A DNA stretch of 36,838 nucleotides from the NCBI GenBank assembly GCA_018897105.1, contig JAHILF010000108.1, forward strand, positions 1-36,838, given 5' to 3'. Numbering within the stretch: position 1 is the first letter of the stretch; every line of letters starts with the position of its first letter. Of this stretch, positions 1 through 36,838 are shown one piece after another. This DNA comes from Pseudomonadota bacterium (GTDB taxonomy: Bacteria > Desulfobacterota > Desulfobulbia > Desulfobulbales > SURF-16). The position numbers and the translations under genes were made by a program. Under the pieces are notes generated by a model. It had not been told where the DNA came from. It did not search any database and saw only the letters and a list, made by a program, of their open reading frames with translations.

Positions 1-21
1 AGAAAAACTGACTACACTCGT

Positions 22-92
22 CGTCACCCCGGCGAAGGCCGGGGTCCAGAATTGTCGTAACTACCTGGATTCCGGCCTTCGCCGGAATGACG
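22..92. repeat. Inverted pair of 28-nt dispersed repeats
   Basis: Two 28-nt copies face each other at 22-49 and 65-92. The left copy begins CGTCACCCCGGCG and ends GGGGTCCAG; the reverse complement of the right copy differs from it at four positions. The class CGTCATTCC-CCGG-AATCCAG is a common dispersed repeat in proteobacterial genomes. A third, degenerate 28-nt copy lies at 18953-18980. The pair lies just upstream of the broken antiporter fragment, so it may mark the breakpoint, but the window edge hides the other side. Confidence 0.75.
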
Positions 93-130
93 AACCTGGG
101 CTCAGGCAACCGGCGAAAAGGCTTAAGTTA

Positions 131-827
131 ATGACATTGGAGTTCTACGGCAAGTTTTCTCGCCAAACGTCTGGGAGTGGCTGAGCCTGATCCCAAAGGC
201 GTTCTCATCATCGGCGCCAATCTGGTGGCCCTTGCTGTTGCAAAAGCCCTGAGGGAGGCAGATTTCAGAAGCCTGCTGGTCGATACCAGCTGGGACAAAA
301 TAAGCAACGCCAGAATGGAGGGATTTGACACTTATTATGGCGAACCCGTTTCCGAACATGCGGACCGGCATCTGGACCTGGTCGGACTGGGAAGAATGCT
401 TGCTCTTTCTCCACGTGGTCCGTTGAATGCGCTTTCCTGCATGCACTACCGGATGGAGCTTGGCTATAACTGCGTTTTCGCTCTGCAGGTGGCAACCCAA
501 AAGGAACTGCCGCTGATCCGCAAAGCTGCCTCAAATCGATGCGGCCACTTGCTTTTTGGTAAAGACATCACCTTCTCATTACTTGCGGCAAATCTCGCCA
601 AAGGATGGCAGATTCGCAACACCATCCTTTCAGCAACCTTTACCTTTGATGATCTCATGAAACAGTCGGGTGGACTTGCTATTGCGCTGTTTGCCATTAC
701 TCCGAAGGGCAAGCTGGAAATTTTTACCGCTGAGACTAAATTCAGTCCTTTACCGGGGTGGACTGTCATCAATCTGGCTCCTCCGGCAGATCAAGAGAAA
801 TACGCCACTCTTGCCGCCAGTCTGTAA
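131..827 (+). pseudogene. Remnant of a NhaP-type cation/proton antiporter: C-terminal TrkA-N-like domain only
   Basis: The readable frame (GTG at 177) starts with AEPDPKGVLIIGANLVA, a Rossmann strand and glycine turn typical of the cytoplasmic nucleotide-binding domain that follows the membrane part of NhaP/CPA1 antiporters. ARMEGFDTYYG and HLDLVGLGRMLALSP continue that domain. The frame stays open upstream only to a TGA at 132-134 (translating TASFLAKRLGV just before the domain), while another frame at 131-152 reads TLEFYG, which looks like the end of the membrane domain. This suggests a frameshift near position 150. No transmembrane segments remain, so the fragment cannot transport ions. 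It may still be translated from the GTG as a soluble domain of about 216 residues. The family call is from sequence memory; truncation is seen directly. Confidence 0.6.
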
Positions 828-1019
828 AAAAAACAGGCCACTGTTTGTCTTAACTGGAATATAACAGATAAATATAGTAAGTTATTCTCTATCCACTGCA
901 GATCACCCGTGAAGACCTGATGAATACTCTGGCCAGCGAGTCTCTTTATGTATTTATCCGTAACTCACCATGTTCGACGGCAATATTTTTTTGCCACTCA
1001 CTAAGGAACGACGGCAAAA

Positions 1020-1487
1020 ATGGACATCATGTCTGCAGATTTCTGGAAATGCATCGGTACCGCAGTTCTATGCGGGGCAATCATTGGCTTTGAACGTCAG
1101 TTGCGCGGGAAACCGGCGGGTATCAGAACAAGCATATTGATCTGTCTCGGCACGGCCCTTTTTATCTCCCTCGGCATAGAATTTTCTAATGAAAATACAG
1201 ATATGACTCGGGTGCTTGGACAGGTGGTAACAGGAATTGGTTTCCTTGGTGCAGGCGTCATCCTTGCCCGGGAAGGTATTGTCATGGGCGTTACCTCCGC
1301 TGCCGTGATATGGGTTCTTGCCGGAGTAGGCGCCATGATTGGCTTCAATAAAATCACCGAGGCCATTGTCGTCACCCTGCTGACGGTCATTCTGCTAACC
1401 GGTATAACTTTTCTGGAAGGAAGAATTAAAAGTTTACGACGAGGAGTGCATGCGCAATCACCAACCGATGACAAATCTGAAGGCTGA
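1020..1487 (+). CDS. MgtC/SapB-family membrane protein
   Basis: A 155-residue membrane protein with four or so hydrophobic helices. The N-terminal stretch GAIIGFERQLRGKPAGIRTSIL carries the family signature (Gly-rich helix, then an E-R-Q and a K-x-AGIRT loop), and GIGFLGAGVIL follows around residues 75-85. It has only the membrane domain of MgtC and lacks the C-terminal ACT-like domain of Salmonella MgtC. Family members act in Mg2+ starvation, acid tolerance or regulation of ATP synthase; the exact role here is unknown. The start ATG is preceded by AAGGA at 1003-1007, a rather long spacing; ATG at 1029 is an alternative. It stands alone, with about 190 bases before it and 130 after it without genes. 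Confidence 0.85.
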   Translation: MDIMSADFWKCIGTAVLCGAIIGFERQLRGKPAGIRTSILICLGTALFISLGIEFSNENTDMTRVLGQVVTGIGFLGAGVILAREGIVMGVTSAAVIWVLAGVGAMIGFNKITEAIVVTLLTVILLTGITFLEGRIKSLRRGVHAQSPTDDKSEG

Positions 1488-1619
1488 TGCCGTATCACTT
1501 ATCAATCATCCTGCCTGAAAACGTGTTTTACAAATAGACGACAGCCATTCGGATAAAAACCAATAATAATCAGATAAAACCAACAGTCAGAAAATCATTA
1601 ACTTGATGAGGAGAACCCC

Positions 1620-2132
1620 ATGGCCCATATCACTTTGCAAGGAAACCCGCTGGAAACCGTTGGCGAACTACCCGCAATCGGTACGAAAGCATCTTCGTTT
1701 TCACTGACAAAAACCGATCTGTCGGATTGTCCCCTTCAGGATTTTATTGGAAAAAAAATAGTACTGAACATCTTCCCCAGCATTGACACCTCTGTATGTG
1801 CAGCATCTGTGCGACGCTTCAACAAGGAGGCAGGTGAAGCAAAAAACAGTGTGGTCCTCTGCATTTCAGCGGATCTCCCCTTTGCCCACAACCGCTTTTG
1901 TGAAGCTGAAGGACTGAAAAACGTTATCCCCCTCTCGGTCTTCCGTTCGGCTGATTTCGGTAAGAATTACGGGGTGACGATCAGCACCGGTCCGCTTAAA
2001 GGCCTGCTTTCCAGGGCCGTTATCATTATTGACAAGTCCGGCAAGGTCGCATACTCTGAACAGGTTCCCGAAATCACCCAGGAACCTGATTATGAAAAGG
2101 CCCTGCGTGCACTTGCCCAGTTGCCTGATTAA
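1620..2132 (+). CDS. tpx: Thiol peroxidase (Tpx, atypical 2-Cys peroxiredoxin)
   Basis: A 170-residue cytoplasmic peroxidase that reduces H2O2 and alkyl hydroperoxides using thioredoxin as electron donor. The peroxidatic Cys60 lies in PSIDTSVC, the Tpx signature, and the resolving Cys94 lies in RFCEAEG, at the 34-residue spacing usual for Tpx. [12 protein letters not shown] and the FR[10 protein letters not shown] segment are also typical. Length matches the family. ATGAGGAGAA just upstream gives a strong ribosome binding site 6-7 bases before the ATG. Together with the rubrerythrin-like gene downstream it forms a small oxidative-stress group, though a 180-base gap separates them. Confidence 0.95.
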
Positions 2133-2312
2133 TAATCGGCTGGTTCTGGTAAAAACCATCCTCTGGCACAATAGTTTTTGGGCGTAATGACTGGAAAATC
2201 CTGTTGTGTCAGGGAATGCCCCGTGTTATGGGCTATGCGATATTTTCTTTTTTGCAAGAATTCAATGATAATCCTCCCTGCATAACAATAACCTCGGTTC
2301 AGGAGCAAGACC

Positions 2313-2819
2313 ATGTCAGACGAAAATGAAAAAAATCTCCTGCAGACCTATGCCCTGCTCTCCAGAGCGGCAGCGCGTAAAAAAATATACGCCTTAAAAG
2401 CACTGAAGGAAGACAACCCCCGGACAGCTCACCTACTCAGAGCCCTGGCCGAGTCTGAGGCGGCACAGGCCCGCCGAATATTAAACATGGTGCGAGGCCT
2501 GATTGATCCTTCCGATAGTTATATTGCCACGATATTTGAGAAGGAAATTGCAGAAATTTTAGAGCGGTACACTGAAGAGATCAACAATGCCAAGACTGCA
2601 GGGCTGACAACCGTTGCCAAGGTACTCACCCAGCTTTGCGAGGCGGAAAAGAAACTTTACATTTTCTATGGGCACGATGCACAGGATAGCAGTGTCGATA
2701 CGGATGAACGGTACTTTGTCTGTCAATTCTGCGGTTACGTCGGCAAATCACACCCACCGGATATTTGCCCGGTCTGTGGCGCGAAAAAGCAAACTTTTAT
2801 GGAAATTCCTGAAGTTTAG
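2313..2819 (+). CDS. Rubrerythrin-like protein with rubredoxin domain and degenerate diiron site
   Basis: 168 residues: an N-terminal four-helix ferritin-like part (about 8-122) and a C-terminal rubredoxin-like part with Cys137, Cys140, Cys152 and Cys155 (CQFC and CPVC), which should bind one iron or zinc. In true rubrerythrins each helix carries E or ExxH diiron ligands. Here the equivalent segments read LLSRAAARKK, AESEAAQARR and CEAEKKLYIFYG; the ExxH histidines are replaced by Gln or Lys, and the first-helix Glu seems replaced by Arg. I infer that it cannot form a normal diiron centre, so it is unlikely to be a classical peroxidase. CAGGAGCAAGACC before the ATG is a good ribosome binding site. 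Family membership is clear from the rubredoxin tail; function is open. Confidence 0.8.
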   Translation: MSDENEKNLLQTYALLSRAAARKKIYALKALKEDNPRTAHLLRALAESEAAQARRILNMVRGLIDPSDSYIATIFEKEIAEILERYTEEINNAKTAGLTTVAKVLTQLCEAEKKLYIFYGHDAQDSSVDTDERYFVCQFCGYVGKSHPPDICPVCGAKKQTFMEIPEV

Positions 2820-2869
2820 AGTTTCGTACCCCCCTTTTTTTATGACGGGAGAGGGTGAGTTTCCGTAAA

Positions 2870-3475
2870 ATCGTTCCCGCCTGCACAAGCTTGTCTTCCA
2901 ATGCCTGAATCCCCATCGGCCTCTGCTTCGTGCTCCCCGGCTTGGTGATATACACTCTACGAACCGGTTGTGGAATGTACGACATCCTGTGCAGCCTCTC
3001 GACCAGAACGGCCAGATTGGTTTCCAGGTTCCTGCCATACTCTTCCTTGGTGACTCCGTCGATGCCCGAGGCTGCATCCTTGCGCAGCCGCTCGTAGCAT
3101 CCCCGCAGGAGTTCCGTTTCCACGCCTTCTCTGTTACTGAGCACAGTTCGTGTTTCCTTGACAGCGGTTGAACTAATGTGACGCCCTTTCCTCCAGCGGC
3201 ATTACCCGCCTTCATCGGTACTACGACGCCATCCGACTCCCTAATACCCATTTGCCTTCCTCCCTTTATTATCGATTGTCCGGCATACTCGCTTCCCTGC
3301 AAGAGGTTTAGGGTCTCCCGGGTTGCCACATATTCGCCATGTACGGCATGCCATGCTCTCTGACCCCGGGGAAGCGGCTGTTGACTTGCCAATACGCCAA
3401 CGGCCATGTTGACTTTCGTTCTACTAAAAACGTCGTCCTTCCCGGTTTTAGATCTTTCGGGGCTCAATCACTTCA
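2870..3475 (-). mobile_element. Group II intron remnant (both ends truncated)
   Basis: The minus strand holds the piece just upstream of and including the start of a bacterial group II intron maturase gene. The open segment before the protein start (GTCAACAGC, then GGTCAGAGAGCATGGCATGCCGTAC) matches what I remember of domain II/III sequence of this intron class. I found neither a GUGYG 5' end nor a domain V hairpin, so the RNA is not complete. It abuts the 3' end of the rubrerythrin-like gene. Bases 3476-3623 hold no recognised feature apart from the start region of the next gene. Confidence 0.65.
2875..3251 (-). pseudogene. Group II intron reverse transcriptase/maturase, N-terminal fragment with frameshift
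   Basis: The protein starts at an ATG at 3251 (MGIRESDGVVVPMKAGNAAGG, the typical beginning of this maturase class) behind GGGAGGAAGG. The frame then changes between about 3110 and 3150: the downstream part, ERLRKDAASGIDGVTKEEYG, and later PVRRVYITKPGSTKQRPMGI and LEDKLVQAG, is in another frame. These are reverse transcriptase motifs 0-1. Similarity stops at about 2875, before the YADD catalytic motif, so palm, thumb, maturase and endonuclease parts are all missing. It is a dead fragment. Confidence 0.75.
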
Positions 3476-3623
3476 GCGATGTTTAAAACATTACTTGTGA
3501 ACTGCGCTGCAATCTTTTATATTTAGGCAAATCATGCAAACAAATAATCACGCCAAGATGAGGCACCAGTCCGACAGGCACTAATATGCATCCCACCAAA
3601 AGCCGATATGCCAAGGGCTCCTA

Positions 3624-5861
3624 TTGAATTTACCGCGATTTCGAGATATTAGTCTCAAATGGAAGCTCATTATTCCTTTCTTTTTCCTTGCTGTCATAGG
3701 TGCCGCCTCCCTGTTTGCCTTTTCCTATCGTTTCCAGAACAGCCTCATACACGTCAACGAAGCAAAGCGCCTGAGAGACCAATATCAATATTTTCTGGAC
3801 GATATTGTGTCCAAGGAAAACATGGCCATGAGCCTTGCCTATACGGTGGCAAAAAATCCTGATGTAGCAGCCGCCTTCGCTGCAAGGGACCGCGACCGAT
3901 TGATTGAGCTTCTGCTGCCGGTTTATAAAACCTTGCAGAAGGATTTTGGCGTTAAGCAGTTTCATTTTCATATACCACCGGCCACCTCATTTCTGCGCCT
4001 TCATGCCTTGTCCCGATACGGCGATGACATGGAGTCTTACAGGCATACGATCAATCTGGCCCGACAAAGCGGCACAGGGGTTGCCGGCATAGAGTCAGGG
4101 GTTTTTGGTCTCGGCATACGAAGTGTGGTGCCGGTGTTTCATGAGGGCAAGCAGATCGGCACTTTTGAGATCGGACTTTCCCTGGAACAACCTCTCCTGG
4201 ATGAGTTCAAGAAAAACTATGGAACGGATTTTCTGCTTTATATTCGGGAAGCCCCTGATATAAACAATCCCACCGTTTTTACTTCGACCACTGAAAAGGG
4301 ACTTCTTACCACAGATTTTTTCAATCGCTGTTTTGATAACGGGGAAGTGCTGATTCAGGACGGCAAACTTGGTGATCGCTATCTCGCCAGTATTGCCGGC
4401 CCGGTGCGTGATTTTTCCACACGGGTGGTGGCGGTGGTTGAGATCAGTGTTGACAGAAGCCCTACCCTGGCTCTCCTCAAGCAATACGGGACAATTGCCT
4501 CTGTCATAGGCTCTATCGCCCTTGTCTTTTCCATCATTTTCATCTGGTGCGTGTCCGTCATTTTTGTCAAACGTATTCGTGAGGTTGTAAAGGCTTCGGA
4601 AGAAATCGCCGCAGGCCGGCGCGATACCATGATTCCGGAGGAAAGCGCCGACGAACTGGGGACTATGGCCCGATCCATTAACAAGATGCTTTCTTCGCTG
4701 GAGGCCTCCCGGAAACGGCTCAAGAATTATTCCAAGAATCTTGAGGTAATGGTTGACAACCGCACACGTAACCTCAAGGAATCCGAAAAAACCTACCGCA
4801 CCCTGGTCGAAAATGTGCCGTTGATCGTCTATATGATTTCAGCCGACGGGACAGTCGTTTTTTTAAACCGATCGGTTGAACAGATGATAGGGATGTCACC
4901 TGAGCAGTTGAACGGCCATCATTCATTATGGGATGAGCACATACATCCTGATGACCTGGCCCGCGTTGTTGCCCGGCGCACGGAATGTCTGCGGGAGGGA
5001 AAAGATCTTCATATCGATTACCGGATGATTCACACAGATCACCATATCGTCTATGGGGTTGAACATGCCGTTGCGGTACATGACGAGGATAATGAATTTA
5101 TCCGGATGGATGGTATTATCGTCGATGTGACGATCCAGAAAGAACTTCAGGAAAAAATTCTGCAATCAGAGGAACTGGAAACCCTGAGCCAGATTTCCGC
5201 CCGTATGGCTCACGAACTGAGGAATCCTCTTACCGCCATCGGGGGGTTGACAAGAAGGTTAATCAAATCTTTCGACGAATCGGACCCGAGAACCATAAAG
5301 GGCGGATTGATCATAGAGCAGGTGGAAAAGCTCGAAAGAATCCTGCTGATGATGCTGGCCTATATCGGTCCCCAGTCCGTTCATCTGCTGCCCGCCGACC
5401 TCAACACAGTGGTACTCAAAGCGGTTGATACTGTTCGGTCGGAATACCCTAATAAAGGCTTCTCCGTCAAAGCAAGCTTTGATGAGAGAATCCCCAAACT
5501 GCAACTCGACCTGGCTAAATTTAAAACCGTGCTGATCAACCTGATGGAAAACGGCTATCACCGCATGGGCCAGAAGGGTGATATGAGCGTGGCAACCAGG
5601 AAAATCGGCGAACATGCGACAATCACTCTTTCCTACCGGGTGCCCTTTATTTCAGACGATGATATTAAAGACTTTTTCTATCCCTTCGCCGTGGCCTATC
5701 CCTTTGCCAAAGGGGCAATAAACGGAGAGATCATGGATGTACCCATTGCCAAGGTCGTGATTCATAACCACGGCGGCATTATTAACGTAGGCAAAGAGGA
5801 CAATAACCTTGTGTGGATTGATATTTCCCTTCCTCTCAAACATGAGGCACTCAGCCTGTAG
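3624..5861 (+). CDS. Membrane sensor histidine kinase (Cache-like sensor, HAMP, PAS, HisKA, degenerate HATPase)
   Basis: 745 residues starting at TTG (no in-frame ATG nearby). Order: TM1 about 14-34; a periplasmic Cache-like sensor domain about 40-285 (GVKQFHFHIPP, RSVVPVFHEGKQIGTFEIG); TM2 about 290-315; HAMP about 316-368; PAS about 388-505; HisKA with phospho-acceptor His530 in ARMAHELRNPLTAIGG; ATPase-like domain 590-740. The N box is present as NLMENGYHRM (Asn639/Asn643), but the DxGxG loop is absent (the segment reads SYRVPFISDDDIKDFFYPF) and the second glycine loop reads AINGEIMDVPIAK. It may therefore bind ATP poorly or work as a partner or phosphatase. It converges on oleD and faces the ole operon that encodes an orphan response regulator; a link is only positional. 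Confidence 0.85.
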   Translation: MNLPRFRDISLKWKLIIPFFFLAVIGAASLFAFSYRFQNSLIHVNEAKRLRDQYQYFLDDIVSKENMAMSLAYTVAKNPDVAAAFAARDRDRLIELLLPVYKTLQKDFGVKQFHFHIPPATSFLRLHALSRYGDDMESYRHTINLARQSGTGVAGIESGVFGLGIRSVVPVFHEGKQIGTFEIGLSLEQPLLDEFKKNYGTDFLLYIREAPDINNPTVFTSTTEKGLLTTDFFNRCFDNGEVLIQDGKLGDRYLASIAGPVRDFSTRVVAVVEISVDRSPTLALLKQYGTIASVIGSIALVFSIIFIWCVSVIFVKRIREVVKASEEIAAGRRDTMIPEESADELGTMARSINKMLSSLEASRKRLKNYSKNLEVMVDNRTRNLKESEKTYRTLVENVPLIVYMISADGTVVFLNRSVEQMIGMSPEQLNGHHSLWDEHIHPDDLARVVARRTECLREGKDLHIDYRMIHTDHHIVYGVEHAVAVHDEDNEFIRMDGIIVDVTIQKELQEKILQSEELETLSQISARMAHELRNPLTAIGGLTRRLIKSFDESDPRTIKGGLIIEQVEKLERILLMMLAYIGPQSVHLLPADLNTVVLKAVDTVRSEYPNKGFSVKASFDERIPKLQLDLAKFKTVLINLMENGYHRMGQKGDMSVATRKIGEHATITLSYRVPFISDDDIKDFFYPFAVAYPFAKGAINGEIMDVPIAKVVIHNHGGIINVGKEDNNLVWIDISLPLKHEALSL

Positions 5862-5932
5862 CACGGTTGCCAACAGGATCAGCCCGAAGCGAAAACATCG
5901 AAAATAAGGGATGGTGAAAAAGTGAGGAGCAT

Positions 5933-6931
5933 TTAGTTTTGCTTCCTGCTGAGCCATGCCACCAGCCGGTCAACACCCTCCGCAGTCGACACCTCAACGT
6001 TGTAGCCAAAATCCCGCCGGGCCTTTTCCATGGAAAACCAGTGGGATTTCGCCAGCTGTTCAGCCAGGAATCTCGTCATGGGCGGTTCCTCACTTCTGCC
6101 AAGTAAAGAGTAGAGCTTCTCAAAGACAAAACCCGCGGCATAGGCCTTGCCAAAGCTGACCTGCCTTGTCACTTGGGGAATTTCCAACCTGGTAAAAAGC
6201 CAGTTAATCCAGTTCCACAGATTCACCGGCTCCCCCTGGGAGATGAAATAGGCCTGCCCCGCCGCACTGGCCGAATTTTCAAGATTTTCCGCCGCCAGCA
6301 GGTGGGCGCTGGCAACATTATCAATATAGGAGATGTCCACCAGATTTTCTCCGGTACCGACGATTTTAAGCTGCCTGCTGCGACCCCGGGCAAGAAGTCG
6401 CGGGATGAGATTGGTATCTCCGGGGCCCCATACCAGATGCGGCCGTAACGCCGTGGTCAGCAAGTGCCGGCAATTTGCCCCCAGCACCATTTTCTCTGCC
6501 AGCACCTTTGTTTCGGCATAATGGCAGAGGAATATGTCAGCATAGGGCGCACCTTCATCAACGCCTGCCAGATCACCGCTGCGAAACACCACGCTGGGCG
6601 TGCTGGTGTAAACCAGTCTGCTGATGCCGCTCGTGCGGCAGGCGGCAAGTACATTTTCCGTGCCCTGTACATTGATGGAAAAATAATCCTGGTAATCCCC
6701 CCAGATACCCGCCTTGGCCGCCACATGAAAAACCGTGTCGTGCTCCCTGAAAACGGTTGTGAGAAATTGTGGATCACGAATATCGCCCCGGGCCACCCTT
6801 GCCCCCATTTCTCTCACCTCGGGATAATCATTACGGCCGATAACGGTGGTGCTGATGCCACGGGCAATAAGCAGCCGCACCACGGCCTTGCCCACAAAAC
6901 CGCCGCCGCCGGTGACAATCACTCGCTGCAT
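5933..6931 (-). CDS. oleD: OleD-like NAD(P)H-dependent 2-alkyl-3-ketoalkanoate reductase
   Basis: 332 residues of the extended SDR (NAD-dependent epimerase-like) family. OleD reduces the beta-keto acid made by OleA to a 2-alkyl-3-hydroxy acid. The N-terminus MQRVIVTGGGGFVGKAVV holds the GxxGxxG cofactor loop; VYTSTPSVVF supplies the catalytic Ser/Thr strand and Tyr138-x3-Lys142 (YAETK) is the catalytic pair. I place the start at 6931 because oleC ends there with a one-base TGATG overlap, which suggests translational coupling; the longer frame to 6964 would run into oleC. It is the last gene of the 12-gene operon. Assignment rests on the family motifs plus an unbroken oleA/B/C/D context; epimerase-family members alone would be ambiguous. 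Confidence 0.85.
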   Translation of the reverse strand: MQRVIVTGGGGFVGKAVVRLLIARGISTTVIGRNDYPEVREMGARVARGDIRDPQFLTTVFREHDTVFHVAAKAGIWGDYQDYFSINVQGTENVLAACRTSGISRLVYTSTPSVVFRSGDLAGVDEGAPYADIFLCHYAETKVLAEKMVLGANCRHLLTTALRPHLVWGPGDTNLIPRLLARGRSRQLKIVGTGENLVDISYIDNVASAHLLAAENLENSASAAGQAYFISQGEPVNLWNWINWLFTRLEIPQVTRQVSFGKAYAAGFVFEKLYSLLGRSEEPPMTRFLAEQLAKSHWFSMEKARRDFGYNVEVSTAEGVDRLVAWLSRKQN

Positions 6932-8562
6932 CAAACGCCCCCCCCTATCCTTTCCGCCGCCCACACTGCCAATTTTTCCCGGAAGATCTTGGCATTGTGG
7001 CGGATATCAACCGGAAACGAAGGATGGATAAGAAAATGGTGGATGTCCGCGGTCACACTGTTCTGCCGGCCAAGTTCCGCAAGCTCTGCGAAAAATCCGG
7101 CTTCATCGGCAATCCGTTCGTTTGGTTCGACAAGCAAAACAGGGAGTTGCCTGCCGGGTTCTCCGATGCCAACCAGGGCTGATCTGAAGACCTTTGGGTG
7201 TTCGTTAAATATCGCCTCACAGCAGATGGTATAAAGAGTCTCTTTTTCGGTCTGCACCCGGTGGGCTTTTCTGCCGCAGAACCACAGACGACCTTTTTCA
7301 TCAAGGTATCCCATATCCCCCATCCGGTGCCAGAAGAAGTGGCCATCCGTGATCTTGGCCAAGCTGTTTTCCCGGTCATTGTGGTCATAGGCCCTGGTCA
7401 CCACATCCCCCTTGACGATGATTTCACCGATTGCCCCCGTCGCAAGCAGACGAGCCTCGCCCAGGTTTTTGACAGGTCCTTCTATGGGTTCCATGATCCG
7501 TATATCGATACCAGGCAAAGGACGGCCGACGCAGGTGCCCTTGCCCTTTCTGGTCAAGGGCCATGTCTCGGCCAGAATTTCCGTGCCGCTGATCGAGACA
7601 ATCGGCAGGGATTCCGTGGCGCCATAAGGGGTGAAAACCTCGCCGCCCGGAGCCATGATTTTTTTCACCCGTTCAACCAGTTCACCGGACACCGGTGCGC
7701 CGGCCATAAGAATCTTCTTCACCCCCAGGGTTATCTTCTTTTCCAGACAGTAGCGGCTGACCACGTTCCAGATGGCGGGGGAGCCGAAAGAATAGGTGAC
7801 ATCATGGTCCTGGATGGTTTTAACGAATTTTTGCGGATCAACCCGGGCGGGACGGGACGGGTCCATGTCAGGAATAACGGCGCACGCCCCCAGTGCCGTT
7901 GAAAAAAGGGCAAAGAGGGGAAAGGCCGGCTGGTCCCGGTCATAGGAGGTGATGCGGTAATAATTGCGGATATACTGGAGCTGGGCGGAAAAGATGCCAT
8001 GGGTATATTGCACACCTTTTGGCGGGCCGGTGCTGCCGGTGGTAAAAATTATGGCCGCCAGCTCATCCCGGTTTGAGTCAACCATGTCATATTCTGTAGC
8101 GACATGAGCGGCAAGGCGCGACAATGATTTGGCAAAGGGCCAGAACCCGGGGCCGACCAGCAGGGAAAGCCTGATGGTTTCAAAGGATTTCCGGAAAATC
8201 GTTTTAAAGAGATGGGCCTTGCCGATGCCGATGAAAACAGTGGGTCTGACCGAACCGATGCACCGCAGCAGGTTCCGGTACCCCATGCCCGGGTCAATGA
8301 GTATCACCACGGCGCCCATCTGAAAAAGGGCAAAGGTGAGACAGACAAATTCCATGGAGGGCTTGACCATGAGCATGACCCGATCCCCTTTCCTCACACC
8401 ATCATGCGTGAGCACATTGGCAAAACGTGCACTGTTTGCCCGGAGTTCGGCAAATGTCCAGCGCCTATTTCCCTTGGCGGTAGGCATGATCAGACCTGTA
8501 CGTTCAGGAAATTTTGCTGCAACGGCAACAAGGGTCTGGGCGATATTATATGACATGGCCAT
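6931..8562 (-). CDS. oleC: OleC-like beta-lactone synthetase (AMP-dependent ligase family)
   Basis: 543 residues of the acyl-adenylate-forming (ANL) superfamily. OleC uses ATP to turn the 2-alkyl-3-hydroxy acid into a cis-beta-lactone. Visible core motifs: TTGSTGPPKG (174-183) phosphate loop; YGATES (313-318); RMGDMGYLDEKGRLWFCGRK (about 413-432), which in this family carries the ribose-binding Asp. Two ATGs, 8562 and 8556, are close; the first is chosen, 7 bases after the oleB stop. The longer open frame to 8739 lies within oleB. The single-base stop/start overlap with oleD and tight link to oleB support the assignment over an ordinary fatty acyl-CoA ligase. Confidence 0.85.
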   Translation of the reverse strand: MAMSYNIAQTLVAVAAKFPERTGLIMPTAKGNRRWTFAELRANSARFANVLTHDGVRKGDRVMLMVKPSMEFVCLTFALFQMGAVVILIDPGMGYRNLLRCIGSVRPTVFIGIGKAHLFKTIFRKSFETIRLSLLVGPGFWPFAKSLSRLAAHVATEYDMVDSNRDELAAIIFTTGSTGPPKGVQYTHGIFSAQLQYIRNYYRITSYDRDQPAFPLFALFSTALGACAVIPDMDPSRPARVDPQKFVKTIQDHDVTYSFGSPAIWNVVSRYCLEKKITLGVKKILMAGAPVSGELVERVKKIMAPGGEVFTPYGATESLPIVSISGTEILAETWPLTRKGKGTCVGRPLPGIDIRIMEPIEGPVKNLGEARLLATGAIGEIIVKGDVVTRAYDHNDRENSLAKITDGHFFWHRMGDMGYLDEKGRLWFCGRKAHRVQTEKETLYTICCEAIFNEHPKVFRSALVGIGEPGRQLPVLLVEPNERIADEAGFFAELAELGRQNSVTADIHHFLIHPSFPVDIRHNAKIFREKLAVWAAERIGGGV

Positions 8563-8569
8563 TAATAGT

Positions 8570-9472
8570 TTACAGCAAGGAAGAACTCTGCCGGGAAGGG
8601 GCACTTTCCGCCAGAAATTTGTCAACCAGCGGGCCGATCCGCTCAAAGGCGTCTTCAAGCAGATAATGACCTGCATCCGCAAAGTAATGGCACTGAGCCC
8701 CGGGAAATCGTGCCCGCCACTCCTCATAAAATTGGTCATTAAAACAGAAATCCCTGCCGCCCCAGCAGATCAGCATCGGGGTCTCCTTAAAAAAAGCGAG
8801 TCCTTGCTCAATTTCTGTTAATGCCCCCCAGGAGGGGTCTTTTTCTGACAAAGGGATATCCTGGACAAAGCGCAAGGTGGCGATACGGTTTGCCCACGAG
8901 TTATAGGGCAGCAGATAGCCACTGGCGATTTCATCGGGCATTTTTTTCACCACTGCCATGTGAATGGCCGCACCGGCAAAGGCGTTGAGGCCGCGAATCA
9001 GCAGAGTCCCCAGCAGCGGTGTTCTGCAAATCCTGATGCGCCAGGGTATCCTGCCGGAACGAAAGGCCGCTGTATTGAAAATAACGAAAGAGTTGATCTG
9101 CTCACCATGCCGCACGGCATAGCCCATGCCGATGGCGCCACCCCAGTCATGCACAACAAGGTTGATTTTTTTTAGCTGCAGAGCCCCGAGGAGATGCTCA
9201 AAGTTGGCAATATGGTTTTCCAGACAGTAGGCATAATCCTGGGGTTTGTCGGAAAGTCCGCAGCCGAGATGATCCGGGACAATCACCCGGTATCTCTGTT
9301 TCAGGAGTGCGGCAAGATTACGATAAAAGAACGACCAGGAAGGGTTGCCGTGCAGCATGACCACGACAGGCCCCTGCCCGACATCAAGATAGGACAGGGT
9401 ATTGCCATCAGGAAGTTGGTGGGAACATGGGGAAAAGGGATAGCCAGAAACGGTGGATTGCGACTCAGTCAT
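8570..9472 (-). CDS. oleB: OleB-like alpha/beta hydrolase (beta-lactone decarboxylase)
   Basis: 300 residues, haloalkane-dehalogenase-like alpha/beta hydrolase. OleB removes CO2 from the beta-lactone to give the internal cis-olefin. Seen: HGNPSWSFFYR (oxyanion loop, 41-51), PDHLGCGLSDKP, nucleophile Asp109 in VVHDWGG, an acid candidate Asp241 in GGRD, and base His269 in DAGHYLLED. An Asp nucleophile (not Ser) is what is known for OleB and dehalogenases and fits this assignment. The start at 9472 lies 2 bases after the stop of the upstream response regulator; the longer frame to 9529 overlaps that gene. The downstream gene oleC starts 7 bases after the stop. Confidence 0.87.
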   Translation of the reverse strand: MTESQSTVSGYPFSPCSHQLPDGNTLSYLDVGQGPVVVMLHGNPSWSFFYRNLAALLKQRYRVIVPDHLGCGLSDKPQDYAYCLENHIANFEHLLGALQLKKINLVVHDWGGAIGMGYAVRHGEQINSFVIFNTAAFRSGRIPWRIRICRTPLLGTLLIRGLNAFAGAAIHMAVVKKMPDEIASGYLLPYNSWANRIATLRFVQDIPLSEKDPSWGALTEIEQGLAFFKETPMLICWGGRDFCFNDQFYEEWRARFPGAQCHYFADAGHYLLEDAFERIGPLVDKFLAESAPSRQSSSLL

Positions 9473-9473
9473 G

Positions 9474-10055
9474 CTAACCCGATTTATTCTCGTCGGATGA
9501 GCGGTTACGGGGAGAAGATGGGAAGGCATTATCCTTGATCAACTGCTGGAGATAGCCCAGATGCTCCTGCACCATGGCTTCCGTTTTTTTCCGCTCCTGA
9601 ATTTCCTTAGCGAGTTGGGCATTCAGGGCGGTCAACTCCTCGGTCTTTTTCAGCAGTTCGTCACGATGATGCTTCAGATCAAGATGGGTTTTGATTCTGG
9701 ACTTGACGATGGCCATATTGAAAGGTTTGCGGATGTAATCCACCGCCCCGATGGAAAGACCCATGGCCTCATCATCCTCATCAACAAGGGCGGTAATAAA
9801 CATCACCGGAATTACCCGGGTAGCTTCATTTTCCTTAAGTTTCCTGCACACCTCATAACCATCCATTCTGGGCATCATGATATCAAGCAGAATAAGATCA
9901 GGCTGAGGATTTTCAGCAGCAAGCTTCAGGGCTTCCGGACCATTATCGGTAAAGATGACATCATATTCCAGCCGCAGCATCTCCACCAGAATTCTGATAT
10001 TTGCCGGGACGTCATCAACAAATAAAAGTCTAAATCTCTCCTGCTGTGCCGTCAT
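9474..10055 (-). CDS. Single-domain response regulator with coiled-coil tail, embedded in the ole operon
   Basis: 193 residues. A receiver domain fills about 8-125: acidic pair Asp14-Asp15, phosphorylation site Asp58 in LILLDIMMP, Thr88 and Lys110 (YIRKP). The rest (about 130-175, ELLKKTEELTALNAQLAKE) is a predicted coiled coil ending without any output domain. AAGGAGCGAGGAC before the ATG is a strong ribosome binding site. It sits between oleA (55 bases upstream) and oleB (2 bases downstream), so it is co-transcribed with hydrocarbon genes. It could act by protein-protein contact, perhaps with Ole enzymes or with a kinase; the plus-strand kinase at 3624-5861 is the nearest candidate. No direct evidence of partnership. 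Confidence 0.9.
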   Translation of the reverse strand: MTAQQERFRLLFVDDVPANIRILVEMLRLEYDVIFTDNGPEALKLAAENPQPDLILLDIMMPRMDGYEVCRKLKENEATRVIPVMFITALVDEDDEAMGLSIGAVDYIRKPFNMAIVKSRIKTHLDLKHHRDELLKKTEELTALNAQLAKEIQERKKTEAMVQEHLGYLQQLIKDNAFPSSPRNRSSDENKSG

Positions 10056-10110
10056 GTCCTCGCTCCTTTATGGTTAAAATCAGGCCATCGAACACCACTA
10101 TCCCCTCTCT

Positions 10111-11145
10111 TTACCACTCCACGCCAAGCATGAGACAATTGATGCCGCTGCCGATACCCAGCAGGGCAGCCTTTTGACCGGCGCGTAGAACCTGCTGCTC
10201 CAGAGCAACAGCCATGGTTAATGGAGCGGATACGGATCCCACATTACCCCAAAACGGCAATGTTTCAAAATTTTTTTCTGAATCGAGTTGTAATGTCTCA
10301 AACAGGAGCTGCGCATGGGCACGGCCAACCTGATGGCAGAAGAAATGATCAATGCCTTCATCAGCCCAGGCCAGCTCTGCCTGAAAATCCCGCCAGGTGA
10401 GAAAAGCGGTTTCAACCCCCCGCTTCATGAGCTCTGCCGAGTCCGTGGCCATCAGAATGCCCTCATTGCTGCTGTGTCCGCCCTGGCAGAGATTATTGTG
10501 GCTGCTGTTGGCCCGGACGGCTCCTCCGCTGAGGAGATGACCGGTATCATGGACCTCTCGGTCGCCCAGCACCACGGCAACGGCGCCGGACCCAATGGTG
10601 AAGGAGGCAAAACTTGATTTTACTGATTTGCGGGTTACAGACGCATCGGTCAACAAATGCTGGATGGTGGTTTCGACAAGATTCTCGGCGGTTTCCCCGG
10701 CCACCACAAGCCCTTTCTTCACCTGCCCCAGTTCGATCATATTAGCCAGCATGGTCATGCCGTTGAGAAAGCCGAGACAGGCGTTGGACAGATCAAAGAC
10801 ATAACATTTTTCCGGCAGGCCCAGTTGGTGATGAACAAAAGAGGCGGTGGCAGGCTCAAGCATGTCGCGTGAGACAGAGGTAAAGATAAGGCAACCGATC
10901 TCTCCGGGATCAACGCCGGCAAGCGCCAGGGCCTTGCGGCCGGCAATGGCTGCGCCGTCGCTCGGCTTGGTGTCCCTGTCCCAAAAGCGCCGTTGCCGTA
11001 TGCCGCTCATCAGTTCCAAACGGCCCTCAGGCAGCTTTAAACGCTGATAGAGCGGGGCAAGCTGCTGTTCCAGCATTTCGGACGTCACCACATGGGGCGG
11101 CGCTTCATAAGCAGGCGGATAGAGGCAAACGCGGCGATAACGCAT
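10111..11145 (-). CDS. oleA: OleA-like head-to-head acyl condensing enzyme (thiolase superfamily)
   Basis: 344 residues, FabH/thiolase fold. OleA joins two fatty acyl thioesters into a 2-alkyl-3-keto acid. The known OleA active-site set is present: Glu97 (RDMLEPATAS, the glutamate that sets OleA apart from FabH), Cys123 (NACLGFLNGM), His271 (FFCHQVGRAH) and Asn301 (WGNVGSVSAP). MSGIRQRRFWDRDTKPSDGA also follows the OleA pattern. Its start lies 6 bases after the enoyl-reductase gene. Upstream genes supply a dedicated acyl chain system, so the substrates are probably special acyl-ACPs or acyl-CoAs. High confidence because all four ole genes are in one operon. Confidence 0.9.
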   Translation of the reverse strand: MRYRRVCLYPPAYEAPPHVVTSEMLEQQLAPLYQRLKLPEGRLELMSGIRQRRFWDRDTKPSDGAAIAGRKALALAGVDPGEIGCLIFTSVSRDMLEPATASFVHHQLGLPEKCYVFDLSNACLGFLNGMTMLANMIELGQVKKGLVVAGETAENLVETTIQHLLTDASVTRKSVKSSFASFTIGSGAVAVVLGDREVHDTGHLLSGGAVRANSSHNNLCQGGHSSNEGILMATDSAELMKRGVETAFLTWRDFQAELAWADEGIDHFFCHQVGRAHAQLLFETLQLDSEKNFETLPFWGNVGSVSAPLTMAVALEQQVLRAGQKAALLGIGSGINCLMLGVEW

Positions 11146-11151
11146 GGCGGC

Positions 11152-11955
11152 TCAACCAACGACCTTGGCGACAATTTCTGCGTCAAAATAATTGATCCCC
11201 ATCCCCGCATCGACCACCAGGCACTGGGCCGTGATGCCAGAGGAGCGCAGCGACAGCAGAAAGGCTGCCACATCAGCAGCTTCCCTGGTCTGCACCGCGG
11301 CTTTGCGTAACGTTGCCGTCTCGGCAAAGAGATAGCTGTCCACATAACCCGGGATGCCGGCAGATGCCGAAGTCTTCAGCAGTCCCGGACAGACGGCGTT
11401 GAACCGCACCCGGGAAAAAGAGGAAAAACTTTTGGCCAGAAAGGCCAACGATGATTCCAGAGCCGCCTTCACCGGCGCCATATAGCCGTAATTTTCCGCC
11501 GCCATCCGGGTGGTGGAGATCGATATGGTGACAACCGAGGCATCCCGGTCAAGATGATCTTTAAAATGATTGCAGAGTGATATCAGGGAAAAACAGGAAA
11601 TATCAACGGCCTGAAGAAAATCCTTTTTCAGGGTTGCATGAAAGGGTTGCAAACCTTCCGAGTAATTGGCATAGGCAATGGAATGCACAAGACCTGCCAG
11701 TTTTCTGCCGCCAAGGTGCCCGGCGATTTCATCGCGCACCCGGATGATGTTTCCCTCTTCTTCCACATCGCAGATGAACACCTTGGCCTCAGGAAACAGC
11801 TTTTCCGCAGCCTGGCGCCTTTCTTCACTTCTGACCACATGGATAACCTCGGCCCCTTCATCGACCAGGGCTGCGGCAATGGCGCAGGCCACCGACTTCC
11901 TGTTTGCCAGACCGAAAACGGCAAAAACTTTATCCTGTAAATTAAGAAAACTCAT
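11152..11955 (-). CDS. FabI-type enoyl-ACP reductase of the dedicated synthase
   Basis: 267 residues, SDR fold with the FabI arrangement. It begins with [17 protein letters not shown], the FabI cofactor loop (normally GxAxxxSIAxGIA), and has the Tyr-x6-Lys catalytic pair as Tyr156 and Lys163 ([14 protein letters not shown]), the same numbering as E. coli FabI. VVTISIST precedes it. [16 protein letters not shown] resembles the substrate-loop region. It would reduce the trans-2-enoyl chain on the ACP. 73 bases separate it from the dehydratase upstream and 6 from oleA downstream. It may be a paralogue separate from the housekeeping FabI; the chromosome elsewhere is not visible. Confidence 0.85.
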
Positions 11956-12028
11956 GATCCGTTCAGTATTGGGTTCTGGGTTGCATTCTCTTTCCGCATT
12001 TTGAGATCCTGGCAGCTCTGCAAGTCTT

Positions 12029-12523
12029 TCATGGGGATTTGTCCTCTTGCCGGACCGGGTTCATGATATCTGACATGGCACAGGCAAAATCAACTTTGAC
12101 GGCTGTTTTGCCATGCACCAGTACTCTGCCCTTTAAAAACCAGACAGTGCCCACCTGCTCTTTCAGCGTGACTTCAAGGGTGATGGTTTCTCCCGGTTTG
12201 ACCTCCCGCTTGAACTTGGCGCCGGTAATCCGGGTCAACACAGGAACTCCCTGTGCTGCAGAGTCGCTTTTTCCATTATTGTCTTGTCTGATCAGCTCAG
12301 AGATCAGCAGAGCGCCGGTCTGGAAAACTGCCTCACAGAGAATGACGCCGGGCAGAATCGGGTAATCGGGATAATGGCCCTGAAAGATATCCAGGTCAAC
12401 CGGGATATCTTTTTCAGCAATCAGACTGTGGCCGTCAAAACTGACCACCTTATCCACCCAGAGAAAGGGTGGTCGGTGGGGAATCCGGGCTAAGATAAAA
12501 TCCTTAGAGTCCACCGTTGACAT
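12029..12523 (-). CDS. FabZ-like hotdog 3-hydroxyacyl-ACP dehydratase
   Basis: 164 residues, hotdog fold. The active-site histidine His50 ([14 protein letters not shown]) and Glu64 ([10 protein letters not shown]) match the FabZ pair in GHFPxxPxxPGVLxxEA. N-terminal [19 protein letters not shown] is also FabZ-like. I place the start at ATG 12523, giving a 20-base overlap with the ketoreductase gene; the longer frame to 12661 lies inside that gene and is a shadow. It should remove water from 3-hydroxyacyl-ACP made by its upstream neighbour. The second half (90-160) is longer than E. coli FabZ and diverged. Confidence 0.85.
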
Positions 12524-13244
12524 CCAGTACAGCGCCGTTGATGTAAGACGCCTTGGGCCCCGCAAGAAAGAGAACCGCGTCAGCCACCTCTGCAGGTGTG
12601 CCGAAACGGCGCATGGGCACCATTTTTTTATACTCACTGAGCTGATCCGGGTTGAGATCATTGATCAGCTCTGTGGCAATGAACCCCGGTGACACGCAAT
12701 TGACCGTGATTTTTCTTTTGGCCGTTTCCTTGGAAAGCGATTTCATCATGCCTATCTGACCGGCCTTAGAGGCGGCATAATTGGCCTGCCCGGCAAAACC
12801 CATATGGGACATGGGTGAAGTGATAAAAATGATACGTCCGTATTTCTGCTTCATCATCAGCTGAACCGCAAATTTTGCCATGATGTAGGAGCCGGTAAGA
12901 TTGACATCAATGACCCGCCGCCAGTCATCCTCTTTCATCATGGCCAACACGGAGTCGCGGCGTATCCCGGCATTATTGACCAGAATATCGATGGTATCAA
13001 ACTTCTGCTCGATGTGGCCATAAAGCTCTTCAACCGCCGCATAATCGCTCACATCACATTGATAGAGCTGTAAAAGATCACCAAAGGCAATACATTCCTG
13101 CTGAAAATCCGCCGCCGACTGAACATTGCCGCCGTAAAGGCCCACAACAGTTGCCCCCTGCTGCAGAAAGGCCAGGGAGATGGCCCTGCCCAAGCCCCTG
13201 GTTGCCCCGGTCACAACAACTTTCTGTCCTGTAAATTCAGACAT
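12504..13244 (-). CDS. FabG-like 3-oxoacyl-ACP reductase
   Basis: 246 residues, classical SDR. TGATRGLG (12-19) binds NADPH, NNAG is at 90-93, and the catalytic set is Ser143 (ITSPMSHMG), Tyr156 and Lys160 (YAASK). CVSPGFIATEL and the C-terminal [13 protein letters not shown] are standard FabG elements. ATG at 13244 is chosen: it lies 2 bases after the TGA of the upstream desaturase-like gene; the frame could extend two codons to a TTG. It follows the ACP and ketosynthase in the same operon, so it probably serves the dedicated acyl chain rather than general fatty acid synthesis. Confidence 0.92.
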   Translation of the reverse strand: MSEFTGQKVVVTGATRGLGRAISLAFLQQGATVVGLYGGNVQSAADFQQECIAFGDLLQLYQCDVSDYAAVEELYGHIEQKFDTIDILVNNAGIRRDSVLAMMKEDDWRRVIDVNLTGSYIMAKFAVQLMMKQKYGRIIFITSPMSHMGFAGQANYAASKAGQIGMMKSLSKETAKRKITVNCVSPGFIATELINDLNPDQLSEYKKMVPMRRFGTPAEVADAVLFLAGPKASYINGAVLDVNGGL

Positions 13245-13246
13245 GA

Positions 13247-14653
13247 TCAACTTCTCAGAAACGCATCGGCATCATTAGCCACAATCACCCCGTAATTGAT
13301 GGCCCCCAGCCAGCCGGACATGATGATCCCCACCGACCCGACATGAAAGAGACCGGGAACAACCTTGAAAATTTTGCGGGAGATGTCAAGCCCGGGAAAT
13401 TTTGTCCCGAAAGAGGTTCCCTTGGTGTGCAGGGTATACCGGCTGAAGGTCATGGGTGTGGCGGCCTCGAGCCAGTCGATCTTGCTGCGGATATCCGGTA
13501 TGTACCGTTCGAGATCAACAAGGGAGCGCTCAATCATATCTTCTTTGGCAGCCTTGTACTCCTCATCTGTGAGATCCGCCCAGTCATCATAATTGCCGTT
13601 CATGGAGGCAACAACCGTATAGTCAGGATTTGTCGGCCTGGTCTGGGGATAATAGATGGAAAAGGTCCTGCTCTTTGTTTTCATATCACGCATTTCAAGG
13701 GAATCAAAATTCGGCGCCGTTGAGGTAAAGAGAAGATCCCCGACATCGGGAAAAGACTCGCCCGGCTTGATGCCCATATAGACCTGACAGCTGGAATTAT
13801 TGATTTTAACCTTGTCGAAGTCAGCGAGAAAATCATCGGGAAAGGCGTCCCGGCCGGTAAGTTCATCTACGGTGTTGGTAATCCCGCTATTGGAAATGAC
13901 GCAGGGGGCGCTTATCACCCTGCCGTCCACCATAACGCCTTTCACCTTACCCTTTTCAACGACAATGCGTTCCACCTTTGACTTGGTACAGATGGTGACC
14001 CCGTTGGCTTCCAGTTCATCACTCATCATGCCGATCAGATGGTCGGTGCCACCCTGAAAGGTAAAAACACCTTTATCCATGAAGTTGGAAAACACTATGC
14101 CATAGGTAATGGCTGGATCATCGAGCGTTGACCCATTGGCATAGGAAATCGGTTCCATGAGCAGCCGGTGCACATCAGAGCGGCCTGGGAAGAACTCTTC
14201 AAAAAGCTCCCTGGTGCTCATCGCCAGATCATCATAGAAGTTCATTTTTCGCACCGTGACAAAAAAATCATCAATCACCGTGCCGGAAATGGAAAATTTT
14301 TCCTGCAGAATCCGGGTAAAATCCTGCCGGTCAAAGGTTGTGGTCAGAGAGAACTGGGGATTATCAAAAACGATATTCTTGAGCTGGACAATAGAGTTCT
14401 TAATTGCCTCATTCCAGTATTTACGGCATGTTTTTACCATGCCATAGGGAAACCCATGGAGCGAGACATCAAAAGTGTGGTTTTTGCGCTTAAACCAGGT
14501 GGCGAGCCCGCCAAGCCGATGGTGATGCTCAAGCAGCAGGACATCATGCCCTGCCCGCGCCAGACGGTTGGAGACCGTCAGCCCGCCCAGACCTGAACCA
14601 ACAACAATGACGTCGTAACTGTCTTTTGCCTTTTCTATTGACTGATAAACCAT
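13247..14653 (-). CDS. CrtI/phytoene-desaturase-like FAD oxidoreductase (copy 1)
   Basis: 468 residues with an N-terminal FAD dinucleotide motif VVGSGLGGLTVSNRLARAG (18-36) followed by LLEHHHRLGGLATWF, the pattern of CrtI, carotene isomerases and RetSat-like enzymes. The C-terminal FAD segment reads GLFHVGSVGIIMSGWLGAINYG. In carotenoid pathways such enzymes desaturate or isomerise polyenes using FAD without needing oxygen as substrate. Here no carotenoid gene (phytoene synthase, GGPP synthase) is present, and it sits between ACP/ketosynthase and reductase genes, so an acyl-chain desaturase or isomerase is more likely. 250 bases without a recognised feature separate it from copy 2; a secondary promoter there cannot be excluded. 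Confidence 0.85.
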   Translation of the reverse strand: MVYQSIEKAKDSYDVIVVGSGLGGLTVSNRLARAGHDVLLLEHHHRLGGLATWFKRKNHTFDVSLHGFPYGMVKTCRKYWNEAIKNSIVQLKNIVFDNPQFSLTTTFDRQDFTRILQEKFSISGTVIDDFFVTVRKMNFYDDLAMSTRELFEEFFPGRSDVHRLLMEPISYANGSTLDDPAITYGIVFSNFMDKGVFTFQGGTDHLIGMMSDELEANGVTICTKSKVERIVVEKGKVKGVMVDGRVISAPCVISNSGITNTVDELTGRDAFPDDFLADFDKVKINNSSCQVYMGIKPGESFPDVGDLLFTSTAPNFDSLEMRDMKTKSRTFSIYYPQTRPTNPDYTVVASMNGNYDDWADLTDEEYKAAKEDMIERSLVDLERYIPDIRSKIDWLEAATPMTFSRYTLHTKGTSFGTKFPGLDISRKIFKVVPGLFHVGSVGIIMSGWLGAINYGVIVANDADAFLRS

Positions 14654-14903
14654 TTGAAATAGATGCGTTTGAGCTATAATGATAATTGACAGCAGTCATA
14701 TACTGCCTCGCTTGTCGAACCGACAGCGCCCACAGGCCGTGTCCGTTCACCCTATGCCATTCACCAAAAGTTGCAACTGGCAAATGATGTGAGCTGCCGA
14801 GACAAGCTCCGGCAATAAAACGGATCAGAGGACTGGCCCCCTGAGAAATAAGGATCAAACGGTCTGACCCGGCGGTCGCAGAATTTCAGCAACCCGCTAA
14901 ATA

Positions 14904-16289
14904 TCAATTGTCTGTTAAAATATGTTGATTGACTATGGACACCCCGCTGAGCATGGAACCAACAATGCCCAGAAAACCCTGATCCGTGCCGGCTATGAAA
15001 ACATTGCGGCAGGGGGTCCTGCCGTCCTTTATTTTCACCGGACTGCCATACACGGCGCCTCGGGCTTTTGCCGTATACCTTTCAATGGTAATTGGCGTGA
15101 AACTGTCCTCATATACAATGTTTTGCTCATAATTCCCAATGATTTTAGCGCTCATCTCCCTGGATTTCGCCCCCCACTCCTGCTTCATCGCCGTATATTC
15201 AAGGGGTGATGCCTTTTTCCACAGATCATAATTTGCTGCATGGGTGATACGGATCTGAAAATAGTCGGATGGCGGCATGCCTTGAAAATTTTCAGGAAAG
15301 CAGATCACTCCCCAGCTGGTATCAACGGGTTTTACCGGCTGGCAGTATTGCAATTGATCAGACAGGCAGTAAAAGATGATGGTATGGTCGCTTTTCACCT
15401 CTTTTTTTGTCTGACGGGGCAGAATATAAATCGATTCGACAAAAGTCATCCTGCCTGCATATTTTTCTTCCTGCCGCGGCAGTGAGAGCATGGCAAAGGT
15501 ACCGGGAGCGCCAACGGTTGAAATGACGGCATCGCAGGTTATGGTTTCCCCGCCTGCAAGTTTTACGTGGCTGGCCTGCTGATCCGTGATGGCAATTGAT
15601 TCGACTGGACTGCTATAGCGTATTTCTCCGCCATAGGAGGTGAACTTATCAACCAGCAGAGCCAGGAAGTCTTTCATGGTGCCATCCGGACGGAAAAAAC
15701 CCTCCTGATAAATGGAACGAAACATGATGACGAACTGGGAAAAATCCATGTCGTGCTCTTCACTGTTGCCGTAAACCATGAGCGGCAGCAGGATCATGTC
15801 AATCAACAGCGGATCGTGCAGAAACCGGGCAAGCATAACTCGGGTGGAAATCCATGCCTTGGGGGTAAAAGGGTCATAGCCGTTTACCACGGCAAGCAGA
15901 CTGTTGAAACCATCTATTTCGGCTGGAAAACGGGAGGCTATCTGCTCCTGCAGCAGGGAAAAATCATTTGAAAAACGGAGAGTGTTACCTGCGGGAAAAT
16001 GGATAAGCGAGGAGAATTGCTCATGGGTGATGAAGTCATGGCGGGAAAGTTTGAGCTGCCTAAATAGACGATTTAACGGCGCACGTTTGTCCCCGGGTTC
16101 TGCAAAATTTGTCATGGCATGCAGGCCGGTTTCCAGCAGAAAGCCCTTGCGGAAATAATAGGAGTTCAAGCCGCCTGGAATAACGTGCTTTTCAAGAATC
16201 AGAACAGAGCCGCCGAAACGGGCGAAACGAATACCGGCGGCCAAGCCCGAAAGGCCGCCGCCGATGATAATGAGAGAATAGTCAGCCAC
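14904..16289 (-). CDS. CrtI/phytoene-desaturase-like FAD oxidoreductase (copy 2)
   Basis: 461 residues, start GTG (no ATG nearby). The FAD motif is IIIGGGLSGLAAGIRFARFG, then LEKHVIPGGLNSYYFRKGF and ETGLHAMTNF, parallel to copy 1. The C-terminus reads NVFIAGTDQGFLGIVGSMLSG, again a FAD-binding closing motif. The two copies clearly differ along their length, so they are old paralogues and probably do different steps or act on different chain positions, or form a heteromer. 112 bases separate it from the ACP gene. The substrate is inferred from context only. Confidence 0.85.
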   Translation of the reverse strand: MADYSLIIIGGGLSGLAAGIRFARFGGSVLILEKHVIPGGLNSYYFRKGFLLETGLHAMTNFAEPGDKRAPLNRLFRQLKLSRHDFITHEQFSSLIHFPAGNTLRFSNDFSLLQEQIASRFPAEIDGFNSLLAVVNGYDPFTPKAWISTRVMLARFLHDPLLIDMILLPLMVYGNSEEHDMDFSQFVIMFRSIYQEGFFRPDGTMKDFLALLVDKFTSYGGEIRYSSPVESIAITDQQASHVKLAGGETITCDAVISTVGAPGTFAMLSLPRQEEKYAGRMTFVESIYILPRQTKKEVKSDHTIIFYCLSDQLQYCQPVKPVDTSWGVICFPENFQGMPPSDYFQIRITHAANYDLWKKASPLEYTAMKQEWGAKSREMSAKIIGNYEQNIVYEDSFTPITIERYTAKARGAVYGSPVKIKDGRTPCRNVFIAGTDQGFLGIVGSMLSGVSIVNQHILTDN

Positions 16290-16394
16290 CGGCTGTTTTA
16301 CACGTCATTTATTTCTGACGGTCCAAGGACAACCTCTTGACCGCCATCCAGTGCCAAATAACTCATTGATCTGACCTCTCGAATTTTTGGCAGT

Positions 16395-16813
16395 AGACTT
16401 TTTACAAAGCCTTTAATTTAGGTTCAAGATAATTGATGCAGCTGGTTAAGGTGGCCAGTTCATGATAATCCGCTTCAGGAATCTGGAGTTTATAGCGTTT
16501 CCTCAATTCCATAACGATATCGAGAAAATCCATGGAATCCAGGTCCAGCTGATCTCGCAGAGGTTCATCTGGATTAAGACCATCCATATCCGCATCTTCA
16601 TCGATATCTGCGATTATTTCTAAAATGACGTCTTTTATTTCACCACGTGTCATGTTTACTCCATATTCACTAAATGGGATGCTGAGAGCAGCACCCATAA
16701 CCTTTTGGTCAAATTTTGACGGTCGCGCCAAAAACCGCTCGACCGCCTACCGTGCACGATAACTCTATAACGTATCGTCACGAAAATACGGCGCCAAGAC
16801 TTTTTACAAAGCC
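16395..16813. repeat. 17-nt direct repeat at the 3' ends of the ACP and ketosynthase genes
   Basis: The 17 bases AGACTTTTTACAAAGCC occur at 16395-16411 and again at 16797-16813 (coordinates are the outer limits of the pair). One copy supplies the last codons and stop of the ACP gene; the other lies directly after the ketosynthase stop. The 161-base gap between the genes (16654-16814) also holds TCGTCACGAAAATACGGCGCC next to the repeat, a style of sequence common in dispersed repeats of Desulfobacterota. It may be a small mobile repeat or a shared 3' processing signal. Confidence 0.6.
16402..16653 (-). CDS. Acyl carrier protein of the dedicated synthase
   Basis: 83 residues. The phosphopantetheine site is Ser40 in LDLDSMDFLDIVMEL, with the acidic helix II typical of ACPs (DLDSxxxLDxVMxL). 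The C-terminal IPEADYHELATLTSCINYL is the usual helix IV region. I chose ATG 16653 because TATGGAGTAAAC gives a strong ribosome binding site; a longer open frame to 16731 runs into a repeat-like stretch. The stop codon itself lies in a 17-base sequence that recurs just after the ketosynthase gene. Confidence 0.93.
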   Translation of the reverse strand: MTRGEIKDVILEIIADIDEDADMDGLNPDEPLRDQLDLDSMDFLDIVMELRKRYKLQIPEADYHELATLTSCINYLEPKLKAL

Positions 16814-16814
16814 A

Positions 16815-18071
16815 TCAAATTTTCTCTTCTACATATTTTCTAACAATCACAACGGAATTGATTCCGACCATGCCGAATGAGTTATTCAAAATTGTGCTTA
16901 CATTGTCAAGCTGTTTTGGATAATGAGCGACGATATTGGGTAAAGCACAATCCGGATCGAGATTATCGAGATTAATCGTCGGATGCACAAAACCATCCTC
17001 AAAGGACGGCAGATTCCCGGCCAGTTCCAGAACACCGGCAGCACCCATAGCATGTCCTATCACACTTTTCGTGTTATTGATATACGTTGAACTGCTCCCT
17101 GCAAAAACCTCCCTTATTGCCCGGCACTCCTCCACATCACCCTGTCTGGTGCCGGTGGCATGGGTATTGATGATGTCAATATCATCAGGGGCAAGCCCTG
17201 CCCGCTTCAAGGCAAGACGCATGCATTCTGCCTGGCGTGGACCATAGGGGAGCACAAAATCACGGGCATCAGAGTTCATGGCATAGCCGGCAATTTCACC
17301 ATAAATTCTGGCACCGCGTTCAAGGGCGCGATCAAGCCGCTCCAGCACATAAACACAGCCGCCTTCAGAAATGACAATACCGTTTCGGTCCCGATCAAAC
17401 GGCCGGGAAGCCTTTTGGGCATCGTCATGCTCGGCTAATGCACCTTGTGCCTTGAAACTGGCAAAGATTCCGAACGACCCTGTGCATTCGGAAATACCGC
17501 CGCAGAGCGCCATATCCACTTCCTCGAGTCTGATCATCTGCGCACCCTGAATGAGCGCGGCGTTGCCGGCCGCACAGGCTGCTCCCACTGAATAGTGGGG
17601 ACCGGTGATACCAAGATTCATGGTAATCTCACCGGCCGGATTATTTAAGACTGTTCGCGGATTATGATGGTGGGTCCAGTAATCAACGTTATAATCAAAC
17701 TTACTGATATTATAGACTTCATTTTCCGTCTCAACGGTGCCATGTTCGGTAAGCCCGATATAAACACCGGTGCTTTCTCTGGCATATTGGCTGAAATCGA
17801 TCCCCGCATCAAGCAGGGCCTCATTGGCGCAATAGACCCCGATGCAGCCGGCCCGGGTACCCCGCTTATTTTCCTTTTTTTTGCGGTACCGTGTTTCATC
17901 AAACGAGCATACACCGGCGTGAACCTTCCCCACATAGCGCAGATCAATCGTCTGAATCTCGCTGATGCCGGCAAGCAGCTTTCTGCGGAAATCCGTAAGG
18001 CTATTGGCATTCGGCGCAGCAAGACCAACACCGGTGATGACGATTCGTTGTTTTTCTGGTATGTTTTTCAT
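16815..18071 (-). CDS. Beta-ketoacyl-ACP synthase (KAS II/FabF-like), first gene of the hydrocarbon operon
   Basis: 418 residues, thiolase-fold condensing enzyme. The Cys-His-His triad is complete: Cys166 (VGAACAAGNAAL), His304 (NTHATGT) and His340 (SVIGHAMGAAG), with Lys335. It catalyses decarboxylative Claisen elongation of an acyl chain on ACP. The loop around 60-70 (RYRKKKENKRG) and 120-145 are unlike housekeeping FabF, consistent with a specialised KAS. It is preceded by 89 bases shared with the divergent membrane protein gene, where the operon promoter should lie; a TATATT is visible about 35 bases before the ATG but no convincing -35 box. No chain-length-factor partner is encoded next to it. 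Confidence 0.92.
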   Translation of the reverse strand: MKNIPEKQRIVITGVGLAAPNANSLTDFRRKLLAGISEIQTIDLRYVGKVHAGVCSFDETRYRKKKENKRGTRAGCIGVYCANEALLDAGIDFSQYARESTGVYIGLTEHGTVETENEVYNISKFDYNVDYWTHHHNPRTVLNNPAGEITMNLGITGPHYSVGAACAAGNAALIQGAQMIRLEEVDMALCGGISECTGSFGIFASFKAQGALAEHDDAQKASRPFDRDRNGIVISEGGCVYVLERLDRALERGARIYGEIAGYAMNSDARDFVLPYGPRQAECMRLALKRAGLAPDDIDIINTHATGTRQGDVEECRAIREVFAGSSSTYINNTKSVIGHAMGAAGVLELAGNLPSFEDGFVHPTINLDNLDPDCALPNIVAHYPKQLDNVSTILNNSFGMVGINSVVIVRKYVEEKI

Positions 18072-18160
18072 ATAAATGCAATTGATTCAAAAAATAAGAA
18101 CTTTTTAATATAGCTGATTTTTCAGGCCATGTCGACCAAGAAAATAAAGGAAAAAAATAA

Positions 18161-18631
18161 ATGGCGGACAAATTTGAAAAGGAAATTGAGGAACTTCTGC
18201 AAAAAGGGAAAAGTAAAACGGCAATCTGGGAAATGTTCAGAAACGACAAAGAGCCGCTCAAAGTTCTTTTTTATCTCAATAACAGCTCGCTGCCGCGGGA
18301 TAAAAAAAAATTTCAGGTGATCAATCTGTTGCTTGCCATAGTGTTGCTGTTTATGACGTCAAAAAAACTTATCACCGCCTTTTCCTTCGGCGCCCTTGAT
18401 ATCTTCTTAGTGCTCAGCCTGGTGGTGCCGGTCATCAACATCTATGTGCTGCGTGAGATCCTGCGTTTTCACAGGATCGGTTACCAGTTTCTTTTTGTCC
18501 TCTCCTGCCTGGCGCTGCTGCAGCCGGAAAATCATCATGAACAGGAACTCTTTATCCTGGGATTGCTGATCGGACTTTCCGGATATCTTTACAGAAGGAT
18601 GTTTCAGGTAAAGGACAAGATCACGATTTAG
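18161..18631 (+). CDS. Small membrane protein of unknown function, divergent from the ketosynthase
   Basis: 156 residues. A charged, soluble N-terminus (about 1-48, ADKFEKEIEELLQKGKSKT) includes SKTAIWEMFRN, followed by four hydrophobic segments: roughly 54-66, 76-97, 107-121 and 129-143. AAAGGAAAAAAATAA before the ATG is an adequate ribosome binding site. I recognise no family. It shares a short 89-base divergent control region with the hydrocarbon operon, so it may be co-regulated and could act in membrane placement of the product, but that is speculation. Confidence 0.75.
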   Translation: MADKFEKEIEELLQKGKSKTAIWEMFRNDKEPLKVLFYLNNSSLPRDKKKFQVINLLLAIVLLFMTSKKLITAFSFGALDIFLVLSLVVPVINIYVLREILRFHRIGYQFLFVLSCLALLQPENHHEQELFILGLLIGLSGYLYRRMFQVKDKITI

Positions 18632-18754
18632 GGAGATGGAAATTACAAATTTACCGTTTATCTTTGCCGTCATGCCAGCATGGTTCTAGCTGGCATTCAG
18701 CGGAGGGCCTGGTTTCCGGCTAACCCCCATCTCTGCAAACGGGAACAACGAATA

Positions 18755-18880
18755 ATGAAAGTTCTTACGGGGTAGGAGCGGGCCATGCCCGCGACCTTTG
18801 GCATTGAAAAAACTCGTTATCGCGGGCATGGCCCGCTCCTACCGCAGGATGACATGCTACGCAGCGGCAAGGACTTTCAT
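18755..18880. repeat. Nested palindromic unit (REP/MITE-like)
   Basis: A 24-base perfect inverted repeat pairs 18771-18794 (GGTAGGAGCGGGCCATGCCC...) with 18820-18843 around a 25-base centre. Outside it, ATGAAAGTTCTT at 18755-18766 pairs with AAGGACTTTCAT at 18869-18880 with one mismatch. GTAGGAGCGGGC-type palindromes are known as REP sequences in many proteobacteria. The unit sits between the 3' ends of the converging membrane protein gene and the mop operon and may also stop transcription, although no T-run follows. Confidence 0.75.
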
Positions 18881-18893
18881 ATAAACTCTCATT

Positions 18894-18911
18894 CTCACGG
18901 CGCGCCGTGAG
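18894..18911. repeat. Perfect 18-base palindrome
   Basis: CTCACGGCGCGCCGTGAG is its own reverse complement, with no spacer. It lies 14 bases beyond the nested palindromic unit, in the 415-base gap 18632-19046 that holds no gene. It could be a protein-binding site or part of a larger repeat. Confidence 0.7.
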
Positions 18912-18952
18912 CACAACAAAAGATGAAAAATTTGTTAATGCCAAGATTCTCC

Positions 18953-18980
18953 CGTCATTCCCGCATAGGCGAAAATCCAG
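18953..18980 (+). repeat. Degenerate third copy of the 28-nt repeat
   Basis: CGTCATTCCCGCATAGGCGA then AAATCCAG has the same length and ends as the copies at 22-49 and 65-92. Confidence 0.55.
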
Positions 18981-19046
18981 AACGCCTTGTATTCTCGAAG
19001 ATCCGGATTTCCGACAGCTGCCTCAGAAACAGACAGGTCAAATGAT

Positions 19047-19655
19047 TCAAATCCTCTGGTTGATGGCAGCAATATGCCAGTTGCCATTATCCAGATTGAT
19101 GATATTGAGGCAGCAATAGTCCTGGGGAATCAGTAAAAGATCTTTCAAGGGGAGCTGCTGCAGGCTTGCAAGCAGGACCCGGTTTACCCCTGCATGGGCA
19201 ACCACCAGCAGCGGGCCGGCATTTTCCATTGCCAGCCTGGTAAAAACCGGGAGACTGCGCTGGGCAAGATCAGCAAAACTTTCACCCCCCTCGGTTCGAT
19301 AATGGGCCAGATCCTCGCCCCGTTTTTCATATTCGCCGGGAAATCGCTTGCCCACTTCAGCAACGGTTAATCCTTCCCAGGCGCCCAGATTGATCTCGGC
19401 TAATTCGGGAACGGGCTTGATATCGATTATCCTGTCGCCGGCCACGAGTTCCGCGGTCTGCACAGTCCTGCGAAGAGGGGAGGTGAAAATCCGGGAAAGT
19501 TTAATATCCTTGAAAAAATCCCGCATGTCCCGGGCCTGGATCTTCCCTGCATCGGTCAGGGGAAGATCCAGTTGCCCCACGAAACGACGAGGCTGGAACT
19601 GTTCAATTTGCCCATGCCGCATCAGATAGATCGGTCCGCCCTTTTTTGCCGCCAA
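19047..19655 (-). CDS. Histidine phosphatase superfamily protein (CobC/GpmB-like)
   Basis: 202 residues. The phosphohistidine motif LMRHGQ (residues 11-16), the Arg-rich SPLRRTVQTAE, the acid ELAEINLGAWEG and the second histidine VAHAGVNR are all present, so the catalytic set of this superfamily is complete. It removes a phosphate from a small molecule or protein; the substrate is unknown. Start TTG at 19655 comes directly after the TGA of the preceding gene; an ATG start would cut into the first strand and the RHG motif. It is the last gene of the mop operon, suggesting a role in cofactor or nucleotide handling (CobC acts on alpha-ribazole phosphate in B12 synthesis). Confidence 0.85.
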   Translation of the reverse strand: MAAKKGGPIYLMRHGQIEQFQPRRFVGQLDLPLTDAGKIQARDMRDFFKDIKLSRIFTSPLRRTVQTAELVAGDRIIDIKPVPELAEINLGAWEGLTVAEVGKRFPGEYEKRGEDLAHYRTEGGESFADLAQRSLPVFTRLAMENAGPLLVVAHAGVNRVLLASLQQLPLKDLLLIPQDYCCLNIINLDNGNWHIAAINQRI

Positions 19656-20801
19656 TCAAGCATCCCGGCATTGGCTGATCAGGTAATCCAGACTGCAGCC
19701 TGTTTCAATCTCGATGGCCTCCATCACCTTCCTGGCCTGGAGCAGTCTCCTTGTGATAGCAGCGCAGGCGGCTGGATCTTCAGCATAGAGTTCAAGCTTC
19801 TGCCTGAAACGATTTTCCACACTGACCAGCCTGTTGCCGCTCACCATTTTATCGGCAAGGTAGACAATTTCTTTTTCCGTGACCCGGGCACCCGGAGGCA
19901 ATTCCGCCTCCTTATGGGCTGCGACGATATCAGCAACCCGGTCAAATCCCAGCTGCCGCAGCCAGCGGCCCCCTTCCTCTTCATGATGGGCATGGCCCTT
20001 GGCAATATCATGCAGCAGTCCGGCTACCCGGCAGACGTCTCTGTCCGGCCCCTGCCCCCTTTTCTCGGCAATTCCAGCGCATATTGCTGCCGCCAGATCA
20101 GCAACCCGTTGTGCGTGGTCAAGTCCCAATGGCGCCATTCCGTACAGATCATGCAGAAGAATACTGCATTCCTCAATGGTCGGCATATCACGTTTAGCAT
20201 AGAGATCGATACCTGATCTGTAGTCAGTCATGGTATCCATATCAAAGAGGATGTTGGCATCCGGCACCTCGATGTCCCGCACTGAGGTGACGCTCTGCCT
20301 GTCCACCTGCTCAAGCAGCCCGCGCAGCCCGTCCGGTCCGTCATTGTTGAGAATGTGCTTTGACAGGGAGGTGGTGATAAGCGGCGGATGACCGCGCCTG
20401 CCATGAAATACAGGATAAACGATTGCCAGGGGGAAATTGGTGAAGGCCTCGGCCAACAACCTGATTGTTCCCCTGCGGATCAAAGGGATGTCCACCGGCA
20501 GCAGAAAAAAGCCCCTGGTCTCCGGGCGCAGTGCCCTGATGCCGGTTTTGATCGAGGTGAACATACCCTGCTCATAGTCGGCATTATGCACGGCACGGGC
20601 ACCTGCCCGGACAGCCTCCTGCTCGACCTCCTCAGCCCTGTGGCCGGTGACGACGATGATATCACTGATGCCGCAGCTCTGAAAGAGTTTAATGATATGT
20701 CCCAGCACTGTGGTTTCCCCAAGGGGCAGCAGCGCCTTTAACTCTCCCATTCTGGAAGAGAGGCCGGCGGCGGGAATGATTGCTGCAAGTTCATTTTCCA
20801 C
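19656..20801 (-). CDS. MobA/MocA-like nucleotidyltransferase fused to an HD phosphohydrolase domain
   Basis: 381 residues, GTG start. Domain 1 (1-195) has the nucleotidyltransferase signature AAGLSSRMGELKALLP (11-26) and the metal-binding Asp104 in LPVDIPL, as in MocA/MobA enzymes that add CMP or GMP to molybdopterin. Domain 2 (about 205-370) is an HD domain: His229, His264-Asp265 (LLHDIAKG) and His296. The fusion puts cofactor nucleotidylation and a phosphohydrolase in one chain. It overlaps xdhC by 11 bases. In D. gigas Mop the cofactor is molybdopterin cytosine dinucleotide, so a MocA-like role serving Mop is a reasonable inference. It is similar in plan to D. vulgaris DVU_1551 (from memory). 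Confidence 0.88.
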   Translation of the reverse strand: MENELAAIIPAAGLSSRMGELKALLPLGETTVLGHIIKLFQSCGISDIIVVTGHRAEEVEQEAVRAGARAVHNADYEQGMFTSIKTGIRALRPETRGFFLLPVDIPLIRRGTIRLLAEAFTNFPLAIVYPVFHGRRGHPPLITTSLSKHILNNDGPDGLRGLLEQVDRQSVTSVRDIEVPDANILFDMDTMTDYRSGIDLYAKRDMPTIEECSILLHDLYGMAPLGLDHAQRVADLAAAICAGIAEKRGQGPDRDVCRVAGLLHDIAKGHAHHEEEGGRWLRQLGFDRVADIVAAHKEAELPPGARVTEKEIVYLADKMVSGNRLVSVENRFRQKLELYAEDPAACAAITRRLLQARKVMEAIEIETGCSLDYLISQCRDA

Positions 20802-21837
20802 GGTTCTGCCCCCTTGCGCGCTGCTGGATCAATTCGCCGACAATACTCACTGCAATCTCCTCCGGGGTATCAGCCTCAATGGACAGACCGATGGGACAAT
20901 GGACTCGGTCTATTTGTTCTTGTGCCGTCCCTTTTGCCAGCAGGTTGGTGTAAATGGCGTTACGTTTTTTCCGGCTGCCGATCATGCCCACGTAACCGGC
21001 ATTGGAACGGAGCGCCTGCTCCAGGACATCCCGGTCATGCATGTGCCCTCTGGTGACGATAACCAGGTAGCTGTCGTGGGTGATATCAAACCCTTGAAAA
21101 CAATCGGCAAAGGAGTCAAGCACGACCACCTGGTCGGCTGAGGGAAATCGCTCCTGGTTGGCAAATTCGGACCTGTCATCCATGACAATTACCCGAAAGC
21201 CTACCCTGGCGGCGGCTTCAGCGGTACAGGCGGAAACATGACCGGCGCCGAGGAGATAAAGGTCACCCGGGATGGAAAAGTAGGAAACCAGATACTCCTC
21301 ACCCTCATGGTTAATGACCGAAGGTGCAGAGGTGGAGAGCCGGAGTTTTTTGACGGCTGACAGAAGTGCCTCCGGAGCCTGGCAGCAGTTTGCTTTACAG
21401 GAATCGGCAATGACAAAGCGTGAAGTGCCGGCAACCTGACCATTGAGCTTACTGACAAAGGAAACTCGGCGGCCGCTGTCGAGTGCTGCCAGCAAGGTGG
21501 AGAAAACCTTGATATTTTCAGGGTCCGCTGCGATGTATTCCAGAAATATTTCCATGGTTCCGCCGCAGATCATATCCGTGCCGGCGGCATCGGCATTGGT
21601 CAGATCAAAAAAATGGCGGACGGAATTCTTATGGGTGAATGATTTTACCGATTCTTCTATGGCCACGGCCTCGACCTTGCCGCCGCCGATGGTGGCGGCA
21701 ATCCGGCCATCCTGCCGGACGATCATTCTTGCTCCGGCCATTCGGGGAGCGGAGCCGTTCTTGCTGGAGACGGTGGCCATCACCAGATCCTCGCCACTTG
21801 CCAATATGTCACAAACCTGCCTGATAAGCTGTTTCAT
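20791..21837 (-). CDS. xdhC: XdhC/CoxI family molybdenum cofactor maturation factor
   Basis: 348 residues. N-terminal XdhC/CoxI domain with TVSSKNGSAPRMAGARMIV and TIGGGKVEA; a conserved Cys91 in MICGGTMEIF; then a Rossmann domain (194-222, LLGAGHVSACTAEAAARVG) ending in GMIGSRKKRN and PIGLSIEADTPEEIAVSI. XdhC binds Mo cofactor, helps to add the terminal sulfido ligand, and delivers it to xanthine-dehydrogenase-family enzymes. The client here is almost certainly Mop in the same operon. Its start overlaps the preceding gene by 29 bases. Confidence 0.93.
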   Translation of the reverse strand: MKQLIRQVCDILASGEDLVMATVSSKNGSAPRMAGARMIVRQDGRIAATIGGGKVEAVAIEESVKSFTHKNSVRHFFDLTNADAAGTDMICGGTMEIFLEYIAADPENIKVFSTLLAALDSGRRVSFVSKLNGQVAGTSRFVIADSCKANCCQAPEALLSAVKKLRLSTSAPSVINHEGEEYLVSYFSIPGDLYLLGAGHVSACTAEAAARVGFRVIVMDDRSEFANQERFPSADQVVVLDSFADCFQGFDITHDSYLVIVTRGHMHDRDVLEQALRSNAGYVGMIGSRKKRNAIYTNLLAKGTAQEQIDRVHCPIGLSIEADTPEEIAVSIVGELIQQRARGQNRGK

Positions 21838-23146
21838 GGCTGATTTTTCCTCTTTTGTCTTCGATTATGCGTTTCGCTTTGTTGATGAGGCCTGTGGGGC
21901 TTGCCTCGAGAATAACCCTGATGTTTTTTAGTTGTGCAACCCCTTTGAGCAGCAATGCCGCCTGCTGAAAAACCTCATCTCTGTTTGCCGGGATAACCGC
22001 CAAACGGACAGTAAGGCTGTCTCGGCCATTCTCCTTTTGCAGCACAGGTTGAAAATCAAGCAGACCCGGGATGGCGAGCAGAATTTCATCCAGCACATCC
22101 ATGGAGAGGGCCTGGCCGTTATCCAGTTGCCGCACCTGGTCGATCCTGCCGCGCACCTTGTCCAGTCTGGCAATATGGCTGCCGCACATACACGGCCCGT
22201 CAAGCAGGCGACCGTAATCGCCGGTGCGGTAGCGGATCAGCGGCATACCCCGCCGGGTGAGGGTGGAAAAGACAATCTCACCCCACTCGCCCGACGACAG
22301 GGAAACACCGGTGCGGGGACAGACCACTTCAAAGAGCAGATCAGCTTCCCGCAGATGGCAACCGCACAGCCCTTCGCATTCGACCCCGCCACCCAGGCCG
22401 GTTTCCACTGTGCCGTAATGGCTGAAGACCCGGCACTGCCATTTTGCGGACAATTCATCGCACACGGTCCGGGGAATATAATCGGAGCAGAGCAGGATGG
22501 ATTTGATCTGTCCGGCCGTGACGGACTGCCCGGCAAGAGTGCGAGACAGGGCCAGGAGTTGCACCGGAAAGCCGACAATGGCGTCAAAATTTTCGGCAAA
22601 CACCTCTTCTGTCGCCTGCTGCGGATCATCCACCAGCCCGTAGATCCGGCTGGCAACATCCATCCTCTCCAAGGCGCGGGCCAGGAGATCTCCGGTGGAA
22701 TCGGCAGTGGCGCCGGGCAGAAGGATCAGCACCTTCTGCCCGGCTTTGACAAGTGATTTCATGCCGTGATGAAAAAAATCAATGGTGCGCTCCAGATCTT
22801 CCTCGGTGAAAAACAGCCGCTTGGGTGGGCCGGTGGTGCCGGAACTCTGCATGGTGATGATGCGGGCCACCTCATCCTGACTGACGCAGAGCATGTCCTG
22901 CCCGGAGCGGCGCAGATCGTCTTCATAGGTAAAGGGCAACCGGGAAAGTGCCCCATGATCCGTGATGTCAGTCGCCGCTGTCCCTGCCATTCTGGTTCGG
23001 TAAAAGGGGCTGTGAGCCACGGCATGGTCGATTGTCTGCCGCAGTCTGCGGAACTGATACCGCTCGATGGCGGCACGATCAGCAAACTGCTCTCCAGTTG
23101 TGTTCATGCTCGTCAACACGATGTCTTCAACCGTGCTCTTTTTCAT
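21809..23146 (-). CDS. Phenylacetate-CoA ligase-like AMP-dependent synthetase
   Basis: 445 residues, ANL superfamily of the PaaK type. SSGTTGPPKR (101-110) is the phosphate loop, HYGTVETGLGGG the adenine-binding motif, and RYRTGDYGRL the hinge Asp region. Such enzymes adenylate a carboxylic acid and make its CoA thioester. An odd feature is a Cys-rich stretch near the adenine motif (VECEGLCGCHL) and later GPCMCGSHIARL. In this operon an attractive role is to activate the acid produced by Mop, or to activate a precursor for the radical SAM system; neither is shown. ATGA overlap with the radical SAM gene suggests coupled translation. Confidence 0.85.
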   Translation of the reverse strand: MKKSTVEDIVLTSMNTTGEQFADRAAIERYQFRRLRQTIDHAVAHSPFYRTRMAGTAATDITDHGALSRLPFTYEDDLRRSGQDMLCVSQDEVARIITMQSSGTTGPPKRLFFTEEDLERTIDFFHHGMKSLVKAGQKVLILLPGATADSTGDLLARALERMDVASRIYGLVDDPQQATEEVFAENFDAIVGFPVQLLALSRTLAGQSVTAGQIKSILLCSDYIPRTVCDELSAKWQCRVFSHYGTVETGLGGGVECEGLCGCHLREADLLFEVVCPRTGVSLSSGEWGEIVFSTLTRRGMPLIRYRTGDYGRLLDGPCMCGSHIARLDKVRGRIDQVRQLDNGQALSMDVLDEILLAIPGLLDFQPVLQKENGRDSLTVRLAVIPANRDEVFQQAALLLKGVAQLKNIRVILEASPTGLINKAKRIIEDKRGKISHETAYQAGL

Positions 23147-24531
23147 CCGCCAGATGTCCGATATAAGCCCCGGCCTCTGCTTGAGGTTAGGTTATAGGCA
23201 CAGAAGGGAATGATCTTTCCTTCCGGTGAAACCACGTGGATGCAGCATCCATGCAACCGTTCAAGATCGAGATTCCACGCATCCTGAAAGGCCATGCCGG
23301 AGATGGAAAAGGTATGGGTCTTGGCCCTTCTGAGAAAATAATCCAGTTCATCCTCATTTTCCTGCACCCTGCTGGTGGCGCAATCGCATTGACTGGGGGT
23401 TGACCATTGCCTGGCGGTAAAGGAGACGCTTTTCTCTCTGCCCTCTATGGCTGACGGGATCTCTCGGTTCTGCCCGGCAGCTGAGCAGCATATCTGCTGC
23501 CAGGAGGTGATCCCTTTCAGGGTATAGTTATCCTGCACCAGGAAATTGGCATGAAAGGAACAGAGTGCATGTTCACAGGATGGCGGGGAGAAGAGATTTG
23601 CCGTTATCTCGCCGCCAGTCTGTTCTTCCAGGTGCATCAATATTTCCGGCAAAGTAATGCGGGTACTGTCATGGGGCTGCTGCGGATAGCGGCCGAAATA
23701 ACACACCGGCTGGAAATGGACACCCCGCACGGTGGGGGAAAAGCGGGCTGCGTAGTTGATGATGCTGCCGATTTCCCCGGTGTTGACCCCTGGCACGATG
23801 GTAGGCACCAGCACGACCCCGAGACCGGCAAAGCCGCAGTTGACAATGGCTCTTTCCTTGATTGCTGCAAGAGCACGTCCCCGCAGGGACAGGTGGACGT
23901 CGTCGTTGATGCCGTCAAACTGGAGAAAGACGGATGACAGCCCTGCGGCTTTCAGGCTCTTTGCATAGCCTTTATCCTCTGCCAGACGGATGCCGTTGCT
24001 GTTGAGCTGAATAAAGGAAAATCCTTTGTCCCGGCCTAGGCGGATGATGTCGGCAAGATCATCCCGAACCGTGGGCTCGCCGCCGGACAGCTGGATATTA
24101 CAGGGTCCGCTTGCCGCGAGCAACCGGTCATAGTAGAAAGCTATCTTTTCCAGCGAAGGATCTGCAGCCGCATGGTCGCCGGCATCGGCAAAACATACCT
24201 TGCAGCGCAGATTGCAGCGCGCGGTGATCTCGATGAGCGCGGTACAGGTATGCTGCCCGTGCTCCGGGCAGAGCCCGCAGTCAAAGGGACAGCCTTTTTT
24301 TGTCTTGGTGAATGTCTGCAGAGGCCTGGATGGCATTTTGGGCCTGTTCCAGGAGGTGAAGCGTAATGGCCCCCGCCAGATGATCGTGTCGAACTCCCCG
24401 TGATCAGGGCATTTTTTTACCAGATAAACATCCTCACCGTCTTTTTCCCGCACGGCGGACAGGCGCTGCAGGCAGGTGGGACACACGCTTTCTGTTGCAG
24501 AAATGATATCTCTGCGTGGGTCATTATTCAT
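23143..24531 (-). CDS. Radical SAM enzyme with N-terminal Cys-rich region (DVU_1554-like)
   Basis: 462 residues. The SAM-cluster motif is Cys106-x3-Cys110-x2-Cys113 (RCNLRCKVCFADAG), followed by LSGGEPTVRDD (GGE motif, SAM binding). Ahead of it come Cys17/Cys20 (CPTC), Cys41 (CPDHGE) and Cys81, Cys85, Cys88 and Cys96 (GCPFDCGLCPEHGQHTC), a set able to bind an auxiliary metal centre. This N-terminal plan resembles the MJ0619/tetraether-synthase branch of radical SAM proteins as I remember them. The C-terminal third has more cysteines (CCSAAG, QCDCATS, GCCIHV). Substrate unknown. ATG 24531 was chosen; it overlaps the upstream gene by 8 bases, while the frame to 24561 would start with TTG. Confidence 0.88.
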   Translation of the reverse strand: MNNDPRRDIISATESVCPTCLQRLSAVREKDGEDVYLVKKCPDHGEFDTIIWRGPLRFTSWNRPKMPSRPLQTFTKTKKGCPFDCGLCPEHGQHTCTALIEITARCNLRCKVCFADAGDHAAADPSLEKIAFYYDRLLAASGPCNIQLSGGEPTVRDDLADIIRLGRDKGFSFIQLNSNGIRLAEDKGYAKSLKAAGLSSVFLQFDGINDDVHLSLRGRALAAIKERAIVNCGFAGLGVVLVPTIVPGVNTGEIGSIINYAARFSPTVRGVHFQPVCYFGRYPQQPHDSTRITLPEILMHLEEQTGGEITANLFSPPSCEHALCSFHANFLVQDNYTLKGITSWQQICCSAAGQNREIPSAIEGREKSVSFTARQWSTPSQCDCATSRVQENEDELDYFLRRAKTHTFSISGMAFQDAWNLDLERLHGCCIHVVSPEGKIIPFCAYNLTSSRGRGLYRTSGG

Positions 24532-24979
24532 GGTGTAATTCTTTGGGAGCACTCGGGTCAAAACCGTATGCCGTCAATATTTCCAGAACCCGGTTGCGGC
24601 TTGAGGCAATGATGTTGCCGCACTTTTGCATTTCCATGGCAGCCCCACTGGGGATGATCTCATCGCATCTGATCCCGCCCCACCTGCCGGGAGCTGCACC
24701 GGTGAACCATTCGGTGAAATCGGCCAGCATCAGCTTATAATGCGGGGACTCCTCTTCACTGGGGACCCCCTTTGCCGCATAAAGGGCGATAACGCAGGCC
24801 GCGCCGCTTGCCGCACCGCACATCTCCCCGGCACCCAGGCCGTTGCAGAGTCCGGACATGGCGCGTACCAGCGCAACGTTTTCCTCCCCCATATCTTCAA
24901 GGGCCATTTTTATTAATATCTGGCTGCAGCAAAGCCCCTGGGAGCCGAGTTGCATGATGCGCAAAACTGTATCATCCAT
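24524..24979 (-). CDS. C-GCAxxG-C-C family protein (DVU_1555-like)
   Basis: 151 residues. It shows the family pattern of redox-type cysteines: SQGLCCSQ near residues 14-20, then SGLCNGLGAGEMCGAASGAAC, and a C-terminal IRCDEIIP and MQKCGNII. Members are small proteins thought to be redox or metal-cluster proteins; no activity is established. ATG 24979 with AAGGAG 8 bases upstream is convincing; the longer frame to 25051 lies in the methyltransferase gene. It is always, in my memory, found beside this kind of radical SAM gene. Confidence 0.85.
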   Translation of the reverse strand: MDDTVLRIMQLGSQGLCCSQILIKMALEDMGEENVALVRAMSGLCNGLGAGEMCGAASGAACVIALYAAKGVPSEEESPHYKLMLADFTEWFTGAAPGRWGGIRCDEIIPSGAAMEMQKCGNIIASSRNRVLEILTAYGFDPSAPKELHHE

Positions 24980-24984
24980 TGCAA

Positions 24985-25719
24985 TTACTCCTTTTCGGCA
25001 ATGAGCAGGTAATAGCCGGGCTTTGACGTGGCGAGGGAACTGCATGTGCATGCGGCCTTCTCCGCACCCATGAACAGTTGCCAGAAAGCGGCCAGGCTGC
25101 CGTAGGTAAAGATGATCTGCCCGGCCAGTTGCCGCAGCATGGCGGTATGATCCTCAATCAGCAGAATCGTGAAACCGGCGGCCCGCAGATATGCCTTGAT
25201 GGCATCAAGGGGAAGCGCTCCGTCAAAGCAGCTGCGGATCTCACTCTGCTGCACTCCCGGCAGTGAATTTTCCTGCCGGGCATAGATGTCGGTAAGCACC
25301 AGCTTGCCGCCGGGGGCAAGAACACGCCACATTTCCTTAAGGCTTGCCTGCATGTTGTCCGTCAGGGAGAGCACGCATTCCGAGATAAGTGCAGCGAAAA
25401 AATCATTTTGTACGGGAATGGCGGCAGCGGTGGCCTGCAACAAGGGAAAGTCGGGACATAGATCCGCTGCTTGACGTAACATGGATTCGGCGGGATCAAG
25501 CCCCGTGGGCGCCATATCGAATTGTGCTGCAAGAAGGGCCATGGTCTGCCCGTAACCGCATCCCACGTCGAGAATTTTGCTGCGGGCAGGCAAACCGCAG
25601 AACCGCATGGCCCTGCGGGTCAGCGTAAGTCCCCCGGGCCGCAGTGTGTCGCCGGTGATCTGCCGCAGTTCCTGCTGTTCACAGAGCAGGGGTGTATGGT
25701 CTACGATCGAGGTGGTCAT
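24985..25719 (-). CDS. SAM-dependent methyltransferase (class I, DVU_1556-like)
   Basis: 244 residues. SAM motif I is ILDVGCGYGQTMALLA (49-64), then GLDPAESMLRQA (Asp for ribose), and the motif IV/post region EMWRVLAPGGKLVLTDIYA. No substrate-specific part is recognisable; the C-terminal 60 residues contain Cys-rich AEKAACTCSS. It starts 9 bases after the 69-residue gene's stop. The partnership with a radical SAM enzyme, a ligase and a small Cys-rich protein suggests synthesis of a small cofactor or a peptide/protein modification; which one is unknown. Confidence 0.88.
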   Translation of the reverse strand: MTTSIVDHTPLLCEQQELRQITGDTLRPGGLTLTRRAMRFCGLPARSKILDVGCGYGQTMALLAAQFDMAPTGLDPAESMLRQAADLCPDFPLLQATAAAIPVQNDFFAALISECVLSLTDNMQASLKEMWRVLAPGGKLVLTDIYARQENSLPGVQQSEIRSCFDGALPLDAIKAYLRAAGFTILLIEDHTAMLRQLAGQIIFTYGSLAAFWQLFMGAEKAACTCSSLATSKPGYYLLIAEKE

Positions 25720-25728
25720 CAGACTTAC

Positions 25729-25938
25729 TCATTTATCTTCCAGAAGTTGTTCCACTTCGAGCATTTTACCCAGTGCCAGTTTTTCGGGAACCAGCACGAA
25801 ACCGCAGGCAGGACAGGCCATCAGCTCAACATTGAACACCGAGCCCATATATTCCACGTTCACCTTGCTCGGCTGCAGTTCTTTATTGCAGCAGCCGCAA
25901 CGCCACTCCGTATCACTTATAAAGGAAAAGTTGCTCAT
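25729..25938 (-). CDS. 69-residue Cys-rich redox-type protein (DVU_1557-like)
   Basis: Cys14, Cys16 and Cys17 (RCGCCNKEL) plus Cys42 and Cys45 (ACPACGF) form a likely single-metal knuckle, as in rubredoxin-like or zinc-ribbon folds, with one extra Cys. The chain is otherwise compact, ending in an acidic helix (EVEQLLEDK). It overlaps the large oxidoreductase gene by 4 bases (ATGA). It could pass electrons between that enzyme and Mop, or be the target of the radical SAM and methyltransferase pair. Confidence 0.85.
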   Translation of the reverse strand: MSNFSFISDTEWRCGCCNKELQPSKVNVEYMGSVFNVELMACPACGFVLVPEKLALGKMLEVEQLLEDK

Positions 25939-28238
25939 TTGACATCTCCCGGCAGGATCATTCGATGACTGTAAGCATTGTGAATGACAAATCCCTGTTT
26001 ATCAGGTTGATACTCCACCCAGTACGTCACCCGGACCGGTTTGAAACTGGCAAGAAAGTGGCCGTTTTCCGGATCAATCAGCCTTCGACCCGACTGCTCA
26101 GCCTGAAAGATAACCTTCTGCAGATCATCCTCCAGAATATGTCTTTTATTCATCAGCACCATAACCTGCGCATCGATAAATAATTTGATATCCTTATACT
26201 CGGGGGGCATGGTCGGTTCCTCCTGCCAAAGGGTGGTGAGCAGATGCTGCTTGAGCCGTGCCCGGTTTTCATGCCGTCCAGAAAAGCCGGGGTTGGGGCG
26301 CAGCAGAGGATCCTCCTGTCCGCCCGCGGGGAAGAGATAGTCAAGCAGATGGGCGATACGCCTGCCGGATGCAGCAAGATTGTCCCGGCACATGGCACAG
26401 TAGGCCAGACCGTCAAGATCACTGCGCAGGCCCTTGGCGCGAGAAGCCTTCTCGCCCAGCGGCACATTGGCGAACTGCATCAGGCCCCCGTAACCGCAGC
26501 AGTCGGTCAGCTCACCTGAATAGGGCTGCTCTGCTGTTGCAATGCCGATTTTTTTTAAGATGCTGCGCACGCTTGCCCGTATCTCCGGCTCATGTCTGAC
26601 CGTGCAGGGGTCATGGATGGTCAGGAGTTGCTGCGGAGGCGCTGTTTTCTGTTCAGGGAGTTCCCCTTTGTCCAGAATCTGCCAGAGGGACTGCACTTCC
26701 AGCTCAGGGGCAAATTCCTTAAAAACGGCATAACAGCTGGAACAGGCGGTGATAATGAGCGGATCGCCCAGCTTTCTGACTTCGGTCTGGAATGTCTGCA
26801 TGGTCTGGCCAAAGAGTTCCTGCCGGCCGGACCATTGGGCGGGAATGCCGCAGCAGCCGAGCATCAACCCTACCCCACCGTCCAGATGCCGGGTCAGATG
26901 CAAATAGGTCTGTTCCACGGTCTCCGGAGCGGAGCCGGCCAGTTGGCAGCCGGGGTAGAAGAGATAACGGCTGCTGTCCAATCCAGGTTGATGCCTGGCC
27001 ATGGCAGAGAATTCACCGAGACTGAACTCCATGTCCTGCAGGGCGAACTCATGGGCCGAGGGTGGCATGGTTGATTTTGCCACCATGTTCTCACGGGTGG
27101 TCCTGCAGACCTCTGCCATGGGAAAGTCGTGGGGGCAGATGACCGTGCACTGGCCGCAGAGCATGCAGGAGTTGATCATTTTGTTGGCAGTGCGGGTGCC
27201 CTGGACAATGGCCTGGTTATTATAGATTTTGCGGGCCACTCTTTTCGGGTAATCGGTAAACTCCTGAAGAAAGGCACATTGCTTGACGCATTCCTTACAC
27301 TCACACTGGATGCAGCGTGACGCTTCCCGGGCGGCTTCCTGTTTGGTAAAGCCTGCGGCCGGATCGGCGGGCAATACCTCTTTGAGTGGTTCAATGCCAA
27401 TGGTGACCGTATGCAGCCTGGTTTGGCAGGATCCCTCCCGTTCGCGTTGGGCGGTGAGCGATACCTTCTGCAGATAGCGTTCGATGGACAGGGAGGCCCG
27501 CCGCCCATCCTCAACCTGTTTCATAATAGAAAAACCATTTTCCGTGGTTCCGCCGCCGGCAAAACAGCCATCATTGCCCACGGCAAGGGTCAACGGATCA
27601 GGATGAGTGCAATCTATGGACAGGGCAGCAAGACCTGCACAATCCCTGTCGAAAAAAACAGCATCAGAGTCTTGTCTGACTATGTCGAAAAATTCCTTAT
27701 TCAGAGAACAGCCGAACTGAATGTTGACTCCATAAGAGTCCAGGGTCTCCACGGCTCCCGAAAGTACGCGGGCGGGCAAAATCTCCTCAGCATACCCCCG
27801 CAGTGAGCCGCCGACTTCTTCATCCCCGGTCATCATGACCACGTTCCGACCCTTGCGGGCCAGATCGAGGGCTGCGGTCATGGCGCTCAGCCCTGAACCG
27901 ATGACAGCGACGCTGCCACCCTTGGCGGGAAGCTTGGGTTGTTTGAGTACCATTGGCACCGTGGACACGCAGAACCTTTCCAGGCTGCCCACGGCCAGGG
28001 GATCGCCTATCTCGGCCCGTTTGCATGCTATGCGGCATGGCTCGTCGCAGATGCGGCCGACAATATCGGCAAAAGGCATGGTCCGGTCAAGTACGCGCCT
28101 GGCTCCACGCCAGTCCTCCTTGGCAAGGCAGCCCATGAAGGCCCGGACATCAATATGGATCGGGCAGGCAGCCGAGCACTGGGGAGATTCCTCCTGTATG
28201 CAGGTAGCTTCAAGCGTGCGGAGTTGCGGTTGATCCAT
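25935..28238 (-). CDS. Flavin/iron-sulfur oxidoreductase: GltD-like N-domain, FAD, dicluster ferredoxin, two CCG domains
   Basis: 767 residues. Order: GltD-type iron-sulfur region (Cys21, Cys25, Cys64, Cys68, Cys72); FAD fold AVIGSGLSAMTAALDLARKG (111-130), with a short remaining pyridine nucleotide part; ferredoxin region with Cys309, Cys312, Cys314, Cys317, Cys321 and Cys358, Cys361, Cys364, Cys368; CCG domain 1 (FYPGCQLAG, GCCGIPAQW); CCG domain 2 (HDPCTVRHE, DCCGYGG); then a 100-residue tail of the kind found alone in some operons (LFIDAQVMVLMNKRHI). It looks like heterodisulfide-reductase-type electron wiring. Placed straight after mop, it is the best candidate to take electrons from aldehyde oxidation to NAD(P)+ or another carrier. 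Confidence 0.87.
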   Translation of the reverse strand: MDQPQLRTLEATCIQEESPQCSAACPIHIDVRAFMGCLAKEDWRGARRVLDRTMPFADIVGRICDEPCRIACKRAEIGDPLAVGSLERFCVSTVPMVLKQPKLPAKGGSVAVIGSGLSAMTAALDLARKGRNVVMMTGDEEVGGSLRGYAEEILPARVLSGAVETLDSYGVNIQFGCSLNKEFFDIVRQDSDAVFFDRDCAGLAALSIDCTHPDPLTLAVGNDGCFAGGGTTENGFSIMKQVEDGRRASLSIERYLQKVSLTAQREREGSCQTRLHTVTIGIEPLKEVLPADPAAGFTKQEAAREASRCIQCECKECVKQCAFLQEFTDYPKRVARKIYNNQAIVQGTRTANKMINSCMLCGQCTVICPHDFPMAEVCRTTRENMVAKSTMPPSAHEFALQDMEFSLGEFSAMARHQPGLDSSRYLFYPGCQLAGSAPETVEQTYLHLTRHLDGGVGLMLGCCGIPAQWSGRQELFGQTMQTFQTEVRKLGDPLIITACSSCYAVFKEFAPELEVQSLWQILDKGELPEQKTAPPQQLLTIHDPCTVRHEPEIRASVRSILKKIGIATAEQPYSGELTDCCGYGGLMQFANVPLGEKASRAKGLRSDLDGLAYCAMCRDNLAASGRRIAHLLDYLFPAGGQEDPLLRPNPGFSGRHENRARLKQHLLTTLWQEEPTMPPEYKDIKLFIDAQVMVLMNKRHILEDDLQKVIFQAEQSGRRLIDPENGHFLASFKPVRVTYWVEYQPDKQGFVIHNAYSHRMILPGDVK

Positions 28239-28272
28239 GCGGAAATACCTTATTGGTGAAAGGTTATGGAGT

Positions 28273-28304
28273 GAAGGGGAAGCCGCCTGAGCGGCTCCCC
28301 CTTC
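28273..28304 (-). other. Hairpin between mop and the oxidoreductase gene
   Basis: The arms are GAAGGGGAAGCCGC at 28273-28286 and GCGGCTCCCCCTTC at 28291-28304, with a 4-base loop and one mismatch. No T-run follows on the minus strand, so it is probably an mRNA-stabilising or attenuating structure after mop, not a full terminator. This would give more mop than downstream product. Confidence 0.6.
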
Positions 28305-28328
28305 TGAGGCCCGGTCGGACCTGTACCG

Positions 28329-31046
28329 CTATTTTTTCATGGCGGCAAGAACCTTTTCCGGCAGGGCCGGCAGGTTTCTGACGCGGGCGCCACAGGCATT
28401 ATAAATGCCGTTGATCACCGCGGCATGGGGGCAGGTCAGCGGTAATTCGCCAACACCCGAGGCGCCGAAGGGGCCATCGGGACGCGGGGTTTCCACATAG
28501 AACAGTTCCATGTCGTCAGGGATCTGTTTGATATAGGGAAATCCTGCGCCAACCAGGGTTGAGTGCTTTTTGATGTCCTCGAAATCTTCGGTCAGGGCAA
28601 GTCCGATGGCCTGAGCCATACCGCCGTACAACTGGCCGTCAACAACGAGTTTGTTGACGATCTTGCCCACATCGGCCACGCAGGTCATCTTCTCAACGGA
28701 GGTCTTGCCCGTTGCTACTTCCACGGCAACCTCGGCCATAAACAGGCCGTACATGTAACAGCAGAAAGGATTGCCCTGGCCGTTTTCATCGCAAGCGCCG
28801 GCAGGGGCCGACCATTTGCCGTTTACCTTGGTGGGGATGTTTTCCGCCTTCATTTCATCATAGGTGCGGAAGGAACCGTCAGCCTTTTTCATGGCCTTGA
28901 TCAGCTCCTCGCAAGCGACCCGGATGGCCTGACCGACCACCACCTGGCTGCGGCTGCCGCCGGCAGGTCCGGAGTTGGGGCAGTTACTGGTGTCATTCAT
29001 CACCAATTTGATTCGGTCGCCGCTGATGCCCAGAGGTTTCAAGGCCTCATGGGCGGTGCCCAGAGTTCCCATATCAGCTCCCTGGCCATGATCCTCCCAG
29101 GTATTGTAGATGCTCACCGTGCCGTCGGCGTTCAACTCAGTATCCACTTCCGCCGTATCCGGTCCGTCCAGACCACAGCCGTAAACGCCCAGGGAGATAC
29201 CTACCCCGCGTTTTACCTCATCCGTTGAGCTGGCAGCTACTCTCTTTTTTGCCTCCTCATATTTAGGACGCAGTATGTCGAGCATCTCAGGCAGAGAATA
29301 GACCTCCGGGTCCTGACCGGTGGGGGTGGTGGAACCCTTGCGGTAGCAGTTCTTATAGCGCAGTTCCAGCGGATCCATGCCGAGCTTTTCAGCCAGTTCA
29401 TCCATCAATACCTCTGAGGCGAACTCGGACTGGGGAGAGCCGTAACCACGGAAGGCGGAACCCCAGGCATGATTGGTACAGACGGTGCGGCCTTCACCAC
29501 GGATATTTTTGATGTCATACCCTGCCCCGATAAACTGTGCTCCACGCAGGGTAAGCAGATCGCCGAATTCCGAATAAGGTCCGTGGTCAACGCTCCAATC
29601 GGTTTCCATGGCCTTGAGCATACCATCCTTGTCAGCAGCCATCTTGACATTCATGAAGAAAGGTGAACGCTTGCCGGTATAGGTCTGCTGCTGGAAATAA
29701 TCGTAGCAGAGAAATACCGGGCGGCCGGTGGCAATGGCTGCGGCGCCGACCAGTGCTTCCATGGTGGGGCTGAATTTGTAACCGAAGGTGCCGCCGGTAT
29801 TGTTCTGTACCAGGATCAAGTCTTCAGGGGCGACTCCCAGACCCGGGGCGATCATATAGAGATGAAGATGGACACCGATGGATTTGGAATGGATAACCAG
29901 TTTGTTATCATCATTATAATAGGCGAAACCGACATCAGGTTCAATCGGCATATGGGGCTGGCGGCCGACATAATAATCACCCTCAATAACCACTTCAGCC
30001 TTGTTGAAAATGGGAGCGGTCTCCTCGCCCTTAGCGATTTTCTGGATGTAATAGACATTCGGAGTACCGGGATGAATTTCCAGGGCATCCTCTTCCATGG
30101 CCGCCGGAGCACTCATGTAGGCCGGCAGTTCTTCCAGTTTCACCTTGACCTGCTTGGCCGCTTCCTTGGCATGCTTTTCGGTATCTGCACAGACGATGGC
30201 AATGGCGTCACCGAACTGAAAGACCTTTTCATCACACAGGATGGGACGATCCCAGCCATCACCTTTGTTTGTGGGGAAGGTGATCAGACCGGTAATACGG
30301 TTCTTGCCTTTGATGTCTTTGGCGGTGACCACCTTGAAGACGCCCGGCATTTTCTCCGCTTCGCTGGTATCCACGGAAAGGATATTGGCATGGGAAACCT
30401 CTGCCTGTACCAGGGCCATCTGTAGGGTATTATCCGGCAGCTGCAGACCGCGGTCCGCACCGAAATCCCAGGTGCCCGTTACCTTGGCGGCGGCGCTGGG
30501 GCGGGGTTGATGGGTACCGAATACCTTGCCGTCCGCCGGAATCTTATAGGCCAGGTCTTTCAGGCTTAGTTCGCCTTTCAGCACCTTGGCGGCATCCTGA
30601 ACCGCATCGACCAGTTGTTTGTATCCGGTGCAGCGGCAGGCATTGCGATTTTTCTGAAACCATTCGCGCACATCCTCACGTGAAGGGTCTGAATTTGCAT
30701 CGAGAAGGGCCTTGGCGGAAACGATAAAGCCAGGGGTACAAAAACCACATTGTGCACCACCATGAACCATCCAGGCCATTTGAATGGCGTGGAGATCGTC
30801 CGGGGTACCTATTCCCTCAATGGTCGTAACAGCGGCGCCATCAGCCATGCGTGACATCTTCGTCACGCAGGAACGGGTCAACTTGCCGTCCATAATAACA
30901 TTACACGCACCACACTGGGCCTTGCCGCAACCAATCTTCGTGCCGGTGAGTCTCAGTCTTTTCCGCAGAACTTCAGCCAGACTTTCATCAGCATCCACAA
31001 TAAGATTTCTTTCTACACCATTGACGTATAGTTTTTTTTTGATCAT
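28329..31046 (-). CDS. mop: Molybdenum aldehyde oxidoreductase (Mop, D. gigas type)
   Basis: 905 residues, xanthine oxidase family. The two [2Fe-2S] clusters use Cys40, Cys45, Cys48, Cys60 and Cys100, Cys103, Cys137, Cys139, the same numbers as in the D. gigas enzyme. The molybdenum part follows (TGLITFPTNKGDGWDRP, EELPAYMSGP-like AYMSAP, QPHMPIEPD, SAFRGYG), with the catalytic Glu867 in GASGVGELPL. It oxidises aldehydes to acids with water as oxygen source, in the cytoplasm; there is no flavin domain, so electrons must leave through a partner. I place the start at ATG 31046 behind TTGGAGAATGAA; the frame could start at TTG 31058. The length and strong similarity to D. gigas Mop make this very sure. 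Confidence 0.97.
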   Translation of the reverse strand: MIKKKLYVNGVERNLIVDADESLAEVLRKRLRLTGTKIGCGKAQCGACNVIMDGKLTRSCVTKMSRMADGAAVTTIEGIGTPDDLHAIQMAWMVHGGAQCGFCTPGFIVSAKALLDANSDPSREDVREWFQKNRNACRCTGYKQLVDAVQDAAKVLKGELSLKDLAYKIPADGKVFGTHQPRPSAAAKVTGTWDFGADRGLQLPDNTLQMALVQAEVSHANILSVDTSEAEKMPGVFKVVTAKDIKGKNRITGLITFPTNKGDGWDRPILCDEKVFQFGDAIAIVCADTEKHAKEAAKQVKVKLEELPAYMSAPAAMEEDALEIHPGTPNVYYIQKIAKGEETAPIFNKAEVVIEGDYYVGRQPHMPIEPDVGFAYYNDDNKLVIHSKSIGVHLHLYMIAPGLGVAPEDLILVQNNTGGTFGYKFSPTMEALVGAAAIATGRPVFLCYDYFQQQTYTGKRSPFFMNVKMAADKDGMLKAMETDWSVDHGPYSEFGDLLTLRGAQFIGAGYDIKNIRGEGRTVCTNHAWGSAFRGYGSPQSEFASEVLMDELAEKLGMDPLELRYKNCYRKGSTTPTGQDPEVYSLPEMLDILRPKYEEAKKRVAASSTDEVKRGVGISLGVYGCGLDGPDTAEVDTELNADGTVSIYNTWEDHGQGADMGTLGTAHEALKPLGISGDRIKLVMNDTSNCPNSGPAGGSRSQVVVGQAIRVACEELIKAMKKADGSFRTYDEMKAENIPTKVNGKWSAPAGACDENGQGNPFCCYMYGLFMAEVAVEVATGKTSVEKMTCVADVGKIVNKLVVDGQLYGGMAQAIGLALTEDFEDIKKHSTLVGAGFPYIKQIPDDMELFYVETPRPDGPFGASGVGELPLTCPHAAVINGIYNACGARVRNLPALPEKVLAAMKK

Positions 31047-31332
31047 TTCATTCTCCAAATTAAATGTTAGTAATGAAAACGGTTATCTCAAGGTGGCGAA
31101 CAGGTGAAAAATATGGGATGCGATTACGTACCCACACTTTCCATACAACAAACGCTGATGAAATCGTATCCATCACAATTCCATCAAAATTTTCTCTGCG
31201 GATACATCAGGTGGCTTACATCTGCAAAAAACAAAAACGGATGATGCATTCAGCGGCTTACCTGACCAGCAATGATAGGAAGAAAGCATTGACGATATCC
31301 TCTCATGATTACCATTACACAAGCTGCCTAAC
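31047..31332 (-). other. Leader between the 40-residue ORF and mop
   Basis: 286 bases with no convincing gene. A 21-codon frame (MVIMRGYRQCF...) exists but lacks a good ribosome binding site. I looked for a molybdenum cofactor riboswitch and did not see its consensus; a covariance search is needed to be sure. Confidence 0.4.
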
Positions 31333-31455
31333 TTAATTTTTTATCACAACCGTTTCGGTTAAGCAATACCTTCTCAAAGCTTCCTCTGTAATCCGAGATG
31401 TGCCTGGACCTGTTACTCCAACACTTATGAAGCCGTTCTTAAGGAGAGTACACAT
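31333..31455 (-). CDS. 40-residue ORF, first gene after the sigma-54 promoter
   Basis: Translation: starts MCTLLKNGFISVGVTGPG, then TSRITEEALRRYC, and ends TETVVIKN, with a TAA stop. AAGGAAAGG lies about 8 bases before the ATG, and the predicted sigma-54 transcription start is about 68 bases upstream, so it sits exactly where the first gene of the mop transcript should be. The codon use and sequence look protein-like (two Cys, a charged amphipathic middle part). I recognise no family. It could be a small regulator, leader peptide, or precursor peptide for the downstream radical SAM/methyltransferase system. Confidence 0.45.
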   Translation of the reverse strand: MCTLLKNGFISVGVTGPGTSRITEEALRRYCLTETVVIKN

Positions 31456-31533
31456 GGTAAGTGCCTTTCCTTCTGGTTGATCGTAGATGCTTTCTGCCTC
31501 AGTTTGCATCCGGTAACTATTTTTGTTTTCATT

Positions 31534-31549
31534 AGCAAATCATATGCCA
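31534..31549 (-). promoter_or_regulatory. Sigma-54 promoter of the mop operon
   Basis: Minus strand reads TGGCAT-ATGAT-TTGCT: GG and GC elements at the strict 12-base phase of -24/-12 promoters; one mismatch to TGGCAC-N5-TTGCW. Predicted start is near 31523. It is supported by three upstream palindromes that mirror those of the ferritin-like gene at 31964-32431. Confidence 0.75.
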
Positions 31550-31602
31550 TGAAAAAATATGATGTTATTTCAATACCTTACAAGACCATTCAGAATTAAG
31601 CA

Positions 31603-31617
31603 GGGACAACATGACTC
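31603..31617. promoter_or_regulatory. Proximal activator-type site, mop promoter
   Basis: GGGACA-ACA-TGACTC, an imperfect GGGWCA-N3-TGWCCC palindrome, centred about 63.5 bases upstream of the -24 element. The ferritin-like gene's promoter has GGGACA-ATA-TGTCCC at 65.5 bases. Confidence 0.6.
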
Positions 31618-31704
31618 AAGTACAGTAAATACTGCCTCTGTCGCCAACAAAACAGGTTGCCGGCCAACCGATAAAACGAATGCAGGATTGCCTTTAAACG
31701 CGTT

Positions 31705-31719
31705 GGGTCAGAATGAAAC
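31705..31719. promoter_or_regulatory. Middle activator-type site, mop promoter
   Basis: GGGTCA-GAA-TGAAAC, one strong and one weak half. Its centre is 32 bases from the distal site, about three helical turns. Confidence 0.55.
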
Positions 31720-31736
31720 AGCTGCTTGGCTGCAAA

Positions 31737-31751
31737 GGGTCATCCTGACCC
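31737..31751. promoter_or_regulatory. Distal activator-type site, mop promoter
   Basis: GGGTCA-TCC-TGACCC, perfect arms, centred about 197.5 bases upstream of the -24 element. It is also the core of a longer palindrome, 31721-31742 with 31746-31767 (20 of 22 pairs), which has no T-run and so is unlikely to be a terminator. Confidence 0.65.
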
Positions 31752-31839
31752 ATTGCAACCAAGCAGCAACTGGAAAGAACAATAAGGATCTACGGTATGA
31801 AAATGGGAAGAAAATTCTTGGCATCGAGTGGTACCGATT

Positions 31840-31868
31840 ACCGTTACCGGTCTGAACCCGGTAACGGT
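31840..31868. repeat. Perfect 11-base inverted repeat
   Basis: ACCGTTACCGG at 31840-31850 and CCGGTAACGGT at 31858-31868 enclose a 7-base loop. It lies about 95 bases after the end of the ferritin-like gene on the minus strand, and no T-run follows. It may stabilise that mRNA or be an operator. The rest of 31456-31963 holds the mop promoter and its sites and no convincing gene. Confidence 0.6.
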
Positions 31869-31963
31869 TAGTTGTCCGATATGAGCAACCGTGAGCAATG
31901 CATCTGTGCAGGTGCAACCGGCGCCTGAAGGGCTGGGGCATCAATAAAAACTTACTGCTTCTT

Positions 31964-32431
31964 TTACGAAGAGTAGAGTTTGCCGTTAAGAATTTTGAGA
32001 TGTCTCATCTCCTCATTGATAATGGCATCAATTTTTTCTTTCCCGGATTTGCAGTCTACCAGGTCTTTTAGACCGAGGTAAAATATGATGGATTCTTTGC
32101 CTACCGTAATAGCGGATTTTAAAATTGCTTCCTTATTTGAGATATCGAGATCTTTTTCAAAAAATTCTCTGGTATCTGACAGAGCCCTGAGATGGAGAAC
32201 TGTCTCCCCTTCCGGGTCAAAGGTCGTTGAGTTCTTGTCACAAAGCTCAAGGTTTTTTCGGAAGTCAGCAAATCTCATCCCATGGCAATCTTCCATGCCG
32301 GCAAGCTCGAGCAGAATTTTTCTCTCCTCGCCGTTCACCTTCTCGGCCGCCTTTCGGTAAAATTTTGCTCCTTTTTTTTCTACTTGTTCAGCCATTTCAA
32401 AAATTTCATCGGCAATAAAATCAAATCCCAT
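31964..32431 (-). CDS. Ferritin-like diiron protein (rubrerythrin family, no rubredoxin domain)
   Basis: 155 residues forming a four-helix bundle. Candidate diiron ligands are Glu18 or Glu15, Glu47 with His50 (MEDCH), Glu113 (GKESIIFYLG) and Glu140/Glu141 with His144 (NEEMRH), so the two ExxH-type motifs are intact, unlike in the gene at 2313. There is no C-terminal rubredoxin part. Such proteins reduce peroxide or store/sense iron. AAGGGAG lies 8 bases before the ATG and a near-perfect sigma-54 promoter lies about 50 bases before the predicted transcript start to ATG distance. It is probably controlled by the adjacent two-component system. Confidence 0.85.
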   Translation of the reverse strand: MGFDFIADEIFEMAEQVEKKGAKFYRKAAEKVNGEERKILLELAGMEDCHGMRFADFRKNLELCDKNSTTFDPEGETVLHLRALSDTREFFEKDLDISNKEAILKSAITVGKESIIFYLGLKDLVDCKSGKEKIDAIINEEMRHLKILNGKLYSS

Positions 32432-32492
32432 CAGTAGACTCCCTTGTGCTGTATCGTAAAAATTCCCTGTTGTGGTGGTCTACCGTCCTTAT

Positions 32493-32508
32493 GGCAATTT
32501 TGGTGCCA
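32493..32508 (-). promoter_or_regulatory. Sigma-54 promoter of the ferritin-like gene
   Basis: Minus strand reads TGGCAC-CAAAA-TTGCC, an almost exact -24/-12 promoter. Predicted start near 32482, about 50 bases before the ATG at 32431. Confidence 0.85.
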
Positions 32509-32563
32509 TATATAGAAATCATATAATATCGACAAGTTATACGATTATGCGGTGAAAAGACCA

Positions 32564-32578
32564 GGGACAATATGTCCC
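32564..32578. promoter_or_regulatory. Proximal activator-type site, ferritin-like gene promoter
   Basis: GGGACA-ATA-TGTCCC, perfect arms, centred about 65.5 bases upstream of the -24 element. Confidence 0.65.
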
Positions 32579-32665
32579 ATTTAACATGCTTATGATTCTT
32601 ATCTACAGTGAGGATTCCAGATGAAAATCAGTAAACCGGGGATGTGATGGCCTTAACAGCATGAG

Positions 32666-32679
32666 GGGTAAAACGACCC
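32666..32679. promoter_or_regulatory. Middle activator-type site, ferritin-like gene promoter
   Basis: GGGT-N6-ACCC, one base shorter than the others, about 31.5 bases from the distal site. Confidence 0.45.
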
Positions 32680-32696
32680 ATCGGAAAGAGACCAGT

Positions 32697-32711
32697 GGGT
32701 CATAATGACCG
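32697..32711. promoter_or_regulatory. Distal activator-type site, ferritin-like gene promoter
   Basis: GGGTCA-TAA-TGACCG, a near-perfect palindrome centred about 198.5 bases upstream of the -24 element, matching the mop arrangement within 1 base. Apart from these sites and the terminator, 32432-32833 holds nothing I recognise. Confidence 0.65.
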
Positions 32712-32791
32712 CATGGGTTCGCTGGGAAGAAGACTGTTCTGTCTTATTGATAACGCTGTCAACACTATTGCGGTGAAGCGTAATGAGATGA

Positions 32792-32823
32792 GAAAAAAAC
32801 GAATCAGGGACCAAAGCCCCTGA
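32792..32823 (-). terminator. Rho-independent terminator of the ADH-kinase-regulator operon
   Basis: On the minus strand TCAGGGGCTTTGGTCCCTGA forms a 6-7 bp stem and is followed by TTCGTTTTTTT. It lies 10 bases after the stop of the sigma-54 activator gene. Confidence 0.8.
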
Positions 32824-32833
32824 CAGATCAAGA

Positions 32834-34171
32834 TCAATCGGCGTTAAACTCGTTCATTTTTCGATAAAGGGTTTTGCGGCTGATACCGAGAGCTTCTGCC
32901 GCCTTGCGCCGGTTGCCGTTATAGAAATTCAGCATTTTCAGAATATGTGTTTTTTCAACCGATTCCAAGGTAATGCTCGCCTCGGAGGTTTCCGCGGCAA
33001 CCACGAGTTCACGTGGCAGGCAGCGCTCGGTGATGATGCCGTTTTCAGCAAGAATAATGCTGCGTTCGATGACGTTACGAAGTTCCCGGATATTGCCAGG
33101 CCAATCATAGCGCAGCACGCAGTCCATGGTGCTTTGCACCATGCGGTAGGTGGTGGTATCAGGGCTGAGCGAGGTGAGAAAATAATCAACCAGCAGAGGG
33201 AGATCCTCCTTGCGTTCGCGCAGAGGGGGAATATCAATATTGAAAACATTGATACGATGAAAAAATGCTTCGTTAAAACGGCCTTTTTTGACCTCGTCGG
33301 CCAGGTCGCGGTTGGTGGCGAACAGGAAGCGGATATCCACCCGGCGTTCATCTTTTTCACCGACCCGGCGGTAGGTCTGGGTCTCCAGCATGCGCAACAG
33401 GGAGGCCTGCACCTCAAGAGGCAGTTCACCAATCTCGTCAAGAAACAGCGTGCTCTCGTGGGCATAAGACATGAGCCCTTCCCGGGATTCTCCGGCGCCG
33501 GTAAACGAACCTTTCACATGGCCGAAAAGCTCGCTGCGGGCAAGTTCCTTCTGCAGGGAGGCGCAATTCTTAATGATAATCTGATTTCCTCCCCGGCTGG
33601 AGCGATCATGGATGGCATGGGCCACCACGTCTTTGCCTACTCCTGATTCACCTGTTATGAGTACCGGGATATTGGCCGGAGCAACCTTGTCAATAAGGAA
33701 TTGAATATTGCGTATGGCCATTGAATTGCCGATAAACTTTATCGAACCCTGATCATAACCGGCCTTGTGACGGAGTATCATATTTTCCCGGGACAACCGA
33801 ACCCGCTGATGCGCTTTTTCCACCACCAGATCAAGCCGGTCAAGGTTGAACGGCTTGGGAATAAAATCACAGGCCCCGAGTTTCATGGCTTCCACGGCAC
33901 TGTCAATGTCCCCATGCCCGGTGATCATGATCACCTCGGTATGGGGAATGGAATCCCGCACCTTAATGAGCAAGTCCAGATGGGTGGTGTCGGGTAGGCG
34001 CAGATCCATGATGATGACATCGAACCAGCGGTTCCGCACCAGGGCCATTGCTTCGGCTGCCGTGGCCGCAGTGAAAACCTCTCGGCTGGAGTTTGCCAGT
34101 TCCTTCTGCAGCAGTCGTCTGATGGGCTCTTCGTCGTCAATAACGAGAACAGGATATTTTTCGTTTGCCAT
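32834..34171 (-). CDS. NtrC-family sigma-54-dependent response regulator
   Basis: 445 residues: receiver domain with phosphorylation site Asp56 (IIMDLRLP), Thr84 and Lys106 (IPKPFNL); AAA+ domain about 145-375 with Walker A GESGVGKD (174-181), the sigma-54 contact loop GSFTGA (221-226, usually GAFTGA), Walker B LFLDEIGELP (243-252) and RFNEAFFHRINVF with the arginine finger region; Fis-type helix-turn-helix at the end (GNRRKAAEALGISRKTLYRK). It activates -24/-12 promoters when phosphorylated. One base overlaps the kinase gene (TAATG). The two sigma-54 promoters found next to it are its obvious targets. Confidence 0.95.
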   Translation of the reverse strand: MANEKYPVLVIDDEEPIRRLLQKELANSSREVFTAATAAEAMALVRNRWFDVIIMDLRLPDTTHLDLLIKVRDSIPHTEVIMITGHGDIDSAVEAMKLGACDFIPKPFNLDRLDLVVEKAHQRVRLSRENMILRHKAGYDQGSIKFIGNSMAIRNIQFLIDKVAPANIPVLITGESGVGKDVVAHAIHDRSSRGGNQIIIKNCASLQKELARSELFGHVKGSFTGAGESREGLMSYAHESTLFLDEIGELPLEVQASLLRMLETQTYRRVGEKDERRVDIRFLFATNRDLADEVKKGRFNEAFFHRINVFNIDIPPLRERKEDLPLLVDYFLTSLSPDTTTYRMVQSTMDCVLRYDWPGNIRELRNVIERSIILAENGIITERCLPRELVVAAETSEASITLESVEKTHILKMLNFYNGNRRKAAEALGISRKTLYRKMNEFNAD

Positions 34172-35364
34172 TATTCAGAAATTCCGGGTAGATGTATACA
34201 GAATGTCGTGCCTTTGCCCACCTCGCTGGTCATACTGATCTGTCCGTTGTGATTTTTCACTATGGTGTAACAGGTGGAAAGTCCGATACCGATTCCTTTG
34301 CCAACCGGCTTGGTAGTAAAAAAAGGCTCAAAAAGTTTGTCCTGCAATTCGGGAGGAATGCCGCAGCCGGAATCTTTAACAATCAACCCCGCGCCGCCGG
34401 TCTCATCCGGATAGGTTTTAATCAGTATCGTACCCCCCTCACCACTGGCATCAAGGGCATTGGTCAACAAATTGATGATGACCTGCTTGAGTTGCGATTC
34501 GTCCCCCATAATCAGCGGCAGCTTATCATCTAATTCAATTTTAACAATGACTTTATGCTGTTCTTTAAAATGGTGCTTCAGGATAAACAGGGTGTCATTA
34601 ATACAATCGTTTAAGTTTACCGGGCACAGACTGGAGGCCATGGGCCGGCTGAAGGTGAGCAGTGTGCGGACGATATCCCGGCAGCGCAGACATTCCTTGA
34701 TAATGGTATCGGTATATTCTTGAAAATCGTTATACAGATCATCATCCACCTTATCGTGAATACGGCCGAGTCTGCGCCGCAACCCTTCGGCAAAACCGCT
34801 GATGGCGGTGAGAGGGTTGTTTATTTCATGGGCAACTCCGGCGGCCAGAGCCCCTACGGTAGCCATTTTTTCAGCCTGGTAAAACTGCGCCTGAAATTCT
34901 TTTTCCACCGTGACATCCCGTTTAAAGAGCAGCACGTTGCGTTCGCCGGTAAGACTGGTCTTGAGAGGCGAGGCGATCAGTTCAAAATGGCGGAATTTGT
35001 CCCCCACTTTATGGATGCACGAATCCTTACATATTTCATCACGATCCAATGCCTTGAGAACCGGGCAGCCATCACAGGGCGCATCTCTGTCTCGAAAAAA
35101 TTTATAACAGTATTGCCCCTTCGGGTCGGTATCCGGATACCATTCCTTGAAAATATGGTTGACCGACTGGATTTTCAGGTCTTCGGAAAGTACCACCATC
35201 ATATCGGTTATGGCGTCCAGCAATCCCTTAAATTCCTGGCGTTTCTTCTCAAGCTCACGATTCGAATGCTTCAGTTCCTCTACTTTGCGTTGAAGTTCCT
35301 GATAAAAACCGAGTTTGCAGTGTTCAATTCCTATAAGATCAGCAAGAGTGGTAGGGGCAGACAT
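34171..35364 (-). CDS. Cytoplasmic sensor histidine kinase with Cys-rich PAS region
   Basis: 397 residues, no membrane segments. Coiled-coil N-terminus (about 18-48), PAS-like domain (48-152) carrying Cys86, Cys97, Cys100, Cys112 and Cys116 (QYCYKFFRDRDAPCDGC, ICKDSC), HisKA with His179 (AAGVAHEINNPLTAISG), and a complete ATPase domain: NLLTNALDASG, KDSGCGIPP, FTTKPVGKGIGIGLS. The cysteines could hold an iron-sulfur cluster, a thiol switch or an adduct-forming aldehyde sensor. Start ATG 35364 is chosen because GAGGAGGT precedes it and the ADH stop overlaps it by one base (TGATG). It should phosphorylate the adjacent NtrC-type regulator. Confidence 0.92.
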   Translation of the reverse strand: MSAPTTLADLIGIEHCKLGFYQELQRKVEELKHSNRELEKKRQEFKGLLDAITDMMVVLSEDLKIQSVNHIFKEWYPDTDPKGQYCYKFFRDRDAPCDGCPVLKALDRDEICKDSCIHKVGDKFRHFELIASPLKTSLTGERNVLLFKRDVTVEKEFQAQFYQAEKMATVGALAAGVAHEINNPLTAISGFAEGLRRRLGRIHDKVDDDLYNDFQEYTDTIIKECLRCRDIVRTLLTFSRPMASSLCPVNLNDCINDTLFILKHHFKEQHKVIVKIELDDKLPLIMGDESQLKQVIINLLTNALDASGEGGTILIKTYPDETGGAGLIVKDSGCGIPPELQDKLFEPFFTTKPVGKGIGIGLSTCYTIVKNHNGQISMTSEVGKGTTFCIHLPGISE

Positions 35365-36512
35365 CACCAAACCTCCTCGCAAATCGAGAGCAGATCTTCC
35401 CATGATGCCGGTTTGGGATTGGTCAGATTACAGACATCATTGACAGCCATTTTACAGATTGGCTCAAGATACTGTCTGTCACCTTCGCTGACCTCATCGC
35501 TGAGCCTTAAGGAAACATTGAATGAGGCAAAAAAATCCTCAAGTTTAGCAATTCCTGCCAGGGCGGTTTCATCGTCCGAACCAAGCCGTTTGTCGAGTAT
35601 GACCCGGCCGATATCTGCCATTCTGCCAGGACAGGACGGCAAGTTAAACCGCATGACCGCAGTAAGCAGGATTGGATGAACAACCCCGTGGCTCATGTCA
35701 AACTGACCGCCCAAGGAGTGAGCCAGGGCATGCTCCGCTCCGAGCCCTGCATTGCTGAAGGCCATTGAAGCATATACAGAGGCAATACTCAATTGTTCCA
35801 AAGAATCTAAAGAATGTGTTTCAACGGCATGTTGAAGATTGCGGAGAATCAGATCAATGGCTTTCAGGGATTGCGGCATGGTGAACGGGGAGGCGATGGG
35901 GGAAAGATAGGCCTCAATGGCATGGGCCAGGGCGTCCACCGCGGACTGGGTAATCTGCTTTTCGGTTTTTGTGCGTAAAATCAGCGGATCGACGATGGAT
36001 ATGTTGGGCACAAGGGTGCGGGTGATAATGGACATTTTGACCGCACGTTTCACATCGGTGATGATACAGAACTGTGATATGTCAGAACCACTTCCTGCGG
36101 TGGTGGTGATGAATACCATGGGCGGCAAAGGACGCTGCACTCTGTTCGCCCCTTCATAATCACGGATCTTGCCGCCGTTGCTGGCAATAATGGCAATGCC
36201 TTTGGCAGTATCCATTGCGCTGCCTCCGCCAATGGCCATGATGACATCAGCCCGATTTTTCAGATAGAATTCCGCCCCTTCCTCCACCTGATAATCGCGG
36301 GGATTGGAGGTCACCCTGGGATAATAGATCCAGTCTATGCCTTCGGCTTTCAGAATATCCATCAGGCGCTGCACCCAGCCGGCTTCCTCAATGCCCGGAT
36401 CACTGACCAGAAAGATCTTTTTTGCCCCATGTCTCAGTGCATATTGTCCAGCATATTTGATACTTCCTCTGCCAAAAATGATTTCAGGAATAGCGAATTT
36501 GGTTGTTTCCAT
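35364..36512 (-). CDS. Iron-containing alcohol dehydrogenase (group III)
   Basis: 382 residues. It oxidises primary alcohols (or reduces aldehydes) with NAD(P)H. GGGSAMDTAKGI (near residue 96) is the cofactor loop; the metal ligands, counted from this start, are Asp193 and His197 (DALAHAIEAY), His261 (GAEHALAHSLGG) and His275 (DMSHGVVHP), as in FucO-type enzymes. I use ATG 36512, with AGGATGG upstream; an ATG at 36524 is four codons earlier and lacks a ribosome binding site. It is the first gene of an operon with a kinase and a sigma-54 activator, and it is functionally linked to Mop: it would make the aldehyde that Mop oxidises, or remove it. Confidence 0.93.
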   Translation of the reverse strand: METTKFAIPEIIFGRGSIKYAGQYALRHGAKKIFLVSDPGIEEAGWVQRLMDILKAEGIDWIYYPRVTSNPRDYQVEEGAEFYLKNRADVIMAIGGGSAMDTAKGIAIIASNGGKIRDYEGANRVQRPLPPMVFITTTAGSGSDISQFCIITDVKRAVKMSIITRTLVPNISIVDPLILRTKTEKQITQSAVDALAHAIEAYLSPIASPFTMPQSLKAIDLILRNLQHAVETHSLDSLEQLSIASVYASMAFSNAGLGAEHALAHSLGGQFDMSHGVVHPILLTAVMRFNLPSCPGRMADIGRVILDKRLGSDDETALAGIAKLEDFFASFNVSLRLSDEVSEGDRQYLEPICKMAVNDVCNLTNPKPASWEDLLSICEEVW

Positions 36513-36524
36513 TTTTATTACCAT

Positions 36525-36807
36525 CCTAATTTTTAGTTATTCATTTCTTAGACTGAATATTTGTGAGAAAGTTCAAATTGTTGATAACTTTTATTAAATC
36601 TACTTTAACCTTTCGTTGTAACAAATAATTTTTAAAAATAGTCATGGCCGCAGAAGATATACAATTTTTAATTAAAATATTATTCTCATAATTTGACATC
36701 AATGTCATTAACTTAGTACACGTATTCTTAAATACGATGACGTATTTTTGTTGAAAGTTTGACTTTTAACGTGATAACGTACCTCCAAACAATAAAGGAG
36801 GTGCGAT
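36525..36807. promoter_or_regulatory. Upstream region of the alcohol dehydrogenase operon
   Basis: AT-rich, no gene. It holds TGACAT-CA-ATGTCA (about 36698-36711), CGTATT-CTTA-AATACG (about 36720-36735) and a short hairpin ACCTCC/GGAGGT (36781-36802). No -24/-12 promoter or GGGWCA palindrome was found, so this operon is probably read from a sigma-70 promoter with its own operators. Confidence 0.4.
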
Positions 36808-36838
36808 ATCCCAAGAAAAAGCCCATACACAATATTGC
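36808..36838 (+). CDS. Possible start of an IS630-like transposase gene (cut by the window edge)
   Basis: After AAAGGAGG (36794-36801) the frame reads PRKSPYTIL, which resembles the opening of IS630-family helix-turn-helix proteins (MPRKSPYTI...). The codon where ATG is expected, 36808-36810, is ATC, at the ideal 6-base distance from GGAGG. Only nine residues are visible, so this is a weak call. Confidence 0.3.
   Translation, partial: MPRKSPYTIL

Follow-up and report, generated by a model that had tools for sequence, protein, structure and literature searches.

A conserved three-site enhancer–promoter unit probably links alcohol and aldehyde oxidation genes to an adjacent NtrC-type regulator in a group of sulfate reducers

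Two upstream regions in the 36,838-nt stretch of DNA analyzed here (the window), one preceding a molybdopterin-dependent aldehyde oxidoreductase gene (mop) and the other a ferritin-like gene, are best read as copies of a single enhancer–promoter unit that would be recognized by the NtrC-type response regulator encoded beside them and would switch an alcohol-oxidation pathway, a reading to which we assign a probability of about 0.86. Because a common layout of three palindromic sites, a bending site, and a sigma-54-type promoter precedes these genes, the adjacent sensor–regulator pair probably activates alcohol and aldehyde oxidation genes and ferritin-like genes jointly in a group of sulfate reducers.

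Both promoters conform by direct reading to the GG-N10-GC pattern of the −24/−12 element and are kept in two relatives (loci L046 and L047). The mop promoter occupies positions 31534–31549 (minus strand, 31549–31534 = TGGCATATGATTTGCT) and that of the ferritin-like gene positions 32493–32508 (minus strand, 32508–32493 = TGGCACCAAAATTGCC). Upstream of each, at looping distance, lie three predicted activator sites, inverted repeats of the form GGGWCA-N3-TGWCCC on the minus strand. For mop, site A (31737–31751) has no mismatch and is embedded in a longer palindrome (31721–31767), site B (31705–31719) has two mismatches and a weak left half, and site C (31603–31617) has one mismatch. For the ferritin-like gene, A (32697–32711) has one mismatch, B (32665–32679) has three, yet is identical in L046 and L047, and C (32564–32578) has none. 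The first-pass annotation had described two promoters with three palindromic sites each, and its centre-to-hexamer distances for mop and the ferritin-like gene (197.5/198.5, 165.5/167, and 63.5/65.5) proved right, except that the middle ferritin-like site is at 166.5, not 167; the arrangement turned out to be wider than two promoters.

The middle sites of both promoters are weak taken alone, and the window holds 60 matches to the motif at up to three mismatches where 43.9 are expected, so that single loose matches carry little weight. Such numbers, like the 65 places within one mismatch in the genome compared with 43 for the reversed pattern, are what chance matching to a loose motif would draw on. 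The evidence for the window sites is their joint layout, tested outside the window.

Footprinting across relatives delineated one conserved unit: sites A, B, and C at −203, −171, and −70, an IHF-like site at −31, and finally TGGCAY-N5-TTGC. The start-to-start spacings are 31–33 bp from A to B, 100–105 bp from B to C, about 39 bp from C to the IHF-like site, and about 31 bp from there to the −24 element; the A–B and B–C values come from 25 listed units preselected for good sites (score of at least 26) and are therefore descriptive rather than a test. A blind positional test was confined to units outside the window, whose promoters were chosen with no regard to sites. All three sites (score of at least 8 each) occurred at the window's offsets in 19 of 25 such units, compared to 0 of 10,000 shuffled upstream regions. 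At a score of at least 9 of 12, A was found in 20, B in 17, and C in 17 of the 25, whereas 131 control offset windows gave a mean of 0.7% and a maximum of 8%. Many units have a weak site B. The remaining 38 of the 63 non-window units had no promoter with at most one mismatch or too little upstream sequence, the mop units of L046 and L047 being omitted only because 700 bp of upstream sequence was taken. The blind test, together with the statistics of the IHF-like site and the profile results in loci and genomes described below, leads us to reject chance, whose probability is negligible.

The IHF-like consensus YAANNNNTTGATW, at −34 to −29, is matched at eight or more of nine positions in 17 of 27 units (control windows, mean 0.1; shuffled spacers, mean 0.28 and largest 2), the site having been first noticed and then tested on the same 27 units. 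In the window it reads TAAGGTATTGAAA in the mop unit (31568–31580, minus strand; −31 from the −24 element) and TAACTTGTCGATA in the ferritin-like unit (32527–32539, minus strand), each agreeing at 8/9 consensus positions. Many sigma-54 promoters, though not all, have an IHF-type bend between enhancer and promoter. An IhfA model searched against the window's genome returned six HU/IHF-family matches, none over the cut-off. The first-pass annotation had recognized the A–C sites and the promoters and had overlooked this element, as well as the units before the iron alcohol dehydrogenase genes (FeADH1 and FeADH2) introduced below.

Between target classes, spacer identity averages 30–34% and motif identity 62–68%, which indicates that the spacing has outlived the sequence. 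The layout might nevertheless reflect inheritance rather than constraint, an ancestral promoter having been copied to several genes with its spacing persisting. The targets often adjoin one another, and the spacers of the window pair show 40% aligned identity after gap optimization, slightly above the shuffled mean of 27% (sd 4%), with 29% for the same pair in L046. The low between-class spacer identity argues against this explanation, as does locus L150, in which A and B are shifted together by about 9 bp, near one helical turn, toward the promoter; we regard it as possible but improbable. That the two promoters in the window arose by recent duplication is not clearly supported by the comparison, the two spacers being not clearly alike, in keeping with the earlier claim that the rest of the two regions differs.

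Alternatively, the palindromes could form RNA or DNA hairpins, as in terminators of upstream genes or repressor operators. Site A of mop lies within a palindrome with 22-nt arms, which by alignment reading differ in L047 and yet still pair, and the facing halves of A and B in the ferritin-like unit can pair ahead of GTTTT. However, position is fixed relative to the −24/−12 element and not to the upstream gene, the A–B and B–C spacings hold throughout the 25 units (chosen for their good sites), and the palindrome recurs at C, beside the promoter, so that hairpins make a very unlikely substitute for activator sites. Two other candidates in the mop leader were rejected. A known riboswitch or RNA has no Rfam match there, the sole match over the window being a group II intron piece at 3354–3505, and folding three leaders to a consensus gives an unfavorable covariation term (+3.7 kcal/mol). 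A conserved leader peptide, encoded by a 58-aa ORF (31333–31509), has no Pfam match, and the frame is, by alignment reading, interrupted in L046 and shifted in L047.

The mop gene (28329–31058, minus strand; likely start codon near 31046, by reading) was identified by Pfam and by model NF045668 (1722.9 bits, cut-off 1100). It is followed by closely spaced co-directional genes (19047–28238, minus strand), a spacing that suggests an operon. Model or family matches identify a dicluster oxidoreductase (NF045663), a methyltransferase, and a C_GCAxxG_C_C protein among them; radical SAM, ligase-like, XdhC-like, MocA-like, and phosphatase-like ORFs were assigned by reading only. The ferritin-like gene (31964–32431, minus strand) encodes a rubrerythrin-family protein (PF02915, 29.2 bits, cut-off 22.8) in which Pfam detected no rubredoxin domain, and its nearest solved relative is TM1526 (1vjx, E 2.4e-12). 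The sequence fits the pattern E, ExxH, E/D, ExxH, with E18, E47, H50, E141, and H144 invariant in 7/7 proteins and E or D at position 113, residues that would serve as diiron ligands.

The proposed activator (32834–34171, minus strand) combines a receiver domain (PF00072), a sigma-54 AAA+ domain (PF00158), and a Fis-type HTH (PF02954). Its GSFTGA loop is present in 22 of the 25 closest orthologs and also in 15 of 94 entries below 50% identity. The neighboring gene encodes a PAS histidine kinase (34171–35403, minus strand; Pfam), in which no membrane segment was seen when the sequence was read by eye; Cys99, Cys110, and Cys113 are invariant in all 34 orthologs covering them. FeADH1 (35364–36524, minus strand; Pfam), an iron alcohol dehydrogenase gene, overlaps the kinase gene and is the first gene of the kinase–regulator operon; D197, H201, H269, and H279 are the presumed metal ligands of its product. 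Among the 25 closest regulator loci (L046–L070), the regulator adjoins the kinase in all 25 and FeADH1 in all 21 whose contig reaches that far. FeADH1 in the window is separated by a foreign stretch (36591–36838) from its own promoter unit, which lies on another contig (C156:287–505); the last 141 bp of this stretch are also present at the ends of four further contigs.

Because 27 units served to train a profile of the unit (R1), matches to those 27 hold by construction; a match spanning model positions 1–4 to 218–220 was counted as full length. In the window's genome, R1 identifies five places, preceding mop, two ferritin-like genes, FeADH1, and FeADH2-hdr-flx. It yields 31 full-length matches in 40 sources. 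Of the 25 closest regulator loci, 19 contain a full unit; the other six comprise three from Desulfobulbus with upstream DNA present (L054, L056, and L061) and three without the FeADH1 upstream region (L057, L062, and L066). Matches outside the training set precede FeADH2-hdr-flx, a second ferritin-like gene, an AOR gene, mop, and FeADH1. Among whole genomes, 16 full-length matches fall in 4/4 genomes with the regulator (the window's own included) and none in the 34 without it, a co-occurrence confounded by descent, as the four are close relatives. It is important to note that L046 is contained in G002 and L047 in G004, and that L148 derives from G018; these sources are thus not independent of one another.

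In a sample of the phylum, full-length matches were found in 2 of 297 genomes, both carrying the regulator; of the 21 genomes in the phylum whose regulator match reaches E ≤ 1e-110, only 2 have the full unit. Regulator orthologs at 52–62% identity (L151–L161) show at most weak matches, in L152 and L155, and in L154 neither kinase nor FeADH1 lies beside the regulator. Weak matches in genomes without the regulator (L232–L236) are partial and include no sites of at most one mismatch. The first-pass annotation had proposed scanning the genome for the motif near −24/−12 promoters. Scanning with the single motif proved uninformative: among the 15 of the 65 places examined (about 500 bp on each side), a fitting promoter, with at most two mismatches at a suitable distance and orientation, accompanies the two in the window and none of the others.

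These searches also bear on which protein reads the sites. In the window's genome, scoring 45 of 210 candidates gave at least 31 NtrC-type matches, and Fis-type HTHs recognize related palindromes; the sites could consequently be sigma-54 enhancers bound by another of these proteins. This is very unlikely: all 38 genomes carry other NtrC-type proteins, yet full units are confined to the four with the adjacent regulator; no R1 matches were obtained near the 31 paralog-regulator loci searched (of 55, L071–L125); and the operon that contains the regulator gene itself has the unit upstream in 8/21 loci. The adjacent regulator is the favored activator, and the original proposal of a sigma-54-type regulon defined by this motif and a fixed layout gains support from the blind test and the co-occurrence.

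Within the 25 closest loci, the unit precedes FeADH2, the head of hdrCBA-flx, in 13/13 cases, which makes FeADH2 the constant target of the proposed regulon; the same arrangement occurs in the window's genome (by Pfam) and in G004, G018, and G338 (by ORF resemblance). The unit precedes FeADH1 in 8/21 loci and is absent as a full unit in the other 13 (one with only 149 bp upstream). Conservation of the palindromes upstream of orthologous genes, a check set in advance, was observed: the unit precedes mop in 4/6 loci (L046, L047, L048, and L067; not L058 or L069) and the ferritin-like gene in 2/2. It is also found before ferritin-like genes in G335 and G338 and before a second ferritin-like copy in the window's genome and G002. 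The initial description of the content as aldehyde oxidation and a peroxide/iron protein is too narrow, as it leaves out the FeADH targets, and a peroxide role for the ferritin-like protein is putative.

A simple model would start with the PAS kinase, which, in response to an alcohol, aldehyde, or redox signal, would phosphorylate the regulator, allowing regulator dimers to bind the palindromes. A and B, three helical turns apart, would nucleate the AAA+ oligomer, with C lying toward the promoter. IHF, or a relative from the HU/IHF family, would bend the DNA between C and the promoter, and through this bend the oligomer would touch sigma-54 polymerase at TGGCAY-N5-TTGC and open it. FeADH2 (and FeADH1) would convert alcohols to aldehyde, Mop or an AOR-family enzyme would oxidize the aldehyde, and the electrons would be handled by Hdr-Flx and, in one genome, Rnf; the ferritin-like protein may act in iron supply or in protection of the enzymes. 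Where the FeADH1–kinase–regulator operon carries the unit (the 8/21 loci and the window's genome), positive feedback would result; operons without it must be driven otherwise. A bolder and rather doubtful extension would see a rigid enhanceosome whose fixed grammar outlives its spacers and is reused for each alcohol-to-acid step, with FeADH1 reporting alcohol flux to the cysteine-bearing PAS domain, as ErcA may in Pseudomonas.

On the control of alcohol and aldehyde oxidation genes in sulfate reducers, a 2023 study states that regulation of hnd, adh, and aor in Solidesulfovibrio remains to be elucidated (PMC10084766). Our analysis provides a candidate regulator, a motif, a promoter grammar, and a target list. 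FeADH2 could be tested in Desulfopila aestuarii DSM 18488, Desulfoprunum benzoelyticum DSM 28570, and Desulfopila sp. IMCC35006, the wider target set so far coming mainly from metagenome assemblies; in the first two of these strains, FeADH2 is the sole target with a full unit. The limits that spacing sets on DNA looping by NtrC-type activators could be studied in the natural series that this fixed geometry provides.

Several known systems share individual features. NtrC sites of glnA are spaced about 32 bp apart, as A and B are here, in tandem and far upstream of a sigma-54 promoter. Tandem NtrC/NRI sites precede glnAp2 (PMC4740811); the unit described here differs in its third strong site near the promoter, the IHF-like site at a fixed position, the motif, and the genes. 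The orp system of D. vulgaris shows IHF-dependent sigma-54 promoters in a sulfate reducer, with another regulator and other genes (PMC3897727). AdhR and AorR are predicted sigma-54 activators of alcohol dehydrogenase and aldehyde oxidoreductase genes in anaerobes, but of Clostridiales and with one regulator per gene (PMC6615313). In Pseudomonas aeruginosa, the gene for ErcA, a cytoplasmic Fe-ADH, lies beside that for the sensor kinase ErcS and is implicated in regulating ethanol use, but that kinase is a hybrid kinase (PMC12997753). Furthermore, FeADH1 scores 392.4 bits against the ErcA model NF041833, its best NCBIfam model, under the cut-off of 550, and FeADH2 scores 415 bits.

The closest counterpart is the DVU2394 regulon of D. 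vulgaris Hildenborough, which the proposed regulon matches in genes and synteny, the orthology of the regulators being judged by synteny, target, and loop only. In both, the regulator gene adjoins a kinase gene (DVU2395 in D. vulgaris) and an Fe-ADH gene, and a Fe-ADH-hdrCBA-flx operon is the target, here a predicted one. DVU2394, an NtrC-type two-component regulator with a GSFTGA loop, controls the adh-hdr operon (PMC3333781, PMC4641369), mapped as DVU2405-2397 (PMC3333781); Adh2, an Fe-ADH, carries the locus number DVU2396, two above DVU2394 (PMC10920352). DVU2394, DVU2395, and DVU2396 all acquired mutations in evolution experiments (PMC7439460, PMC8319347), those in DVU2394 recurring across lines of one of them (PMC8319347). 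In contrast to the inverted repeats found here, the site validated for DVU2394 has been described as a direct repeat, reported only in D. vulgaris Hildenborough and Miyazaki, and the other targets of DVU2394 include a stress operon (PMC3333781, PMC4641369); the words "aldehyde" and "rubrerythrin" do not occur in the main text of PMC3333781. Given this match in genes and synteny, the initial description of the regulon as undescribed is only partly true, whereas the palindromic motif, the fixed layout, the IHF-like site, and the added targets (mop, AOR, ferritin-like, and Rnf genes) seem to be new.

The region 31534-32711 on the minus strand contains two -24/-12 elements, TGGCATATGATTTGCT before the aldehyde oxidoreductase gene mop (28329-31058, minus strand) and TGGCACCAAAATTGCC before a ferritin-like gene (31964-32431, minus strand). 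A direct reading places three GGGWCA-N3-TGWCCC-like palindromes (sites A, B, and C) upstream of each. Counted from the T of TGGC, the sites start at -202, -170, and -68 for mop and at -203, -171, and -70 for the ferritin-like gene; the coordinates and distances in the first-pass annotation proved right on re-reading. Site B is weak at both promoters, with two mismatches at mop and three at the ferritin-like gene. Also on the minus strand lie the genes for an NtrC-type response regulator (32834-34171), a PAS kinase (34171-35403), and the iron alcohol dehydrogenase FeADH1 (35364-36524). A run of tightly spaced genes on the same strand continues from mop down to 19047 and is probably the mop operon. 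A group II intron D1-D4-6 match (Rfam RF02005) is located at 3354-3505 on the minus strand.

The motif has many loose matches, with 60 in the window against 43.9 expected (three mismatches) and 65 in the window's own genome against 43 with the reversed pattern (one mismatch), and position was therefore tested instead. A regulator scan of named genomes kept 80 loci, 25 of which (L046-L070, titled mostly as Desulfobulbaceae or genera thereof) carry orthologs of 69-96% identity. In these and 14 further loci (L148-L161), the best promoter with at most one mismatch was chosen blind to the sites before orthologs of FeADH1, mop, the ferritin-like gene, and FeADH2, the iron alcohol dehydrogenase gene heading hdr-flx; 38 of 63 non-window units were dropped because such a promoter was absent or the upstream DNA was too short. 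Among the 25 tested, sites A, B, and C scored at least 9 of 12 in 20, 17, and 17 units, respectively, compared to a mean of 0.7% (largest, 8%) over 131 control offset windows. All three sites reached at least 8 in 19 of the 25 units and in none of 10,000 shuffled regions, which confirms the shared motif and three-site layout claimed for the two window promoters and extends it beyond them. The six failures were mop in L058, FeADH2 in L060, L149, L150, and L152, and FeADH1 in L155. Spacing over 25 units, a descriptive figure from units picked for good sites, was 31-33 bp for A-B and 100-105 bp for B-C. In L150, both A and B lie about 9 bp nearer the promoter, arithmetically close to one helical turn.

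An alignment of 27 units revealed nearly invariant columns between site C and the promoter, which we take to match the IHF consensus in reverse, YAANNNNTTGATW. This IHF-like site, at -34 to -29, was both spotted and tested in the one set of 27 units, where at least 8 of 9 positions agree in 17 and all nine in 7; 145 control windows gave a mean of 0.1 units (largest, 1) and shuffled spacers a mean of 0.28 (largest, 2). Six proteins of the own genome match the IhfA family model, all below its cut-off. Action of IHF at sigma-54 promoters is reported for orp in Desulfovibrio vulgaris (PMC3897727).

From the 27 units, a sequence-only profile, R1, was built and used to search 14 genomes. In the own genome it returned five full-length matches (model positions 1-4 to 218-220), before mop (E 1.9e-30) and the ferritin-like gene (E 2.2e-28) in the window, at the FeADH1 promoter (C156:287-505, E 1.2e-25), before FeADH2 (C73:35582-35801, E 2.8e-21), and before a second ferritin-like gene (L216:401-877; match C109:1016-1230, E 2.5e-8); the next match had E 0.03. 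The C73 and C109 matches lie outside the training set. After the C73 unit come FeADH2, genes read as hdrC, hdrB, and hdrA, and then flx. This hdrA scores 819 bits on the HdrA2 model, below the cut-off of 1100, and the flxD-like gene, masked by an opposite ORF on C73, is visible in L219, L220, L226, and L228.

Held-out full-length matches precede FeADH2 in G002, G004, G018, G338, and G336; the second ferritin-like gene in G002; ferritin-like genes in G335 and G338; FeADH1 in G339; and an aldehyde ferredoxin oxidoreductase gene (AOR; PF01314 and PF02730) in G335. In G336 (C256:932-1150, L224), a further held-out full-length unit precedes a dihydroorotate dehydrogenase family gene, followed by rnfC and more rnf-like genes. 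Matches before mop (L048, L067) and FeADH1 (L050, L051) were also held out. FeADH2 and mop are headed by a partial match in G334, and in L069 a unit-bearing FeADH2 lies directly upstream of mop. At the 25 loci with the closest regulators, a unit stands before all 13 FeADH2 genes, 8 of 21 FeADH1 genes (one of those lacking it has just 149 bp of DNA ahead of it), 4 of 6 mop genes, and both ferritin-like genes. FeADH2 alone has a full-length match in the genomes of Desulfopila sp. IMCC35006, Desulfopila aestuarii DSM 18488, and Desulfoprunum benzoelyticum. The regulon content first proposed, aldehyde oxidation and a peroxide/iron protein, is too narrow, as it left out the FeADH2, FeADH1, AOR, and rnf targets.

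Within the samples searched, the full unit is restricted to regulator-bearing genomes. When 38 relatives were scanned with the regulator and then with R1, a regulator ortholog was present in four (82-100% identity, among them the own genome and G002 and G004, to which L046 and L047 belong), and these contain all 16 full-length units (5, 5, 4, and 2). The remaining 34, with paralogs of about 43% identity or below, yielded no full-length unit, the best match being partial (E 1.4e-6). Among 297 genomes sampled across the phylum, 21 had a regulator match at E ≤ 1e-110, and under stricter filters R1 found full-length units in two, the own genome and G124 (regulator identity, 69%). Over 40 sources, R1 gave 31 full-length matches; 27 of these fall within 19 of the 25 closest loci, L148 and L150 supply one apiece, and the window supplies two. 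None was found in 31 of the 55 paralog-regulator loci. In the Desulfobulbus loci L054, L056, and L061, both regulator and FeADH1 are present and R1 finds no full unit, and L151-L161 (regulator orthologs of 52-62%) gave at most weak matches, in L152 and L155; regulators below about 68% identity are therefore never seen with the full layout. Pairs resembling A-B and spaced by 32 bp precede FeADH1 in L155 and L156, and the FeADH1-kinase-regulator arrangement extends to more distant regulators, L154 excepted.

In L046-L070, the kinase adjoins the regulator in 25 of 25 loci and FeADH1 comes first in all 21 whose contig reaches it; the FeADH1 and kinase ORFs overlap by 40 bp in the window. FeADH1 is probably an enzyme, since its four presumed metal ligands are kept in 34 of 34 orthologs. 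The NCBIfam model that fits it best, ErcA, stands for a regulatory protein resembling alcohol dehydrogenases, but the score lies below the cut-off (392 versus 550 bits); FeADH2 scores 415 bits on this model as well. An invariant C-x10-C-x2-C (Cys99, Cys110, and Cys113; 34 of 34) in the kinase PAS region suggests a metal or redox sensor. In the own genome, a foreign stretch (window 36591-36838 and C156:1-264) separates FeADH1 on the window's contig, C72, from its promoter unit on C156. Where the two contigs are homologous they overlap by 10 bases, and the terminal 141 bp of C72 also occur at the ends of four other contigs; the stretch is probably a multi-copy element. An Rfam search of both its edges gave no match. 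Contig C156 also has a c-di-GMP-I riboswitch match (L227 5197-5271).

The mop leader (31059-31533, about 475 nt) is conserved in L046 and L047, with a mean column identity of 84% when leader and upstream region are taken together. In the window the leader contains an ORF of 58 aa, which looks broken in both relatives. Site A of mop lies inside a palindrome with 22-nt arms (31721-31767); in the alignment, the arms differ in L047 with pairing kept. This palindrome could double as a terminator hairpin. In the ferritin-like unit (32665-32711), facing halves of A and B can pair as a GACCCA...TGGGTC hairpin, followed by GTTTT, possibly a regulator-operon terminator made of activator sites.

In the probable mechanism, the phosphorylated regulator would bind sites A to C, with IHF helping looping, and open sigma-54 polymerase; the signal may be alcohol, aldehyde, or redox state, and the system would activate itself where FeADH1 carries a unit. 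Given what these enzymes are known to do, the targets would form a pathway from alcohol through aldehyde to acid, with electrons passing to Hdr-Flx or Rnf. A part for the ferritin-like gene in this pathway is a guess; among solved structures, its product comes nearest to TM1526, a ferritin-like protein (1vjx, E 2.4e-12). The first-pass interpretation is partly supported. The system is most probably an alcohol regulon of the NtrC type, whose motif is palindromic, whose three sites and IHF-like site keep a fixed layout, and whose targets track the pathway.

The first-pass annotation had called the regulon undescribed. Motif, layout, and membership were absent from the titles and opening abstracts listed for sigma54 Desulfovibrio regulons, DVU2394/DVU2396/DVU2405, flxABCD with sigma54, and aldehyde oxidoreductase with sigma54, and a search joining Desulfobulb- with sigma-54, alcohol dehydrogenase, and response regulator found nothing, in a collection that covers little of the subscription literature. 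The system itself, however, very probably has a counterpart. PMC3333781 has D. vulgaris DVU2405-2397 (adh and hdr genes) regulated by DVU2394, which it describes as conserved across many sulfate-reducing bacteria; PMC10920352 identifies DVU2396 as Adh2, DVU2399-2403 as Flx and Hdr, and DVU2405 as Adh1. The validated DVU2394 site is called a direct repeat, found elsewhere only in D. vulgaris Miyazaki (PMC3333781), whereas the sites here are palindromes. A sigma-54 study gives DVU2394 a GSFTGA loop (PMC4641369), as in the window's regulator and 22 of its 25 closest orthologs. On the grounds of synteny, target, and loop, the DVU2394 system very probably corresponds to the one in the window.
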